Below, in pieces: positions 1-64,000 of a DNA stretch of 64,000 nucleotides. The first letter of the stretch is position 1. Each line of letters opens with the position of its first letter. The notes below the pieces were generated by a model. The model did not search any database, was not told where the DNA came from, and worked only from the letters and a program-made list of their open reading frames with translations. The stretch covers positions 1 to 64,000 of the forward strand of contig NZ_JARZHF010000010.1 of assembly GCF_029891575.1 (NCBI RefSeq). The letters run 5' to 3'. Position numbers and translations under genes: made by a program. The DNA is from Salipaludibacillus daqingensis (lineage in GTDB: Bacteria > Bacillota > Bacilli > Bacillales > Salisediminibacteriaceae).

Positions 1-61
1 ATGCCCCCCCATATTATCAACTCCCGATTATAATCATTATAAAATAAGTATACGACAAAGA

Positions 62-115
62 ACCCTATAAAACTTACGGATAAGTAGTTTTTTATCCGTG
101 TCTGTTTTATAGGGT
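62..115. repeat. Long two-tier inverted repeat (hairpin)
   Basis: A 12-bp outer arm ACCCTATAAAAC (62-73) is perfectly repeated in inverse at 104-115, and an inner arm CGGATAA (77-83) pairs with TTATCCG (92-98). There is no T-run after either arm, so it is not a classic terminator. It could be a joined pair of insertion-sequence ends or a structured RNA. The rest of positions 1-241 shows no gene. The hairpin is seen directly; its role is unknown. Confidence 0.5.
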
Positions 116-241
116 CCAGTTTAACCATCTTAATGGGGGCAGGTCGTTTTTATTTAGTAGAAAACCGAATTCATCCTTTAAACAGCTTCACCACTTTACA
201 TCGTGATGAACCCTAAACTTCCAAGAAACTCACTTTACTCC

Positions 242-643
242 TTAAGCACTGAACATTGATTTTCTTGAATTGATGATATATTGTTCTAGCGACAAAAAAG
301 AACTGCCACTTATAGCTAGATGAATAGAAGTAGCCAGTAAAAGCGCATCTAATTCGTAACCACCGATAAATCCTTCAGGTAGTTTGACCGTTATAATCGC
401 CCCTAACATGACGATTGCAAAAACAACGCCGACAACTCTCGTTCCATACCCAACAATCAATGCAATACCACCAATAAACTCAATAACAGCAATGATGTAC
501 GCTAAATATCCAGGCAGACCAAGACTTGCAAAATAATCAGCAACATTACCAAGACCACTTTGATATTTATCTAATCCATGCAACAAAAAAGTCATACCCA
601 CCACAATTCGTATCAGAAATAAACCTATTTCACCTTTTTTCAT
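242..643 (-). CDS. DoxX family membrane protein
   Basis: A 133-residue, four-helix membrane protein of the DoxX family. It begins with the family's typical N-terminus: a first helix, then the LLHGLDKY stretch where the helix ends. Hydrophobic segments lie near residues 8-25, 47-65, 70-88 and 98-116. DoxX proteins are small cytoplasmic-membrane proteins; some are linked to thiol or sulfur redox homeostasis, but the exact role here is unknown. The start is supported by an AGGTAGGAGG ribosome binding site just upstream of the ATG on the minus strand. It stands alone, with no operon partner in view. Family assignment is good; function is not established. Confidence 0.85.
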   Translation of the reverse strand: MKKGEIGLFLIRIVVGMTFLLHGLDKYQSGLGNVADYFASLGLPGYLAYIIAVIEFIGGIALIVGYGTRVVGVVFAIVMLGAIITVKLPEGFIGGYELDALLLATSIHLAISGSSFLSLEQYIINSRKSMFSA

Positions 644-765
644 TTATTTTTCCTCCTACCTTAAAAACATCCTAAAATCTAAAATCAAGCACTTAATCTA
701 TCACTGTCTAATTTGCTTGAAAGTGTATATCTGTTAGTATGCTCTATAAAATTAATTTAAAACAG

Positions 766-844
766 TGCCGAATGAAACACAGGGACGGTTCTTGCGCGTC
801 ATTACCAGTCATTACGATGACAATGATGCATAAGAACCGTCCCC
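766..844. repeat. GGGACGGTTCT repeat, family 1, inverted pair
   Basis: GGGACGGTTCTT at 782-793 is matched by its exact reverse complement AAGAACCGTCCC at 832-843, about 40 bp apart, with a TGCCGAATG lead-in at 766-774. The right arm carries the CAATGATGC lead shared with other copies in the window. It lies in the gap upstream of the YhgE-like gene. Confidence 0.85.
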
Positions 845-978
845 ATTCTTCACCATTCTTCACCTCATTGTCATTTTACTTTGTTCATTTTATGTTCATA
901 TTACTATGTCAGAATACAAAAGTGTTCAAATACATGAACGGAAAAATTGTTAATCTTTGATATTGGTGGAGGAAGTAA

Positions 979-3654
979 ATGAAAAATGTACGGGAAATAT
1001 GTCAACAAGATTTACGTAACATTAAGCGAGTACCGCTCGTCGGAGTTTTATTAATAGGGTTAGCTATTTTGCCGTCCCTTTATGCTTGGTTTAATCTTAG
1101 TGCGTCATGGGATCCTTATTCGAATACACAGGGGATTGACGTAGCGGTAGTCAATGAAGATATAGGTGCAGAGCTCGATGGGGATTATTTGAATGTTGGG
1201 GAACAGCTAGAAGAAAATCTCAGTAACAACGACGATTTTGGCTGGACTTTTGTAACGAGAGAAGAAGCAGAGAAAGGCGTGGAATATGGAGACTATTATG
1301 CTAGTGTCTATATTGATGAAACGTTTTCAGAAGAATTAGCCAGTGTTGTTTCGGGGGAACCACAGGCTGCGGAAATTCATTATCAAGTGAATGAAAAAGT
1401 GAATGCCATCGCCCCAAAAATGACGGACGCTGGTGCTTCCGCCATTGTCACTAATATGAACGAGGAATTTATCGCTGAAACGACAAAAACATTGTTTCAA
1501 GAATTCGATAGACTTGGTTTAAAACTAGAAGAAGAGTTACCGACGTTTCGAAGGATGAAGCAAGTGATCTATGATTTGGAAAATCTGTTACCTGAAGTGA
1601 ACGAGTTTGCTGATGGTATCCTTACGATAGAAGAGAATTGGAATCGTATCGAAGGTCATGCAAATCAGTTTTTGGCAGTAGAAGAAGTCATTCCGGAGTT
1701 TAAAGAAGGCACAGAACAAATTCTCATCTTAGAAAAACGGATGCCTGAAATTGCAGCGTTAGGTGACGATGTTTTAGAGCTAGAACAGACTATCCCTACG
1801 ATGGAAGATTCGGTGGAAGAAATGCTTGTCATCAGTGATCGATTTAGTGACATTTCTGTTCTTCTTGAAGAAGCTTTAGACGGCACGCAAATGGCTCTAT
1901 CAACGATCCAAAATGCGCAAGAAGTTCTTCCAGATATGGAAGAAAGAGCAGAATCGATCGAAGAATACATGGAAGCACTTCAGATATTTATCGATGATGC
2001 AGATGGAGCAGCTAAGCCTGTTTTAGACACGTTGACACAGCAAGTACTGTTTGCAAATCAAACAGTAGCTGCCATCGATCAAATTCTCGAAATGATCGAG
2101 AAAGGAGAAAAAGAAGAAGTAGAAGAAACATTAAACGAATTAAACAACCAATTAACGTCTCATTTAGATATGATTGACGAAGCAATCGAAATGTACATTT
2201 TGTTGAACGATATAGCAGAAGATGAAAGTCTTGTTGAAGTCATTGCACAACTAGAAGAAGCGAAAGAAACGTTAGAAACGCTGCAAGTCGAAGTTCAGCA
2301 TGCACTCGAACAGCTTGAAGCGGGGGAAGTACCTGATTCGGAACAAATTTCCTCTCTTCGAAAAACAACGCAAGCAGCGGAACAACGGACGAAAGGTTTA
2401 TCTCAATTTTTATCCAATGAAGGCGAGGAACGAATCGAAAAAAGTATCGCCGAAATTCAACAGCAACTAGATAACGCCAGTGATTCGTTTGAAGAAAGTT
2501 ATGAAACACTGCATACGATAGAAGATGTGTTAATCAATGCAGAGGAGATTACCGTAAATGGCGAAGAAAATATTTCCGAATGGATCAAGAGGATGCCAGA
2601 AGTGGAAGCGCAGATCAATGAAGCAGCGGCAAAAATCGAAAACGGGCTTCCAGTTGTCATCGAAGGGGTAGAAAAGCTAAGTGACTTTATTCGAGAGGAT
2701 TTTCCTGTCATAGAAGAACGAGTCTATCAAGTTTCGGACATTATTCGAGAAGATTTACCTGGAATGGAAGAAGAATATTTGCGGCTTTCAGAAATTTTGG
2801 AGGACAACCTTCCTCAAGTGGAAGAGTCAATCAATGAATTAGCTTTATTTATTCGCAATGATTTTCCAGAGATGGAAGAGAATTTGGAAGATGCATCCGA
2901 TCTTGTTCGTGAGTTAGAAGAAGATGATCAATTGAACGAGGCCATTAAGGTCCTGCGAAATGACCTTGATGAAGAGAGTGAATTCTTTAGTAATCCAGTG
3001 CAATTGTCGGAGGAGAAGTTATTCCCAATTCCGAACTACGGGTCTGCTAACGCTCCTTTTTATACAACGTTAAGTCTGTGGGTAGGGGCGTTGCTGTTAT
3101 CGAACTTAATCAGTACAAACTTACACAGCGCTGACAAAAGACCGTATTATTCCTTGCGAGATATTTACTTAGGTAGAATGATTTTGTTTCTAATTATCGC
3201 GCTTCTACAAGGATTAATCGTCAGCATCGGAAACCTGACGTTGTTAGGTGTATACGCGGCAAATCCACTCATGTATATCTTATTTAGTGTCATCATTGCA
3301 TTAATCTTTATGACAATGGTCTACACACTTGCATCGATTCTAGGCAATATCGGAAAAGCAATAGCGATCATTCTACTCGTGCTCCAATTATCTGGAGGTG
3401 GAGGGATGTTTCCAATAGAAGTAGCACCGTCTTTCTTTCAACAAATAAATCCTTACCTGCCTTTCACATATGCGATTAACTTGTTACGAGAAGCTGTTGG
3501 AGGAGTGATTGTTGCGGTTGCTTGGAAAAATGTCATAGCACTTACCGGATTTTGGTTACTCACCCTTGCGATTGGATTATTATTAAAACCACGACTACAG
3601 GCAAAAATCGAAAAAACACTAGAAAAATCAAAATCAAGTCGGTTAGTAGAATAG
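979..3654 (+). CDS. YhgE/Pip domain membrane protein
   Basis: An 891-residue protein of the YhgE/Pip (phage infection protein) family, whose C-terminal half resembles ABC-2 type membrane components. It has one transmembrane helix near residues 18-40, a long extracytoplasmic region of about 650 residues rich in Glu and coiled-coil-like heptads, and about five C-terminal helices from residue ~695 onward. Family members include the Lactococcus phage receptor Pip, B. subtilis YueB (SPP1 receptor) and EsaA-like type VII secretion partners. No ESX/type VII genes lie nearby, so a secretion role is not supported here. The start follows GGTGGAGGAAGTAA. Repeated LPxxEExxxxLSxxI-like units around residues 560-670 look like internal tandem repeats. 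Confidence 0.85.
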   Translation: MKNVREICQQDLRNIKRVPLVGVLLIGLAILPSLYAWFNLSASWDPYSNTQGIDVAVVNEDIGAELDGDYLNVGEQLEENLSNNDDFGWTFVTREEAEKGVEYGDYYASVYIDETFSEELASVVSGEPQAAEIHYQVNEKVNAIAPKMTDAGASAIVTNMNEEFIAETTKTLFQEFDRLGLKLEEELPTFRRMKQVIYDLENLLPEVNEFADGILTIEENWNRIEGHANQFLAVEEVIPEFKEGTEQILILEKRMPEIAALGDDVLELEQTIPTMEDSVEEMLVISDRFSDISVLLEEALDGTQMALSTIQNAQEVLPDMEERAESIEEYMEALQIFIDDADGAAKPVLDTLTQQVLFANQTVAAIDQILEMIEKGEKEEVEETLNELNNQLTSHLDMIDEAIEMYILLNDIAEDESLVEVIAQLEEAKETLETLQVEVQHALEQLEAGEVPDSEQISSLRKTTQAAEQRTKGLSQFLSNEGEERIEKSIAEIQQQLDNASDSFEESYETLHTIEDVLINAEEITVNGEENISEWIKRMPEVEAQINEAAAKIENGLPVVIEGVEKLSDFIREDFPVIEERVYQVSDIIREDLPGMEEEYLRLSEILEDNLPQVEESINELALFIRNDFPEMEENLEDASDLVRELEEDDQLNEAIKVLRNDLDEESEFFSNPVQLSEEKLFPIPNYGSANAPFYTTLSLWVGALLLSNLISTNLHSADKRPYYSLRDIYLGRMILFLIIALLQGLIVSIGNLTLLGVYAANPLMYILFSVIIALIFMTMVYTLASILGNIGKAIAIILLVLQLSGGGGMFPIEVAPSFFQQINPYLPFTYAINLLREAVGGVIVAVAWKNVIALTGFWLLTLAIGLLLKPRLQAKIEKTLEKSKSSRLVE

Positions 3655-3656
3655 AA

Positions 3657-3720
3657 CGCCGAATGCCGAATGGGGACGGTTCTCATGCATCATTGATGCA
3701 CGAGAACCGTCCCCGTTTTT
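3657..3720. terminator. Family 1 repeat acting as bidirectional terminator hairpin
   Basis: GGGGACGGTTCTC (3672-3684) and GAGAACCGTCCCC (3702-3714) are perfect inverted arms. The space between them is itself nearly palindromic (TGCATCA / TGATGCA), so the whole 43 bp folds into one stem with a single mismatch. It is followed by GTTTTT and sits between two convergent genes, just after the YhgE-like stop and before the DUF4317 stop. It is both a copy of the dispersed repeat and a plausible terminator. Confidence 0.8.
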
Positions 3721-4895
3721 CATTCATCGCCACCAAAAGCTTCTGGGATCATCGTGAATCCATCAATGATCGTATCTTCTTCCACCTCAATCATTAAGTA
3801 CCGCTTGCCGCTAAAATTCACTTGTCTCACATAGCTTAAATCTTGAGGGCTTATGGAAATTTTAGCTACTTTTGTATCGATTTTAATCGATTTTGATTTA
3901 TACTTTGGAACGATACTACTAGCCTTTATTTCATATTTTTCGTCCTGGATCACTTTTTGGTAAGCAGATTCCACCTTTTCCGTATCAATATCTTTGATTC
4001 CGCTCACTTTTAACACTTGTTCGACGTCTTTGTAGTCTAATTTTGGTGCGTCTTCCTCTTCGCTTTCTTCCATGACCCGATTGATTTCTTCATAGACATT
4101 GGAGAGGGTAGACGTGTTTAGTTGATTTCCAGTCACGTCTTTCACGATTTCCTCAAAAACAATTTTATCGTCCTGTGCCGTCATCGTTTCCTCGCCATTT
4201 AATACATCTTCTATAAATTGGTGATCAGGTTCATTTGCTTTCGCAGCAGAATATAGAATGTAGTTCACATCAGCCATATTATCGGTGAAAGAAGGAAATA
4301 GAAATCCTCCGATAGGGGCGTTGAGATTGATAATCGGGTCCACAACAAAATTGTATTTGAATTCTTTTTCCACATAGTCAAACAATAATTCTTTTTTTGG
4401 ATCCTGCGTGCTATTAATACTGCATAAAATGAACGGGCTAGAATAGACGGTATCACGGTCACTTTCCTCAGACTCTTCACTACGGCGTTTCATTGGTTTA
4501 TAATATTCCCCGCGAATGAATGTAATTACAACATCCATCTCATATTGTTTGTTTTTTAGCATTTTTTCAACGATCTGCAGCATATTTTCCTTCCAGGCGT
4601 CCACATCACTACTTAATAACCCTTGATGTAAAATAAGCTGACTGCTATTAGCCGCTTCTCGCTGAAACTTTAATTCAAACAATTTCTCATCCATCTGACC
4701 ACCAAGTAATTTTTTGAAGTTATTCATAAATAACTCTTGTTGATCTTGATCAAGCATGTCAAAGTATTGACTTTGATGATGATAAATGTCACTTGATTCC
4801 TTCATAATATATACATTGAATATTTCATTGATTTTTAGTAATTCATTATTTACTTTAAACTGTCTTTTAATGTGTGCAATATCTTTTTTGTTCAT
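3720..4895 (-). CDS. DUF4317 family protein
   Basis: A cytosolic, acidic protein of 391 residues with the typical DUF4317 beginning MNKKDIAHIKRQFK. The reading frame is open 28 codons further upstream, but the ATG at 4895 is preceded by AGGAGTGGGAATAGAA, a proper ribosome binding site, so I chose it. There is no signal peptide or transmembrane helix. DUF4317 proteins are widespread in Firmicutes and have no established function. The gene converges on the YhgE-like gene, with a repeat-derived hairpin between them. Family call is good; role unknown. Confidence 0.85.
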   Translation of the reverse strand: MNKKDIAHIKRQFKVNNELLKINEIFNVYIMKESSDIYHHQSQYFDMLDQDQQELFMNNFKKLLGGQMDEKLFELKFQREAANSSQLILHQGLLSSDVDAWKENMLQIVEKMLKNKQYEMDVVITFIRGEYYKPMKRRSEESEESDRDTVYSSPFILCSINSTQDPKKELLFDYVEKEFKYNFVVDPIINLNAPIGGFLFPSFTDNMADVNYILYSAAKANEPDHQFIEDVLNGEETMTAQDDKIVFEEIVKDVTGNQLNTSTLSNVYEEINRVMEESEEEDAPKLDYKDVEQVLKVSGIKDIDTEKVESAYQKVIQDEKYEIKASSIVPKYKSKSIKIDTKVAKISISPQDLSYVRQVNFSGKRYLMIEVEEDTIIDGFTMIPEAFGGDE

Positions 4896-5083
4896 TTCTA
4901 TTCCCACTCCTAAGCTGTTCTGATCGTTTTGATTTGGGTGTAATCTAAGGCTAGCATGACAAAATGGAGAGGGAATCACGTTTCTTTTGATTTCCTCTCC
5001 ACTTTTTGAACGATCCTTCTATTTTAACATAATGATTCGATTGATTATCATTTTAATAGCAGAACTTTTTTGACTAGTGAAAA

Positions 5084-5152
5084 TGCCGCGTGGGGACGGT
5101 TCCCATGCGGGACTATCATCTAACGTTATTGACGAACGAGATCCGTCTACGT
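5084..5152. repeat. Degenerate family 1 repeat
   Basis: TGCCGCGTG and GGGGACGGTTC (5084-5102) are followed by CATGCGGGA, making an imperfect stem around the conserved core. The right arm, around 5131-5152, is decayed (GAGATCCGTC in place of GAGAACCGTC). It lies just downstream of the YqxD stop. Confidence 0.6.
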
Positions 5153-5153
5153 T

Positions 5154-5594
5154 TTACTTCAGAACTACCTCTCTTAAAAGCTTTTCGAATGTGGCTCTTT
5201 CCTCTTGTGTAAAAGCTTTTGGACCTTTTGTGCGCTGACCGCTTTTTCTTGCCATCGCACTCATGTACCTTGAATCGAGAAGTTGATCGATATTTTCACT
5301 CGTATAAGCGAAGCCCTTATGATGAACAACTTGGCACCCTTTAGCCAACCCAAGAGATGCGAGGCCATAGTCTTGCGTAATGATAATATCGTCTTTTTGC
5401 GCCATTTGCATAATTTTATAATCAGCAGCCTCAGCTCCCGTATCAACATAAACCGTCTTCACCCCTTCAGGTTCATCAGCAATGGAAAAATGAGCATAAC
5501 TTTTCACAAGAATAAGTGGAATTTCTACCTCTTTTGCGACCGCTACAGCAATATCTTTCACGGGACATGCATCTGCATCTACATAAATTTTCAT
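5154..5594 (-). CDS. YaiI/YqxD family protein (UPF0178)
   Basis: A 146-residue protein of the YaiI/YqxD (DUF188) family, with the hallmark start [13 protein letters not shown] and the later [10 protein letters not shown] stretch. The fold is PIN-like, with conserved acidic residues that resemble a nuclease metal site, but no activity is firmly established. The frame opens 16 codons earlier. The ATG at 5594 is chosen because AGGAGA lies 6 nt upstream, whereas an ATG at 5600 abuts that site directly. It appears monocistronic. Confidence 0.88.
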
Positions 5595-5843
5595 AACCAT
5601 TCTCCTAACTTCGTTGCAAAAAATAACTACTGTTACCTTCATTGTCTTTGATTATTTTTGGATCTCATCTTACTTCACTTTTATACAAACGTTATGAATA
5701 CTCCTAATTCACTATCCACCAACATATCGATGAATGTTCGGAGTTTACTATTCTAACGATATCTTGTTCTTCTAAATAGTTAAGTACTTAACCACTATTG
5801 TATAAAACGAAGAGATGATTGTCTAAATGTTTCAACAAGTGGT

Positions 5844-5914
5844 TAATGGGGACGGTTCTCATTCATCATTCCATTTAATCCATATAATTACATTAATGCG
5901 TGAAAGCGTCTCCA
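5844..5914. repeat. Family 1 repeat, right arm decayed
   Basis: AATGGGGACGGTTCTCATTCA at 5845-5865 is an intact left arm. About 45 bp on, ATTACATTAATGCGTG then AAAGCGTCTCC (to 5914) matches the right arm of the copy at 19715-19782, where the same lead ends in GAGAACCGTCC. The gap 5643-6068 otherwise holds the fbp promoter region and an inverted GGTAAT/ATTACC pair at 5955-5984, with no gene. Confidence 0.65.
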
Positions 5915-6068
5915 ACTGACACTCAATTCACATCCATTTTCCACTTCCATTTGTGGTAATATGAAGATAATAAAGGGAATTACCGCAACTTTCAGACAAA
6001 AAGACGATATCTAAAGTTGTAGGTGATACCGATAAAAAAGCTTGATCCAGAAAGGGGATTCTATCATT

Positions 6069-8000
6069 TTGGACACAAAACTGTTAGATTTACTGGCTCA
6101 AAAATATGATAGTGAGGAAAAAGTCGTAACCGAAATTATTAAGCTTGAAGCTATCCTTAATTTACCAAAGGGGACAGAACATTTTGTAAGTGATTTACAT
6201 GGGGAATACCAAGCCTTTCAACATGTTTTAAGAAATGGTTCAGGGAATGTAAAAGAAAAAATTAAAGACCTTTTCAAAGATGAATTCTCTGAAAAAGAAA
6301 TCGTTGAATTAGCGACATTAGTTTATTATCCAGAAGAGAAACTGCAGCTAATAAAGAATAATTTTACCAATGACCAAGAATTAAACAACTGGTACGGTGA
6401 AACCATTGAGCATTTGATTAAGCTCATATCCTTTGCTTCCTTCAAATACACTCGCTCGAAATTACGTCGGGCATTGCCTACTCAGTTTGTTTATATTGTC
6501 GAAGAACTATTATACAAAACAGAAGAGTTTACAAATAAGAAACAATATTACGAAAAAATTATCCAGCAAATTATTACCCTCGGACAGGCTGATAAACTCA
6601 TTGTCGGTCTTGCTTACACGACACAAAGGTTGGTTGTTGACCATCTTCATGTCGTAGGAGATATTTATGACCGCGGACCCGAACCAGATAAAATCATGGA
6701 CGCACTCATTAATTATCATTCTGTTGATATCCAATGGGGAAATCACGATGTCCTATGGATAGGTGCCTTTGCTGGATCAAAGGTTTGTTTAGCAAATATT
6801 ATTCGAATCTGTGCCAGATACGATAATTTAGACATTATTGAAGATGTGTATGGGATAAACCTTAGACCACTCCTCAACCTTGCGGAAAAATACTATGAAA
6901 GCAATCCTGTATTTATGCCAAAGAGTTCTTCTAATGACCAATTACCTGATAATGAAAAAACACAGATTTCAAAAATTCATCAAGCGATTGCCATGATCCA
7001 GTTCAAACTGGAAATGCCGATCATCAAGAGACGTCCTTATTTTAATATGTCAGAAAGGCTATTGCTTGAAAAAATTGATCATGATAAGAAACAAATAACG
7101 ATTCATGGAAAAACATACCCACTAGAAAATACATGTTTTGCAACGGTCAATCCGAATCAACCCGATCAACTATTAGCGGAAGAAAGGGAAGTCATCGATA
7201 AACTATTATTCTCTGTCCAGCATTCGGAAAAGCTCGCCAGACATATGAAGTTTCTTATGAAGAAAGGTAATCTTTATTTAAAATATAACGGAAACTTATT
7301 AATCCATGGCTGTATTCCTATTGATGAAAATGGAAAGATGGAAAAAATGACGATTGAAAATAAAACCTATGCCGGTCGTGATTTATTTGATATTTTTGAA
7401 CATTATTTACGAGATGCTTTTGCACATCCAGAAGAGACAGATGACCTTGCAACAGATATGGTCTGGTATTTATGGACAGGAGAATATTCATCCCTCTTTG
7501 GAAAAAGGGAAATGACCACTTTTGAAAGGTATTTCATTAAAGATAAGGAAGCTCATGTTGAGAAAAAGAATCCATATTACTATCTTCGTGAAAAGGAAGA
7601 GATTTGCCGTCAAATCCTAAAAGAATTTGATCTTAATCCAGATCAAGGACATATCATCAATGGCCATACGCCAGTGAAAGAGATAAGTGGAGAAAATCCA
7701 GTGAAAGCAAATGGAAAGATGATCGTCATTGATGGAAGCTTTTCCAAGGCTTATCAATCAGATACAGGTATTGCCGGATACACGTTATTATATAATTCCT
7801 ACGGGATGCAACTTGTCGCCCATAAACTTTTTCATTCCAAAGAAGATGTTCTGCTAAATGGAACAGACGTGTTATCGGTAAAAAGATTGGTAGATAAAGA
7901 ACTAGTAAGAAAAAAGATTCAAGAAACGAATGTAGGAGAGAAATTAAAACAAGAAGTTACTATGTTAAATAATTTGATGGAATATCGCTATATAAAATGA
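6069..8000 (+). CDS. fbp: Fructose-1,6-bisphosphatase class III
   Basis: Hydrolyses fructose-1,6-bisphosphate to fructose-6-phosphate in gluconeogenesis, in the cytosol. The sequence follows B. subtilis Fbp over nearly its whole length, including the phosphoesterase motifs [38 protein letters not shown] and [13 protein letters not shown] start at 6069 is chosen because AAAGGGGA lies upstream; an in-frame TTG at 6042 has no ribosome binding site. The N-terminus is about 20-25 residues shorter than that of B. subtilis. Class III enzymes are typical of Firmicutes. The gene stands alone, and the class I aldolase gene fda lies about 16 kb away. Confidence 0.96.
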
Positions 8001-8123
8001 AAACAATGCAGAATTTAAAGTAATCGATTGGAGGAGATTTTGCCACATAAAATGACTTGAACTTGATTGGATTAAGTTTTCAAAATATCCCTTTGCACCT
8101 ATCCACCTAGGAGGAGGAACTGT

Positions 8124-9128
8124 ATGAGAGCGATTACATCTACCGAATTTGGACCGCCCGACGTTTTAAAACTATCAGAGGTTGAAAAACCTGTTCCAAA
8201 AGACGACGAAGTCCTCATAAGAGTGTCTGCAACTTCTGTTAAATATGGGGATCTCGTCGCTCGGAATTTCAAAGGAGTCTCTCCTAAGGAATTTAATATG
8301 CCTTTTCTTTTCTGGTTTTTTGCTAAGATCTTTTTTGGATTTCGAAAGCCGAAGATAAAGATATTAGGTAGTGAGTTTGCAGGAGAAATTGAATCCGTTG
8401 GAAAAGATGTTACCTCATTTAAGAAAGGTGACCAAACTTTTGGGTATCTCGGCCAAAACATGGGTGCTTATGCCGAGTATATATGTGTTTCTAACAAAGG
8501 GGTACTGGCGATAAAGCCTATAAATATGACTGATGAGGAAGCAGCTGTAACTCCTTATGGTGCGATGATGTCATGGTCTTTGCTTCGAAAAGGTAAGATT
8601 AAACGAGGACAAAAAGTTTTAATTATTGGTGCTTCAGGTGGATTAGGATCAGCGGCGGTTCAGATTGCAAAGCATGAGGGGGCAGAAGTAACCGGTGTAT
8701 GTGGAACATCTAGGCTAGCATTCGTTAAGTCGCTCGGAGCCGATCGTGTCATTGATTATCATAAAGAAGATTTTACCGTAAACGGGGAAACGTACGACCT
8801 AATATTTGATATTTTAGGTAAAAGCTCATTTTCTGTATGTAAAAACTTGCTCGAACCAAACGGACGCTATCTTTTAGCCAGCTTTAAGATGAAAGATCTT
8901 CTACAAATGCTAGTTACGAACATAAGAAGCAGTAAAAAAGTAGTCTGTGCGATTGCATCAGGTCGTATGGAAGATTTAATGACTGTTAAAGAACTTATAG
9001 AGAAAGGAAAAATCAAATCAGTCATTGATAGACGCTTTCCCTTGGAACAAACAGCCGACGCTCATCGATATGTCGAATCGGGGAACCAAAAAGGACACGT
9101 AGTCATAACTGTGAAGGGTCACAAATAA
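8124..9128 (+). CDS. Zinc-type alcohol dehydrogenase-like / quinone oxidoreductase (MDR) protein
   Basis: A 334-residue medium-chain dehydrogenase/reductase of the quinone-oxidoreductase branch. The N-terminal GroES-like domain (about 25-120) includes ILGSEFAGEIESVG. The Rossmann domain carries the NADPH-binding motif GASGGLGSAAVQIAK near residues 171-185. The structural zinc cysteines of classical alcohol dehydrogenases are absent, so it is probably a zinc-independent NADPH-dependent reductase of quinones or enones; the substrate is unknown. The start follows GGAGGAGGAACTGT. It appears monocistronic and is followed by a repeat hairpin that may end its transcript. Confidence 0.85.
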   Translation: MRAITSTEFGPPDVLKLSEVEKPVPKDDEVLIRVSATSVKYGDLVARNFKGVSPKEFNMPFLFWFFAKIFFGFRKPKIKILGSEFAGEIESVGKDVTSFKKGDQTFGYLGQNMGAYAEYICVSNKGVLAIKPINMTDEEAAVTPYGAMMSWSLLRKGKIKRGQKVLIIGASGGLGSAAVQIAKHEGAEVTGVCGTSRLAFVKSLGADRVIDYHKEDFTVNGETYDLIFDILGKSSFSVCKNLLEPNGRYLLASFKMKDLLQMLVTNIRSSKKVVCAIASGRMEDLMTVKELIEKGKIKSVIDRRFPLEQTADAHRYVESGNQKGHVVITVKGHK

Positions 9129-9132
9129 ATGT

Positions 9133-9167
9133 TGCCGAATGGGGGACGGTTCTCATTCGGCATTTTT
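9133..9167. repeat. Family 1 repeat hairpin (single-loop form)
   Basis: TGCCGAATG (9133-9141) pairs perfectly with CATTCGGCA (9154-9162) around a loop holding GGGGACGGTTCT, and TTTTT follows. Compare the copy at 19715-19743, where the arms are TGCCACATG/CATGTGGCA around the same loop. It may terminate the dehydrogenase gene. The rest of the gap to 9404 shows no gene. Confidence 0.85.
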
Positions 9168-9404
9168 CATTACCTTCCCGTTAGCTATCTAAAACTTAAG
9201 TATATTGTAGACATTAAATGGAAAAAATGAGTATGGAAATAAGATTATTTATTGAATCACCAATATGAGTTACAATCACGGGCCGGTCGATTTTAAATAT
9301 CAAGACTTCCGATTGATCCCTTTAAGAACCTTCCTCATTTTGCAAATAGGTTTTACATAGAATAAATTTCCTGTCAGAAATAATAGAATATTTAAAAAAC
9401 TATA

Positions 9405-9434
9405 TTGACAAGCGTATAAAAAGCGCTATATACT
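9405..9434 (+). promoter_or_regulatory. Sigma-A type promoter of the catabolic unit
   Basis: TTGACA (9405-9410), an 18-bp spacer, then TATACT (9429-9434), about 35 bp before the DUF3870 start. The spacer contains AGCG...CGCT (9411-9414 and 9424-9427), a short inverted pair that might be an operator. The promoter match is strong; the operator is a guess. Confidence 0.6.
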
Positions 9435-9468
9435 AATAATCAGAAATAGTGAAAAGTAGGAATTGATT

Positions 9469-9792
9469 ATGCGAAACTTAAATACTGTTTTAGTTACAGG
9501 GTACGCGCGAGCACCACAGGGCACTTCGATGTATGAAGTGTATAAGCACGCAGGTATTGTATTGGAAATCAACTATTTCAATCATACGATTGAGAAGGTG
9601 GATTTTACCTTCATTGCGGATTTGACCAGTGAATTTTTCAAAAAATTGCTGGAAGGATATGATCTTCAGGAAGGGTTGGATCCATTAATCGAAAAGATTA
9701 AGAAACACTATTTCGCACCATCCCAGCAGGCTATGATAGTTGCCCTTCAGTCAGCTGTTCAACGTTACTGGGATTACGTAAAAGAACAATAA
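9469..9792 (+). CDS. DUF3870 domain protein
   Basis: A 107-residue cytosolic protein of the DUF3870 family. The start MRNLNTVLVTGYARAPQGT and the later DPLIEKIKKHYFAP segment are typical. The ATG at 9469 has TAGG about 8 nt upstream; a TTG two codons earlier is open but less well placed. I recall DUF3870 genes lying beside CoA-transferase, thiolase and creatininase-type catabolic genes in Firmicutes, and that is the context here; the biochemical role is unknown. It is separated from the CoA-transferase genes by a long structured leader with a terminator-like end, so its expression may be partly uncoupled from theirs. Confidence 0.8.
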   Translation: MRNLNTVLVTGYARAPQGTSMYEVYKHAGIVLEINYFNHTIEKVDFTFIADLTSEFFKKLLEGYDLQEGLDPLIEKIKKHYFAPSQQAMIVALQSAVQRYWDYVKEQ

Positions 9793-9845
9793 TAGGATAG
9801 GTTAAAGTGAAGTAGGGAGACAAACTCTCTCTATCGTCTCATTGG

Positions 9846-9919
9846 AACCTAGCTAGATAGTCGGATGAATGCAGAAAAGCTACTTTTCTGTCCAGTCTGC
9901 TACTTTAGCTAGGTTTTTT
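9846..9919 (+). terminator. Structured leader / terminator before the CoA-transferase genes
   Basis: AACCTAGCTA (9846-9855) pairs perfectly with TAGCTAGGTT (9906-9915), which runs into a T-rich tail. Inside the large loop a second perfect hairpin lies, CAGAAAAG (9872-9879) with CTTTTCTG (9883-9890). It ends about 10 nt before the ribosome binding site of the next gene. It could be a plain terminator for the DUF3870 transcript or an attenuator for the CoA-transferase operon. Confidence 0.6.
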
Positions 9920-9941
9920 ATTGTGATTTGGAGGTGAATAT

Positions 9942-10598
9942 ATGGACAAGACGATTGTAATGACAAAAGCTGTTTCAATGATCAAATCCGGTGACACGCT
10001 TATGGTTGGAGGATTTGGATTGGTTGGCTGTCCCTTGAAATTAATTAAAGGGATGGAAGATACTTCTCTTAAAGACCTGACTATTATAAGCAATAATTTA
10101 GGAGAACCGGGAAAAGGATTAGGTCGATTAGTTCTGCAGAAGAAGGTGCACAAAGGAATTGGATCGTTCTTTACATCTAATCCGGATGTGGTCAGTGCCT
10201 ATCAAAACAAAGAATTAGACATTGATCTGATGCCACAAGGAACATTGGCAGAATCTATTCGCGCAGGCGGAGCTGGAATTGGCGGTTTTTATGTGAAAAC
10301 TGGTTATGGAACAAAGATAGCTGAAGGGGAAGAAGTTCGTTATATAAAAGGAGAACCGTACTTATTCCAAGAATCGATTCGGGCTAATGTAGCATTGATA
10401 AAAGCTCATAAAGCCGATCGATTCGGAAATCTGATTTACTTAAAATCAGCTAGGAACTTCAACCCGATTATGGCTACAGCAGCTGATCTGGTCATAGCTG
10501 AGGTAGATGAAATTGTTGAAGTAGGTGATTTATCTCCAGAAGAAATTGTAACACCGCATTTATTTGTAGACTATTTAGTTTTAGCAGGAGGTGATTGA
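9942..10598 (+). CDS. 3-oxoacid CoA-transferase, subunit A
   Basis: The alpha subunit (218 residues) of a two-subunit family I CoA-transferase of the ScoA/AtoD/PcaI type. Such enzymes move CoA from an acyl-CoA such as succinyl-CoA or acetyl-CoA to a 3-oxo acid. The glycine-rich stretches GGFGLVGCP near residue 24 and AGGAGIGGFY near residue 106 are typical. The start follows TTGGAGGTGAATAT. The stop is 1 nt before the start of subunit B, so the two are translationally coupled. With the thiolase downstream it suggests activation then cleavage of a beta-keto acid; the natural substrate cannot be read from the sequence. Confidence 0.9.
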   Translation: MDKTIVMTKAVSMIKSGDTLMVGGFGLVGCPLKLIKGMEDTSLKDLTIISNNLGEPGKGLGRLVLQKKVHKGIGSFFTSNPDVVSAYQNKELDIDLMPQGTLAESIRAGGAGIGGFYVKTGYGTKIAEGEEVRYIKGEPYLFQESIRANVALIKAHKADRFGNLIYLKSARNFNPIMATAADLVIAEVDEIVEVGDLSPEEIVTPHLFVDYLVLAGGD

Positions 10599-10599
10599 G

Positions 10600-11247
10600 A
10601 TGAATTCAAAAGAGGTCATTGCTGCAAGAGTTGCCGAAGAGTTGAAAGACGGGGATATCGTAAATGCTGGAATTGGTATTCCAACGCTCGTTCCTAATTT
10701 CATCCCGGCTGATCTAGATGTGTTCCTTCATTCAGAAAATGGCATCCTAGGAGTAGGACCAACTCCAGAAGACGACAAGATTGATGAGAACATAATAAAT
10801 GCTGGGAAAAAACCAGTTACAGTGAAAGAAGGAGCTTCTTATTTCGACAGTGCCTCCTCCTTTGCGATGATACGAGGTGGTCATGTTGATGTATCCATTT
10901 TAGGTGCATTGGAAGTAGATGAAACAGGACAAATTTCAAATTGGGCTGTTCCAGGAAAGCCGGTATTGGGAGTGGGAGGTGCGATGGACCTGCTTGAAGG
11001 ATCCAAAAAAATCTTTATTACGATTACACATACGACGAAAGATGGTCAGCCGAAAATCGTAAAACAAAACAAGTATCCTTTGACGTCATTGAGAAAAGCA
11101 GATCTTATTATTACGGATCTCGCCGTGTTTAAAGTAACCGACAATGGTTTGGTTTTGTCAGAAATATTTCCAAACAGCAGCATGCAGGAAGTGAAAGAAA
11201 AGACAGAAGGAGCTTTTTATATCGATGAAAAGTTGAAAAGTACCTGA
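10600..11247 (+). CDS. 3-oxoacid CoA-transferase, subunit B
   Basis: The beta subunit (215 residues) of the CoA-transferase, ScoB/AtoA/PcaJ type. The catalytic glutamate lies in the SENGILGVGP motif near residue 47, where it forms the glutamyl-CoA thioester. The GTG at 10591 is in frame, but GGAGGTGATTGAG sits right before the ATG at 10600, which is therefore the start. It directly follows subunit A and precedes the thiolase by 33 bp in the same direction. Both subunits are full length. Confidence 0.9.
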   Translation: MNSKEVIAARVAEELKDGDIVNAGIGIPTLVPNFIPADLDVFLHSENGILGVGPTPEDDKIDENIINAGKKPVTVKEGASYFDSASSFAMIRGGHVDVSILGALEVDETGQISNWAVPGKPVLGVGGAMDLLEGSKKIFITITHTTKDGQPKIVKQNKYPLTSLRKADLIITDLAVFKVTDNGLVLSEIFPNSSMQEVKEKTEGAFYIDEKLKST

Positions 11248-11280
11248 CACAACAAAGTTTATAGAAAGAGAGGTGAGTAT

Positions 11281-12480
11281 ATGGTCGTTATAGTTAATGC
11301 ATTTCGGACAGGAATTGGAAAATACGGTGGCTCTCTAGCAGAGAAGAAGCCAGAAGAACTATTGGAAACATTGTTTAACAACCATTTTGCAAGTGCGGGT
11401 TTATCACCCAAAAGTGTCGATGAAGTCATTATTGGACAGACAAAACAGAGTGCGGAAGCGGCTAACATCGCTAGAGTAGCGAGTCTTGCTTCAGGTATAC
11501 CGGTAACAACGCCGGCCCATACGGTGCAAATGCAGTGTGGTTCGGGAATGCAGGCCATCTTTAACGCATGGATGTCCATAGAAACCGGTCATTCAGAAAT
11601 CATGATCGCTGGTGGTGTGGAAAGTATGTCGCGAGCCCCTTTTTACATGGCAAATAACAGGTTTTTGCCACAAACGGGAAATGTCACACTCTTTGACAGC
11701 AATACCGAAAGTCAGGTTAACTCACAACCCGAAACATTGTTTGGCAAATTTAATATGGGAGAGACTGCTGAATTTTTGGCAGAAAAATATAAAATTACGA
11801 GAGAAGAGCAGGATGAATTCGCATATATGAGCCAGCAAAAGGCAAAAAAAGCGATTGAAGATGAAAAATTCACGAATGAAATTATACCAGTTGAAGTGAA
11901 GGAAAGGAAACATAGCTCAAGGTTATTCGCAGCCGATGAACATCCAAGGGAAGTAACTCTCGAAAAGTTGGCCAAGCTGAAACCTGTTTTTAAAGAAAAT
12001 GGCACGGTTACAGCGGGAAATGCTTCTGGAAGAAACGATGGAGCGGCAACTTTACTTATGATGACAGAGAAGAGAGCGCTTGAACTGGGATTGGAACCAA
12101 TGGCTCAAATTAGGTCTATTGCATCAGCCGGTGTCCACCCAAAAGAAATGGGTTTAGGACCTGTTCCAGCAACAAAAAAAGCATTGAAAAAGGCCGGATT
12201 AGAACTGAAAGATATGGATATTATTGAATTGAATGAAGCCTTTGCAGCACAAAGTCTCGCTGTATTAAAAGAATGGGGGCTCGATCATCCGAGACATGTG
12301 AATGTCAATGGGGGGGCGATTTCACTTGGACACCCACTCGGTAGCTCAGGGACGAGAATCCTTGTCACGCTTATTCATGAGATGCAGAAGAGTGGAAGCC
12401 GTTATGGCCTTGCAACACTATGTATTGCGGGTGGACAAGGTATTGCCACTGTCATCGAAAAGTACGTAAAGAGTAGGTGA
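11281..12480 (+). CDS. Acetyl-CoA acetyltransferase (thiolase)
   Basis: A 399-residue thiolase. Visible active-site features are the nucleophilic Cys86 in MQCGSGMQ, the NEAFAAQSL loop near residue 318, [14 protein letters not shown] with its catalytic His near 352, and the second Cys in LCIAGGQG near 380. It catalyses thiolytic cleavage of a 3-ketoacyl-CoA to acetyl-CoA plus a shortened acyl-CoA, or the reverse condensation. Placed between a CoA-transferase and an aminotransferase, cleavage is the likelier direction. The start follows GAGAGGTGAGTAT. Full length, no missing catalytic residues. Confidence 0.92.
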
Positions 12481-12488
12481 AGAAATAA

Positions 12489-13865
12489 GTGAAAAAAGAT
12501 CATGTCTTTCACAGAGATTTTAACAAAGATTATCCGTTAATTGAAAAAGCTGAAGGTATCTATTTAATTGATAACACTGGAAAAAAATATATTGATGCAA
12601 GCTCAGGAGCAGTTGCAGTGAATATTGGTCACGGAAGAAAGGAAATCATTGATGCGATCGTAGAGCAAGCAGAAAAAGTTTCATTCGTTCATACGATGAG
12701 ATTTGAAACGCAAATTCAGTCTGATTTGTCTGAGTTGATTGCAAAGTTAGCTCCGGAAACTTTAGACACTGTATATTTTACATCGGGAGGAGCGGAAGCA
12801 AATGAAAGTGCATTAAAATTAGCAAGACAATGTCATGTCGGGCGTGGAAATCAAAAGAAAACGAAAATACTAAGTCATTGGAACAGTTATCATGGAAATA
12901 CAATGTGGACACTGTCTGCAGGCGGTGACAACAAAAGAAGAAAATTATATAAATCTGATTTGCACGACGGAATCATTCACGAATTTCCGCCATATTCAAG
13001 ATTAATCGAAGATGATAAGGAAAGAGACGACAAGTCCTTTGGTAAAGACCGTTTGAGAAGGATAGAAGAAACAATTATACACGAAGGACCTGATACGATA
13101 AGCTGCTTCATTTTAGAGCCGATTGTCGGAAGTCAAATTGCTGCTCTCGTTCCACCAGATAATTATTTGAGAGGCATTCGTGAGTTATGCTCGAAATACG
13201 ACATTCTTATGATTGCTGATGAAGTAATGACTGGTTTTGGAAGAACAGGTGAGATATTTGCCGTTAACCATTGGGATGTTGTACCCGATATTATCACATT
13301 TGCTAAGGGTGTCTCGAGTGCGTATCTTCCTTTAGGTGGAATGATAGTAAACGATGCAATTGCAGAAACTATTAAAAATGAATGGAATGGAAAGTTCGCA
13401 CATGGTTTTACGTTTAGCGGTCACCCTTTATCACTTGCAGCAGGAAAGGCAAATATCGACTACGTTTTGAATCATGATTTGGTAAATAAATCAAAAACTC
13501 AAGGGATCTATCTGATGGATAGAATGGCAGGACTAAAGCACAAATACAACTTTATTGGTGAATTGAGAGGTAAAGGGTTACTAATAGGTTTTGAAATTGT
13601 CAAAGATAAAAAGCAAAACGTTGCATTTGAATCCGATTTTCAAGCAGCAGAGGTGTTTAATAAAATTTCCATAAAGAATGGTGCCGTTTTATATCCAGGA
13701 CAAGGCGAGATTAATGGGGAGAAGTTTGACCATATATTATTAGGCCCCCCTTTAACAATCACGACAGAAGAAATAGATGAACTGATAAAAATTATTGAGA
13801 AAACTTGCGATGAATATTTCGATTATTTAGAAAAAACAGAAAATGAGGATGGCTTGTTAAGCTGA
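12489..13865 (+). CDS. Class III PLP-dependent aminotransferase
   Basis: A 458-residue fold type I, class III aminotransferase (the omega-amino acid:pyruvate / 4-aminobutyrate group). Seen: YFTSGGAEANESALKLAR near residue 96 (phosphate-binding region), the aspartate in MIADEVMTGFGRTGE near 245, and the PLP lysine in ITFAKGVSSAY near 275. It moves an amino group from a substrate whose amine is usually not on the alpha carbon to a keto acid. GTG start, with AGGTGA 8 nt upstream, 8 bp after the thiolase stop. The neighbouring CoA-transferase and thiolase suggest its product may be a beta-keto acid; that is inference. Confidence 0.9.
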   Translation: MKKDHVFHRDFNKDYPLIEKAEGIYLIDNTGKKYIDASSGAVAVNIGHGRKEIIDAIVEQAEKVSFVHTMRFETQIQSDLSELIAKLAPETLDTVYFTSGGAEANESALKLARQCHVGRGNQKKTKILSHWNSYHGNTMWTLSAGGDNKRRKLYKSDLHDGIIHEFPPYSRLIEDDKERDDKSFGKDRLRRIEETIIHEGPDTISCFILEPIVGSQIAALVPPDNYLRGIRELCSKYDILMIADEVMTGFGRTGEIFAVNHWDVVPDIITFAKGVSSAYLPLGGMIVNDAIAETIKNEWNGKFAHGFTFSGHPLSLAAGKANIDYVLNHDLVNKSKTQGIYLMDRMAGLKHKYNFIGELRGKGLLIGFEIVKDKKQNVAFESDFQAAEVFNKISIKNGAVLYPGQGEINGEKFDHILLGPPLTITTEEIDELIKIIEKTCDEYFDYLEKTENEDGLLS

Positions 13866-13918
13866 TTTCAGTGTACAAGGATTATGATTTTCACAAAAAC
13901 TAAAGGAGTGTTTATTTT

Positions 13919-14980
13919 ATGAATCTAAAAAAGAGCTTGATGTTACTAACAATTGTTCTTTCTGTCATAGGGTTGTTACTTGCTGGATGTAATACTAATA
14001 ATGATGATGCAGCTGCAGAAAATAATGAGCAGGTAGAAAATAGTCAAAACTCTGAACAAGAAAACAGCGGCAATAATGCTCAAGAAAAGGAGGAAACTTC
14101 TGATTATCCGGAAAAATCAGTACAGTTAGTAGTTCCTTATTCAGCTGGTGGTGGAACGGATACTGTTGGAAGAGCGATAAGTGAGTACATTGATTTGGGA
14201 GAGGCAATGGTTATATCAAATATTGAAGGAAGTGGCGGTTCTATTGGAACAATGGAAGTGGTTAATGCTGATCCTGATGGACAAACATTACTTTTGCACT
14301 CCGTAACTGCTGCAGTTTCAGGTTATCATACGGGTTTGTTTGATACAAAAATATGGCAGGAATTAAAGCCAGTTGCATCAATGGTTTCACAAAGCGGTGG
14401 AATTGTCGTTAGTGCAAATTCAGATTGGGAGACTGCTGAAGATTTAATCACATATGCAGAGGAGAATCAAGGCCAGCTATCCATCGGGGTTCCGGGAATT
14501 GGAGGAGGCGCCCATATTATTAGTGCTATCTTTGCTAATTCAGCAGGAATCGAAGTAAATTATGTGCCGTTTGATGGTTCCGCAGATTCAAGAGCAGCCC
14601 TAGCAGGTGGCCACGTGGATGTTATGGCCGGGTTTGTTTCGGAATTTTATGATTTCATCCAAGAAGGTGAATTCATCATGCTTGCATCAACAGGTGATGA
14701 AAGATCAGCCCAATTACCAGACGTTCCAACATTTACAGAAATGGATATCGACTTTGTTCTGAATCACAGAAATGGTATTTTTGCTCCGAAAGACACACCT
14801 GATCATGTGATTGATAAGCTAAATACGGAACTTGAAGCAGTCGCTGAAAAACAAGAGTTCATAGATCTTATGAATGGATTGGTGACGGAAGTAGACTTCC
14901 TGTCAGCAGATGAGTTTGAGGCTGAGTTAGAAGAATTGGATTCTATGATTGAACCAGTAGGGGAATTGATTAGAGACTAA
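13919..14980 (+). CDS. Tripartite tricarboxylate transporter substrate-binding lipoprotein (TctC family)
   Basis: The extracytoplasmic solute receptor (353 residues) of a TTT-type secondary transporter. It starts with a lipoprotein signal peptide with lipobox LLAGC (Cys near residue 23), then an acidic Asn/Glu/Gln-rich linker to about residue 60, then the TctC fold beginning YPEKSVQLVVPYSAGGGTDTVGR. TctC proteins bind carboxylates, classically citrate, but specificity varies widely. It is the first gene of a TctC-B-A set following the aminotransferase, and probably imports the substrate of the catabolic enzymes. The start follows AAAGGAGTGTTTATTTT. Confidence 0.93.
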   Translation: MNLKKSLMLLTIVLSVIGLLLAGCNTNNDDAAAENNEQVENSQNSEQENSGNNAQEKEETSDYPEKSVQLVVPYSAGGGTDTVGRAISEYIDLGEAMVISNIEGSGGSIGTMEVVNADPDGQTLLLHSVTAAVSGYHTGLFDTKIWQELKPVASMVSQSGGIVVSANSDWETAEDLITYAEENQGQLSIGVPGIGGGAHIISAIFANSAGIEVNYVPFDGSADSRAALAGGHVDVMAGFVSEFYDFIQEGEFIMLASTGDERSAQLPDVPTFTEMDIDFVLNHRNGIFAPKDTPDHVIDKLNTELEAVAEKQEFIDLMNGLVTEVDFLSADEFEAELEELDSMIEPVGELIRD

Positions 14981-15024
14981 GATTTATAAACGAAATAATA
15001 CGACAACGAGCATGAGGAGGTCAT

Positions 15025-15495
15025 ATGAATAATTCTGATAAAACACTGTCAATTGTATTATTTCTATTCAGTGTCTTCATGTTTATGATGAGTTTCGCCA
15101 TACCGGAAAATTCATTAGGATCAGGGATTTCGGGACCATCCTTTTTTCCACAAATGTGGGCGATCATTTTAGCTTCATTAAGCATTATTCTGTTTTTTAA
15201 AAGCCGTAGGAAAGAGGAGAAAGGTACTCACAAGGGATTTTTGAAATCCCTTGGTGAGTACAAAAAAGTCTTCTACATGCTTATTGCATCACTTGGTTAT
15301 ATTTTTATGCTGGATGTCCTCGGCTATCTTCTTACAACATTGCTTTTCTTAATTACAACCATATCCGTTCTTAGCTCAGAAGTGAAATTAAAGAAAACCT
15401 ATATATTTATTGTTTCATCTCTCATCACAGCAACTACTTATTTTATTTTTGCGAAATTACTCAATGTCTTTTTGCCGACAGGTATCATCTTTTAA
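15025..15495 (+). CDS. Tripartite tricarboxylate transporter small membrane subunit (TctB family)
   Basis: A 156-residue membrane protein with four predicted helices (about 8-28, 45-60, 86-106 and 120-150). It sits between the TctC and TctA genes, which is the standard order, and the GSGISGPSFFPQMWA stretch after helix 1 is typical of TctB. It forms the small membrane subunit with TctA. The start follows GAGGAGGTCAT. Sequence conservation in this family is weak, so the call leans on context as well. Confidence 0.88.
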   Translation: MNNSDKTLSIVLFLFSVFMFMMSFAIPENSLGSGISGPSFFPQMWAIILASLSIILFFKSRRKEEKGTHKGFLKSLGEYKKVFYMLIASLGYIFMLDVLGYLLTTLLFLITTISVLSSEVKLKKTYIFIVSSLITATTYFIFAKLLNVFLPTGIIF

Positions 15496-15523
15496 TATGT
15501 AGGAGGAAAATGGGGGTGAAAAA

Positions 15524-17011
15524 ATGGAGTTTCTATGGATAGGACTGGAACAAACTTTTAATATATATACGATACTAATCATTGCAGGGAGCGTGTTTTT
15601 AGGTATTTTTTTCGGTGCTATCCCTGGATTGACAGCCTCATTAGGCATTGCTTTACTGCTTCCGTTTACATTTGGACTTGGCCCCGTAAATGGTCTAGCT
15701 GCGTTATTAGGGATGTATGTAGGCGCAACTTCGGGTGGGATGATTTCGGCGACATTAATTGGTATACCGGGAACAGGAGCTTCGATCGTCACAACTTTTG
15801 ACGGTTATCCGATGGCACAGCAGGGGAAAGCAAATCATGCGTTATCGTTAGGGGTGTTTGCTTCACTAGTCGGTGGGATCATTAGTATGATCCTGTTGAC
15901 TTTTATATCTCCTTTACTAGCAGAAGTGGCATTGATGTTTGGTCCTTGGGAGTATTTCGCTTTAGGTATTTTCGGCTTAACAATCGTCGTCAGTGTCTCC
16001 AGTGAGAATATGTTAAAAGGACTCATTGCTGCATGTATAGGTGTTTTTATTACAATGTTTGGACAAGATCCAGTAGTGGCTACCCCTCGTTTTACTTTCG
16101 GTTTCGCACAACTAGAAGGTGGATTCAGTTTATTACCAACATTACTAGGTTTCTTTGCTATTTCACGTTTTTTTATGGACGTCAATTCAACAGATAAGTC
16201 GACCGCAACCATTAAATTAGACAAAAAATACAATATTTTCCCTTCCTTAAAAATAATTAAAAGTTCGATTGGCAATTTAATCAGATCTTCCTTTATTGGT
16301 ACTTGGATAGGGATTCTTCCAGGCGCGGGAGGTAGTATCGCTTCATTTCTGTCGTATGATCGTGCACGTAAAGCATCGAAAACACCGGAGAAATTCGGAA
16401 CAGGGCATGATGAAGGTGTTATTGCTTCTGAATCTTCAAATAATGCCGTTACCGGAGGGGCGTTAATTCCTTTAATGACATTAGGGATACCAGGGGACAT
16501 GGTAACAGCTGTAATACTAGGTGGTTTGCTTATCCATGGACTGCAACCCGGTCCAATGTTATTTAGCAACAACGCAGAAATTGTTGGGTCTATTTTCATT
16601 GGATTACTTTTTGCCACGATCTTAATGTTCATTATTCAAAGCGGGTTGATGAGATATTTCGCGAGAATTATTCAGGTGCCAAAACATATTTTACTACCAA
16701 TTATTATCGTCATGTCTATGGTTGGAACATTCTCAGCTAATAATCGTATTTTTGACTTGTGGGTGTTAATCATTTTTGGTTTGATAGGATACATTTTAAT
16801 TTTAAATAAATTTGATCTTGCACCACTCATACTAGGGTATATTTTAGGACCAATTATTGAACAGAACTGGCGACTCGGATTAATGGTGACAGGTGGTGAA
16901 GTTCTCCCATTTGTAACTAGACCTCTATCATTATTGCTACTCGTTGTGGCTGCATTATCTATTTTATACCCCATTTTTAAAAAGAAAAGAACGGTTGAAA
17001 AACAGAAGTAG
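15524..17011 (+). CDS. Tripartite tricarboxylate transporter large permease (TctA family)
   Basis: A 495-residue integral membrane protein of the TctA family with about 11-12 helices. The family motifs GAIPGLTASLGIALLLP near residue 32 and GTWIGILPGAGGSIASFLSYD near residue 260 are both present, as is GGALIPLMTLGIPGD near 310. It is the transport channel of a sodium- or proton-driven importer that works with the TctC lipoprotein and the TctB subunit just upstream. The start follows GGAGGAAAATGGGGGTGAAAAA. A long antisense frame at 15835-16632 is a shadow of this gene. Confidence 0.94.
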   Translation: MEFLWIGLEQTFNIYTILIIAGSVFLGIFFGAIPGLTASLGIALLLPFTFGLGPVNGLAALLGMYVGATSGGMISATLIGIPGTGASIVTTFDGYPMAQQGKANHALSLGVFASLVGGIISMILLTFISPLLAEVALMFGPWEYFALGIFGLTIVVSVSSENMLKGLIAACIGVFITMFGQDPVVATPRFTFGFAQLEGGFSLLPTLLGFFAISRFFMDVNSTDKSTATIKLDKKYNIFPSLKIIKSSIGNLIRSSFIGTWIGILPGAGGSIASFLSYDRARKASKTPEKFGTGHDEGVIASESSNNAVTGGALIPLMTLGIPGDMVTAVILGGLLIHGLQPGPMLFSNNAEIVGSIFIGLLFATILMFIIQSGLMRYFARIIQVPKHILLPIIIVMSMVGTFSANNRIFDLWVLIIFGLIGYILILNKFDLAPLILGYILGPIIEQNWRLGLMVTGGEVLPFVTRPLSLLLLVVAALSILYPIFKKKRTVEKQK

Positions 17012-17123
17012 AGGGGGAGATTAGTTGTAAGACATGTTATTAATTATCTGCTTATTTCTAATTCGATGGTCAAGTTCGATGTATGTCAACGTTTTACGCA
17101 TTTATCATAGATAGGGGGTTAAC

Positions 17124-18629
17124 ATGAGTTCATTAAGAATCGGAATTGCATTTTTTTATCATGAATCACATACATTCAGTCCTAGTATGACAAACCTTAA
17201 TGATTTTATAAATGAAGGATTTCATAAAGGTGATGAGATTATAGAAGCGTATGCAGGCACAAAAACCGAAGTAGGAGGTTTTATCGACATTCTTCGTGAT
17301 AAGGATGCTGAAATCATTCCGCTAGTTTGTGCGGCAGCGATCCCTTCAGGTCAAGTCACGAAAGACGCCTACGAGACGATAAAGGAAGAAATGATCTCAG
17401 CGTTAAGGCAATCTGAAAAACTGGACGGACTCCTTATCGCGCTACATGGTGCAATGGTTGTAGAACATCTTTCTGATCCGGAAACGGAAATGCTTAAGAA
17501 AATTCGGAGTGTGATAGGTTATGACATCCCTATTGCTACGACTCTAGACATGCATGCGAACCTGAGTTCAGAGATGATTTCCTACACGCCCCTTCATTTC
17601 GGATTTAAAACATATCCGCACGTCGATATGTATGAACAAGGCTGCAAAGCGGCGGAAACACTTTGGAGTGGAATCATTACGTCTGAAAAATATGTGGCTT
17701 CTTTTATTAAGTTACCTATAATGCTCCCGAGTATAAATATGCGAACGGCAGAAGGCCCTATGCATGATTTAGTGGAATTAGCCAAACAGAAAGAAGAAGA
17801 TTCAGATATCATAGGGGCTACTGTATTTGGAGGTTTTCCTTACTCAGATATTCCTGAAGCTGGTGTTAGCATCCTAGTCACTGGAACCGATCCAACAAAA
17901 ACCGAACGAACCAGTAAAGAACTCGCTGAAAAAGTATGGGAATTTAAAGACAGGTTTATTGTTCACCTTCCAAGTATCGATGATGCAGTTAAAGAAGCAT
18001 TATCATACAATGGTGACAAACCGATTGTTCTTGCGGATATCTCAGATAATCCTCTTAGTGGAGGAACGGGCGATACGACCGGCCTTTTGAAAAAAATGTT
18101 AGAAGCAGATATAAAAAATGTTTTATTCGGTGCTTTTTATGATGAGGAATCCCTTAGTAGGTGCATGTATTCAGGGGAAGGAGCCACAGTTCAGCTTGAA
18201 CTTGGAGGAAAGGAAAGTCCTGAATTTGGAGAACCTTTATCCGTTCAGGCTGACATCATTAGGTTAACCGAAGGGAAGTTTCGAAACAAAGGCCCTATGA
18301 ATACAGGAGTCCTCGTTCAAACGAATGGAGCTGCACATATTCGTGTAAAAGGAATGGATATTTTACTTACCGGAAGGGCACTATCAGCCAATGACCCTGA
18401 ATTGTTTAGGCATATCGGAATAGAACCAACAGAGAAAAATGTACTTGGAATGAAAGTGAAAAATCATTTCCGGTCGTCTTTCGAAGATTTGGTCGGAAAG
18501 ATCCTTTATGTCGACGCACCAGGATTGGCGTCAAACGACTTAAGTGTTTTTAACTATAAGCATATTCCTGTACCGATCTGGCCACTGAATAGAACTGTCC
18601 CTTATCAGTTTGAATTAACGACTAAATAG
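17124..18629 (+). CDS. M81 family metallopeptidase (MlrC-like)
   Basis: A 501-residue protein of the M81/MlrC family, named after MlrC of microcystin-degrading sphingomonads, which hydrolyses the linear tetrapeptide intermediate of microcystin. The N-terminal domain contains FYHESHTFSP near residue 12, LHGAMVVE near 111 and DMHANLS near 137, which carry the predicted metal ligands. The C-terminal MlrC domain starts near residue 295 with ADISDNPLSGGTGDTT. There is no signal peptide, so it acts in the cytosol on imported material. It lies 113 bp after tctA on the same strand, with GATAGGGGGTTAAC before the ATG. Its substrate here is unknown. Confidence 0.9.
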   Translation: MSSLRIGIAFFYHESHTFSPSMTNLNDFINEGFHKGDEIIEAYAGTKTEVGGFIDILRDKDAEIIPLVCAAAIPSGQVTKDAYETIKEEMISALRQSEKLDGLLIALHGAMVVEHLSDPETEMLKKIRSVIGYDIPIATTLDMHANLSSEMISYTPLHFGFKTYPHVDMYEQGCKAAETLWSGIITSEKYVASFIKLPIMLPSINMRTAEGPMHDLVELAKQKEEDSDIIGATVFGGFPYSDIPEAGVSILVTGTDPTKTERTSKELAEKVWEFKDRFIVHLPSIDDAVKEALSYNGDKPIVLADISDNPLSGGTGDTTGLLKKMLEADIKNVLFGAFYDEESLSRCMYSGEGATVQLELGGKESPEFGEPLSVQADIIRLTEGKFRNKGPMNTGVLVQTNGAAHIRVKGMDILLTGRALSANDPELFRHIGIEPTEKNVLGMKVKNHFRSSFEDLVGKILYVDAPGLASNDLSVFNYKHIPVPIWPLNRTVPYQFELTTK

Positions 18630-18705
18630 AAAAGTGAAGGTTTGCATAGAGTACTTGTAAATTTTTAAGAATGTTAATTTACAATCAAAAGGGAGGAATC
18701 AACTA

Positions 18706-19521
18706 ATGGCAGAATATGCGCATCTAAAATGGCCAGATGTGGCTGAAATGGATAAAAACAATAGTGTTGCGATCGTTCCTCTAGGGGCAACAGAAGAACA
18801 CGGTCATCATTTGCCTTTGGATGTAGATACAGAAATTGCTACGAATATTTGCAGAGAAGCAGCTAAACAGACAGGAATGGATGTCGTCTTACCCGCTATT
18901 CCATTTGGATTTGAGTCGCATCACATGGGCTTTCCAGGTACGATTGATATTCCTTCAAATGTGTTAATTGAATTTGGTAGAGCTGTGACAGCAAGCCTTG
19001 CTCAGCACGGATTCAGGCATATTATTCTAGTGAACGGTCATGGAAGTAATAGACCTGTGATTGATTTAGTCGCCCGTAATACGATTGTAGATTTTCCAGA
19101 CACTCTTTGTTCCTCCATCTCTTGGTGGGAACTAAAAAAAGTACGTGATGCAGCAGCAGGTCTATTGTCTGAAGAACCAACAAGCCACGGGTGTGATCTA
19201 GAAACATCTGTTTATATGTTTCTGCATCCGGACCGTGTAGATATGAAGAAAGCCAGGGCAGACGGACTGGACAGCATTAGCCCTCATTTCTGGAATGACC
19301 TTCTTGGACGCCGCCCTGAAGGCTATGCCAATCCGGCCAAAATGATGGAAATTTGGCATACAATGACAGAATCAGGTGTAAGAGGGGATCCGAGAACTTC
19401 TACGGCAGATAAAGGAAAAATTATTTTCAAAGCAGCGGCAACAGAATTAGCAGAACTGCTGAATGAATTTAGAGAACGAAAACCACGAAAGCCGATAGGA
19501 CCTGTCATGCCGGAGAAATAA
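18706..19521 (+). CDS. Creatininase family amidohydrolase
   Basis: A 271-residue protein of the creatininase family, metal-dependent hydrolases that open cyclic or formamide amide bonds (creatininase, FAPy deformylase, mycofactocin MftE). The metal-binding signature EEHGHHLPLDVDTEIA (residues about 29-44) and VNGHGSNRPVID near 108 are intact, and an E-rich motif HGCDLETSVYMF lies near 165. The start follows AAAGGGAGGAATCAACTA. It is the last gene of the catabolic unit and is followed by a strong terminator. With the M81 peptidase it may supply the hydrolytic steps before transamination. The specific substrate cannot be assigned. Confidence 0.9.
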   Translation: MAEYAHLKWPDVAEMDKNNSVAIVPLGATEEHGHHLPLDVDTEIATNICREAAKQTGMDVVLPAIPFGFESHHMGFPGTIDIPSNVLIEFGRAVTASLAQHGFRHIILVNGHGSNRPVIDLVARNTIVDFPDTLCSSISWWELKKVRDAAAGLLSEEPTSHGCDLETSVYMFLHPDRVDMKKARADGLDSISPHFWNDLLGRRPEGYANPAKMMEIWHTMTESGVRGDPRTSTADKGKIIFKAAATELAELLNEFRERKPRKPIGPVMPEK

Positions 19522-19553
19522 GAATACCCATATTGTAATTAGAATTTTATGAT

Positions 19554-19594
19554 CCCTAACCTTTCATTAAAATACTATGGGTTAGGGTTTTTTT
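19554..19594 (+). terminator. Rho-independent terminator after the catabolic unit
   Basis: CCCTAACC (19554-19561) pairs with GGTTAGGG (19580-19587), followed by seven T residues. It marks the end of the transcript that includes the creatininase gene. The gap 19522-19948 otherwise contains only a family 1 repeat and the promoter region of the next gene. Confidence 0.85.
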
Positions 19595-19714
19595 ACAACT
19601 ATGCTCAAAGGTGGTTGATATGCGAATAGGTTTAATTCAAAAGGACATAATTCTCTGACTGTTAAAGTTGAAGTAATACATATTTCCATCCTCATTCACC
19701 ACTAATATGCTCAG

Positions 19715-19782
19715 TGCCACATGGGGACGGTTCTCATGTGGCATTTTCCATTTAATTACATTGATGCGTGAGAACCGTCCCC
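19715..19782. repeat. Family 1 repeat, complete form
   Basis: TGCCACATG (19715-19723) and CATGTGGCA (19735-19743) form a perfect stem around GGGGACGGTTCT, and a reverse-complement arm GAGAACCGTCCCC ends at 19782. So one copy can fold either as a small hairpin or as a long arm-to-arm stem. The spacer ATTTAATTACATTGATGCG is almost the same as in the copy at 5844-5914. Confidence 0.85.
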
Positions 19783-19948
19783 GTTCATCACTCGTTTACC
19801 AGAAAATAATTTATAATGGTTATTCCTGTATTTTTCCCCCTTATAAACTGTATAATATGTCACGTGCATTGTACTTAGAGTTTTGATCTATTTTATTTGG
19901 TTGAAAGAAACGAATAAATAGAAATTATTTTCTTAAAGGAGAATTCCG

Positions 19949-20398
19949 ATGGCTAAAGCAGAAGAAAGAATTCATGACGAACTGGTAGACTCCCTTCAAG
20001 GAGAGAAAATCGTCACACTCGTAACAAAAGACGCAGAAACAAACGAACCTGAACTAAGCATTATTTCTTGGTTAGTCGCTCACCCAGGTGGCAAAACAAT
20101 TAAATTCGCAGTGGGACATAATGCAGACTCTGCAACAAACATTCAAGAGAATCCACAGATCGTTCTTGGTGTAACGGGAGCGGAGAGTTGCTATTCTATT
20201 AAAGGGAAAGCGACAGTCTCCGACGTGATTGAGAAAACGATGAAATTACGCGTGATTACGGTGGAAGTAGAATCTGTTAAAGATGTTATTTTCTATGGTG
20301 GTAAAATCACGTCCGAAACAACCTACGAAAAAACATATGATCCAAAACTCGCTGAAAAGCTGGACTCTGAAATATACAGTTTATTAAACGAAGCATAA
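19949..20398 (+). CDS. Pyridoxamine 5'-phosphate oxidase-fold (FMN-binding split barrel) protein
   Basis: A 149-residue cytosolic protein with a split-barrel flavin-binding fold of the PPOX family. The stretch EPELSIISWLVAHPGGKTIKF followed by NPQIVLGVTG is typical. It is too short and lacks the motifs for a true PdxH, so the substrate and even flavin use are uncertain. The start follows AAAGGAGAATTCCG. Monocistronic, ending with a terminator at 20540-20583. Confidence 0.75.
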   Translation: MAKAEERIHDELVDSLQGEKIVTLVTKDAETNEPELSIISWLVAHPGGKTIKFAVGHNADSATNIQENPQIVLGVTGAESCYSIKGKATVSDVIEKTMKLRVITVEVESVKDVIFYGGKITSETTYEKTYDPKLAEKLDSEIYSLLNEA

Positions 20399-20539
20399 AA
20401 GACGACATCATCGCTTTTATATAAGGATTTAAACTGTATGGAGAACTCAAATAATTATTTCCTTTCAGTCAATTAGATCTATGTGTAATTTGAGAACTAC
20501 CTTCTTTTGCAAAAAATTTAGCGAGCTTATTTATCATAA

Positions 20540-20583
20540 ACGACCTGAACGTCACAATCATCACCGACGTTCAGGTCGTTTTT
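20540..20583 (+). terminator. Terminator of the recurring GACCTGAACGT type
   Basis: ACGACCTGAACGTC (20540-20553) pairs perfectly with GACGTTCAGGTCGT (20566-20579), followed by T residues. The same arm core recurs at 24522 and, with a paired change, at 58936. It is about 140 bp past the PPOX-fold stop. Confidence 0.88.
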
Positions 20584-20637
20584 ATGTGGTTTCGGATCGC
20601 ATTATATTTAAGAGTTTTTTCACTTATCCACCCACTC

Positions 20638-20660
20638 ATTGCCGAACAAGAACCGTCCCC
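20638..20660. repeat. Family 1 repeat, right arm only
   Basis: TTGCCGAAC followed by AAGAACCGTCCCC, matching the right arm of complete copies. No left arm is visible upstream. A frame of 100 codons at 20481-20783 runs through the terminator and this repeat and is not a gene. Confidence 0.7.
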
Positions 20661-20811
20661 ATTCCCCACTCATTCACCTCTCGGTTGGTTATTCATAGAT
20701 TAGTTATAAATAGGCGAATAAGTGGTAAGGGGGTAAATGAGGATAAATTAGTATTTACCTTGGATGTGAAAATGGTACAATAATAGAGGTAAAAAAAGAT
20801 GGAGGGTTACT

Positions 20812-21909
20812 ATGAAAATTAAACTAGGATTGTTATATGGTGGGAAATCCGCTGAACATAACGTATCATTACAAACTGCAAAAGCTGTTATTAAAGCTTT
20901 AGACTTAACAAAATATGAAGTCCATCCAATATATATTTCTGAAACTGGGGAGTGGGCCAGAGGAACGCAACTGGAAGGCCCAGTGGAAGATGTGAAGAAG
21001 CTTCAATTGAAAGAAGCAGGGGAAAAGATTTCTCCCGTTGCGTTAAATTCTGAAATCTTCCCAGTTCCAGGAAATTCTGAAAGCCAAACGAAGGATGAGA
21101 AGCTCGATGTAGTTTTCCCATTGCTTCATGGACCGAATGGGGAAGATGGAACAGTGCAAGGGTTATTAGAACTGTTGAACATCCCTTATGTTGGTAACGA
21201 AGTTCTGGCGTCTGCTGCCGGAATGGATAAAGTCATGATGAAAAACATTTATGAGCAGGCTGGCATTAAGCAGCCACAATATGTATGGTACATTCGAAGT
21301 CAATGGGAAAAGGATGCCGAAGCGGCTTACGAAAACGTTGAAAAAAATCTAGGCTATCCTTGTTTTGTTAAACCGGCGAACTTAGGTTCAAGTGTTGGAA
21401 TCAGTAAATGTGAGGACCGAAAAAGTTTAGAAAAAGCCTTTGTAGAAGCCTTTGAATATGATCGAAAAATCATTATAGAAGAAGGCATCGACGGTCGAGA
21501 ATTGGAAATCGCTGTTTTAGGTAATGATGATCCTGAATGTTCTGTTGTGGGCGAAATCGTTCCGAAAGCAGGTTTTTATGACTACAAAGCGAAATATGAG
21601 GATGGCAGCACTGGACTTATTATCCCTGCTGACATTACGAAGGAACAATATGAAGAAATAAAGAATGTAGCGATTCAATCGTTTAAAGCTCTTGATGGCT
21701 CCGGATTAGTTCGTGCTGACTTCTTTTTAACAAAAGAGGGAGACGTGCTCATGAACGAAGTGAACACGATGCCGGGCTTTACACCATTTAGTATGTTCCC
21801 GATGCTATGGCAGGAATCAGGCTTGTCGTACACGAAGCTGATAGAAAAACTAGTGGAACTCGGCATAGAGCGTCATGAGGAGAAACAGAAGATTAAACAC
21901 ACATTTTAA
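20812..21909 (+). CDS. ddl: D-alanine--D-alanine ligase
   Basis: Joins two D-alanines using ATP, giving the dipeptide that MurF adds to the peptidoglycan precursor; cytosolic. A full-length 365-residue ATP-grasp enzyme: [17 protein letters not shown] at the N-terminus, [19 protein letters not shown] near 101, [13 protein letters not shown] near 190, [17 protein letters not shown] near 222 and [17 protein letters not shown] near 314. The larger omega-loop form with insertions is normal for Bacillaceae. The start follows GGAGGGTTACT. murF follows 153 bp downstream after a hairpin. Confidence 0.96.
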
Positions 21910-21925
21910 GGCTAAAAATAGGAAT

Positions 21926-21957
21926 GAGGTTGACTCCGTTTTGAGTCAGCCTCCTTT
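21926..21957 (+). terminator. Hairpin between ddl and murF
   Basis: GAGGTTGACTC (21926-21936) pairs with GAGTCAGCCTC (21943-21953), with one G-T pair, and CTTTT follows. A plausible terminator or partial terminator between ddl and murF. Confidence 0.7.
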
Positions 21958-22062
21958 TACATAGGATAACTGAAAGTAAAGTGGAGAGTTCAAGCTGAAA
22001 AGCAACTACTTATATTTTTTCAAAAAGAGAAATAACACGTTTGACACGAAGGAGCGAGTACG

Positions 22063-23433
22063 ATGATAAAGAGGACATTTAAAGATATTGCGGTGTGGGT
22101 GAACGGAGAAGCTGTTGGCACAGAGGCTAATCTTGTGGAGATTTCAGGTGTTTCAACAGATACGAGAACGATACAAAAAGGAAATCTGTATATTCCTATT
22201 GTTGGCGAGAACTTTAATGGCCACGATTTTGTGACAGGAGCAGTCGAAAACGGTGCAGTTGGAGCGATTTGGCAAAAAGATCAGCCAAATCCTCCCGCCG
22301 ATGTCCCACTGATCTATGTGGAGGACACGTTATTGGCATTGCAGGATTTAGCAAAAAATTATTTGGCGAGTCTACCAACAAAAGTCGTCGCAATTACTGG
22401 GAGTAACGGGAAAACAACGACGAAGGATATGGTCACCTCTGTACTTTCAACGACGTATAAAGTTCAAAAAACGGTGGGGAATTACAATAACCACATCGGA
22501 ATGCCGTTGACGATTCTTCAGTTAGAAGAAGACACGGAAATAGCTGTGTTGGAAATGGGAATGAGTGGAAGAGGAGAAATCGAGCTTCTTTCTAAGCTTG
22601 CAAAACCTGAGGCTGCGATCATCACAAATATTGGCGAGTCTCATCTACAGGATTTAGGTTCGCGGGAAGGCATTTCGGAAGCGAAATTTGAAATAACAGC
22701 AGGTCTGCGAGAAAACGGGACACTCGTGATCCATGGGGATGAGCCGCTATTAACAGAAAAAGTCGAACACACTTCCTTTCATGTCATGACCTTTGGTAGC
22801 ACAGAGAAGAACGACTATTATCCGATGCAAATCGAACAAAAGAGTGACGGCACCCATTTTACGATAGAAAGAGGGGGAACAACGGAATTTTTTATTCCGG
22901 TTCTCGGCAAACACAATATCAATAATGCCCTCTCTGCGATCGCCATTGCACAACAGTTGAATGTGTCAATTCCGGACATTAAAAAAGGGTTAGAAACAAT
23001 CAAAATTACAGGGATGCGAACGGAATTGATCCAAGGAAAAGATGGCGTGGCGTTTATTAATGATGCCTATAATGCCAGCCCTACTTCGATGCGAGCTGCG
23101 ATTGAATTGCTTCAAGACTTAAAGCAATATAACAAAAAAATCGTAGTCTTAGGGGATATGTTGGAACTAGGTGATAAGGAAGTTGCTTTTCACTTTGAAG
23201 TTGGAAAAGGAATCGACACGAATAAAATCGATTATGTTTTCACGTTTGGTGAACTGGGTAGAAACATTGCAGAAGGCGCAAAAGAGAATTTTTCCGAAAA
23301 TCGAGTTTTTGCATACGATGACAAACAAGCGTTGATCGCTAAACTAAAGGATACGGTAGATGACGGGGATATTGTCTTAGTGAAAGGCTCCCGCGGCATG
23401 AAATTAGAAGAAGTTGTCACTGCACTAGCATAA
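22063..23433 (+). CDS. murF: UDP-N-acetylmuramoyl-tripeptide--D-alanyl-D-alanine ligase
   Basis: Adds D-Ala-D-Ala to the UDP-MurNAc-tripeptide in the last cytosolic step of the peptidoglycan precursor. A full-length 456-residue Mur ligase: STDTR near residue 33, P-loop AITGSNGKTTTKD near 111, NYNNHIGMPLT near 140, the ATPase-region glutamate in LEMGMSGRGEIELL near 165, and the C-terminal INDAYNASPTSM near 330. The start follows AAGGAGCGAGTACG. It is the usual partner of ddl upstream and is followed by a repeat copy. Confidence 0.96.
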   Translation: MIKRTFKDIAVWVNGEAVGTEANLVEISGVSTDTRTIQKGNLYIPIVGENFNGHDFVTGAVENGAVGAIWQKDQPNPPADVPLIYVEDTLLALQDLAKNYLASLPTKVVAITGSNGKTTTKDMVTSVLSTTYKVQKTVGNYNNHIGMPLTILQLEEDTEIAVLEMGMSGRGEIELLSKLAKPEAAIITNIGESHLQDLGSREGISEAKFEITAGLRENGTLVIHGDEPLLTEKVEHTSFHVMTFGSTEKNDYYPMQIEQKSDGTHFTIERGGTTEFFIPVLGKHNINNALSAIAIAQQLNVSIPDIKKGLETIKITGMRTELIQGKDGVAFINDAYNASPTSMRAAIELLQDLKQYNKKIVVLGDMLELGDKEVAFHFEVGKGIDTNKIDYVFTFGELGRNIAEGAKENFSENRVFAYDDKQALIAKLKDTVDDGDIVLVKGSRGMKLEEVVTALA

Positions 23434-23438
23434 TTTTG

Positions 23439-23480
23439 TGCCGAATGAGTGTGCCGAATGGGGACGGTTCTCATTCCTCA
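23439..23480. repeat. Family 1 repeat, left arm only
   Basis: GTGCCGAATG occurs twice in tandem (23439-23460), followed by GGGGACGGTTCTCATTC. No right arm is seen before the fda gene. It begins a few bases after the murF stop. Confidence 0.75.
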
Positions 23481-23584
23481 ATATATAAACGAATATTCTA
23501 ATTATTCCCTTTAAGATGTTACAATGGACATGATTGATCATTAGTAATGCAATGAAGTCTAACTACTTTAAAGGAGTGAGATGA

Positions 23585-24481
23585 ATGCAGGAGAAACATT
23601 TAGAACGAATGAGGAACGGAAAAGGGTTTATTGCAGCACTTGACCAGAGTGGTGGAAGTACGCCTAAGGCGCTTGCTGCATACGGTGTAACAGAAAATGA
23701 GTATAACACCGAAGCGGAAATGTTTGATCTTGTCCATGAGATGAGAACGCGAATCATTACTGCACCAGCATTCGATTCGGAGCATATCCTCGGCGCCATT
23801 TTATTTGAGCAAACAATGGATCGCCAAATCGAAGGTAAATATACCGGAGAGTACTTAGCAGAGAAAAAGGAAATTGCACCAATCCTTAAAGTAGATAAAG
23901 GACTTGCCGATCTTTCTAATGGTGTTCAGAAGATGAAACCCATCGATGATCTCAGCGACACACTGGAAAGGGCCAACCAGCGTGGTATGTTCGGAACAAA
24001 AATGCGTTCTGTGATTAAAGAGGCAAACAAAGATGGTATTAAAGAAGTGGTTGATCAGCAATTCGAAATCGGCAAACAGATTATCGATGCAGGACTTGTG
24101 CCAATCATTGAGCCGGAAGTAGATATTCATAGCGCCGATAAAGAGGAATCGGAAGAAATACTAAAACAAGAAATCAACAAACATCTTGATCAACTAAAAG
24201 AGAATGAGCTTGTGATGTTGAAGCTAACGATTCCCACGAATCCGAATCTCTATAAAGAGCTTATCGATCATCCAAAAGTTGTTCGCGTAGTGGCTTTATC
24301 TGGTGGATATGCAAGAGACGAAGCAAACGCAAAGCTAAAAGATAACGACGGACTAATCGCAAGTTTCTCTAGAGCTTTAAGCGAAAACTTAAGTGTCCGT
24401 CAGTCTGATGAAGAATTTAATGCAGCATTAAAAGAAGCGGTTGAATCGATTTATGACGCATCTGTAAATAAACATAGCTAA
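23585..24481 (+). CDS. fda: Class I fructose-bisphosphate aldolase
   Basis: Cleaves fructose-1,6-bisphosphate to dihydroxyacetone phosphate and glyceraldehyde-3-phosphate; cytosolic glycolysis and gluconeogenesis. A 298-residue Schiff-base (metal-free) aldolase of the staphylococcal Fda type: [14 protein letters not shown] near residue 19, [21 protein letters not shown] near 58, [12 protein letters not shown] near 176 and the Lys in [11 protein letters not shown] near 215. The start follows AAGGAGTGAGATGA. Its last 57 bp have a close partial copy at 54693-54749. It ends with a terminator at 24521. Confidence 0.94.
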
Positions 24482-24520
24482 CAAAAAAGCATCTAATTAC
24501 TACTAGCCCGTAAGTTTATA

Positions 24521-24567
24521 AAAAGACCTGAACGTGAGTCTCGACCAACGTTCAGGTCTTTTTTTGC
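24521..24567 (+). terminator. Terminator of the recurring GACCTGAACGT type
   Basis: AAAGACCTGAACGT (24522-24535) pairs perfectly with ACGTTCAGGTCTTT (24548-24561), followed by more T residues. It ends the fda transcript. Same arm core as the terminator at 20540. Confidence 0.9.
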
Positions 24568-24612
24568 TTTAGGTTGCTTTCTTTAAGGAGCCTTCCACTG
24601 ATATATTTAATT

Positions 24613-24634
24613 ATTGCCGAACGAGAACCGTCCG
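24613..24634. repeat. Family 1 repeat, right arm cut short
   Basis: TTGCCGAAC and GAGAACCGTCC match the right arm of complete copies, but the final CC is replaced by GGGACTGCTGAAAAAGTC, a sequence that looks like an insertion-sequence end. The rest of the gap to 24921 is AT-rich without a gene; GGGGCAGGCACCT at 24912-24924 matches the inverse of a motif at 54679. Confidence 0.6.
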
Positions 24635-24921
24635 GGACTGCTGAAAAAGTCATTTTAGCGATTTTAAAATGCATGATAATTCAATTCAACTTATTACAGA
24701 GGTATTGATCCTAGCAGGGGAAGTATTAATGCCTTCTTAGAAGGTCACTGAGAATAACAGTTATTTTCTTCTTACAATAACCTCTAAAGATTATTAGTTA
24801 TGATGATAACCTCGGGGTGTTATCATTGTTATTGTTGGAGATAACTTCAAATTGGTGTTCTTAAAATTGATTCATTACAAGTCGTGTTCGTCGGTTTGTA
24901 TTGACAATGAGGGGCAGGCAC

Positions 24922-25383
24922 CTATTTAAGTTGATGATAAGAAAAAATCTCTTCATCAAATTCCTGATCGATGAGGCCGGTGTTTTTAAATCCGTGCTTT
25001 TCATAAAAAGTTTTCGCATTCAGGTTATTTTTAGTGACACTTAATACAATTTCATTCACATCAAAACGAGTGAATATATATTCTTTTACAACGGGTATAA
25101 ATGCGCTTCCTAAACCTTTCCCTTGATGGTCGCGGTCAATCATAAACCGGTCCAACCAAATGTACTTTTCTTCTTTGTTTTCTGCCCCGATCATCATAAA
25201 GCCTACAGCTTCCTCTTTGAAAAATAAGCCATAGCATGTCCAATGATTTTTCGTATCGTATATCGATTCCAGCAGAGAAATTTCATTGCTCTCAATGAAT
25301 GATTGTTGGCTTTCATCCATTTTTAAAGAAACTACTTGTCGCCAGTTTGATGAATCTACAGGGTGAATTTTTAAATCTTTCAT
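24922..25383 (-). CDS. GNAT family N-acetyltransferase
   Basis: A 153-residue GNAT acetyltransferase. The acetyl-CoA pyrophosphate-binding motif is seen in DRDHQGKGLGSAFIPVV near residue 90, and the C-terminal NAKTFYEKHGFKNTG near 125 is typical. It resembles the spermidine/spermine (BltD/PaiA-like) group, but the substrate is not certain. The ATG at 25383 is chosen because TGGAGTGTATAAA precedes it; an open extension of 15 codons upstream has no such site. Monocistronic on the minus strand. Confidence 0.85.
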   Translation of the reverse strand: MKDLKIHPVDSSNWRQVVSLKMDESQQSFIESNEISLLESIYDTKNHWTCYGLFFKEEAVGFMMIGAENKEEKYIWLDRFMIDRDHQGKGLGSAFIPVVKEYIFTRFDVNEIVLSVTKNNLNAKTFYEKHGFKNTGLIDQEFDEEIFSYHQLK

Positions 25384-25989
25384 TTTATACACTCCATTCA
25401 GAAAGGTTGCCTTGTTGAGTTTTCTCATTTAAAACTGAATCACGTAGGTGCCACCAACACCTATTATAGCTTTAACGATCAAAGCATCCAAAATTGAAGC
25501 TATCAATCTATAACCAATCCCCGCATGTTTATCATATTTCATTTTCTTTCTCTTATATAGTGATGTATGACAACTCGCAACGGTCACAAGACGCTCTCTC
25601 TAGTGACCGTCTTTCATCAAAATCAGTATTTCTTTGAGGTGTGCATGAGTGTTTTTGTCTGATTAAAAAAATCTTAGGGTAAAGAAGTTCATTTATTGAT
25701 TCTAAAACATTTATCCCTTTTAATTAACAAAAAATACCATAAATTTGTTCTATATTATTTATAAGCAAATCAGAGGATCAAGACTCCCGTCCTTTCCTAC
25801 TGCATGCGAGCAAATGTAAGTTTAACTGTTAGATATTAAAGGAATGCCAATTTATATCCATCTTACATGTGTTTGATTAGGAGCGTAAAGAGGACTGTTT
25901 AGCCCGTAAATTTACGTTATTTGGTCTCGTTAGGTTTCCAATGACTTGATCAATAAATTTGCACGATGACTTATCTTTAGGAGGTACAA
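25384..25989. other. Gene-free AT-rich gap
   Basis: I see no gene here. AGGTGCCACCAACACCT at 25445 echoes the GGTGCCTGACCCC-type motif. A hairpin of ACGGTCAC (25580-25587) with GTGACCGT (25603-25610) followed by CTTT lies near the middle. The EamA gene has a clear AGGAGG at the right edge. Confidence 0.5.
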
Positions 25990-26859
25990 ATGAGATTTAC
26001 GGGAGTAGGATTAGTTATATTAGCTGCTATATGCTGGGGCATTAGTGGAGGAATAGGGGATATTTTAATGGAAAAGGGCTGGGATCCTACTGTGATTTCA
26101 CTTTACCGAGGGGCAGTTGGTTTTATCTGTTTTTTCACGTGGTTTCTCTTGCGCTTTAGAAAAAACTGGAACGTCTCTCGACGGTTATTCATGTGGTCTT
26201 TATTGGCCGGTGTTGGGGTCGCTGGAAATTTCACTTTTTATTATTTAAGTATCGATGCGTCTAGTGTTGCTGTTGCCGCTACTTTAATGTACACCGCCCC
26301 CGTGTTCGTTCTTTTAATCTCCTTTTTATTACGCATAGAACGTTCGTCTTGGTTTAAATGGGGGTGTATTTTCGGTGTACTCATGGGTATTATCCTGCTT
26401 ACAGGTGCCTACGACATTGAATCGCTCTCAGTGAGTTTATTAGGGGCGGTAGCGGGGCTTGCTGCAGGTCTTTGCTATGCTTTATTTATTTTTGGGTTTA
26501 AAAATGCCTCTTCTATTGGAAAGCCACAGACCACTTTAACTATCGCCTTTTTATCATTCAGTCTCATCCTTATTGTCCTTGCAGATAATGAGGAAGCAGC
26601 CAGTGTGATGACGTCAAGTGACATAGGATGGTTTCTTCTATTGGGGATAGTGGGTGCTGGAATTTCCTTTATTTTTTATGTGATTGGCATTCGAAAAACT
26701 ACCGCGACAACTGCTTCGATGGTTGCCATGGTAGAGCCGGTAACAGCTTCATTATTTGGAGTTCTGCTTCTAGGAGAACATTTGACTATGATTCAACTTC
26801 TTGGAATGAGCCTCATCTTGATGACGGTCACCGTTCTTAGTGTGAAGAAGGGCAAATAA
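25990..26859 (+). CDS. EamA/DMT family transporter
   Basis: A 289-residue member of the drug/metabolite transporter superfamily with ten transmembrane helices in two EamA repeats (about 5-130 and 148-285). It begins MRFTGVGLVILAAICWGISG, with the typical glycine-rich first helix, and the MVAMVEPVTASLFGVLLLGE stretch at the end of the second repeat is characteristic. Such proteins are usually metabolite exporters; the substrate is unknown. The start follows TTAGGAGGTACAA. A bidirectional terminator separates it from the convergent FtsW-like gene. Confidence 0.9.
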   Translation: MRFTGVGLVILAAICWGISGGIGDILMEKGWDPTVISLYRGAVGFICFFTWFLLRFRKNWNVSRRLFMWSLLAGVGVAGNFTFYYLSIDASSVAVAATLMYTAPVFVLLISFLLRIERSSWFKWGCIFGVLMGIILLTGAYDIESLSVSLLGAVAGLAAGLCYALFIFGFKNASSIGKPQTTLTIAFLSFSLILIVLADNEEAASVMTSSDIGWFLLLGIVGAGISFIFYVIGIRKTTATTASMVAMVEPVTASLFGVLLLGEHLTMIQLLGMSLILMTVTVLSVKKGK

Positions 26860-26958
26860 ATAGAGTAAATGGGGCAATGTTTTATAAGAATCGCTTAGAA
26901 GTGGAGTAAACGATTCTAAATTCCTTTTAAAAAAATGGTTATAAAACATGCTGACAAA

Positions 26959-26997
26959 GTAACCCTCTTTTTCTTATAAAAAGAGGGTTACTTTTTT
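26959..26997. terminator. Bidirectional terminator
   Basis: GTAACCCTCTTTTT (26959-26972) pairs perfectly with AAAAAGAGGGTTAC (26978-26991), followed by TTTTTT on the plus side. It serves the EamA gene and probably the convergent FtsW-like gene. Confidence 0.9.
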
Positions 26998-27026
26998 AGT
27001 CGATAGGATTTATGAGTTTTGATGTG

Positions 27027-28358
27027 TCACTTTACTTTTACTATTGTAGGTTCAATTATATCCTTTCTTCGGTAAACGTTCAGGACGAGACCTAAAATGG
27101 CAGCGTAAAAAAGTAGCATACTTCCTCCATAACTAATAAATGGCAGGGAGACTCCCATGATCGGAACGATGCCTAAGCCCATGAGGATGTTCCAGAAGGC
27201 AGGAACGGCAATGAATGTTGCCCCGCCGATGACTAATAACCTCCCATATAAGTCCTTTGTTTTAAAAGCATTGGATGAAATTCGTAAAACAAACAGTAAT
27301 AGGATGAGGCAAAGGAAAATTCCGAATACCCAGCCAAGGGAATACACGAGATAAGGAAAAGCAAAATCAGTATGGGCTTCAGGAAGGGAATGGATAGACA
27401 AATCATTGAAGATCCCATTACCAAACCACCCTGCTTGTGACAGGACATCCTTGACTAAAATGTATATATATCCGTCTCCATTCGGGTCAGCAGTTGGATT
27501 AATAAAAGCCGCTAATCGATGAAAAAAATAACCACCGCGAGAGAAGCTGATCATGGCAAAGGTGAATAGGATACTAGCCGTTACCGTTGCATTGGCAATC
27601 ACTACCTTCATAGCTAATTTCTTACTGACATGTGAAAAAGTAAAGATCGTCATGATACTAAAAAAGTAAATGATCGTTAATGAAAAGTGAGGAAGCATGA
27701 AATAGAGAAATATCGGCGTCCAAAATAAGAAACATAATAAACATTGTTTTGACCAACTATTGAATGTATTAATCTTGGTGAGAAGACCAGTCCAAGCGAT
27801 AAAAAGAAAAAATAAAGAAAAAACCGTTGCATCGAAACTAAAATCCCCAAAAGATACAAATCTTTTTGCTCCATTCATTTCTCTTCCAAATAATAACGTA
27901 CATAGAAGTAAGGAAATACCTATGCCGTAGAAAGGGAGCCAAAAATTCTTCCATCTTCGATAATCAAAGAAAAGGAGTCCTAAAATGACTAGAATAGCTA
28001 GGGTGTACCAGATTGCCTGGCGACTAATAAAATAGGCGCTAGATAGTGATAATTCAGGAACTCCATTAATCAGTGGTAGGAAACTAATACTAGCAATTGT
28101 TAAAAATAGGGCAAGAAGAAGCCAATCGATCTTTGGTTTATGTAGCTGATTTAGTTTTTCTCCAATAGTATAGGGATTACCCATTTCTTGTATGGCCTTT
28201 TCTTCTGCTTCCGCTTTCGAAGACGCTCTTTTCTCGAAAGATTGGCTCAGCTCTTGTAGGTGATGGGTTAGTTCCTTTTTGATCATGCCATGTGCTTCTT
28301 TTGATTTCACTTTAGAGGTAACTTTACTTAAAAACTCCTCAAACCTGGAAGGGCTCAT
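27027..28358 (-). CDS. FtsW/RodA/SpoVE family protein with N-terminal HAAS domain
   Basis: A 443-residue membrane protein. Residues about 1-75 form a soluble alpha-helical HAAS-like domain (EEFLSKVTSKVKSKEAHGMIKKELTHHLQEL, then the AIQEMGNP motif). Residues about 80-435 hold some ten helices with SEDS-family features such as NGAKRFVSFG near 165 and the C-terminal FISYGGSMLL. SEDS proteins are peptidoglycan glycosyltransferases acting with a class B PBP; none is nearby. It overlaps the PadR-like gene by 4 bp and is the last gene of a sigma-PadR-FtsW operon. A dedicated role in an envelope stress response is inference. Confidence 0.88.
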   Translation of the reverse strand: MSPSRFEEFLSKVTSKVKSKEAHGMIKKELTHHLQELSQSFEKRASSKAEAEEKAIQEMGNPYTIGEKLNQLHKPKIDWLLLALFLTIASISFLPLINGVPELSLSSAYFISRQAIWYTLAILVILGLLFFDYRRWKNFWLPFYGIGISLLLCTLLFGREMNGAKRFVSFGDFSFDATVFSLFFLFIAWTGLLTKINTFNSWSKQCLLCFLFWTPIFLYFMLPHFSLTIIYFFSIMTIFTFSHVSKKLAMKVVIANATVTASILFTFAMISFSRGGYFFHRLAAFINPTADPNGDGYIYILVKDVLSQAGWFGNGIFNDLSIHSLPEAHTDFAFPYLVYSLGWVFGIFLCLILLLFVLRISSNAFKTKDLYGRLLVIGGATFIAVPAFWNILMGLGIVPIMGVSLPFISYGGSMLLFYAAILGLVLNVYRRKDIIEPTIVKVK

Positions 28359-28789
28359 GTAGACGCCTCCTCTAGTAAATGTTTTAGAGAAAATCGTTGT
28401 TTAGAGCTTACTTCCTTAGAAGCGGTTAAGTATTTTTTCCCTTTTGCAGCTAACGAATAATATTTTTTTTCATAGATCCAAGTCGAAGTGACAATCCCTT
28501 TCATTTCCATTGAGTGTAATAGTGTATATAGCAGCCCTTCCTTGTTTTGAAAACTAAGCTCATTTTTTTGAATGAGTAAAATTGATAGATCATATCCGTG
28601 CTTTGCTTCATGTTGAAGCGATTCCAATACAGCTACAAGGGTTTCCTCTTTCCAAGAATGAAGCTGTTGTTTAGATTGTCTTTCTCGAATCGCTTCTTTC
28701 ACGGCATTTTTTCGTTCATCAGAAAACAATAAGTTTTTAAAAACGGTTTTTTTCATGGAACTCTTCAGGTTATGGAATGGGTCTTTCAT
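28355..28789 (-). CDS. PadR-like transcriptional regulator
   Basis: A 144-residue protein. Residues about 48-130 match a PadR-type winged helix (LVAVLESLQHEAKHGYDLSILL ... YTLLHSMEMKGIVTS ... KKYYSLAAKGKKYL). The N-terminal 45 residues are basic and helical and are not part of the usual PadR fold. It lies between the sigma factor gene (3 bp gap) and the FtsW-like gene (4 bp overlap), so the three are one operon. PadR and HAAS domains commonly travel together. Whether it binds DNA or acts on the sigma factor is unknown. Confidence 0.8.
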   Translation of the reverse strand: MKDPFHNLKSSMKKTVFKNLLFSDERKNAVKEAIRERQSKQQLHSWKEETLVAVLESLQHEAKHGYDLSILLIQKNELSFQNKEGLLYTLLHSMEMKGIVTSTWIYEKKYYSLAAKGKKYLTASKEVSSKQRFSLKHLLEEAST

Positions 28790-28792
28790 CGG

Positions 28793-29341
28793 TTAAACCT
28801 CCTCTATCATCTTATTCTTTAATAACTCTTTTGCACGCTTTAATCTCGTTTTTATCGTATTGATATTTACGGTAGTAATCTTGCTTATTTCTACTAATGT
28901 TAGCTCCTCATAATAATGGAGAAAAACGATTTCTCTGTACTTAATTGGCAATCCCATAACAGCGTTAGACAAGCTGTGTTTCTCACTTTTCGCAATAATC
29001 TCCTCCTCAACGTGCTTTGATTTGGAGGGGATATAGTCTAAAATCTTCTCGTTAAGGGTCACTTTGCGATAATGCCAGCTTTTTAAATAGTCCTTGCAAT
29101 GATTACTGGCAATGCGATATAACCAAGTTTTTATTGATGCTTGTTGATTAAACTGCGCTAATTTTTCATAACACTTAATAAAGATCTCTTGCGTTAAATC
29201 CTCAGCTGTTGCTCGGTTCCTTACATATGTAAAGGCGAGGTGAAGGATGCGATCGCTATATTCGTTCATTAATTGATCTATGATCTGTTCCCTATCCGCA
29301 ATAATTTCGTCCGCCACCGGCCATTGCTCTAATTCATGCAT
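28793..29341 (-). CDS. ECF-type RNA polymerase sigma factor
   Basis: A 182-residue sigma-70 family protein with only regions 2 and 4. Region 2 lies near residues 22-90, with the core-binding stretch LAFTYVRNRATAEDLTQEIFIKCYEKL and the -10-reading KTWLYRIASNHCKDYL. Region 4 lies near 125-175, with YREIVFLHYYEELTLVEISKITTVNINTIKTRLKRAKELL. The start follows GAAGAGGTGATACATTC. No classic anti-sigma gene lies next to it; its operon partners are a PadR-like protein and a HAAS-FtsW protein. It probably drives its own promoter. Confidence 0.93.
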   Translation of the reverse strand: MHELEQWPVADEIIADREQIIDQLMNEYSDRILHLAFTYVRNRATAEDLTQEIFIKCYEKLAQFNQQASIKTWLYRIASNHCKDYLKSWHYRKVTLNEKILDYIPSKSKHVEEEIIAKSEKHSLSNAVMGLPIKYREIVFLHYYEELTLVEISKITTVNINTIKTRLKRAKELLKNKMIEEV

Positions 29342-29366
29342 GAATGTATCACCTCTTCCTACATTT

Positions 29367-29394
29367 TAGACGAATCTAACCCCCATATGGTTTT
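29367..29394 (-). promoter_or_regulatory. Possible autoregulated ECF promoter
   Basis: Read on the minus strand, AAAAC, a 17-bp spacer and CGTCTA lie just upstream of the sigma gene. ECF sigma factors of Bacillus read an AAC-type -35 and a CGT-type -10, so this could be an autoregulatory promoter. The gap from 29395 to 29711 shows no gene. Confidence 0.45.
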
Positions 29395-29711
29395 AAAAAA
29401 AAGAAAAATTATTTTAAATGTGAAGTTCCCAACCTATAAAGTATGTAAGTCTATTTAAAAAAAAGTAAAAGTGGCTTAAATATTAATTTGTGTATAGTTT
29501 AATAAGTACTAGATTTAACAAATGGGACCAGATTGTTGAAGCAGTGGTTCTTTAAAGATTGAAAAATAATTGGGGATTTGTGTTAATATGATTGTACTAA
29601 ATGGAGATATTATGAATGTTTTTCTTTAGATATAGGGGAGTTTCGTGCAACAAGGTATTTTAATAAAAATAATAAAAGATGATAAAATTGATAAAAAAGA
29701 CTGTGTTTAAT

Positions 29712-29919
29712 ATGAAAGTTTCTTTAATTGCTGCGATGGATAAAAGAGGCAATGCAACAAGTCATAGATATGCTCAAAAAGAATGATGACTGTCATTATG
29801 TTGGCCTTTCAACAGAGCCAGACAATTATCCGGCACTTCGATTCTATGAATCACTTGGATTCGTAAACACAGGGGAGTTGTTAGAGGAAAGTGAAGTTAT
29901 TTTACTATTAAAAGTATAG
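29712..29919 (+). pseudogene. Chimeric remnant: DHFR-like start joined to a GNAT C-terminus
   Basis: From the ATG at 29712 the frame reads MKVSLIAAMDKRG, like the first residues of dihydrofolate reductase, then loses all similarity and stops near 29786. In another frame, from 29728 to the stop at 29919, the translation reads like the last 50 residues of a GNAT acetyltransferase (AMQQVIDML ... ALRFYESLGFVNTGELLEE). There is no ribosome binding site and neither domain is complete. It looks like a deletion junction between two decayed genes. Confidence 0.55.
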
Positions 29920-30249
29920 ACGGTAACCTTCGCTAATGGCCGATTTGGAAAAAATGAGTTATTTATCTGATGAAGTGATTGATTCCAGAAGTTTAGGGGG
30001 GGCGCCGATGAAAAATGGGCAGCTTTTGCTGAGGACCTTTTCTGCCCGTGTTTTTGTTTGAGGAGCCTGCCTCCCGAAAATGCATAATAAAAACGCGGCA
30101 GGGGAGATCATGCCGCGTGTTTTGTGTTCCTTCTCTGAGAATCTAGTATGTAAGGTTCTCTGAGCCTTTTGGTCTGCCTTTATTTCAATTAAAAACTTGG
30201 AATCTGTTAGTTACAACATTATAATGGAAATAACATACAAATCGTCTAG
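29920..30249. other. Gene-free gap with hairpin
   Basis: No gene seen. A terminator-like hairpin, ACGCGGCA (30093-30100) with TGCCGCGT (30111-30118) and a following T-rich stretch, lies in the middle. It may end any transcript from the divergent peptide gene or be left over from the lost genes to the left. Confidence 0.5.
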
Positions 30250-30381
30250 CTATTTTTCATAAGGTAGATCAAGTTTAATGTCATTATATGATTCTACTGA
30301 AGAGGCATCAGTGACTGCTACGACGGAAGATGACGTCACAAGTAAAGACACAATTAACCATTTGAGTATTGCTTTTTTCAT
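30250..30381 (-). CDS. PapR-like secreted signalling peptide precursor (43 residues)
   Basis: An unlisted small gene encoding a 43-residue peptide with a positively charged start (MKKAILKWL), a hydrophobic core (LIVSLLV), a possible signal-peptidase region (VVAVTDA), and a C-terminal tail ending LDLPYEK. PapR, the pheromone precursor of the PlcR system in the B. cereus group, has the same layout and ends in a DLPFEF-type tail. A perfect AAGGAG site lies 7 nt before the ATG at 30381. It is transcribed away from a PlcR-like receptor gene that starts 229 bp off. The coding call rests on the ribosome binding site, the signal-peptide pattern and the tail motif; the pairing is inference. Confidence 0.72.
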   Translation of the reverse strand: MKKAILKWLIVSLLVTSSSVVAVTDASSVESYNDIKLDLPYEK

Positions 30382-30397
30382 TTTTATCTCTCCTTTT

Positions 30398-30433
30398 ATA
30401 AATGAAATATAACCATTCTACCATTCCATTTAT
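30398..30433. promoter_or_regulatory. Inverted repeat upstream of the PapR-like gene
   Basis: ATAAATG (30398-30404) and CATTTAT (30427-30433) form a 7-bp inverted pair lying where the promoter of the small peptide should be. Two palindromic GATATATC sites also lie in the same divergent gap, at 30483-30490 and 30538-30545. Any of these could be bound by the neighbouring HTH regulator. They do not match the B. cereus PlcR box exactly. Confidence 0.3.
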
Positions 30434-30609
30434 GTGATTTTTTGGTGGAACAGGTTGTACTTTCAGACTAATACATTTTGATGATATATCCAACTGAAGA
30501 ATAAGCGGGGTTGGAACTGTTATTAACGGATGACAACGATATATCTGAAATTTCCGACAGTTATTACAAATAACATGCGTTTAGTTATAACTTACAAGGA
30601 GGATGAAAG

Positions 30610-31530
30610 ATGATAAGAGAAATTGGCGTTGAAATTAAAGCGATCAGGAAGAAAAAGGGGCTGACTCAGGGTTTCATAGCGGAGGGATTTTGTTCCCAGG
30701 CCACTATCAGTAAGATTGAAAAGGGGACACATGTTCCGAACCTGGAAACACTTAAGCATATATGCGACAGGCTGAACGTACCGGTTGAGCATTTTATTTC
30801 GAGGACAACATATGACAATGTGGCCTACATAGAGGAAGTTATGAATCAAATAGAAGAAGCCGCGGCGGAGCAGGATTACAAGACGGTCTATGATATTACC
30901 AAATATGAGCTGCGAGGCAATACACAAAAAAAGAGCTGGTATGAAATTGCGTTAGTATGGAACTACATTTTTTCCTCTTACCGAATTGGAAAATGGCAAG
31001 CGGAGGAGACCATCCTTGAGTTAAAGAAACTGCTAACAAAAGTTAAATCTGCCTCAGGGAAAATGGAAGACCTTTATTCTCGGATTTTAAACTCAATTGC
31101 GATAATTTACGGTGAATTAAACATCTTTGATTTAAGTATTAAGTATTTTGAGAAGGCGCTGGAAAATATTCAGAACCGCAGAATCGCTCATCCATCACGC
31201 TATGAACATATTTTTCATATTCGCGTCTGGTACAACCTGTCTAAAAGTTACTATGATAATGGAGATTATGAGAAATCACTGAAACATATCCACTATGCCA
31301 TTTCAATCTGTAGAAAACATGAGAGTGTATCGCAGCTTGGGCAGCTCCTGTATTACAAAGGGCAGTGTCTGGAGAAGCAGGGAGCTTCTTACCAAGAGAT
31401 TCAACTCTGCTATCAACAAGCTCTTATTATTTTTAATTTCCTGGAGAAAAAGTCTTACGGCGATACGATCCGCAAATTGAAAACCTATTACGTTCCTAAT
31501 GAAGCAGACTATGACATTGAGAAATACTGA
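30610..31530 (+). CDS. PlcR-like transcriptional regulator (HTH_XRE plus TPR)
   Basis: A 306-residue regulator of the RRNPP (Rap/Rgg/NprR/PlcR/PrgX) group. Residues 1-66 are a Cro/CI-type helix-turn-helix (IKAIRKKKGLTQGFIAEGFCSQATISKIEKG). Residues about 80-295 are helical tetratricopeptide-like repeats that in PlcR bind the PapR peptide. The C-terminal AISICRKHESVSQLGQLLYYKGQCLEK segment closely follows the same part of B. cereus PlcR. The start follows ACAAGGAGGATGAAAG. The neighbouring divergent small gene encodes a PapR-like peptide. It lies beside the lantibiotic cluster, which has no LanR/LanK of its own, so it may control lantibiotic production; that is inference. Confidence 0.88.
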   Translation: MIREIGVEIKAIRKKKGLTQGFIAEGFCSQATISKIEKGTHVPNLETLKHICDRLNVPVEHFISRTTYDNVAYIEEVMNQIEEAAAEQDYKTVYDITKYELRGNTQKKSWYEIALVWNYIFSSYRIGKWQAEETILELKKLLTKVKSASGKMEDLYSRILNSIAIIYGELNIFDLSIKYFEKALENIQNRRIAHPSRYEHIFHIRVWYNLSKSYYDNGDYEKSLKHIHYAISICRKHESVSQLGQLLYYKGQCLEKQGASYQEIQLCYQQALIIFNFLEKKSYGDTIRKLKTYYVPNEADYDIEKY

Positions 31531-31612
31531 TGAGAGACTTTGACTCTCCCTCGTCTGACCCTCATACCTAGAGATTATAGCATACTGCCCGAACCATGTT
31601 CATTTTGCATGA

Positions 31613-31840
31613 TTAATCGTTACTAGTTTCGTAATCAAACAGGTCTTCAATGGAACAGCCGAAAGCGAGTGCCAGTTCAAATCCTAAAGCTAAAGATGGT
31701 GTATATTTATTTTTTTCGATCGAGATGATCGTCTGCCGGCTGACACCGACTTTTTTCCCTAGATCCGCTTGTGTCATTTTAAATTTTGACCGCCACATTT
31801 GAATGTGATTGTCCAGTTTACCCGATGTATTTTTTCCCAT
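31613..31840 (-). CDS. Small XRE-family regulator
   Basis: A 75-residue DNA-binding protein that is almost wholly one Cro/CI helix-turn-helix (MTQADLGKKVGVSRQTIISIEKNKYTPSLALGFELALAFGCSIEDLF). The ATG at 31840 is chosen because GGGGGG lies 7 nt upstream; an ATG five codons earlier has no site. It is the last gene of the lantibiotic immunity operon, 26 bp after the last permease. In Firmicutes such short regulators often pair with a small DUF2178-like membrane protein; one lies at the head of this operon behind a palindromic promoter that this protein could bind. Confidence 0.85.
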   Translation of the reverse strand: MGKNTSGKLDNHIQMWRSKFKMTQADLGKKVGVSRQTIISIEKNKYTPSLALGFELALAFGCSIEDLFDYETSND

Positions 31841-31866
31841 GCAGGTTCCCCCCATTCATGATGAAC

Positions 31867-32610
31867 TTATACCCATTCGCGTTGCTGGAAATGCACGCTT
31901 CCGACTGCCGTAAATAAAGCAAAGCTAGTGATCATGACCACGTAAAACGTCACTGCTGAGTCCAAAAATCCCGCATCTCCTCCTAATGAGTAGGAGAGGG
32001 CTTGGGTCATGCCTAACAATGGATGAGCCCACGGGTACATGGGGCCGAACAGAGGAGAATTGGCGATGACCACTGCTGGAAACGTCAGCATCACATTGAC
32101 TACACTCGGTCCTGCGAACGACTTAAGCATGGTGGCCAGCCACAGCTGCAGAGCAATCAAAGGCAAACAGGCAAGCCAGCCCACTCCGGCACTCACGAAC
32201 ACATTCACAAATGGAAACGGGTCCGAGAAGCCTTTTAATGTCCCAGCGACCCACGTAGCGGTGATAAATGCGGTCTGGGTTAACGTCAGAAGAAACAGGA
32301 TGACGATAAATTTAGCAAAATAGATCTGCAGCCTTGAAACAGGAAGCGTTAACACCTGTTTCCAGCCGCCCCCTGAATGCTCATGGCGGCAAATAAGTGC
32401 CGCAAAGACACCCGTTAGAAGCGGTAGGAAAATAGCACTGTGTGCGAGAATCATCGTCGTGATCGTCCCGAGCCACTGGTGTTCGGGCACGTGCATCGTT
32501 GTAAACAAGCCGATAACCGTCGCCAGCACAGGACTTGCCAGGACGATAAAAACAACTTTGGAATGTTTTAGCTTTAACCATTCAGATTTCAAAACGTTTG
32601 AAAACATCAT
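31867..32610 (-). CDS. Lantibiotic immunity ABC transporter permease (LanG-type), set 2
   Basis: A 247-residue six-helix ABC-2 type permease beginning MMFSNVLKSEWLKLKHSKVVF, the usual start of the LanE/LanG/MutE/MutG families (a short cytosolic helix, then helix 1). The frame is open 45 codons upstream, but the ATG at 32610 overlaps the TGA of the preceding permease by 4 bp and has AAAGGATG upstream, so I use it. With the second permease and the ATPase it forms one LanFEG exporter, which expels lantibiotic from the membrane to protect the producer. Confidence 0.86.
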   Translation of the reverse strand: MMFSNVLKSEWLKLKHSKVVFIVLASPVLATVIGLFTTMHVPEHQWLGTITTMILAHSAIFLPLLTGVFAALICRHEHSGGGWKQVLTLPVSRLQIYFAKFIVILFLLTLTQTAFITATWVAGTLKGFSDPFPFVNVFVSAGVGWLACLPLIALQLWLATMLKSFAGPSVVNVMLTFPAVVIANSPLFGPMYPWAHPLLGMTQALSYSLGGDAGFLDSAVTFYVVMITSFALFTAVGSVHFQQREWV

Positions 32611-33317
32611 GCGGCCACATCCTTTCGTGTTAAATGAATGAGAGTGATCACCATCAGGGCTGCACCTGTTCCGAGCCCGTAGAAGATGTCCGGCGCACCT
32701 GACGTAATACCATCCATAAGAAGTGGCCAGCGCCACGGCAGCCATGTCGGCAAGTCAACAGCATACATAATGAACACGGCGTTCGCAATCCCTGTCGTTA
32801 AAGCAACGCCCTGATTTGTAAACCCCATCGACAGCCAGAACTGTAGAAATACAAACGGCAGTACAGCTATATATGTGTATAGGCTCATCTGTGAGGCGGC
32901 CATGAGAGGCAAATCGCTGCCGAATCCAAGTGCGAGGCCGAGTATCAGTGAAAAGATGACAAAAAGGACTGATGACCCGATGAGTACCGTTAATATAATC
33001 GCCAATTTCGAGAGATAGATTTTCCCGTTGTTAACCGGCAGTGAAAACAGCGTCGTCCACGTATGTGTCTCATGTTCAACACTCGCAAACAGTGAAACGA
33101 TTAGCGTGAGTGTTAACACGAGTACCGTCGGCCAAAAAATATGGACATTTTCAAGCAGGAAGTACCAGTAATCATCATGCAATCCCAGCAGATGATCAAG
33201 CCGTAGCGAATAATTCACTGCCTGCAATCCGATGAGCCCTGCGGGAAAGGCGACCATCATCAGCCATACCATCTTTTTCACTTTCATGAGATCGGACTGG
33301 ATAAGCGCTCTCATCAT
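32607..33317 (-). CDS. Lantibiotic immunity ABC transporter permease (LanE-type), set 2
   Basis: A 236-residue six-helix permease (MMRALIQSDLMKVKKMVWLMM start; GLQAVNYSLRLDHLLGLHDDYWYFLLENVHIFWPTV extracytoplasmic loop after helix 1). It overlaps both neighbours by ATGA. The WSxxFxLPV-like segment WTTLFSLPVNNGKIYLSKL near residue 92 is the cytosolic coupling region common to LanE/G proteins. Second gene of the second immunity set. Confidence 0.86.
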   Translation of the reverse strand: MMRALIQSDLMKVKKMVWLMMVAFPAGLIGLQAVNYSLRLDHLLGLHDDYWYFLLENVHIFWPTVLVLTLTLIVSLFASVEHETHTWTTLFSLPVNNGKIYLSKLAIILTVLIGSSVLFVIFSLILGLALGFGSDLPLMAASQMSLYTYIAVLPFVFLQFWLSMGFTNQGVALTTGIANAVFIMYAVDLPTWLPWRWPLLMDGITSGAPDIFYGLGTGAALMVITLIHLTRKDVAA

Positions 33318-34234
33318 AGTGTTTCCTCACCTTTCGTAAGGTTGAGGAAAATGTCTTCGAGCGAAGCTATCTCCTCAGAAACCCTGTAAATGTTAAGGCC
33401 GGAATACACTAATTCTTTTACGATTTCGGCAATCTTTCCGTCCGGCTGATTCGGCATCGTCAACCAGTTGTCGTGACGGGCTGTCTCGATGCCATGGCTG
33501 GAAAGGACTTTCTGCCCCGTCTCCCAGTCATCCATTTGAACGTGCAGTTTCCGGCTCGCTTTTTCACGGAGGACTTCAATCCGGTCCTGGAAAATCATTT
33601 CCCCTTTTGCGATGATGCCTACTTTTGTGGCAACCTGGTCTATTTCTGTAAGTAAATGGCTTGATAGAAGGACGGTCATCCCGTATTTAGCGGGCAGTTG
33701 CCTGATCAGTTCCCGTATCTCGATCATACCCGCTGGATCAAGCCCGTTTGTCGGTTCGTCCAGTATGAGCAGTTTCGGCCTTCCGAGTAATGAGGCTGCC
33801 AGCCCCAGCCGTTGTTTCATGCCTAATGAATACTCTTTCACTTTCCGGTCAGCCATTTTTGTCAGCCTGACCATCTCGAGTACTTCCGTTATTCGCGACT
33901 TCGGCACCTGCAGGATTTTACGGAGTGTTTCCAAGTTATCTTTACCTGTCAGATGTGGGTAGTAAGAGGGGGATTCAACGAGGGAACCGATCTGCTTAAG
34001 AATGGCGATTCTTTCTTTCGTTAAGTCCTTTCCAAAGACGGTCACATTCCCTTTTGCTGGTTTGATGAGACCTAACAGCATCCGAATCGTCGTCGTTTTC
34101 CCTGCCCCGTTAGGACCGAGGAATCCGTAAATTTCCCCTTCTTCAAGCTGGAGAGAGAGCCCGTTGACGACCTTTGTTCCTTTATACGTTTTCGTTAAAT
34201 CATTTGTCTCGAGAAGATACGTTTGATTACCCAT
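33314..34234 (-). CDS. Lantibiotic immunity ABC transporter ATP-binding protein (LanF-type), set 2
   Basis: A 306-residue ABC ATPase of the LanF/BcrA group: Walker A GPNGAGKTTT near residue 39, signature YSLGMKQRLGLA near 139, Walker B LLILDEPTNGLDP near 159, and a C-terminal accessory region of about 80 residues. It energises the two permeases encoded directly downstream. The ATG at 34234 lies inside the end of the previous permease gene (8 bp overlap), with AGGAGTGCCGGCC as ribosome binding site. One of two paralogous ATPases in this cluster. Confidence 0.92.
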   Translation of the reverse strand: MGNQTYLLETNDLTKTYKGTKVVNGLSLQLEEGEIYGFLGPNGAGKTTTIRMLLGLIKPAKGNVTVFGKDLTKERIAILKQIGSLVESPSYYPHLTGKDNLETLRKILQVPKSRITEVLEMVRLTKMADRKVKEYSLGMKQRLGLAASLLGRPKLLILDEPTNGLDPAGMIEIRELIRQLPAKYGMTVLLSSHLLTEIDQVATKVGIIAKGEMIFQDRIEVLREKASRKLHVQMDDWETGQKVLSSHGIETARHDNWLTMPNQPDGKIAEIVKELVYSGLNIYRVSEEIASLEDIFLNLTKGEETL

Positions 34235-34988
34235 TGGCCGGCACTCCTTGTTTGATTAGTCTGATACTCAAATAACTTAAACCAAGCGACAGAAGCAGAC
34301 AGACACTTATAAATGTGAGGAGCTGGATCCCCCCTGAAGTCGCTGCTGTCATCCCTAAAATCGGTAATGCCCACGGATACAAATATGGCAGTAATGAACC
34401 CGATTCATTTGAGAAGATGAGAAAAACCGGGATTGACATCAGAATATTTAATGAAAGTGCACTAGACGTGTTGAATCGTAGGTACAGATAGAACTGCAGG
34501 GTTCCAGCTGCCGACGCCCCGAACGTGCCTAATAGGAAGGCAGGTATAAATAGGGTAAGGACAGGTAGCTGATCCTGGATACCTGCAATGTACCCTCCCG
34601 CGATAATGAGTGAAAACGTCCACAGTTGAGTCAGGCAGGCGAGTGTGGCAATCCAGGCCCACTTGCTTAAAAACACATGGGTCGCGGTAATGGGGGAGAG
34701 CGAAATTTTTTCCCAGTTTCCTGCCTCTTTTTCAAACCCGTGCAGTGCGCGAGCCACGATTGCGACTGCGACTGGAAGACAGATCGTTCCATAAAATAAG
34801 AACACCATAACGGTATACATATACCAGTGATTTTCCGTGTCGTACCCGTACTGGTTAACCATGATAATCGAATAAATGACATACCCGTAAATGACGGGCA
34901 AAAGTGTTAATAAGATGATAACCAGCCACATTTTCGACCGCCGTAATTTACAACGTTCGATTGCCAGCATACGAATCCAGTCTTTCAT
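34227..34988 (-). CDS. Lantibiotic immunity ABC transporter permease, set 1 (second permease)
   Basis: A 253-residue six-helix ABC-2 permease (MKDWIRMLAIERCKLRRSKMW start; WEKISLSPITATHVFLSKWAW coupling segment near residue 93). RBS TATAAGGAGGGCCT. Belongs with the permease at 34998-35699 and the ATPase at 35696-36622. The two immunity sets are head to tail without a gap. Confidence 0.85.
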   Translation of the reverse strand: MKDWIRMLAIERCKLRRSKMWLVIILLTLLPVIYGYVIYSIIMVNQYGYDTENHWYMYTVMVFLFYGTICLPVAVAIVARALHGFEKEAGNWEKISLSPITATHVFLSKWAWIATLACLTQLWTFSLIIAGGYIAGIQDQLPVLTLFIPAFLLGTFGASAAGTLQFYLYLRFNTSSALSLNILMSIPVFLIFSNESGSLLPYLYPWALPILGMTAATSGGIQLLTFISVCLLLSLGLSYLSIRLIKQGVPANG

Positions 34989-34997
34989 AGGCCCTCC

Positions 34998-35699
34998 TTA
35001 TAGACGAATTTTGACGTACATGGTCGAAACAGTAAAATAAAAAACCGATGTTACGGCCAGAGCGAGAGCCGCTGAAATAAGTTCCTGCGGCGACGGTTGG
35101 AGCATGGTACCAAACGTAGCTAGCGGCCCCCACGGAAGCCAGAGGCCCCACCCGGCAAAAATTTGAATAAAGATAAATAGGGCTATGCCTGTAAGGGTGG
35201 GAATCAGCATATTTTCGCAGGCCGTGACGGTCCAGAGCAGAAAGACCATTAAAGGGAAGGAGAGCAGCACCGGACCGGCCGTTATGAGGAAAAGTCCCGT
35301 CGTATCTGTTACTCCGGCTGCGAGGCTTGTCGTAAACGCCGCAGAGAAAATGGTAATTCCGGCTCCTAACAAGACTGCAAACGTCGTTATTAATTTGGCA
35401 GTCAAGATGGCATTTTTTCTGATCGGAAATAATTGCAGGCGGCTCCACATACCGTTTTCATACTCGTATGCCATCAACATCATCACAGCTGCCGTCGTCA
35501 CAAGAATCGTGAGAGGTGGCATGGCCATCTGAGCTGTTTCTAGAAAGATGCTCCAGCTCCTTTCCGGAGAATATTGCCTGCTTAAAGAAGCCAGCGCCGC
35601 ATAACTAGTGACGGAGATGGTGATCCAGACAGCCACATACAACCAGAGAAGATAGGTGACAGGCACTTTTCTGAACTCGATTTTCAGAAGGGTGATCAT
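34998..35699 (-). CDS. Lantibiotic immunity ABC transporter permease, set 1 (first permease)
   Basis: A 233-residue six-helix permease (MITLLKIEFRKVPVTYLLW start; WSRLQLFPIRKNAILTAKLI coupling segment near residue 84). Its ATG overlaps the TGA of the ATPase gene (ATGA), so the two are translationally coupled. Function as for the other LanE/G-type permeases: removal of lantibiotic from the producer membrane. Specificity for the alpha or beta peptide cannot be told from sequence. Confidence 0.86.
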   Translation of the reverse strand: MITLLKIEFRKVPVTYLLWLYVAVWITISVTSYAALASLSRQYSPERSWSIFLETAQMAMPPLTILVTTAAVMMLMAYEYENGMWSRLQLFPIRKNAILTAKLITTFAVLLGAGITIFSAAFTTSLAAGVTDTTGLFLITAGPVLLSFPLMVFLLWTVTACENMLIPTLTGIALFIFIQIFAGWGLWLPWGPLATFGTMLQPSPQELISAALALAVTSVFYFTVSTMYVKIRL

Positions 35700-36622
35700 G
35701 AGACAGATGCCTCATTGTTCATCAGTGATAAGTAGGCTTCTTCCAATGAGTCGACAGAATCTTTCCCTGTCTCATTAAGGATATGAATGCCCTTATCTTT
35801 AAGCGCCTTTTTCACAGCCTGAAGGCGGGAAGGGGTACCCGTCACAAACAGTGTGTTGTCATCGTCCCACTGAATTACGACGCCTTCTTTTCTAATTAAG
35901 TCAGCTGCAGCAATCTGATCGTCCGTCACAATCCCTATGACACATTCGGTTTTTCCAATCAGTCCAGGAACAGTTCCTTGATAACATAAGCGTCCCTCAC
36001 TGATTACGCCAATTTCATCAGCCAGCTGTCCGATTTCACTGAGCAGATGGCTCGAGATAATAATCGTCGTTCCGTATTTTGTGCACCAATCCTTGAGCAA
36101 GGTTCTAATTTTGTGAATCCAGACAGGATCAAGTCCGTTTGTCGGTTCGTCGTAAATTAACAGTTCCGGTTGATGAAGTAACGTATATGCAATGCCGAGA
36201 CGCTGCGCCATGCCGAGTGAGAACGTTTTAACCTTTTTTCCGGCCGCTTCTTCGAGACCGACCGCTTTCAGCGCTCTGTCGACAGCGGCAGTGTCTGCGA
36301 CGTGATAGAGGCGCCTCGCGATGTCAAGATTTTCTCTTGCAGTCAAATGCTCATAATGCGCAGGCTTTTCAATTAAAGCACCTGTCTTGGCAAGCACATC
36401 GAGGCGACTTTCAGGCATTGGCTTCCCTTGCACGAACACCTTTCCGGCATCTGCCTTTAACAGTCCGGTGATCAGTCTCAGTGTCGTCGTCTTTCCCGCG
36501 CCGTTCGGTCCGAGAAAGCCGTATATCTTTCCTTGAGGTACTTTCAGGTTCAAATCCTTAACGGCTGCAATACCGCTGTATTTTTTCGTCAGCTGAACCG
36601 TTTCCACTGCTAATTCACCCAT
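35696..36622 (-). CDS. Lantibiotic immunity ABC transporter ATP-binding protein (LanF-type), set 1
   Basis: A 308-residue ABC ATPase: Walker A GPNGAGKTTT near residue 38, signature FSLGMAQRLGIAY near 138, Walker B LLIYDEPTNGLDP near 158. A C-terminal extension from about 215 follows, as in the BcrA group. RBS GAGGAGGTAATCAGT. First gene of the first of two consecutive ATPase-permease-permease sets, just after the small membrane protein gene and probably driven from the palindromic promoter at 36981-37019. Confidence 0.92.
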   Translation of the reverse strand: MGELAVETVQLTKKYSGIAAVKDLNLKVPQGKIYGFLGPNGAGKTTTLRLITGLLKADAGKVFVQGKPMPESRLDVLAKTGALIEKPAHYEHLTARENLDIARRLYHVADTAAVDRALKAVGLEEAAGKKVKTFSLGMAQRLGIAYTLLHQPELLIYDEPTNGLDPVWIHKIRTLLKDWCTKYGTTIIISSHLLSEIGQLADEIGVISEGRLCYQGTVPGLIGKTECVIGIVTDDQIAAADLIRKEGVVIQWDDDNTLFVTGTPSRLQAVKKALKDKGIHILNETGKDSVDSLEEAYLSLMNNEASVS

Positions 36623-36638
36623 ACTGATTACCTCCTCA

Positions 36639-36935
36639 CTAATTTCTAAATTGAAGAATTAACAAATAGACAGTTCCAATTAAAAAGGTCATAGCAAACA
36701 TCACCAGCGTCAGATTCTGATACCCTGCGCTCGTTAATGTCTCATCAACGCTGAACATAACTGCTGCCACAATCATTCCGCCCAGTAGAAAGAACATCAC
36801 GGAGAATGTTCGGGAAGATATCGTTTTAGCTCGTTCGTCTGAACCCATTCTCTTATTAATGATCAGCATGACCACAAGGCATAGTAGCATGACAACGCCG
36901 CCAATATAATTTCCCCAGTGCACCAGAGTTTCCAT
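36639..36935 (-). CDS. Small membrane protein, DUF2178-like
   Basis: A 98-residue protein with three predicted helices (about 9-27, 44-62 and 75-94). A conserved-looking NKRMGSDERAKTISSR stretch follows helix 1, with the DER motif seen in DUF2178-type proteins that accompany short XRE regulators. A TTG start one codon earlier is also possible; the ribosome binding site AAGGAG is 11 nt from the TTG and 14 nt from the ATG. It heads the immunity operon, 16 bp before the first LanF gene. Possible roles: accessory immunity protein or membrane partner of the small XRE regulator. Function unknown. Confidence 0.7.
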   Translation of the reverse strand: METLVHWGNYIGGVVMLLCLVVMLIINKRMGSDERAKTISSRTFSVMFFLLGGMIVAAVMFSVDETLTSAGYQNLTLVMFAMTFLIGTVYLLILQFRN

Positions 36936-36980
36936 CAATTTAAACCCAACTCCTTTTTGTATTTAACTTTATATGGTAAA

Positions 36981-37019
36981 TGTAAAACAAACTTAACTAA
37001 ATGTCAAGTTTGTTTTACA
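36981..37019 (-). promoter_or_regulatory. Palindromic operator overlapping a promoter
   Basis: TGTAAAACAAACTT (36981-36994) is matched by its perfect inverse AAGTTTGTTTTACA (37006-37019) with an 11-bp spacer. Read on the minus strand, TTGACA lies at the start of the spacer, followed by 17 bp and TACATT, so the arms cover the region around the -35 and the -10. This is the layout of a repressor site controlling the immunity operon. The small XRE protein encoded at the end of that operon is the obvious candidate. Between here and the lanT stop at 37187 I see no gene. Confidence 0.75.
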
Positions 37020-37186
37020 AATTTAATAATATTTTTTGAAAGTAATTTTGCTGCAGAAACCGTTTAGCAGGCATCCACTGGTTTCCACAGCAAACTTAGC
37101 TGAGAGTCCCCCGGAGAAAATAGACTCCTTGAGTAAGGAAAGTGTCCGCCTTTAAAGAGCTTCGAGGAAACAGCTTATCTAAGCAA

Positions 37187-39337
37187 TCAACTTAGATTTT
37201 TATAAAAATGACTGTAGAATCCGCCGGTATGAAGCAAGTCTTTGTGCGTGCCGTATTCCATGATTTTTCCTTTATCAACCACGCAGATCATATCACTGTT
37301 CATAACGGTTGTAAGCCGGTGTGCAATCACGATGCGCGTACAATTGATCGATGATAAATAGTCATCGATCTTTTTCTCGTTAACGTGATCTAGCGAACTC
37401 GTCGCTTCGTCAAGAACAAGGATGGAAGGCTTACTTAAAAGGGCTTTAGCGAGCGCAATGCGCTGGCGCTGGCCGCCGGACAGATTCATGCCCATCTCTG
37501 AGACCATCGTATTGTACTGCATCGGCATTGCCATAATTTCATCATGAATCTGCGACACCTTGGCGGCTTCGACCACTTCTTCAGGAGTCGCGTCAGGATG
37601 ATGCAGCGTGATATTCTCGTAGATAGACCGGTTAAAGAGGGTCACATCTTGAGGGACCGTGCCAATTCGTCTGCGAAGTTGCTGAAGGTCAATGTCTTCA
37701 AGATCCTTGCCATCATAATAAATTGTCCCTGATACGGGTTTGAAAATGCCGATAATTAGATTGGCAATGGTTGTTTTTCCGGAACCTGACTGACCTACAA
37801 GCGCCACTTTCTGACCTTCGGAAATCGTCATCGAAAGGTCGTCGACGACACGCTCACTGTACTTGGAGAAAGAGAATGAGACGTTTTCGAGACGGATATT
37901 CCCCCTGACTGGCTCATAATCCGGTTCTTCTTCCATGCTCCCCAATTCGGCAGGAGCTTCGAGCACATCCTCGACCCGCTTCAGGTAGGAAGTTGTCAGA
38001 ATAAACGCCTGGACCATGTTTACAACCGAGCCACTCAAGTTGAAAAACTGGCCTGATATAGCATGAAAAGCAATCAGAACACCAAGCGTAATCTGACCCG
38101 AAAATACTTGATAGGCACCTATCCAGAGAATGATAAGCGGTGCTAACAGCTGCAGGGAACTACTGGCAGTGTTAACGTAATTTAGAATCGTTTCTTTTTT
38201 TCGGTACGAAGACAGCAAGCTATTAAACCTCTCTAGCCAGCGCCGGTACATCATATGTTCAACGCCGGACGTCTTGACGCCGAAGATGCCGTAAAGCATT
38301 TCAGTCTGGGTGCCTTGAACTTTCGCGTGATTAAGAATTTCTTGCTGGTTCGTTTCGGATATATACCGTTTGCTTAACGAAATGAGCGCGATATTAAGGG
38401 CGGCGATCACCAAGACGAACACGGTCATTAACCATGATTGATAAGCCATGTATAGCAGGATAACCACCAGAACAGCTGTATCGAGTATGCCTTTTACGAC
38501 CTGGGTCGTCAGCTGATCGCGAATGACTTTCATGCTGTTTGCACGGAAGATCAAGTCGCCGAATGAGCGGAGCAGAAAAAATTGATACGGAAGCTTCAGG
38601 ATATGAGAGAAAAACTTCGTCTGCATGTCATAATCAATCGCGTTATGGAACGTAATCAACGTGCGTCCTCTTATATACGTAAACAGCATATGAAACAGAA
38701 CAACACCGAGAATGCCGATTAAAAACACATGCAAAATGCTCACTTCCATCGGAACGATGATATGGTCAACAACGAATTGGATCAGCATTGGCATCCCTAC
38801 GGTGAAGAGCTGCAGGAGAAGGGTCAGCATGAGGATGGTCCCGAACAGCTTTGGTCTGTTCGTAATAAAAGGGACAAACGACCACCATACATTTTTTTCT
38901 TTCTTGTATTCAAACCGGTCCCCCGGATAGAGAGTGAGGATATAACCGGTGAATTTCTTGTCAAAATCGTCCCGTGTTAGTTTCCTTCTGCCACCACCAG
39001 GATCGACGATATGGAATTCGCGGTCTTTCTTTATTTTTTCCAGTACGACGAAGTGATCTTCCCCCCAGAAGATAATTGCCGGGAGCTTCATCTGCTTTAA
39101 CTGTTCCGTTTCCGCTTTATACGGTTTCGTTTCAAAGCCCAGTTGTTCGGCAAGCTTTTTCAGGTGGAAGAGTGTCGTTCCATCTCTCCCGTTTCCCATT
39201 CGCTCTCTCAGTTCGTAGAGAGAAACGTGGCTTTTATAATAACCCATCATCATCGCCATGCAGCAGAGACCGCACTCGGTTTGCTGCATTTGTTCAATAC
39301 ACGGGACGCGTTTCCTTGTCGGTTTAGTGTCGCTCAT
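37187..39337 (-). CDS. lanT: Peptidase-containing lantibiotic ABC transporter
   Basis: A 716-residue bacteriocin-processing exporter. It cleaves leader peptides after a double-glycine-type site and exports the modified peptides. An N-terminal C39 peptidase domain (about 10-140) has Cys22 in QQTECGLCCM, His in GEDHFVVLEK near 96 and Asp in IVDPGGGR near 112. A membrane domain (about 160-440) follows, then an ATPase with Walker A LVGQSGSGKTT near 515, signature NLSGGQRQRIALAK near 615 and Walker B ILVLDEATSSLD near 637. The start overlaps the end of lanM2. A single transporter must serve both precursor peptides. Confidence 0.95.
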   Translation of the reverse strand: MSDTKPTRKRVPCIEQMQQTECGLCCMAMMMGYYKSHVSLYELRERMGNGRDGTTLFHLKKLAEQLGFETKPYKAETEQLKQMKLPAIIFWGEDHFVVLEKIKKDREFHIVDPGGGRRKLTRDDFDKKFTGYILTLYPGDRFEYKKEKNVWWSFVPFITNRPKLFGTILMLTLLLQLFTVGMPMLIQFVVDHIIVPMEVSILHVFLIGILGVVLFHMLFTYIRGRTLITFHNAIDYDMQTKFFSHILKLPYQFFLLRSFGDLIFRANSMKVIRDQLTTQVVKGILDTAVLVVILLYMAYQSWLMTVFVLVIAALNIALISLSKRYISETNQQEILNHAKVQGTQTEMLYGIFGVKTSGVEHMMYRRWLERFNSLLSSYRKKETILNYVNTASSSLQLLAPLIILWIGAYQVFSGQITLGVLIAFHAISGQFFNLSGSVVNMVQAFILTTSYLKRVEDVLEAPAELGSMEEEPDYEPVRGNIRLENVSFSFSKYSERVVDDLSMTISEGQKVALVGQSGSGKTTIANLIIGIFKPVSGTIYYDGKDLEDIDLQQLRRRIGTVPQDVTLFNRSIYENITLHHPDATPEEVVEAAKVSQIHDEIMAMPMQYNTMVSEMGMNLSGGQRQRIALAKALLSKPSILVLDEATSSLDHVNEKKIDDYLSSINCTRIVIAHRLTTVMNSDMICVVDKGKIMEYGTHKDLLHTGGFYSHFYKNLS

Positions 39338-42300
39338 ATGGACTCACTCTTTTTCTTTTTTGATCAGGTTCAGGAAATTCCAGTGAAAGAACAGAGGGAA
39401 TCCAAGGGGCAGCGAGCCGCATCAGACCATAGCCGATTCCGGTCTGTCCAAGCATGAAGCCGTCCATTTCCGCATAGCGGTGAAGTCCGGAACGCCACCC
39501 TCTGCTTTCTTTCTCAGCGAGGACATCATGGCCCATTCTCAACGCTTTCACATACCATCTGTCTTCAGAAAGTTGTTTAGCAGCACTCAGCATAATATCA
39601 ATATTGCCAAGCGTCCCATGACACAGACAGTGGCTCGAAAGGAGCCCTTCTTCTGAGACAGCGGCGAGAAGCTTCTCCATTCGCTCTTCCGTCCCCGGTG
39701 TGCGCTCATTTCTCATAACTGTGGCGAGAGCAATACCGGGGGCGCCGTGGCACCAGAAGCATCTGCTTCCTCCATCATGCTTCGCGCCTCCATAAGACGC
39801 TGGCAGTGTGCCTTCTTGGATAGTTCCTGCTTCAAAAGTCATAAGCTTAGTAAGCGCACGTGCCACTGTAAGATCATCTGTTACGACGGCCGATTTTGAC
39901 AATGCCCATAAATAGCCGGCCGTCCCATGGGCAAGCCCGGGTCCAGGGTTTTCAAAAGTTAGTGTCATGCGTTCGATTTTCTCTGCGAGCAGTATCGATG
40001 CTCTAACGGCTGTCTCTTTGAACTTATTTCTGCCTGTTTTCTCAAATGCGTTCAGACAGCAGACGACTAAGCCTGACAGACCTGAAACAAAATCAGGTTC
40101 ATGATCCTCGAAGGAAAGGACCTGGTCGACAGTCTCAAGATGGTCTTCAGCACGGTTGATCAGTTCGGGATCGTCCCATAATAACCCGAGATGAACGAGT
40201 GTGTAGACGGGAGCGCCTTCTCCAGAAAAGACCGATATTGTCGGCAATTTAGGCCTCTCCTTTAATTTCCCCGCTATAAAGTAGGCGATCTTCTCACTTA
40301 ATAAGCGGTAGTGTGAGTCGCTGGATAACTTACTGAGATAGGCGAAGAACAGGCTGTAGCCTGCCAAACCGTCGTAGATGTCATTGCCTTTGATTCCTAC
40401 ATCCAGGCCTTTTTCACCGCTTAAATTTAACCCGATCCAGTTGACTTCCTCACGCTCCGTCTCTGCAATCGCACGTTGTGCGATGATAGATCCGATTTTC
40501 AGCGCTTCGCTAAGAAACAAGCTAGGATCAGAAGGTCTGTCCAGCTGTTTTTTTTCAATAAAGGGTCGGGCCTGGTTGTGTTCCCAAGCATTTTCGATCA
40601 GGGTGGCTAACGACCACCTGACATATTGCGATTGTTTTTCCATGTCCGCTGGACTGAGTCTGTCGAGCTTGTCATACACATCGCCATAACTAGTGCGGTC
40701 AAAAAACTCGCCAATACAGTTACCGTTACCGTCATAGATGTCCCGTCCGTCAACATAATAGTAAAAATAGGGGACGTCGTGTGTTAACATCTGTTGCGTT
40801 TCAGAGGAAGTGAACAGCTGGAATTTATCTGACTGAGTCGTCATCTGCCATAAATAATCAAATAACCTCACCCGTTCGAGACCATTCTGCAAGTAGTCAG
40901 GATGGAGGCTGTTAGCAAGAAATTCACTGTATACCTGGGTCGGACGGAATACCTGTCGGATCTTCGTACCTTTGAAAAAAGACAGTGGGCCTTCAGGAGA
41001 CTTAAATTCTGCTGCATTCTCATAAATAATTTTATAAAGGTCTTTGAAACCTTGTTCAATGTCATTTGCATAGTCAATGGGGTTCATCGTTTCTTCTTTC
41101 ATTTTTACCCTGTTTTTGTAATCCGGTGATTTGACGATTTCAGATACGAGCCGCATCTGGTCCGTTCCTGCATCTGCTACCGTTAAAGCTGTCAGTTTTT
41201 TTGATTCCTGGCCGGCCTTTGCTCCGATCGCGCTGACATCAAAATCAATTGCTGCCTCACTAAGTAACGGCGAAGTGATCATCAATGACGAGTAAACAGA
41301 GCGGTTCATTTCGAGCAAAAGTTCGTTTTTACTGCTCAGGTGGCCTGTCATCTCAAGGTTTTTGCTGAACAGAGTTTCCAAATCAACTGGAATCGGGTAT
41401 TCTCCGTTCGCAATCATATTTTCCGCATGGAAATCAGAGGAGCCTAGAACATAAAATAGCGCCGTAAAACCGCCTTGGCGATAATAAAACCGTTTAACTT
41501 CCTCTTTCGTCGTACACTCTTTGTAGGGGACGTGTTCCTGCCAACCGTAGTCACCGCCCTCAATCACCTTTACAGCAGCTAACGGATGTTTGAACCCTTT
41601 CCTGTTAAGCCATCCGACAAGCCGGCTGAACTGAGCATCCACTTTTAGTGAGCGCGGTTTGTAGACGAGTTTCGCACCGGAAGTAAATTGGAGCATAATT
41701 ACTTCCCGGCCGTCCTGGTGGGTATCTCCTAGGCCGAACGATAACGCGGATAAACAACTCAACTCTTCAGCGAATCCGGATTGCAGCTCGATGTAATCTG
41801 TATTAAATCGATCAATCAGTTCTTTCAGCAGCCGGATGTAGCGTTCGGTCGTTTCCGTCACCAACCTTCCGAGAACAGGGTATAGGCTGAAAAATTGAAC
41901 CACTTCGTATGGATCTTGCTGGAACTTTTTCATGAAACTCTGAAAGCGGGCGTTCGCCGTTTCCCCTTCTAGCTGTCCTGTCAGTCTGGCAATGTTAATT
42001 TCCAAGACAACTGATTTAATGCACAGATTATGTAATTTTTGATAGAGTGTGTCTATTATTCCAATCATTAAAGCTTCCGTATCTATCTTATCCGGAGGTA
42101 CATGTGTGAGCTTACGCGAAAGCGTCTCTTCTGCATAGGATATAAATGAAGACAATAATGCCTGGGTTGTATTCAGATCACATTCTTTCGTTGAATGATA
42201 TGAAAGGACATTGTTGAAGTCGTTGATCCATTCCAGTTCTTTTTCCAATGCAGGCTGATTCGGTTCTTGAAGTCTGCTTTTAAAACTTTCCATCGACAGC

Positions 42301-42461
42301 CCTTGATTAATGAGGCGTTGCTCAAGCATTGGCTCTGATACAGTATTCAGCCATTTATCGAGCTCCGTCGTTTTTGTTGATGTGTCTATAGCTGGCCGAC
42401 CTTCAACCCTTTCAAGTAAATAAGCTGACTGGCTGAACGAATTCATGAGATCACTTTTCAC
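39324..42461 (-). CDS. lanM2: Class II lanthipeptide synthetase LanM (partner of the beta peptide)
   Basis: A 1045-residue bifunctional enzyme. The N-terminal dehydratase domain phosphorylates and eliminates Ser/Thr in the core peptide; the C-terminal LanC-like domain forms the thioether rings. Seen: SFGLGDTHQDGREV then LVYKPRSLKVD near 275, SSDFHAENMIA near 350, and the cyclase zinc ligands in CFWCHGAPGIAL near residue 900 and LCHGTLGNIDI near 948. GTG start at 42461, 8 nt after AGGAGG. Because it follows lanA2 directly, it probably modifies the beta peptide. It differs greatly from the other LanM here. Confidence 0.94.
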   Translation of the reverse strand: MKSDLMNSFSQSAYLLERVEGRPAIDTSTKTTELDKWLNTVSEPMLEQRLINQGLSMESFKSRLQEPNQPALEKELEWINDFNNVLSYHSTKECDLNTTQALLSSFISYAEETLSRKLTHVPPDKIDTEALMIGIIDTLYQKLHNLCIKSVVLEINIARLTGQLEGETANARFQSFMKKFQQDPYEVVQFFSLYPVLGRLVTETTERYIRLLKELIDRFNTDYIELQSGFAEELSCLSALSFGLGDTHQDGREVIMLQFTSGAKLVYKPRSLKVDAQFSRLVGWLNRKGFKHPLAAVKVIEGGDYGWQEHVPYKECTTKEEVKRFYYRQGGFTALFYVLGSSDFHAENMIANGEYPIPVDLETLFSKNLEMTGHLSSKNELLLEMNRSVYSSLMITSPLLSEAAIDFDVSAIGAKAGQESKKLTALTVADAGTDQMRLVSEIVKSPDYKNRVKMKEETMNPIDYANDIEQGFKDLYKIIYENAAEFKSPEGPLSFFKGTKIRQVFRPTQVYSEFLANSLHPDYLQNGLERVRLFDYLWQMTTQSDKFQLFTSSETQQMLTHDVPYFYYYVDGRDIYDGNGNCIGEFFDRTSYGDVYDKLDRLSPADMEKQSQYVRWSLATLIENAWEHNQARPFIEKKQLDRPSDPSLFLSEALKIGSIIAQRAIAETEREEVNWIGLNLSGEKGLDVGIKGNDIYDGLAGYSLFFAYLSKLSSDSHYRLLSEKIAYFIAGKLKERPKLPTISVFSGEGAPVYTLVHLGLLWDDPELINRAEDHLETVDQVLSFEDHEPDFVSGLSGLVVCCLNAFEKTGRNKFKETAVRASILLAEKIERMTLTFENPGPGLAHGTAGYLWALSKSAVVTDDLTVARALTKLMTFEAGTIQEGTLPASYGGAKHDGGSRCFWCHGAPGIALATVMRNERTPGTEERMEKLLAAVSEEGLLSSHCLCHGTLGNIDIMLSAAKQLSEDRWYVKALRMGHDVLAEKESRGWRSGLHRYAEMDGFMLGQTGIGYGLMRLAAPWIPSVLSLEFPEPDQKRKRVSPYERH

Positions 42462-42524
42462 CGGTAAAACCTCCTTTAATTAATTTGCGGTGGCGGTCGT
42501 GCTGAGCTGAATCATTGAAATAAT

Positions 42525-42549
42525 GGTGGCAAGCGTGACACTTGCCACC
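42525..42549 (-). terminator. Hairpin between lanA2 and lanM2
   Basis: GGTGGCAAG (42525-42533) pairs perfectly with CTTGCCACC (42541-42549) around a 7-nt loop, in the 180-bp gap after lanA2 in the direction of transcription. No strong T-run follows, so it is likelier to be a partial attenuator or an mRNA-stabilising 3' end for the precursor gene than a full stop. Confidence 0.65.
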
Positions 42550-42643
42550 AACTTCCTCTTTTTTCAAAAAATTTGTTACAATTAAGTACAATTGCGTTGA
42601 GGTTTCTGTCTGCAGGAGCGAGCTTCCAAACTACCCTGCAACT

Positions 42644-42862
42644 TTAACCTCTGCATGATGATGTACACGCCGTTGTCGGGCATGCCACTGCAGTAATTAG
42701 TGTGACTGTTGCACAAGCCCAAGTCGTTTGCGGCTGGACATCCTGGGCACCTGCGATACTTTTCAGCTGAGCCTCGTCCACTTCACCGGCAGGGTGCTCC
42801 AGTCCTAGTTGGCTGCGCGTTTCCGGATTGCGGTATGCTGCTGCAAGATCTTTTCTCTCCAT
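42644..42862 (-). CDS. lanA2: Lantibiotic beta precursor peptide (haloduracin-beta-like)
   Basis: A 72-residue prepropeptide. The leader includes RNPETRSQLGLEHPAGEV and ends in a GA-type site (Gly38-Ala39) for the LanT peptidase. Residues 40-45 (QDVQPQ) parallel the hexapeptide that is trimmed later in haloduracin beta. The core from Thr46 has TTWACATV at its start and CPTTACTSSC near the end, with Cys at 50, 61, 66 and 70; this is the haloduracin-beta ring pattern. Two extra residues, Arg-Gly, follow the last Cys. RBS AAAGGAGGTGAAGAAAT. It lies between the two lanM genes. Confidence 0.95.
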   Translation of the reverse strand: MERKDLAAAYRNPETRSQLGLEHPAGEVDEAQLKSIAGAQDVQPQTTWACATVTLITAVACPTTACTSSCRG

Positions 42863-42893
42863 ATTTCTTCACCTCCTTTATAGAATATACGCT

Positions 42894-45800
42894 TTAATCC
42901 AGTGATAGAATGTTAGGTACACCTTCGGGATCAGATTGTTTAAGGAGTCCGAATCCGAATCCGGCCAGCCCGACCATCAATCCTTTCGACTCAGTGCCTC
43001 TTGACACTCCGCGGATCCACTGTTGGTCCTTCATAAGTGCGAGAAGTTGGCTCTGCACTGCGTTAATTTCAGCAGATAAATCTTTATGCTTTAACACCTT
43101 TTGGGCTTTCAGGAGAATCTCCAGCTGGCCGAAATCCCCGTGACAATAAGACCTGTTGTTTCCAAAACCGAATCTTAGTGTGGTTGCTAGTGCTTCTTCA
43201 ACTTCCCATTCAATATGAGTATCCATCCATCCGTTTTCAATCAGGCGCAGCCTAGACAGCAGAATTCCCGGCGCTCCGTGGCACCATGCTACAGATATCT
43301 CGTCCCGCCCAGGCGTCGTCCAGTTACGGGTATGGCTGTCATAGAAACGGCGCTCAAATTCTAGCGCTTTTTCTATAGCAGAGACTAACGTGCCGTTTTT
43401 AGTAAACGTATAGAGAGAAGAGAGGGCAGCGGCGATCCCACCGGTCCCATGAGAGTACCCTGTCAAAGGTACATCATGATTGGAAGATTTCCATGCAATC
43501 CCGCCTTCAGGTGCCAGTATCGCATGGGTGATCAGGTGGTTTGCGCACTTTTCAGCTGCTTTAAGCGCTTCTTCCGTGCCAAATTGCTTGTAAATGGAAA
43601 GGAAGATATCCAAAGCGCTGGCGGCTCCGCCAATATAATCATAGATCGTGTCTGCTTTAATAAGCTCTTGAAAAGATGGGAGTGCGTCAATCAAGTGTCT
43701 TTCAAAAAATCTGTTTTCCGATACCGAGGCGAGCCGGGCCAATGTATAAAAGCCACCGCCCACACCGCTGTAGGCACCGAGACTATACTGGCCGTTTTGA
43801 CTATATGTCTTCATATCTTCCAGAATAGGAACGAGTGCTTCTTCGGCTCCTTTTGTGAACCGTTTGTCTCCTGTGTAATAGCCTAAATAACCGAGGAAGA
43901 GGGCAATACCGCTGTTCCCGTTATAAAAATCAAGTCCAACTGGTGCGATTCGCCAAATCACTTCTTTACTGCCTTCGAGGACGGTGCTGATCCATGTGAT
44001 ATCCTTTATTCCGTTCGTTGTTCCTGAAATCGCCGTTTCCAGTAAATAATCACCTATTTCTTCTGCCCTAAAGAGAAACTCGCTTTTTTCAGGTGCAGAC
44101 TGGACAGGAAATGAAGGTGAGACTGGTTCTACATCAGCTCTTTCGCTGGCGTTTGCAGCGAGCATGGACATGTGAAGAATGTGAATCTGGATGTCAAGAT
44201 CTCGCTCACCTAGTGACTCCAGCTTCAGGCGGACTTTATCAAGGGCAGATTCATTAAAGACGTTTTCAATGACCGTTCCTCCTGAACACCAGACATGCGG
44301 GCTTCCTGGCCTTGTTGTGAAAATCGGAACATCCCCTCCGTGAAGGTCGTCTTTTTCAAATGGGATAAGCCTTTCTAGTTTTGGCAGTTGAAGGGACTGG
44401 AGCCACAGTCTGTGCAGGAAGATATCCCGGTCAAGGCCGTCTCTCAGCAAATCAGGGTGATACATGCTCCTTAATAGTTCACCATAGCTCGCTGTTGGAC
44501 GTATGATTGTTCTCACATCCGTGTTTTCAAACGTGTCTATCAGGCTTGCAAACGTTGTTTTATTAGATGCGATGTGGTCATAGCAACTGATAAAACCAGC
44601 CTTTATTTCAATTAAATAATCGGTCAGTTCAACATAGTTACCACCCAAGCTTGGAAGGTTCTGGCCCGACTCCAGATAAGCGGCGGATTTTTGAATATGC
44701 ATCCTGTCAGTTCCGGAACTACTTATTTTAGAAACTTCAAAAGGCAGTTTTTGCTCGCCTTTCCCTGCAAGCCCGCTTAAATCAATTCCTTTCTGATCGA
44801 TATTATCTCGTTGATATAGCATGTTCGGCAGAATGCCGGTTGCCATGATCGATCCTGTCAGAATTTTATCCGCTTGAGCGAGCGCGTCTTCGGAAAATTC
44901 AGGTTCCTGAATGTTCTGATGGAACAGAGACTCCAGATCGATAATAACCGGGTGTGCTCCCTTGGCGATGATATTTCCATAATGAAAGTCTGTCGCATTG
45001 AGGACATACATTAAGGCAAGCTGGGCGCCCATACTTCTATAAAAATAGGCAACGTCCTCTTCGGTATTACAGGCCTCATACGGAATAAACTCTGTCCACC
45101 CGTACGTATCGCACAGAACTATGCGCGGAATATAAAGATCCGGAATCGCGCCCGCAGTATTATTCAGCCATTCGATTACATTGTAGAAATTTTTATCTGC
45201 CTCAAGTGAACGGGGCTTATAGACAAGCCGAACGCCGCCGTCAAAGCTGAGAATCGTGACGCTTTTTCCCTTTTTATGTGTATCACCAAGTCCGGTTTCG
45301 ATCAATTTCACCTTATCGTCTGATTTCAGTTCAGGGAATACGTCCAGTAAATTCTTAAAATCACAGGTAACATGAGCTGCTATTTCTTCAGTAAATGCGA
45401 GCCATTTATCGATTTTTTCGAGCATGAGTCGGATGAGCAGTGAATATTCATCAAAAAATGTGTTCAAATATGCCTGACTGGAGGCGCTTACATCGTCAAA
45501 ATATCGGTATCTCTCAGCTGAATTCTTTCCTTTCAGAGTCTGTGTTTCACGCATCACATTTAATTCGAGAATAAGCGTCTTAGTCGACATGCCCAAAAGC
45601 TGATCCTGAATATCTTTCAAAAGCCTTGTATAAAGCATCGTTCTTCCTGCAATGATGTCATAACGCGACACAAGTTCCTTCAAATGGTAGAAGGCAAACT
45701 TCAAAAAGAGATTATGAAAGCCACGGAATTCGGTTTCCGGCAAACCTGCTGGCAAGTGACAAGAGGCATACCGTCCTTCAATGATATCCTTCCAGTCGTT

Positions 45801-46040
45801 TATCCACTTCTCATCCGACGGACAAGAGTGGCCTTCTTCATTGACTTCGGCAATGGAACAAATGTCGTTTAACGTCATCTTGGAGACAGAGTGGACGCTT
45901 TGTTCAAGATAGGAGGGATTATTGTAATAAAACCTCTTCCACATCATGACTCTATTATTAAAATTCTGATTATTATATGTATAAAACCCTTTGCACGAAT
46001 TCCTCTCGTGTATTGATAGTGCTGCATGGTGAGCCTTCAT
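42894..46040 (-). CDS. lanM1: Class II lanthipeptide synthetase LanM (partner of the alpha peptide)
   Basis: A bifunctional dehydratase-cyclase of 1048 residues. Dehydratase motifs include ETGLGDTHKKGKSV and LVYKPRSLEADKNF near 265-290 and NATDFHYGNIIAKG near 350. The cyclase zinc ligands lie in VAWCHGAPGILL near 918 and SYCHGDFGQLEI near 965. The GTG at 46049 is in frame, but AGGGGTG lies 6 nt before the ATG at 46040, which I chose. It follows lanA1, so it most likely modifies the alpha peptide. The pair with lanM2 reproduces the one-enzyme-per-peptide rule of haloduracin and lichenicidin systems. Confidence 0.94.
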   Translation of the reverse strand: MKAHHAALSIHERNSCKGFYTYNNQNFNNRVMMWKRFYYNNPSYLEQSVHSVSKMTLNDICSIAEVNEEGHSCPSDEKWINDWKDIIEGRYASCHLPAGLPETEFRGFHNLFLKFAFYHLKELVSRYDIIAGRTMLYTRLLKDIQDQLLGMSTKTLILELNVMRETQTLKGKNSAERYRYFDDVSASSQAYLNTFFDEYSLLIRLMLEKIDKWLAFTEEIAAHVTCDFKNLLDVFPELKSDDKVKLIETGLGDTHKKGKSVTILSFDGGVRLVYKPRSLEADKNFYNVIEWLNNTAGAIPDLYIPRIVLCDTYGWTEFIPYEACNTEEDVAYFYRSMGAQLALMYVLNATDFHYGNIIAKGAHPVIIDLESLFHQNIQEPEFSEDALAQADKILTGSIMATGILPNMLYQRDNIDQKGIDLSGLAGKGEQKLPFEVSKISSSGTDRMHIQKSAAYLESGQNLPSLGGNYVELTDYLIEIKAGFISCYDHIASNKTTFASLIDTFENTDVRTIIRPTASYGELLRSMYHPDLLRDGLDRDIFLHRLWLQSLQLPKLERLIPFEKDDLHGGDVPIFTTRPGSPHVWCSGGTVIENVFNESALDKVRLKLESLGERDLDIQIHILHMSMLAANASERADVEPVSPSFPVQSAPEKSEFLFRAEEIGDYLLETAISGTTNGIKDITWISTVLEGSKEVIWRIAPVGLDFYNGNSGIALFLGYLGYYTGDKRFTKGAEEALVPILEDMKTYSQNGQYSLGAYSGVGGGFYTLARLASVSENRFFERHLIDALPSFQELIKADTIYDYIGGAASALDIFLSIYKQFGTEEALKAAEKCANHLITHAILAPEGGIAWKSSNHDVPLTGYSHGTGGIAAALSSLYTFTKNGTLVSAIEKALEFERRFYDSHTRNWTTPGRDEISVAWCHGAPGILLSRLRLIENGWMDTHIEWEVEEALATTLRFGFGNNRSYCHGDFGQLEILLKAQKVLKHKDLSAEINAVQSQLLALMKDQQWIRGVSRGTESKGLMVGLAGFGFGLLKQSDPEGVPNILSLD

Positions 46041-46069
46041 GTTAATCACCCCTATGTAGTATAAAGTGA

Positions 46070-46105
46070 GGTTATTCCCGGTCCTTCGATAATCCGGGAA
46101 TAACC
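46070..46105 (-). terminator. Hairpin between lanA1 and lanM1
   Basis: GGTTATTCCCGG (46070-46081) and CCGGGAATAACC (46094-46105) are perfect 12-bp arms around a 12-nt loop, 10 bp after the lanA1 stop in the transcription direction. There is no T-run, so read-through to lanM1 is expected. It probably raises the amount of precursor mRNA over enzyme mRNA. Confidence 0.75.
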
Positions 46106-46115
46106 CAATAAGTCT

Positions 46116-46328
46116 TTAGTTACAATTTCGCTGGCATTCTACTGTAAGCGTACAGAAGCGTCCGTCATTACCAAGACGGCAGCTAATGTTGTACCACCGG
46201 CAGCCACCTACGACCATATCAGATTCCTGATCCGATAGTTCATCCATGACATCTCCGGCAGGGTTGGCAACTTGCACGTTTTCTACAGCTCTGTTTTCAG
46301 GGTTCTTCCAGTACTTAATTACTTCCAT
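46116..46328 (-). CDS. lanA1: Lantibiotic alpha precursor peptide (haloduracin-alpha-like)
   Basis: A 70-residue prepropeptide. The leader (1-42) includes EVIKYWKNPENR, NPAGDVMDELSDQE and ends in the double glycine Gly41-Gly42. The 28-residue core has Cys at 43, 50, 59, 65 and 69, in the same places as haloduracin alpha, and keeps the WYNISCRLGN segment and the CTLTVEC motif that binds lipid II in mersacidin-type peptides. Differences from haloduracin alpha are mainly at core positions 2, 13, 15, 16 and 24-26. RBS AAAGGATG. It is the first gene of the operon, behind a strong promoter. Confidence 0.96.
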   Translation of the reverse strand: MEVIKYWKNPENRAVENVQVANPAGDVMDELSDQESDMVVGGCRWYNISCRLGNDGRFCTLTVECQRNCN

Positions 46329-46378
46329 GTCAGCACATCCTTTAATTATTTTTTTTGGGAAGCTCGTCTTACTTACAG

Positions 46379-46407
46379 AGAATAATTTTTTCTAAATTTT
46401 TTGTCAA
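46379..46407 (-). promoter_or_regulatory. lanA1: Promoter of the lantibiotic operon
   Basis: On the minus strand TTGACA (46407-46402), a 17-bp spacer and TATTCT (46384-46379) lie about 50 bp before the lanA1 start. This is a near-consensus sigma-A promoter in an AT-rich stretch. I see no clear palindrome that would show how the PlcR-like protein acts here. Confidence 0.7.
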
Positions 46408-47000
46408 TTTTACATTTTAGAGTTTTTTATGGTTTTAAATGGTGTTTGTTGTTGCGCGGTTTAAAGGGAAATTTGTCAACTAAACTGTTTTTTATTCTTT
46501 TAATATCATATAAATGTATAGTGGGAAACGTTGTGACAGACTTTATATCTTTACAATTATTTTTTAATATAATACCTCCAATAATTACGGAATGGCTCTT
46601 AATCTTTATGCCTGCTGTTTTTTTCACTGGTATACAGTTTTATTATTCGTTTATGAATATTTCTCGAAAATGGATCGATCAAGTTAACTGGAGGGACGGG
46701 TACATAAGTGAAATACCCTTATTTGTTTAAGACACTGAAGGGGCTGAAATAGAGGATTGTGTATGCATTTTATTACAATCAAGAAGGTATATGAATGAGT
46801 TCTCGAATACATTTCTAAATTACAGAATCGGCTTTGGTACCGCACCTTTCGGTATTTGCTCACCCTGCCAAGCAGAATTTATCTAGTTGTTAACGCTCCG
46901 TTCATATTGCTGTGTAAAAATGAATGATGTTGCAGTATGCTAAAAGGAGAATGTACCGAGAAGATGAGCTGTACGCCATGAACCGTCCCGTGAAAATACC
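46408..47000. other. Gene-poor gap
   Basis: An open frame of 109 codons from a TTG at 46401 to 46730 encodes a hydrophobic product but has no ribosome binding site, lies in very AT-rich DNA and matches nothing I know. The remainder holds a short broken trace of the repeat core (ATGAACCGTCCC near 46979). I support no gene here. Confidence 0.4.
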
Positions 47001-47460
47001 CACATACCCATTTTGATGCTTACCGGAAAAGTAGAGAGTTACGATATTGTAAAAGGCTGGAAATGGGAGCTGATGATTATATCGTTAAACCTTTTGACCC
47101 CAATGAACTGAGTGCAAGAATAAAAGCTGCTCTCAGAAGGAGGGGACAGACTGATCAGCGGCGGGAACAACTGATTTTTTCAAATGTGATCATGAATATG
47201 AGTGAATTCCGGATCCTAGTGGACGATCAGGCATTGCCTTTGCAGGAGTTATTTTATATTTTATGTCGCGAAAAAACACGGCTCTTTTAAGAGATATGAA
47301 TGAAATTGCTTTAAACTTTGCAACAGGGGACTTTTCCCGGAAAGGGAAAGTGGTCACCGAGGATGAGGTTGGTCAATTGGGTGAAACCTTCAATTAGACG
47401 GCAGAAGAACTGAACAGCATTGAAGAAATGCGAAGGGACTTTATTGCACTCTGCCTTTGA
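47001..47460 (+). pseudogene. Decayed two-component system (response regulator joined to histidine kinase)
   Basis: From 47001 the DNA reads [17 protein letters not shown], then after a one-base frameshift near 47058 [28 protein letters not shown], the end of a receiver domain. It continues into the first strands of a winged helix (to about 47270). There the sequence jumps to a HAMP-type linker of a sensor kinase (RDMNEIALNFATGDFSRKG ... TEDEVGQLGETFN), with an in-frame stop after FN, then AEELNSIEEMRRDFIA, and it ends. So at least one frameshift, one stop and a large internal deletion. It may once have controlled the MMPL gene next to it. Confidence 0.75.
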
Positions 47461-47547
47461 GCCGGTAAAAATTTAGAGATAAATAGGTCCAGGGAGTGCT
47501 CTTTTAAAACACGAAATCAACTGAAAACAGAAAGTAGGGGATGTTCC

Positions 47548-49722
47548 ATGACGTTGGTGTCGAAGCTGACTTCAAATAGAAAAATGGTTTGGATTACGAT
47601 TCTTATCTGGGTATTTATAGCAGGGGGACTCAGTATGGGTCCTTCCGCGAATGACCACACAGTCAACACGGGGGAAGACGATCTTCCTAAAGACGCGAAG
47701 TCTGTCATTGCCGAGGACAAAGTACAGGCTTATTTTCCGGATGATGACGGGCAGCTCGCCCTCCTCGTTTTTACACAGGAAAATGAGTGGAATGAAGCGT
47801 CAGGATGGGACGAAATTGCTTCCACCACGGAATGGCTTACCGAGGACTCGGTAATGGGAACAATCGACACTGTCGTACCGTTTCATCACTTTCCAGAGCC
47901 AGTTCGCGAAGAATTCCGGTCTGAAGACGGAACAACGATGGTGATTCCACTCATACTTGCAACCGGTCTGGAAATGGACGAGATTAACGACACTGTCACG
48001 ATGATAGACAATTACGGAAATGACGCAATCAGCCAGGGGGAGCTCTATGTAACCGGGCCTGCTGGGATCGCCTCTGATACGATTGCAATTTTCTCAAATG
48101 CCGATCTGACCCTTCTTTTTTCAACAATCGGTCTTGTACTCGTTCTGTTAATCATCATCTATCGCTCACCTCTGCTGGCAATTATTCCACTGCTTGCAGC
48201 AGGGTTTGTGTACCAGATTACAGACAAGGTGCTCGGGCTGTTCGCAGCTAACGGCGTATTTACAATTGAAACGCAGTCGTTATCCATTGTGATGATCCTC
48301 CTGTTCGGGGCTACGACGGACTACAGCCTGTTCATCTTCTCCCGTTTCAGAGAGGAACTGAGGAAACAGGAGAATAAATATGATGCCATGAGTTCAGCTT
48401 TACGAGGGGTGGCTCAACCGATCTTCTTCAGCGGGGGCACGGTGTTCGTAGCCATGCTTGTTCTGCTTCTAGCCCAGTATGGTCCGTACAATAATTTCGC
48501 ATTAACATTTGCTATCACGATTTCGATGGTGCTCCTTGCGGGACTTACGCTCATACCGGCACTGTTTACCGTTGCAGGAAGACGTGCGTTCTGGCCTGTC
48601 ATACCGCAAGTGGGCGAGGAAACGCTTAAGAAGAACCGTTTCTGGGGGAGCGTAGGGACATTCGTCACGAAAAAACCTGTCCTGTCGGGCGGGATCGTGC
48701 TTGTTTTTCTTATCGTGAATGCTTTAAACGTTCCGACGATTCAGCATTCTTTTAATCTTATAAACTCGTTCCCTGAAGATATGAAGAGTCGGATCGGCTT
48801 TGAGGTGATGGAGGAAAGCTATCCTCCTGGGGATCTTGCGCCTGTATCGGTCATCGTTGAAAGTGAAAACGGGTTTGATATAAATGAGGAAAAATGGGAG
48901 AGTGTAGAGCTACTCGGAAATATTCTTATGGAAGATGAAGGTGTATACGACGTAACGCTGCCTGATCTTGAAGACGCTCAGGATGGAGATAATATTGATG
49001 AATCGGGGCGTGCACTGAGCGGCGAACTGATTTTGGAACAGAATCCTTACGATCATGAGTCGCTTAATACGATAGATCGTCTAAATGATAACAGAACTGG
49101 TATATTAGAAGAAAGTGGCCTTGATGCAGCTAGATACAACTTGTTTTTTTCCGGTGAATCGGCAAAACAGGCAGATGTCCGAGCGTTGAATGACAGGGAT
49201 ACGATCGTTGTGGCGCTTGCTGTCACGGTCGTGATCACGCTTATGCTGATCTGGCAGACGCGGTCGCTTGTGGCACCGCTGTATATGATGTCTACGATTC
49301 TCTTATCATACTTGTCAGCTCTAGGGTTGAGCTGGTTTATCTTTCATAACTTGCTAGGCTTTGAGGCGATGAGCTACAGAATACCGCTTTATGCGTTTGT
49401 GTTCTTAGTGGCACTAGGGGTAGATTACAACATTATGCTGATTTCGAGAATCCGTGAGGAAAACCGTCACCACAGCATTCTTTATTCCGTTCAGCGCGGT
49501 GTGGCGCTGACGGGGGGAGTCATCTCCTCCGCAGGACTCATTCTGGCTGCCACTTTCGGAGTGCTAATGACTCAGCCACTTATGGAACTGTATATGTTCG
49601 GTTTCATTGTGGGTCTGGGCATTCTGCTAGATGCGTTCCTAGTCCGCGGGATGCTTGTTCCAGCCATTGTAACTTTGCTTGGCAAATGGAATTGGTGGCC
49701 TGGAACTAAGAAAAATATTTAG
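47548..49722 (+). CDS. MMPL family (RND-type) transporter
   Basis: A 724-residue membrane protein with the MMPL layout: a helix near 15-33, an extracytoplasmic domain to about 180, five helices to about 350 including the TTDYSLFIFSRFREEL motif near 258, a second external domain to about 545, and five more helices with the matching ALGVDYNIMLISRIREE motif near 635. The two GxxxDY motifs carry the proton-relay aspartates. It resembles B. subtilis YdfJ, which sits beside a two-component system; here the adjoining system is decayed. Substrate unknown; lipid, drug or peptide export are all possible. Start after TAGGGGATGTTCC. Confidence 0.88.
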   Translation: MTLVSKLTSNRKMVWITILIWVFIAGGLSMGPSANDHTVNTGEDDLPKDAKSVIAEDKVQAYFPDDDGQLALLVFTQENEWNEASGWDEIASTTEWLTEDSVMGTIDTVVPFHHFPEPVREEFRSEDGTTMVIPLILATGLEMDEINDTVTMIDNYGNDAISQGELYVTGPAGIASDTIAIFSNADLTLLFSTIGLVLVLLIIIYRSPLLAIIPLLAAGFVYQITDKVLGLFAANGVFTIETQSLSIVMILLFGATTDYSLFIFSRFREELRKQENKYDAMSSALRGVAQPIFFSGGTVFVAMLVLLLAQYGPYNNFALTFAITISMVLLAGLTLIPALFTVAGRRAFWPVIPQVGEETLKKNRFWGSVGTFVTKKPVLSGGIVLVFLIVNALNVPTIQHSFNLINSFPEDMKSRIGFEVMEESYPPGDLAPVSVIVESENGFDINEEKWESVELLGNILMEDEGVYDVTLPDLEDAQDGDNIDESGRALSGELILEQNPYDHESLNTIDRLNDNRTGILEESGLDAARYNLFFSGESAKQADVRALNDRDTIVVALAVTVVITLMLIWQTRSLVAPLYMMSTILLSYLSALGLSWFIFHNLLGFEAMSYRIPLYAFVFLVALGVDYNIMLISRIREENRHHSILYSVQRGVALTGGVISSAGLILAATFGVLMTQPLMELYMFGFIVGLGILLDAFLVRGMLVPAIVTLLGKWNWWPGTKKNI

Positions 49723-49854
49723 AAAAGAAAGTAGATAAAGATGTATTTAATCTCTTATATCCTGCATATTGCAGGGATAGTCCTTTGGTTTGGCTCGTTT
49801 GCCGAAATTTGGATTCCTAATAGATCAAGTCGGGATGAGAATTACTTGATTTTG

Positions 49855-49887
49855 AAGCGCGTACCCCTAAATGGGAGCGCGCTTTTT
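49855..49887 (+). terminator. Rho-independent terminator
   Basis: AAGCGCG (49855-49861) pairs with CGCGCTT (49878-49884), extended inside by CCC/GGG, and is followed by T residues. It ends transcription from the MMPL gene before the helicase unit. Confidence 0.8.
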
Positions 49888-50033
49888 GGTGTTTTAGTAA
49901 AAGTGACCGACGTCCAGTTTAAATACCCTGGGGATCAGTCGCCTTTTTCGACCACAAGCCTGAAGAAGCTGGCCGACCCTCCGAGGAATGGGAGACAAAA
50001 ACTTCAATCTTCAAAACTTTCATCAATCCTATG

Positions 50034-50039
50034 CTATAA
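50034..50039 (+). promoter_or_regulatory. Extended -10 promoter of the helicase unit
   Basis: TGCTATAAT (TATAAT at 50034-50039) is an extended -10 element about 87 bp before the helicase start. The -35 region is weak. Confidence 0.5.
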
Positions 50040-50125
50040 TCTAGTATTGGTAGAAACCATAACCGAATGACATAATGCAAGTCAGATTCTTATGAGGCAT
50101 TCTCGTAGCAAGCAGGTGACGTATA

Positions 50126-53100
50126 ATGAAGGCAATTAATAAAACATATCGTTGTCCATTGGTTTTAACGAATAAGGCGAAGGACAAAATGGAAGGGCTC
50201 GGGATAGAGCGTTCCTTTTTTTCGTTGGAGAAATCCTTTCGTATATACATAGAAAAATATCCTCAGACAGAAGATCGTCCTCTTTCTGTCGCCATGTACT
50301 TTGATTATCTAGAAAACAAACAAGTGGCCGCAACTTACGAGGGGCTTGTGGTCATTCTTCATTGTGTGGTGGAGAAGGACCGGTTTATCGTGACGAATGT
50401 AACGACGAAATCGGCCCGTGCATCAATCCGAACAAACTGGCGTCAATCCGTCGATCTCACATTTGATTTAACTGCACAGCGAGGCGCGTTGGTGCCCCTC
50501 GACTTCCTCAGCTTGCTTCATGACATGCCTATAGCCGAGGAAAGCTCCTCGTACGTGAAGAAGCGGATCGCAAGTTGGGAAGGCTATTTGAACATTCAAG
50601 AGCGTGCCGCCGATATTCCTGATATGGTCACGCGGTACTCAGGGCTGACGTTCAATGGGGATTTCAGCCGTGTCACGATCACGGGATGCCAGTTAGGGGA
50701 GAAGGAATGGAAGTCTCTTAAAGGTCTAAGCGTCAAATTGAAGGGCCTGGACCAAGACATCGGCAAAGTTTTAAAAGCTAAACGCTCTGCAGGCACGGTG
50801 GAAGTGGAACTGAATAAAGTTATGGAGCAACAAGCGAGGGAACAGCGATTGGATCTTCCTCAAAAGGAAATCGTCTTTAGTAACTTCGCGGCCTTAAGCC
50901 AAGTGAAGCGGTTGCGGCAAGGGTTCAAGCATCTAGAACAGGGCCTCGCTGCCAACCCTGAGCTCGAGCAACTATTATTCGAGAACAAGCCCCCCGTTCA
51001 ACCGTTGAAAAAAATCGCTCCGGTGACGTTTCATAATCAATTGAACGACTTTCAGCGAGAAGCTGTCGCGGGGGCGATCGCTGCAGAAGATTTGTACGCG
51101 ATTCAAGGGCCGCCTGGAACGGGAAAAACCACCGTCATCTCTGAAATCTGCCTGCAAAACGCGAGAGCAGGCTTACGGACACTCGTGGCATCCCAGTCCA
51201 ATTTGGCCGTCGACAATGCCCTCGGTCGATTGTTGCAAAACAAAGATATTCGCATTCTCCGAGTCGGACGAACGGAAAGCATTGAAGAAGAAGGCAAAAA
51301 GTTCATCGAAGAAAACGTCGGTCAGTATTGGAAGGACCATACGTTACAAGAAGTCTCCACGCAATTTTCTGAACGACAAAAGCGAGAACAAGACTTGGAA
51401 ACAGAGTGGGCAGAGAATGAACGAGAACAAGCGCAACTAAAGCCCGTGCTTGCACGGTTGGAACAGGAGATTGAAGCGAAAAAGAAAGCGGTAAAGCAAT
51501 GGGATGACTTGGATTCGGTCATTAAAGAACATCGAGTGAACGTCGATCAGGCTGTGAAAGAAGAGCAACAGGTCAAGGCCGAAATCGACGAGCTCGAACA
51601 AACTCTCCTTGGGTTGACGGAAGCGATTGAAAAAGACGACACCTTTCTTCGCGATGAACCAGAACCTTGCAGACTGGAAAAGGAAATCGAGGATCATCAA
51701 CAACGAATGCAAGAGCTACGACAAAGCATTGCAGTTCTAGAGCTTGACGACAAAATTCGCGAACGAAAAAAATCGCTGGATCAAGCAAAGGCAGAATCTG
51801 AAAAGCTGGCCGAAACGATCCGTCAAACAGACGAACTCATCGCAAAAGTCACAGACGCTAAACAAGTGGATTCGCTAAGATGGATGATTCTCGAACAGAA
51901 GCTGGAACGGTCGATGGAGCTCCAGCAGTTATTTCAAGAAATCAAGGACATCCGCGAAGAAATGAGCCAATTCCTAAAATTAAAGGACTACCACGACACG
52001 CTAACCAAGGCGATTTCCTTTGTTGAACAGCGATTGACCGAGCACCGCATCCCCGTTGCACCAATTCAACAACGAGCGAAGAATGCTTTGAACGCTTATA
52101 CGGCAGAGGACATCGATCAATTTATAGAGGAATTAAGAATGAAACTGAAGGGTCAACAGCTCTCCGCGCAGATGCTTGCCGCTGACTTGGAAGGATTGTA
52201 TCGCCGACGCCACTTCGTCCGCCAAAAAGGCGAACGGTTAACGTCCTTCGAGACAAATAAACAGGCGGCGATCGACGTCTTTGGAAAAATCAAGCAAAAA
52301 ATGCTAAATCAAGTCCAATACAAACAGCGAGGAAACCACTCCTCTCATGAAAAATACAAGCAGGAGATGAACGCCGAGAACGCTGAGCTTCAGTCCATGC
52401 AAGAGAAGCTGGAGCACATGTTGAAAACGTCCCATCGCATTCCGAACGCACAAGAGCAACTACCTCAAATGGAAGAAAAAGTGGTTGAACTGGAGGGGAA
52501 GATCGAGCAGTATATGGGCGTGCAAGCACATCTCGAAGCTAATCGCGAGAAAGAAGAAGAAGAGAGGTCTCGGCTGCACCTAGAGAAGGAGAAGTTGGGC
52601 GAAATCGAGGAGCAACTCGAACAATGGCGAAGTGTCATCAAGGAAAAGGAACAAGAGCAGGCCCCTATACAAGAGCTATTGGAGACTGAACCAGAGAAGG
52701 AGCATGAAGAACGATTAAAACAAATGGTGAGTCTTTCATATAAATGGGATTCTCTAAAGAGGGAACAAGAAAGACTGCCTGTTTTCCAGAAAATTCAAGG
52801 GCAATGGCTTTCGTTATTAGAAGAAGCAAATGAACACGATCTCGAGGAAATTCGCAAGCTCTATGTGAAACATGCCAACGTGATTGGAACGACGTGTGTG
52901 GCGTCGGCCAGAAAAGATTTCATCGACAGCTATCCCGAGTTTGATGTGGTCATCATCGATGAAGTATCGAAAGCGACCCCACCAGAACTCCTATTACCGA
53001 TGCTAAAAGGAAAGAAAATCATCCTAGTCGGCGACCACCACCAGCTACCGCCCCTATTAGGGAACGATACGCTAGAAGAGACTTTGCAGGAAATGGCGGA

Positions 53101-53911
53101 CGATGATGACAATTTCGAAGGCAAAGTCGAACTAAAAAAGCTGTTAAAAGAGTCGCTATTTGAACGATTGTTCAAAAACTTGCCGACCACTAACAAAACG
53201 ATGCTGGCGATTCAATATCGTATGCACGAAAACATTATGGAAGCCATCGCGCCGTTTTACGAACAGGAAAACGACCGTTTACAGTGTGGTCTGCCCGATT
53301 CAGATTCTGAGCGGGATCACTTGCTGGAATCATCGCTTGTTCAGCGAGAGAATCACCTCTTATGGCTTGATATTCCCAATGAAGCTGGATTTTTCGAAGA
53401 ACGGATGAAAGGCGGAAAAAGTCTGTATAATACTGCCGAATTGAAAAGGATTGAGCAGTTGCTGACGGAATTGGATGAAGCCACCGCCGAGGCGAAGGAA
53501 GCGGGTCGAATGAGGTCTGATGAGATGAAAAGCATTGGCGTCATTAGTTTTTACGGGGAGCAAGTTAAAAAAATCGACCGGTTGATTCATCAAGAACTTC
53601 GCTTGAATCACTTGACCATTAGGACAGGCACCGTCGACCGTTTTCAAGGGATGGAAATGGATGTCATCCTGTTAAGCATGGTGCGAAACCATGATCAAAA
53701 ACAGGCGGATATCGGCTTTGCCAATGACTATCGCAGGTTAAATGTCGCCCTCTCGAGAGCGAAGGAAATGCTCGTGCTAATCGGCAGTACACGCATGTTT
53801 ATTGAAAAGGCGAAACAAGCAGACACGAGACAAATGTATAAACATGTGTTAGACACAGTCAAAAAACAAGACGGCCTGCGCACGCTGGAAGGGGTGGTTC
53901 AGTATGGATAA
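50126..53911 (+). CDS. Large SF1-type helicase with coiled-coil insertion
   Basis: A 1261-residue cytosolic protein. Residues 1-310 form an N-terminal region of unknown fold. A superfamily 1 (UPF1/Dna2-like, AAA_11/AAA_12) helicase core starts with the Q-like NDFQREAV near 312 and Walker A GPPGTGKTT at 328-336. About 550 residues of charged coiled coil (roughly 395-885) are inserted before the DExx box DEVSKATPPELL at 945, VGDHHQLPPLL near 968, YRMHENI near 1032, TVDRFQGMEMDVI near 1172 and NVALSRAKEMLVLIG near 1208. The coiled coil recalls SMC-like or Rad50-like arms. It overlaps the next gene by 8 bp. Likely nucleic-acid unwinding or remodelling; a defence role is possible but unproven. RBS AGCAGGTGACGTATA. 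Confidence 0.85.
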   Translation: MKAINKTYRCPLVLTNKAKDKMEGLGIERSFFSLEKSFRIYIEKYPQTEDRPLSVAMYFDYLENKQVAATYEGLVVILHCVVEKDRFIVTNVTTKSARASIRTNWRQSVDLTFDLTAQRGALVPLDFLSLLHDMPIAEESSSYVKKRIASWEGYLNIQERAADIPDMVTRYSGLTFNGDFSRVTITGCQLGEKEWKSLKGLSVKLKGLDQDIGKVLKAKRSAGTVEVELNKVMEQQAREQRLDLPQKEIVFSNFAALSQVKRLRQGFKHLEQGLAANPELEQLLFENKPPVQPLKKIAPVTFHNQLNDFQREAVAGAIAAEDLYAIQGPPGTGKTTVISEICLQNARAGLRTLVASQSNLAVDNALGRLLQNKDIRILRVGRTESIEEEGKKFIEENVGQYWKDHTLQEVSTQFSERQKREQDLETEWAENEREQAQLKPVLARLEQEIEAKKKAVKQWDDLDSVIKEHRVNVDQAVKEEQQVKAEIDELEQTLLGLTEAIEKDDTFLRDEPEPCRLEKEIEDHQQRMQELRQSIAVLELDDKIRERKKSLDQAKAESEKLAETIRQTDELIAKVTDAKQVDSLRWMILEQKLERSMELQQLFQEIKDIREEMSQFLKLKDYHDTLTKAISFVEQRLTEHRIPVAPIQQRAKNALNAYTAEDIDQFIEELRMKLKGQQLSAQMLAADLEGLYRRRHFVRQKGERLTSFETNKQAAIDVFGKIKQKMLNQVQYKQRGNHSSHEKYKQEMNAENAELQSMQEKLEHMLKTSHRIPNAQEQLPQMEEKVVELEGKIEQYMGVQAHLEANREKEEEERSRLHLEKEKLGEIEEQLEQWRSVIKEKEQEQAPIQELLETEPEKEHEERLKQMVSLSYKWDSLKREQERLPVFQKIQGQWLSLLEEANEHDLEEIRKLYVKHANVIGTTCVASARKDFIDSYPEFDVVIIDEVSKATPPELLLPMLKGKKIILVGDHHQLPPLLGNDTLEETLQEMADDDDNFEGKVELKKLLKESLFERLFKNLPTTNKTMLAIQYRMHENIMEAIAPFYEQENDRLQCGLPDSDSERDHLLESSLVQRENHLLWLDIPNEAGFFEERMKGGKSLYNTAELKRIEQLLTELDEATAEAKEAGRMRSDEMKSIGVISFYGEQVKKIDRLIHQELRLNHLTIRTGTVDRFQGMEMDVILLSMVRNHDQKQADIGFANDYRRLNVALSRAKEMLVLIGSTRMFIEKAKQADTRQMYKHVLDTVKKQDGLRTLEGVVQYG

Positions 53912-54668
53912 ACTTATGAATCAGTTGCGGGCTCAATTGCTCGAAAATCCGGCAGTCGAAATCAAGGATACGGCGGGTTGGTCTATCCCGGTGAACATCT
54001 ATGATGCATCCTTTGTTCGGGTGAAGCGGTCGAAAATGGATATCCTGATAAAAATGATGCTCCTGGCTTTTGAGGAAACGGACATCCGCCGTGCGGCTAA
54101 TTTAACGGAAATGTTGCTGGTTGATGAGCTGTTCATTGATGATTTAATGAAAAAAATGCAGCGTTGGGGCTTGATCCGATTGGAAAAATCTATTTTTAAG
54201 TTAACCGGTAAAGGCCGAGAGCAATTAGAGTCCGGCATTATTGAAGAAGAATTGGATGAAGAATGGACGGAACTTTTTTACAGTGCCGCGCATGATGAAT
54301 TTTGGTCGGAGAAATCGAATGAGACGGAAACGGATAAAGAATGGTCGGTTTATCGGTATGAGCAGGTCGGCGAACTTGATAAAGATGACGAGCGAATCTT
54401 GGAGGTTCTTTCCGAGCAAGAAAATCGTTTGGATGAAAATGACTTTCAAACGATCGTCGCTCATGTTCATCGTTTTGAGAAGCGGACTGTCGAATACGCT
54501 CCATGCCTGGAATTTCAACTGTACAATAAAGACCAGGATATTTTTTACGCTCGCGTCTGGAATACATGCCTCGAACGTTGGGATGATAAGCTCGAGAAAC
54601 AAATCGAAGAAGAAGAACGAGTGGAATGGAGAAAGAGGTGGATGGAGGAGAAGGAAGAGACAGAGTGA
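53904..54668 (+). CDS. Winged-helix-like partner protein of the helicase
   Basis: A 254-residue acidic cytosolic protein I do not recognise by name. Residues about 40-115 look like a winged-helix domain (MLLAFEETDIRRAANLTEMLLVDELFIDDLMKKMQRWGLIRLEKSIFKLTGKGREQLE). The rest is charged, with many Glu/Asp/Trp residues and a C-terminal helical EEEERVEWRKRWMEEKEE tail. Its ATG lies inside the end of the helicase gene (8 bp overlap), so the two are made together and probably act together. It could link the helicase to DNA or sense a signal. No catalytic motif is seen. Confidence 0.72.
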   Translation: MDKLMNQLRAQLLENPAVEIKDTAGWSIPVNIYDASFVRVKRSKMDILIKMMLLAFEETDIRRAANLTEMLLVDELFIDDLMKKMQRWGLIRLEKSIFKLTGKGREQLESGIIEEELDEEWTELFYSAAHDEFWSEKSNETETDKEWSVYRYEQVGELDKDDERILEVLSEQENRLDENDFQTIVAHVHRFEKRTVEYAPCLEFQLYNKDQDIFYARVWNTCLERWDDKLEKQIEEEERVEWRKRWMEEKEETE

Positions 54669-54692
54669 TTTTTTATGGTACCTGACCCCAGT

Positions 54693-54749
54693 GCTTTAAA
54701 AGAAGTGGTTGAATCGATTTATGACGCATCTGTAAAAAGAAATATCTAG
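54693..54749 (+). pseudogene. Fragment of the 3' end of an aldolase (fda) gene
   Basis: The codons read [18 protein letters not shown] and a stop. They match the last 18 codons of fda at 24425-24481, including 30 identical bases in a row. Nothing else of the aldolase is present. It begins 24 bp after the winged-helix gene stop, right after GGTACCTGACCCC. It looks like the far edge of a recombination or insertion event that brought in the helicase unit. Confidence 0.8.
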
Positions 54750-54760
54750 ATATGACAAAG

Positions 54761-54792
54761 TAACACCCACGTTGCATCCTACGTGGGTGTTA
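54761..54792. terminator. Hairpin after the aldolase fragment
   Basis: TAACACCCACGT (54761-54772) pairs perfectly with ACGTGGGTGTTA (54781-54792). It is preceded by TGACAAAG, as is the terminator at 26959. It may end transcripts from both sides. Confidence 0.7.
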
Positions 54793-54876
54793 AAAGTATT
54801 TTCACTTTTTACTTCATTCTAAAAGGTAAATGCTTTATCCAACATCGCGTTGGGGCCAGCACAAAAAAATCCAAGG

Positions 54877-55791
54877 TTATGTTTGCTGGTCTTCTGGTTG
54901 GATATGAACATAATTATGTATCGGAACTTCTTCAATAGTTACAGGATCTTCTTTGATTGCTCGGCTGTCAAAATACAACACTGTTCCTACCATAAGTACT
55001 ATCGGCATGACAAACATTGCAGCTACAAAGATCACGAAGACTAATTGAAATACACCATTCTTTTTTCCACGACTTCTGATTTGAAGAACCGTCTTAACAA
55101 AAGCTGCTGCCTGGAGTATGACAATAAAAACCGCCATTCCGAGAAAAACATATAAGAACCAAATCGTAGGATACTCTCTCCAGTTAGGGGGCGAAAATTG
55201 AAAGAAATAAAATAGATACAGTACACCTCGAAGCATAGCGATATAGAAAATGACATTAATTAATGTGGTATGTAACCATTTCCACGAAGATACACCAAGT
55301 ATTTTCACCGCCTTGTCAAAGGAAGTAACTGCCAATAAGATAATCATAGGAGCCATGACGAGCCCCATCATATTCATTATACCAACTTCCGGTCGGAAAA
55401 GAATGTAGCCACCCACTTCTTCTATATATTCAAATCCGAATAATCTTGCCACATCCCATTGTGCCCAACGATCCCAGATAACATAACCGTGCCCTACCGA
55501 TAGAACTGCAAACCATATTCCGAGTTCTCGTCTCCAAGTGATAAACCGTTTAATAGGCTGGTAGATCGTAGCAGCAGGTGATATGACAAGCGCAAAGAAA
55601 AGAAGAACAAAAGCAGCATGTGCCCAAGCTCGCCAAAAAGGATGGTCCTCCCCCCAGTCAGGCCACAAAGCAAGTTGAACTCCCCATGCCGAATAGGATA
55701 GATAAAACAAATAAACTAGAAGAGCAGAAATAAAAGCAACGCACATGTGGCGAAAGAAAACTGTTTTTTTGCTTTTTATACCTTGTAACAT
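54877..55791 (-). CDS. Ferric reductase-like transmembrane protein
   Basis: A 304-residue membrane protein with about eight helices. Histidines placed as in the ferric reductase-like (FRD/MsrQ) heme-binding fold are seen in AWAHAAFVLLFFALVISPA near residue 52, LSVGHGYVIWDRW near 97 and WKWLHTTLINVIFY near 170. There is no flavin or NAD(P)H domain, so electrons would have to come from another protein. A role in membrane redox is likely; the partner is unknown. The gene stands alone and ends next to the helicase block. Start by the first ATG, with GGGAGATAACAT upstream. Confidence 0.75.
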   Translation of the reverse strand: MLQGIKSKKTVFFRHMCVAFISALLVYLFYLSYSAWGVQLALWPDWGEDHPFWRAWAHAAFVLLFFALVISPAATIYQPIKRFITWRRELGIWFAVLSVGHGYVIWDRWAQWDVARLFGFEYIEEVGGYILFRPEVGIMNMMGLVMAPMIILLAVTSFDKAVKILGVSSWKWLHTTLINVIFYIAMLRGVLYLFYFFQFSPPNWREYPTIWFLYVFLGMAVFIVILQAAAFVKTVLQIRSRGKKNGVFQLVFVIFVAAMFVMPIVLMVGTVLYFDSRAIKEDPVTIEEVPIHNYVHIQPEDQQT

Positions 55792-56234
55792 ATGTTATCT
55801 CCCTTCATAATATAAATCTTTCTAAAATCTCCTCCTCCTCATTTCCTGTTATATCATCCACGTTCTAAATAACTTATATTCTCTCGAACCACATAGTTAG
55901 ATAATTTCCTCTTTTCTCTTTTCCATTTACGGCATCAATACCGAGTCCTACCACAAGTCTTGTACACTGTCAGGATTATATCAAAAGCAAGAGAATAGAC
56001 ACCCAACTGAGTGGTCCAATATTCCTCCTAGCTACCTAAGTTCTACAATGGACGAAGTAGGGTCATTTATTGATTTAAAGTTTTATAGTTTCAACTTTCA
56101 TTTCATCCTATTATTTTAACACCACAAATCATTTACAATATAACCACCGTATATATATTAACTGGATTTGTTGAAGTTTTTGTGAAGTTTTTTAATAAAC
56201 ACACATTTTGATACTTTTCTTTGTTCCTGATTCT
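55792..56234. other. AT-rich gap without a gene
   Basis: I see no gene, repeat copy or strong hairpin in this stretch. It ends at a transposase fragment. Confidence 0.5.
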
Positions 56235-56471
56235 TTAATCATACTTTAATGGTTTTGTATCGTTGCCTTTTTCACAGATTTCCTGAAAAGGGCAAGCGTG
56301 ACATTCGGTACAACAGTAAACTGGTTTCGTTGATGGGGACCCATTCTCTGTTTTTTGCTTCGCCTCATTTAAGAAAAGGAGTCGTTTTTCATTTGAACAG
56401 ACCCATTCATCTTGATCGTCATCATAGGTGAGAATTTCTATCCGATGAAATTTCGTCTTATTAGGAATGGT
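56235..56471 (-). pseudogene. Transposase fragment, IS1182-like C-terminal part
   Basis: On the minus strand a frame of 78 codons, with no start codon, reads FHRIEILTYDDDQDEWVCSNEKR, then VYCCTECHACPFQEICEKGN and a stop at 56235. The Cys-Cys-x2-Cys-x2-Cys-x5-Cys pattern after an expected YDxxxDxxxC stretch is that of the small zinc-binding insert of IS1182-family transposases. The catalytic regions are missing, so it is a dead remnant. Confidence 0.65.
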
Positions 56472-56499
56472 TTAAATTAGGGGAGACTACCACACACTT

Positions 56500-56634
56500 C
56501 AAAACATTTATCGGTTTCATCTAAACAATGGGTCCTCTCTTTCTATAGAATGTTGGAAGTTTTTAGTATAAAATCTAAACATAGGATATAGGGGAAATGA
56601 GACTCAGGGCAACCGGAGGAACCGTCCCCTAGTT
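56500..56634 (+). repeat. Family 2 repeat, right part
   Basis: CGGTTTCATC, ATAGGGGAAATGAGACTC and the end CAACCGGAGGAACCGTCCCC then TAGTT follow the right half of the longer elements at 60851 and 62568. The end of the repeat runs straight into GGAGG, the ribosome binding site of the hydrolase gene. Confidence 0.6.
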
Positions 56635-56647
56635 GGAGGATAAGTCG

Positions 56648-57544
56648 ATGATTGGACTGGAGCAGGGGGAAGCAGTAAAACTAAAGATGGCAGATGGTAT
56701 GACTTTGAGTGGCCATCTATTTAAACCGGTGGGACTTACGTCGTATCCGTTGATTGTTTTCGTGACGGGATCTGGCGGGTTAACATACGAGATTGACTGG
56801 CAAAAAGAGAATTTCTATTTTTGCCGCACGCTTGCAGATATTTGTCTTGCAGAAGGATTCGCGTTGCTGTTAGTGGATAAGCGCGGGGCCGGTCGTTCGG
56901 AAGGGAATTGGAAAAAACAGAGCTTTTACGCCAGAGCGGATGATATAGCTGATGTGTTGAAGTGCATGAAGCAGCGACCTGACATCTTAGCCAACCAGAT
57001 CAGTGTGGTAGGTCATAGCCAGGGGGGATGGGTCGTTCAATTGCTTGCTTCTCGTCATCCTGATCTCATTAAATCTACCCTCAGCATCGCGGGGCCTGCT
57101 TATAGTGTGATAGAACAAATGATAGATAATATGGAAACGGACTTGATGATGAGAGGCTACCGCCGTTTAGCGAAATGGATCCTTCCTTTGTATAAAAATT
57201 ACCTTATTTTATATAAAACGTTCTCCAAAGGGTGGAAATTAGGCTACTTAAGTTACATCCTTGATTACGATGCGAGAGAAACGATCCCTAACATAAATGT
57301 ACCCACTTACTTTGGGTTTGCTGGGAATGATAATCTGGTGCCATTGGAGAAAAATGAACCGTTGGCTCACGAATTATTAGCAGGCGTCAAGGTTCCATAT
57401 TATATTTTGATAGCACCAGGAGTGAACCACGGCTTTGCGCTGTCGGGAAAATACCAATCGTGGGATGAGATTGAATCAAAGCCGAGTCCAGAATTTGCAA
57501 AGATGATCAAAGATTTTTTCAGATGGACACGGGAAATGGTTTAG
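56648..57544 (+). CDS. Alpha/beta hydrolase
   Basis: A 298-residue cytosolic alpha/beta-hydrolase fold protein. The oxyanion-side VFVTGSGGLTYEIDW lies near residue 42, the nucleophile elbow GHSQGGW near 124 (Ser in the middle), a GNDN acid loop near 235 and the catalytic His in PGVNHGFALS near 266. It resembles dipeptidyl-peptidase-like or acyl-CoA-thioesterase-like hydrolases; substrate unknown. The TTG at 56633 is in frame, but TTGGAGG lies 8 nt before the ATG at 56648, so I start there. The ribosome binding site abuts the end of a repeat copy. Confidence 0.82.
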   Translation: MIGLEQGEAVKLKMADGMTLSGHLFKPVGLTSYPLIVFVTGSGGLTYEIDWQKENFYFCRTLADICLAEGFALLLVDKRGAGRSEGNWKKQSFYARADDIADVLKCMKQRPDILANQISVVGHSQGGWVVQLLASRHPDLIKSTLSIAGPAYSVIEQMIDNMETDLMMRGYRRLAKWILPLYKNYLILYKTFSKGWKLGYLSYILDYDARETIPNINVPTYFGFAGNDNLVPLEKNEPLAHELLAGVKVPYYILIAPGVNHGFALSGKYQSWDEIESKPSPEFAKMIKDFFRWTREMV

Positions 57545-57737
57545 GAAGGTAGGCGCTAACTTTTGTAGGATTGAGGGAGCTATGATGGAAATCAGATAGA
57601 CTGGATTTTTTTGTGGTCATACTCTAACTGTTAATCAACCTAATATGGAAGTTAAATTGAGCTATCGACAAAACGATTATTGATGACATAGAAGGTGAGA
57701 TAATTGGCTATTTCGATTTGTTATTTTTCATTGACGC

Positions 57738-58154
57738 ATGGCCAAAATGTTTGAATTAATGAGTTATATTCTTCAAATGTTTGAAAAAGGCGGGATGGAT
57801 TTGGATTTACTCATATTTTTCATTTCTTATATTTTATTGAGTGTCCTAACTGGGTTATTTTATATTGGAGTATTGTTGTTGTTTATTTGGACGATCAAGA
57901 AAATTTTCAATATGAATGAAACGAAATGGAATGCTCTTTTTAGATTTAGAGAAAATAAAGGGGTTTACGTTGTTTTTATTTTCCCTTATTTGTTAACGAT
58001 CGTCATGATGATACCACTAATTATAGTTTGGTTCGACATGATTACCTTTGAATATAGTGTCATTAGTTCTATATCTATTGTGATGTTATTAACGATTAGT
58101 GGAATAGTTAAATTTTCTAAACTTAATGATATAGTGCAAGATAAATTATCATAA
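57738..58154 (+). CDS. Hypothetical membrane protein
   Basis: A 138-residue frame with three or four hydrophobic segments (about 23-55, 72-95 and 102-122) and a short cytosolic loop IKKIFNMNETKWNALFRFRENKG. I recognise no family. The ATG at 57738 and the one three codons later both lack a clear ribosome binding site, so the gene may be weakly expressed or not real. Base use is AT-rich like its surroundings. The gap before it (57545-57737) holds nothing recognisable. Confidence 0.5.
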   Translation: MAKMFELMSYILQMFEKGGMDLDLLIFFISYILLSVLTGLFYIGVLLLFIWTIKKIFNMNETKWNALFRFRENKGVYVVFIFPYLLTIVMMIPLIIVWFDMITFEYSVISSISIVMLLTISGIVKFSKLNDIVQDKLS

Positions 58155-58313
58155 TCGTGAAATAGTAAGCTTGATAGTGAAAATAACTGTTTTTCACCAT
58201 TCTTTGATGGCTGTATTCCAAGTGATTTAAGCATTTCGAAGTGTGCACTGTTTTTGGTAAGTATGTTTCACATTGGTAAACAATGTTAACTAAAACAAGG
58301 AGGAACTCTCACT

Positions 58314-58880
58314 ATGCCAAATAAAAACAAAGAGTTGTCACTTGAACAACAGGAAGAACTACTACAAACACTGAAAGCTCGTTTTGAAAAAAATAGACAT
58401 CGACATAAAGGTGTTGAATGGGATAAAGTACAAAAAAAGCTCGATGCGAATACCGAAAAACTATGGTCACTCAATGAAATGGAAGCAACTGGAGGGGAAC
58501 CGGATGTTGTTGACCATGATAATAAGACGGACGAATACATTTTTTATGATTGTTCAGCAGAAAGCCCAAAAGGTCGCAGAAGTGTTTGTTACGACCGTGC
58601 AGCACTAGAGTCTAGGAAAAAATTCAAACCAGAAAATAACGCGATGGATATGGCAACTGCTATGGGCATTGAACTATTAACGGAAGAACAATTCCGAGAA
58701 CTACAGAAACTTGGGAATTTCGATATGAAAACGTCCAGCTGGGTAAAAACACCTGCTAATGTTAGAAAGCTTGGCGGCGCCCTCTTTTGTGACCGTCGCT
58801 ATGATACTGTCTTTGTTTACCATAATGGAGCAGAATCTTACTATGCTGCAAGAGGATTCCGTGGCTCGCTGAGGGTATAA
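58314..58880 (+). CDS. DUF4256 family protein
   Basis: A 188-residue cytosolic protein of the DUF4256 family, common in Bacillaceae and other bacteria and of unknown function. Typical segments: LQTLKARFEKNRHRHKGVEW near residue 18, LWSLNEMEATGGEPDVV near 50, YDCSAESPKGRRSVCYDR near 78 and ALFCDRRYDTVFVYHNGAESYYAARGFRG at the end. The start follows AACAAGGAGGAACTCTCACT. A family 2 repeat begins 4 bp after the stop. Confidence 0.88.
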   Translation: MPNKNKELSLEQQEELLQTLKARFEKNRHRHKGVEWDKVQKKLDANTEKLWSLNEMEATGGEPDVVDHDNKTDEYIFYDCSAESPKGRRSVCYDRAALESRKKFKPENNAMDMATAMGIELLTEEQFRELQKLGNFDMKTSSWVKTPANVRKLGGALFCDRRYDTVFVYHNGAESYYAARGFRGSLRV

Positions 58881-58883
58881 AGG

Positions 58884-59189
58884 TAACCAAAGGGACGGTT
58901 CTTGTGGTCGGAAATCGATATTCCGTCGAAACAAGCGACCTAAACGTGATGATAGCTCACGTTTAGGTCGTTTTTCTTGAGGTAGAAATTTGAAAGGTCG
59001 TCTGATGAAGAATTCGACTCATTGATAAAAGCTCCGATAGAAATACTTATACAATAAAACATTTTCCTTTTCTAACATGCAATGAGGGACTCTCTTTTAT
59101 GGATAGATGGATGTTCCTCGTTGCCATTCAGAACATAAATGATTGGGAATCTGTCTCTCCTATCAAACGAACGAACCTTTCCCTTGGTC
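58884..59189 (+). repeat. Family 2 repeat (long element), copy A
   Basis: Left end AACCAAAGGGACGGTTCTTG (58884-58903). Internal match ATTGATAAAAGCTCCGATAG near 59023. GTTCCTCGTTGCC near 59115. The right end is decayed: GGGAATCTGTCTCTC then CAAACGAACGAACCTTTCCC, aligning with the intact right end of copy B. It contains an extra terminator hairpin at 58936-58975, which makes it longer than the others. Confidence 0.7.
58936..58975 (+). terminator. Terminator of the recurring GACCTRAACGT type
   Basis: CGACCTAAACGTGA (58936-58949) pairs perfectly with TCACGTTTAGGTCG (58957-58970), followed by TTTTT. Compared with 20540 and 24521, one G-C pair of the stem is replaced by A-T on both sides. It ends the DUF4256 transcript. 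Confidence 0.88.
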
Positions 59190-59311
59190 ATCCTTAGTTG
59201 ATCTTCCTAATAATGGGTGTTTGGTGGTCTGTTTTCTTGGGTAAAATACTGTAAATGAATATGTAACTTATGTTAAACTTCTGTATACCTAACTTATGAT
59301 TGGAGCCTAAC

Positions 59312-60817
59312 ATGAATCTTCCTCAAATTTTAAAAGAACAGTTACTATCTACGATTGGTCCTGCTACAAAAGAGGTTACTCACATAAACTATGATTCTAG
59401 AAAAATAACGAATAAAGGCTGTTTTGTTTGCATAAAAGGAGACAATACAGATGGTCATCTATACATAGAGAAGGCAGTGTTACAAGGAGCAGTTCAGATT
59501 ATCGGGGACCAGCAGGATGTATTGATAGAGAATGCAAAACGTTATTCTGACGTTCAATTTATTCTTGTAAGAGAACCTAAAAAAGCGCTTGCTCTTTACT
59601 CCTCTTATTTACAAAGCCATGCTCATAAAGAGATGTCTTTAATTGGGGTAACGGGTACATATGGCAAGACGACTATTACTGCTTATATTCGCAACTTATT
59701 AAATGGTTCAGGGATAAAAACGGGTTCTATAGGTACTGCGGGTGTTTGGGATCACAGAAGCTCACTATCGCTCCACAGAAGTACACCTACAACACCAGAA
59801 TCGTCTGACCTGCACGCTTATTTAAGGCGAATGAGAAAAAGGGATATTTCTTCTGTAGTAATGGAAACAACTTCCATAGGCCTCGATCAAGAAAGACTAT
59901 ATGGGCTACATTTCGACATTGCTGTGCATTCCAATCTTAAGCCGGAACACCTTGATTATCACGGAACGTTTGATCAATATAAGAAAGCGAAATTAAGGTT
60001 ATTTGATCATGCAAATGTGGCAGTAGTCAATACTGATGATGAGGGGATGAGTAAGGATATTCTTTCTACGTTTAAAGGGGAAATTTGGACATATGGAATT
60101 CATCATACCGCTACCGTTCAAGCGAAAAACCTGAAAGCTACAGAGAACGGTAGCTCCTTTGATTTGCTTATTAAAGATCAACTGTATGATGTTTTTATAC
60201 CAGCACTTGGTACACACAACATTTATAATTTCCTTGCTAGTCTTTGTGTATGTCTCGCAAAAGGGTTAACGATCAAAGAAATTCTGCCACTTTTTCATAA
60301 ACTGGAAGGTCCTCCAGGGAGACTCGAACTAATTCCTGAGTTTCCAAAACGAAAAATGATTTTTGATTTTTCTCACACTCCATACGCTCTAGATAATTTA
60401 CTTGAAACAATTAAGCCTATCCCCTACAAACGATTAATCATCATGATTACTGGTATTGGCATTAGAGAAAAATCTCTTCGGGCACCTATAGCGAAAGCGG
60501 TGGAGGGAAGAGCGGATGAGATTGTTGTAACAGCTGATCACCCTGGCGATGAAGATCCATTGGTAATTGTGAACGATGTGATAGCTGGGTTTGAGACTAC
60601 GACAGAGAACGTTCATCCTGTGACAAATCGTGGGGAAGCCATTAAGAAAGCAATGGGGCTCACGAAAGAGGGAGATTTGATTTTAATAACCGGTCTATGT
60701 ATGGAAGAATTCCAAATAATTAAAGGGAAGAAAGTTCCATATCATGATTATGACCATGTGAAAGAATTTTTGGACAGTAGCGACTCTCAAAAATATTTTC
60801 AAGAGACATCTAAGTGA
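59312..60817 (+). CDS. Divergent MurE-like Mur ligase
   Basis: A 501-residue Mur-ligase-fold enzyme closest to MurE, which adds the third amino acid to UDP-MurNAc-L-Ala-D-Glu. Seen: NYDSRKITNKGCFVCIKG near 26, P-loop GTYGKTT at 115-121 (Tyr where Asn is usual), TTPESSDLHAYL near 155, HLDYHGTFDQYKKAKLRLF near 215 with the carbamylated-Lys position kept, and DHPGDEDP near 408 where meso-DAP enzymes have DNPR. The usual SSHAL stretch is replaced by TSIGL. So it likely uses a different amino acid or acts in another pathway. Start at the ATG 6 nt after GGAG. Confidence 0.82.
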   Translation: MNLPQILKEQLLSTIGPATKEVTHINYDSRKITNKGCFVCIKGDNTDGHLYIEKAVLQGAVQIIGDQQDVLIENAKRYSDVQFILVREPKKALALYSSYLQSHAHKEMSLIGVTGTYGKTTITAYIRNLLNGSGIKTGSIGTAGVWDHRSSLSLHRSTPTTPESSDLHAYLRRMRKRDISSVVMETTSIGLDQERLYGLHFDIAVHSNLKPEHLDYHGTFDQYKKAKLRLFDHANVAVVNTDDEGMSKDILSTFKGEIWTYGIHHTATVQAKNLKATENGSSFDLLIKDQLYDVFIPALGTHNIYNFLASLCVCLAKGLTIKEILPLFHKLEGPPGRLELIPEFPKRKMIFDFSHTPYALDNLLETIKPIPYKRLIIMITGIGIREKSLRAPIAKAVEGRADEIVVTADHPGDEDPLVIVNDVIAGFETTTENVHPVTNRGEAIKKAMGLTKEGDLILITGLCMEEFQIIKGKKVPYHDYDHVKEFLDSSDSQKYFQETSK

Positions 60818-60850
60818 GCAGAGCATCACTTGAGAAAAAAGGCGAACCAG

Positions 60851-61072
60851 AACCAAAGGGACGGTTCTTGTGGTTGAGAATTGAGATTTCGTCTACTGAG
60901 CAGCCCATAATAATCTGTTCTTTGATAAAAAATTGTAAATAATAATACAACCTCTTAACCATTTTCGGTTTTATCCATGCAGAGAAGGACTCGATGTTTC
61001 TCCTAGCTATTCAAAGTATAGTTATAGGGAATAATGTCACTCCTTTCAACCGAAGGAACCGTCCCCCTGGTT
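60851..61072 (+). repeat. Family 2 repeat (long element), copy B
   Basis: Left end AACCAAAGGGACGGTTCTTG then TGGTTGAG; right end TATAGGGAATAATGTCACTC then CAACCGAAGGAACCGTCCCC and CTGGTT. 222 bp, with AACC...GGTT at the very ends. It sits after the MurE-like gene and before the MFS gene; no gene lies inside. Confidence 0.8.
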
Positions 61073-61166
61073 AAATTCCTTTCGTTTCTCTACAGAGTTA
61101 CGTATGATAAAAGAAGATATTTAGCGCAGAAATTCCAAACAGGGACGGGAACAGGGGAGAAGGATC

Positions 61167-62552
61167 GTGCCGGATAATATAAATAAAGTGCCACTCGTAG
61201 CTGTGTTGCTTACAGGTACGTTTGTGGCGATTCTAAATCAGACGCTACTTGTCACAGCTATTCCGCCGATTATGAGAGATCTGGGGATCGATGCGAATAC
61301 AGCGCAGTGGCTGAACACTATTTTCATGCTTGTGAACGGGATTATGATTCCGATCACAGCCTTTTTAATTGGGAAATTCACGACAAGAAAGCTGTTCATG
61401 ACAGCGGTGAGTTTGTTCGCTGTTGGAACACTTATTGCGGCTGTATCACCTAATTTCGAAATACTTATCGTAGGAAGAATTGTGCAGGCGAGCGGAGCAG
61501 GCATCATGATCCCGCTCATGCAAACCGTTTTGTTTATGATTTTCCCTATTGAAAAAAGAGGGCAAGCGATGGGGCTTGTTGGGATGGTGATTGCTTTCGC
61601 ACCAGCAATCGGTCCGACTCTCTCAGGCTGGATCGTTGACCAATACCCATGGAGAGCCTTGTTTTACATCGTTCTACCGATAGCGATTATCGACTTAATT
61701 GCGGCTTATTTTGTCCTTAAAAACGTCACGAAACAGACGTTTCCTAAAATTGACTACTTATCGATCGTCTTGTCTACTTTTGGTTTTGGAGGGCTGCTCT
61801 ATGGATTTGGATCCGCAGGCGCTGCCGGATGGGCAAGTACAGAAGTTATTGCGACGATGTCGATAGGATTCGTTTCTCTCACGTGGTTCATCTTCCGTCA
61901 GCTGAACTTAAAAGAGCCAATACTCGAATTCCGAGTGTTTCGTTATAGCATGTTTACCCTTTCCAATATCATTGGAATTGTCGTGTTTATGTCGATGATT
62001 GGTGCAGCTACGATTCTACCAATTTATATGCAAGATATGCTAGGGTTAACTGCTTTCCAATCGGGATTGATGTTACTGCCAGGAGCTTTGCTGATGGGCA
62101 TCATGAACCCCATTACTGGGCGTATTTTTGATAAAGTCGGAGCAAGATGGCTCTCCATCAGCGGGATGGGTTTACTTACAGTCATGACTTTTCTGTTTAC
62201 GAGGCTGACTGAAGATACCTCATTTGCATATATGACGACCGTTCATGCGTTTCGTATGCTAAGTTTGGCCATGGTCATGATGCCTATTACAACAGCTGGA
62301 TTAAATCAACTTCCGGAACGGCTCATTCCACACGGAACAGCGATGAACAACACGCTTCGTCAAGTAGGTGGGTCATTGGGTACGGCATTTCTCGTTACGA
62401 TGATGTCGGTTGGAGCAGCATCTGCTGCAAATGGCGTGACAGACAACGAAGCGATGATTCAAGGGGTGAACATCTCATTCTGGGTCGCAACATCACTTGC
62501 TTTCATTGGCTTTGTGATCTCAATGTTTATCAAAAATCCAAAAAAGAGGTAA
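61167..62552 (+). CDS. MFS transporter, DHA2 (EmrB/QacA-like) family
   Basis: A 461-residue membrane protein with about 14 helices. Motif A-like and DHA2-type features: FVAILNQTLLVTAIPPIMRDLG at the start (helix 1 with the usual Asn/Asp-type position), GRIVQASGAGIMIPLMQTVLF near 100, AIGPTLSGWIVDQYPWRALFYI near 147 and TAMNNTLRQVGGSLGTAFLVT near 390. Such proteins export drugs or lipophilic compounds with protons. GTG start, with GGGGAGAAGGATC upstream. It lies between two family 2 repeats, so it is probably its own transcription unit. Confidence 0.9.
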   Translation: MPDNINKVPLVAVLLTGTFVAILNQTLLVTAIPPIMRDLGIDANTAQWLNTIFMLVNGIMIPITAFLIGKFTTRKLFMTAVSLFAVGTLIAAVSPNFEILIVGRIVQASGAGIMIPLMQTVLFMIFPIEKRGQAMGLVGMVIAFAPAIGPTLSGWIVDQYPWRALFYIVLPIAIIDLIAAYFVLKNVTKQTFPKIDYLSIVLSTFGFGGLLYGFGSAGAAGWASTEVIATMSIGFVSLTWFIFRQLNLKEPILEFRVFRYSMFTLSNIIGIVVFMSMIGAATILPIYMQDMLGLTAFQSGLMLLPGALLMGIMNPITGRIFDKVGARWLSISGMGLLTVMTFLFTRLTEDTSFAYMTTVHAFRMLSLAMVMMPITTAGLNQLPERLIPHGTAMNNTLRQVGGSLGTAFLVTMMSVGAASAANGVTDNEAMIQGVNISFWVATSLAFIGFVISMFIKNPKKR

Positions 62553-62567
62553 CCGTAGGTAACCGTT

Positions 62568-62814
62568 AACCGTAGGGACGGTTCTTGTGGTTGGAAGAGA
62601 GATTTCATCAACTGAAAAATATATAAATTTCATTTTATTGATAAAAACTCCGATAGAAATACAGACACGAACCTCTCAACCATCTCTGGTTTCATCCAAG
62701 CAAACATCCACCCTTTTTTGAAGAAGGGTGGATGTTCCTCGTAGCTAATTTAAATAAAGTTATAGGGAATCATGACACTGGGGTCAACCGACCAGAGGAA
62801 CCGTCCCCCTGGTT
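62568..62814 (+). repeat. Family 2 repeat (long element), copy C
   Basis: Left end AACCGTAGGGACGGTTCTTG, preceded by two extra AACCGT units starting at the MFS stop codon. Internal ATTGATAAAAACTCCGATAG. A perfect hairpin AACATCCACCCTT (62703-62715) with AAGGGTGGATGTT (62724-62736). Right end TATAGGGAATCATGACACTG, then GAGGAACCGTCCCCCTGGTT. 247 bp. Confidence 0.82.
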
Positions 62815-62918
62815 TCCCCCTCTGGTTTCTTGCTGTTAGTAAACTGGGTTACGTGATAACCTACAATTATGGCTATTTTTTTTGAGCAATAATAGGGTTT
62901 AATAAAGTGGAGGGGATC

Positions 62919-63808
62919 ATGATGAAACAAAAAGCTATTCTTGCTGGTGGTACTGGATTTATCGGTACGTATATTGAAAAAGAGTTGATGGAGCTTGGTA
63001 TGAGGTACATATCATCTCTAGGCAGTCGCAGCACATTTCTTGGAGTGACCATGAGGCGGTCATAAAAGCTTTGGAGGGTGCTGAACTTCTAATTAATTTT
63101 GCCGGGAAGTCAGTTAATTGCCGGTACAACGAAAAAAATAAACGAGAAATTTTTGATTCGAGAACGCAAACGACGCAAATTTTAGGTGAAGCATTAAACA
63201 AATGTGAGAGACCACCGAAACTATGGATAAATTCAAGTACAGCAACGATTTATAGACATGCAGAGGACCGTCCGATGACGGAAGATCATGGAGACATTGG
63301 TTCTGGATTCTCAGTGGAGGTAGCTAAAGCATGGGAAGAATCGTTCTTCGACTTCCGTTTGCAAAAGACTCGCCAAGTAGCTTTGCGAATGGCTATTGTT
63401 TTAGGTGAAGGTGGAGGCGTCATGACCCCGTACAGAAATTTAGTGAAGTTTGGGCTTGGTGGAAAACAAGGATCAGGAAAGCAAATGTTCAGTTGGATTC
63501 ATATAAAAGACCTTCTTGGCATCATCCTCTTCTTAAGAGACCGAGAAGACGTTGATGGCGTTTTTAATTGTTCCGCTCCGAATCCAGTCACTAATAGAGA
63601 GCTTATGAAAAAGGTTCGAACCGTCATGAATGTTCCCTTCGGCTTACCGGCGTATGAATGGATGCTTGCTATTGGAACACGCATGCTAAGAACAGAATCG
63701 GAACTTGTTTTGAAAAGTCGCTGGGTCATCCCAGAGAGGTTGGAGCGTGAAGGGTACAATTTTACTTATCCCACCCTTGACGAGACGTTGGCAGATATCT
63801 TGAAGTAA
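62919..63808 (+). pseudogene. TIGR01777/SDR39U1 family epimerase, frameshifted
   Basis: An NAD(P)-binding epimerase of the TIGR01777 (YfhF-like) family. GGAGGGGATC precedes tandem ATGs at 62919. The N-terminus AILAGGTGFIGTYIEKELMELG carries the Rossmann GGTGFIG motif. Then a single-base loss near 63000 shifts the frame, and the correct frame continues YEVHIISRQSQH ... INFAGKSVNCRY ... NSSTATIYRH to a normal C-terminal DUF1731 end at 63808. Only one defect is seen, so it is a recent pseudogene or a sequencing error. If read through, it would be full length at about 296 residues. Confidence 0.85.
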
Positions 63809-63819
63809 CTGGTGGTAAC

Positions 63820-64000
63820 CGGAGGGACGGTTCTTGTGGTTGAGGAAAGATATTTCATTCAGTGAAAACATACATAAAATTCATTACAGTGATAAGAACT
63901 CCGGTAGAGATTCTATAACATCCACGTCTAACCATTTTCTGCTTCAATTAATAAATGAAACACTCTCTTTCTTAGGAAAGAGAGTGTTTCGCGTTGCTAA
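63820..64000 (+). repeat. Family 2 repeat (long element), copy D, cut by the window end
   Basis: Left end AACCGGAGGGACGGTTCTTG then TGGTTGAGG; internal GTGATAAGAACTCCGGTAGA; perfect hairpin AAACACTCTCTTTC (63958-63971) with GAAAGAGAGTGTTT (63976-63989), then CGCGTTGCTAA, the same place as GTTCCTCGTAGCTAA in copy C. The right end lies beyond the window. Confidence 0.78.

Follow-up and report, generated by a model that had tools for sequence, protein, structure and literature searches.

A Probable PlcR-PapR-Type Receptor-Peptide Pair in Divergent Arrangement beside a Predicted Two-Peptide Lantibiotic Cluster of Salipaludibacillus daqingensis

A Receptor Gene and a Small Peptide Gene Placed Back to Back

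The window analyzed here comprises the first 64,000 nucleotides of contig NZ_JARZHF010000010.1 of Salipaludibacillus daqingensis, in which a receptor gene and a small open reading frame (ORF) point away from each other across a short intergenic region.

30250-30381, minus strand: PapR-like propeptide gene, 43 aa, ATG start, tail LDLPYEK up to the stop codon
30382-30609: shared divergent intergenic region, 228 bp, with the short inverted repeat GTTATTACAAATAAC
30610-31530, plus strand: PlcR-group receptor, 306 aa, N-terminal HTH_3 and C-terminal TPR peptide-binding domain (RNPP_C)

The 43-codon ORF is translated as MKKAILKWLIVSLLVTSSSVVAVTDASSVESYNDIKLDLPYEK and has TTATAAAAGGAGAGATAAAA ahead of it, with the Shine-Dalgarno sequence AAAAGGAG placed 8 bases 5' of the ATG, and a simple hydropathy rule marked its N-terminus as signal-peptide-like, of the Sec type. 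It lies on the strand opposite to the receptor gene, with the two starts 229 bp apart and 228 bp between them. A sequence-only reading had based its proposal of a pheromone gene on a strong ribosome-binding site, a signal-like start and an LDLPYEK end, opposite a 306-residue HTH-TPR regulator starting 229 bp away, and all of these are present as described. Searched against Pfam and NCBIfam, the 43-mer had no match with an E value of 1 or below, and tblastn among the collected loci found a homolog of the peptide only at its own locus. About 330 bp beyond the peptide gene, a short open frame (29728-29919) that by eye resembles the end of an acetyltransferase is probably a gene fragment.

The receptor matched HTH_3 (9e-12) and, over residues 79-294, RNPP_C (PF18768, 4e-38). 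Its top natural match in the PDB was PlcR (2qfc/3u3w/4fsc; E 9e-34, residues 4-287), slightly outscored by an engineered TPR repeat protein, and identity to PlcR was 31.6% over 275 aligned positions. In an unrooted tree of 62 paired receptors and PlcR, drawn with a midpoint root, omitting NprR, Rap, TprA and others and carrying a warning of long branches, the window receptor fell among 29 rows, PlcR included, that a 100/100 branch separated from the remaining 34. Four PlcR residues (Lys87, Lys89, Gln237, and Tyr275) have been reported to contact Glu6 of PapR (PMC6568020); Gln237 and Tyr275 correspond to Q245 and Y283 of the window receptor, and Lys87 and Lys89 to A86 and Q88. None of the 34 other family genomes searched had a match to the window receptor at 1e-60. 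The host genome also contains eight SBP_bac_5 matches, i.e., oligopeptide-binding proteins of the kind that a permease for peptide re-import would employ.

Divergent Peptide Genes Accompany Most Receptors around the Host

All five PlcR-like receptors of the host genome are accompanied by a divergent signal-peptide ORF, and the five peptides end in LDLPYEK, LDLPHEF, DLPNQHSVPDQG, GDLPPIHM, and APPKYTHG. Since these tails differ, the five pairs are probably largely separate channels.

Receptor matches at 1e-12 were found at 54 places in 27 of 35 genomes of the family. Of these places 53 were used, the weakest (in G013) being left out, and one of them was only a remnant, leaving 52 receptors; L033 was excluded for having no receptor ORF. 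Removal of 15 duplicate receptors (receptors of the Alkalicoccus and Texcoconibacillus records were identical to some from host-family genomes) gave 87 non-duplicate receptors from the family, order-level and class-level samples and a set of named genomes. A blind filter, which combined a Shine-Dalgarno match with a signal-peptide-like start by the simple hydropathy rule, found a divergent ORF starting at most 450 bp upstream of 56 of the 87 receptors, while other placements were rare (one upstream on the same strand, six downstream on the same strand and five convergent, four receptors falling into more than one orientation class). When the same filter was applied to 52 other mechanical ORFs (150 aa or longer) at these loci, two had a divergent ORF. 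Inspection by eye removed two of the 56 divergent ORFs (L056 and L095 were dropped because their upstream ORFs had no PapR-like tail), and a tail search (P-x-E) added four divergent ORFs and one convergent ORF (L058, L059, L061, L065, and L103), so that the final count was 58 of 87. By sample, a divergent ORF accompanied 44 of 52 family receptors, 10 of 15 order-level receptors, 1 of 4 named extras and 3 of 16 class-level receptors. For 23 of the 87 receptors no scan recognized a peptide. A looser scan revealed two further convergent propeptides with tandem repeats (L089 and L101); doubled tails were seen in L013, L014, L089, and L101 (DLPYED x2; GLPLEY x2; TLPDIY x2), of which the last two loci are the convergent ones.

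The divergent pair, which was to be sought in related genomes, thus recurs at 44 of 52 family receptors vs. 2 of 52 controls, and the layout prevails around the host, in the family and order samples, but not across the class. These counts also bear on whether the small ORF could be a chance frame, or a small secreted peptide unrelated to the receptor, as the lack of a family match and of a whole-peptide homolog among the collected loci might suggest. Position, signal-like start and DLPYEx tail agree, however, with those of dozens of pairs, and on position, tail and the control rate of 2/52 we rejected this explanation as highly improbable.

Given that no more than 3 of the 16 receptors in the class sample are divergent, and given the lack of a root in the tree, divergence is not claimed as the ancestral state. 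Orientation required four changes along the tree of paired receptors. Within the PlcR group, the peptide gene of L067 (a locus of the genome that also carries L054) lies downstream on the same strand, and that of L103 is convergent, the identical peptide being convergent also on a plasmid of Planococcus versutus (L149, WP_156108911.1). Six examples were picked from 19 plasmid records with a receptor match. The receptor was accompanied by a divergent ORF with a DLPYE- or DLPFE-type tail on plasmids of Exiguobacterium alkaliphilum and Lysinibacillus fusiformis, in neither case annotated as a gene, and of Alkalihalophilus pseudofirmus OF4, where the ORF is WP_012961261.1, a 'hypothetical protein'; a Sutcliffiella plasmid record had a divergent ORF with another tail, and a Priestia plasmid record had no such ORF beside the receptor. 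Phage records gave no match.

The proposal of a new arrangement was partly borne out. The arrangement departs from the layout described for the B. cereus group (PMC10017872) and from the statement in the Discussion of PMC9765709 that the pheromones of Bacillales, including that of PlcR, are placed immediately downstream, and our literature search, which covered listings and selected text passages, returned no description of a divergent PlcR-PapR layout in Bacillaceae. Gene orientation is charted in figures of PMC10075063 and PMC12700828. On the other hand, the layout is widespread in the family and order of the host, and an opposite-strand arrangement of the PlcR-family pair TprA2/PhrA2 beside lanthionine genes has been published for pneumococcus (PMC5436883). 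The general statement on the position of PlcR pheromones in Bacillales is to be qualified by the divergent layout.

Peptide Tails Follow the Receptor Type

Among 28 peptides of the PlcR group, of which five had been chosen by tail shape so that the count is slightly favored, the tails carried D at position -6 in 25, L at -5 in 25, P at -4 in 26 and E at -2 in 26, and position -3 was Y in 17, H in 5 and F in 4. The tails thus share the motif D-L-P-(Y/H/F)-E-x, flanked by far more variable positions. Over 44 pairs from 25 family genomes, receptor identity correlated with tail similarity (r = 0.735), and when peptides were permuted among the receptors of the same genome, the mean was 0.133, the maximum 0.434 and none of 1000 permutations reached 0.735. 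The covariation of receptor and tail put forward as a check was therefore found, and tails go with the receptor type rather than with the species.

Coevolution at known contact residues, i.e., between Glu6 of the peptide and Gln/Asn at position 237 of the receptor, was considered and rejected, as it mostly reflects one deep split. In the raw data 26 and 26 rows agreed and 5 and 2 disagreed (Fisher 1.4e-9), with a rule for the Glu6-aligned residue that misreads PPxYTHG tails; of the three independent pairs on the tree none went in the same direction, and column 237 ranked 31st of 289 by mutual information. The association is not used as evidence, because the independent pairs give it no support and because of this rank.

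The Pair as a Predicted Quorum-Sensing System

HTH_3 and RNPP_C domains, the PDB match to PlcR, the 100/100 grouping, the tail and the counts of divergent ORFs all bear out a receptor and propeptide of the PlcR-PapR kind, and by their sequences the two genes very probably form a self-contained cytoplasmic quorum-sensing pair of this kind, placed back to back. In the scheme that we infer, the 43-mer would leave the cell through Sec and be processed extracellularly, so that a C-terminal peptide of some seven residues (LDLPYEK) results. An oligopeptide permease would bring this peptide back into the cell, where it would bind in the receptor's TPR groove. Binding would lead to activation and not to relief of repression; the receptor HTH would then act on the shared 228-bp region to raise expression of the peptide gene in a positive feedback, and the peptide-bound receptor would act on further targets too.

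Both promoters and the operator are expected within the 228-bp region, and the inverted repeat was the single feature found in it. The PlcR box TATGnAnnnnTnCATA was absent from it, as the closest match had three mismatches and was equaled by 183 of 200 shuffles, and PlcR boxes were not in excess genome-wide (9 vs. 11 for the reversed pattern). Elsewhere, an exact PlcR box (TATGAAATTTTTCATA) lies between the divergent receptor and peptide genes of locus L063 (0/200 shuffles), and a PlcR-type box with one mismatch between those of locus L002 (2/200 shuffles).

A gene of a subtilisin-type (S8) protease was found within 1.5 kb of 25 of the 87 receptors (L002, L005-L009, L011, L013-L015, L024, L025, L034-L036, L039-L041, L044, L049, L055, L058, L059, L061, and L067). 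In 13 cases it lay upstream and on the other strand (a divergent peptide gene being present at 11 of these loci), in 11 downstream on the receptor strand and in one upstream on the same strand. Two of the seven Peptidase_S8 genes of the host adjoin two of its five receptors, and no protease gene was noticed in the ORF lists around the window pair. The gene of NprB, which reportedly trims PapR in B. cereus, is often linked there to plcR-papR in opposite orientation (PMC10017872). A neighboring S8 protease is possibly the trimming enzyme or a target.

Comparison with Known Systems

Like PlcR-PapR of the Bacillus cereus group, the window pair combines an HTH and RNPP_C receptor, on the same side of the 100/100 split and with Gln237 and Tyr275 retained, with a Sec-type propeptide carrying a C-terminal DLPFE-like tail, here LDLPYEK. 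The reported tails of that group are ADLPFEF for PapR7 (PMC6568020) and, more widely, LPFE(F/Y), VP(F/Y)E(F/Y), MPFEF, and LPFEH (PMC5007282). The window pair differs in that its peptide gene is divergent, whereas papR is described as lying downstream of plcR on the same strand (PMC10017872), and in having neither a PlcR box nor Lys87 and Lys89, at an identity of 31.6%. PlcR of B. thuringiensis, together with its peptide, has been reported to function in Bacillus subtilis 168 (PMC10569065).

By its published description, TprA2/PhrA2 of Streptococcus pneumoniae resembles the window pair in having a PlcR-family regulator, an opposite-strand peptide gene and lanthionine genes nearby (PMC5436883). 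According to the same source, the signal of TprA/PhrA and TprA2/PhrA2 is the C-terminal heptapeptide; the pneumococcal tails are VDLGLAD and LDVGKAD vs. LDLPYEK here, and the lanthionine genes of TprA2/PhrA2 lie beyond the peptide and transporter genes, while here the cluster is on the receptor side and converges on the receptor. The Rgg/SHP systems of groups I and II in streptococci are likewise described with a peptide gene divergent from the receptor (PMC13361665), but by description belong to another receptor subfamily with another kind of peptide. Candidates of RRNPP_detector share the small Sec propeptide adjoining an HTH-TPR receptor, and such candidate pairs were found next to 196 biosynthetic clusters (PMC10075063); a divergent PlcR layout is not described in the consulted text of that paper.

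Outside the B. cereus group there are thus dozens of naturally matched receptor-tail pairs, up to five per cell, which could be used to learn how PlcR-type receptors discriminate between tails such as DLPYEK, DLPYET, DLPYEW, and DLPHEF.

A Predicted Lantibiotic Cluster Adjoins the Receptor Gene

Beyond the receptor gene lies what, by its gene content, is a two-peptide lantibiotic cluster of the lichenicidin/haloduracin type.

31613-31855, minus strand: HTH regulator at the cluster end, 80 aa
31867-36622, minus strand: two ABC transporter sets of the lantibiotic-protection type, ATPases at 33314-34234 and 35696-36622, permeases between
37187-39337, minus strand: LanT, C39 peptidase and ABC exporter, from the family scan
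39324-42461, minus strand: second LanM-type lanthipeptide synthetase, named by similarity to the LanM of other clusters
42644-42862, minus strand: LanA2 prepeptide, LchA2/BrtA2 family (2e-18)
42894-46049, minus strand: first LanM synthetase (TIGR03897, 4e-284)
46116-46328, minus strand: LanA1 prepeptide, lantibiotic alpha / plantaricin C family (2e-21)

In the transporter sets, 33314-34234 matched galliderm_ABC (5e-75) and 31867-32670 matched MutG (1e-14), both under curated cut-offs. The operon presumably starts with the LanA1 gene, at a distance of about 15 kb from the receptor. Of seven other clusters, three (G220, G200, and G191) have a homolog of the HTH gene 31613-31855 within about 0.3-3.7 kb of a LanM gene, and in G024 a fourth, weaker match lies about 17 kb from LanM. 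A comparable HTH gene has been described for lichenicidin/haloduracin (PMC2727956). By its G+C content (0.463 over 31613-46328, compared with 0.375 for the pair and 0.383 for the left flank at 20-30 kb), the cluster looks as if it had been acquired from elsewhere.

Does the Pair Control the Cluster?

The placement of the pair at the cluster edge raises the question of whether it is the density switch of the cluster, traveling with it and activating lanA1-lanM1-lanA2-lanM2-lanT upon build-up of the peptide. A genome of the same genus (G029) bears on this, as it has kept the transporter half of the cluster, with proteins 75-94% identical to those of the window, and carries a decayed receptor remnant (residues 225-303, 71%) at the same cluster edge in the same relative orientation; the remnant locus (L104; G029:C1:2896000-2915000, 7260-14215) contains a truncated LanT and the decayed receptor. 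Within 45 kb around the remnant, LanM1, LanM2, LanA1, and LanA2 had no tblastn match (E 1e-4), so that in this genome, judged from its genes, immunity was apparently kept and production lost, and the receptor has decayed where the biosynthetic genes are gone. Of the genes in the left flank of the window, the surroundings of the remnant gave only weak sigma-factor matches. The linkage of receptor and cluster thus extends to two species, whose settings look different.

This decayed copy is also the only copy seen in a close relative, which could indicate that the window receptor is itself an eavesdropper or a fading remnant and the pair inactive. Both window genes are intact, however, with ribosome-binding sites and conserved motifs, and we find an inactive pair improbable.

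For control of the cluster by the pair there are, besides the cluster edge and G029, a published parallel in TprA/PhrA and its lantibiotic genes (Hoover 2015, cited by PMC10075063 and PMC5436883) and the reported association of most five-TPR receptors with biosynthetic clusters (PMC12700828). Several results argue against it. In seven other LanM1-related clusters, each examined over a stretch of about 20-40 kb that in some cases was ended by the contig, nothing matched the window receptor, and the other four pairs of the host had no LanM or LanA match within stretches of 12-20 kb around them. Similarity between the intergenic region and the lanA1 upstream region was within the range of shuffles (best ungapped score 13 on either strand; shuffle maxima 14 and 13, 30 each). 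Moreover, the operon start is about 15 kb off and the cluster has an HTH gene of its own, the G+C content of the pair differs from that of the cluster, and linkage in two species is few. The earlier proposal that the pair may switch on the lantibiotic operon is thus no more than suggested, given zero of seven related LanM clusters with a receptor match in the stretches examined, no motif above shuffles and no intergenic PlcR box. We regard the density switch as conceivable yet somewhat doubtful, and the cluster as a plausible, if tentative, target of the pair.

Alternatively, the pair could be real with its targets elsewhere (its own operon, scattered genes and perhaps secreted proteins), the cluster having merely inserted beside it. 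The composition of the pair, which is like that of the left flank and unlike that of the cluster, is consistent with this, as are the several related pairs that adjoin genes of subtilisin or other secreted proteins and the related lantibiotic clusters without a receptor match, whereas the receptor remnant of G029, at the same cluster edge in a different setting, argues against it. We consider targets elsewhere a serious possibility, with a chance of being correct that is close to even.

A more comprehensive picture would hold that, in the bacilli around the host, back-to-back genes are the usual layout of the PlcR group, from which the downstream papR of the B. cereus group is a departure, that up to five such pairs operate per cell as separate channels, often coupled to an extracellular subtilisin, and that one of them joined a two-peptide lantibiotic cluster here, traveled together with it from one chromosome to another and activates it according to cell density; in its entirety this picture is unlikely. 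Should the pair control the cluster, a peptide of the LDLPYEK type would be a candidate inducer for this lantibiotic cluster, which may not be expressed under culture conditions.

The sequence-only reading had further stated that the cluster has no LanRK. In agreement with this, the ORF lists by the cluster, which were partly scanned, showed no obvious intact response regulator or kinase, but the cluster does have its own HTH regulator at 31613-31855 on the minus strand. Upstream of lanA1, broken pieces at 47063-47460 resemble by eye the C-terminus of a response regulator and a stretch of a sensor kinase, and are perhaps the relic of a two-component system formerly tied to the cluster. A trio of genes resembling an ECF sigma factor, PadR and FtsW-RodA (27027-29341) also lies beside the lantibiotic cluster, and in G169 a similar trio, with 33-55% identity (L131, 11604-13769), was observed at a distance of about 11 kb from a different LanM gene.
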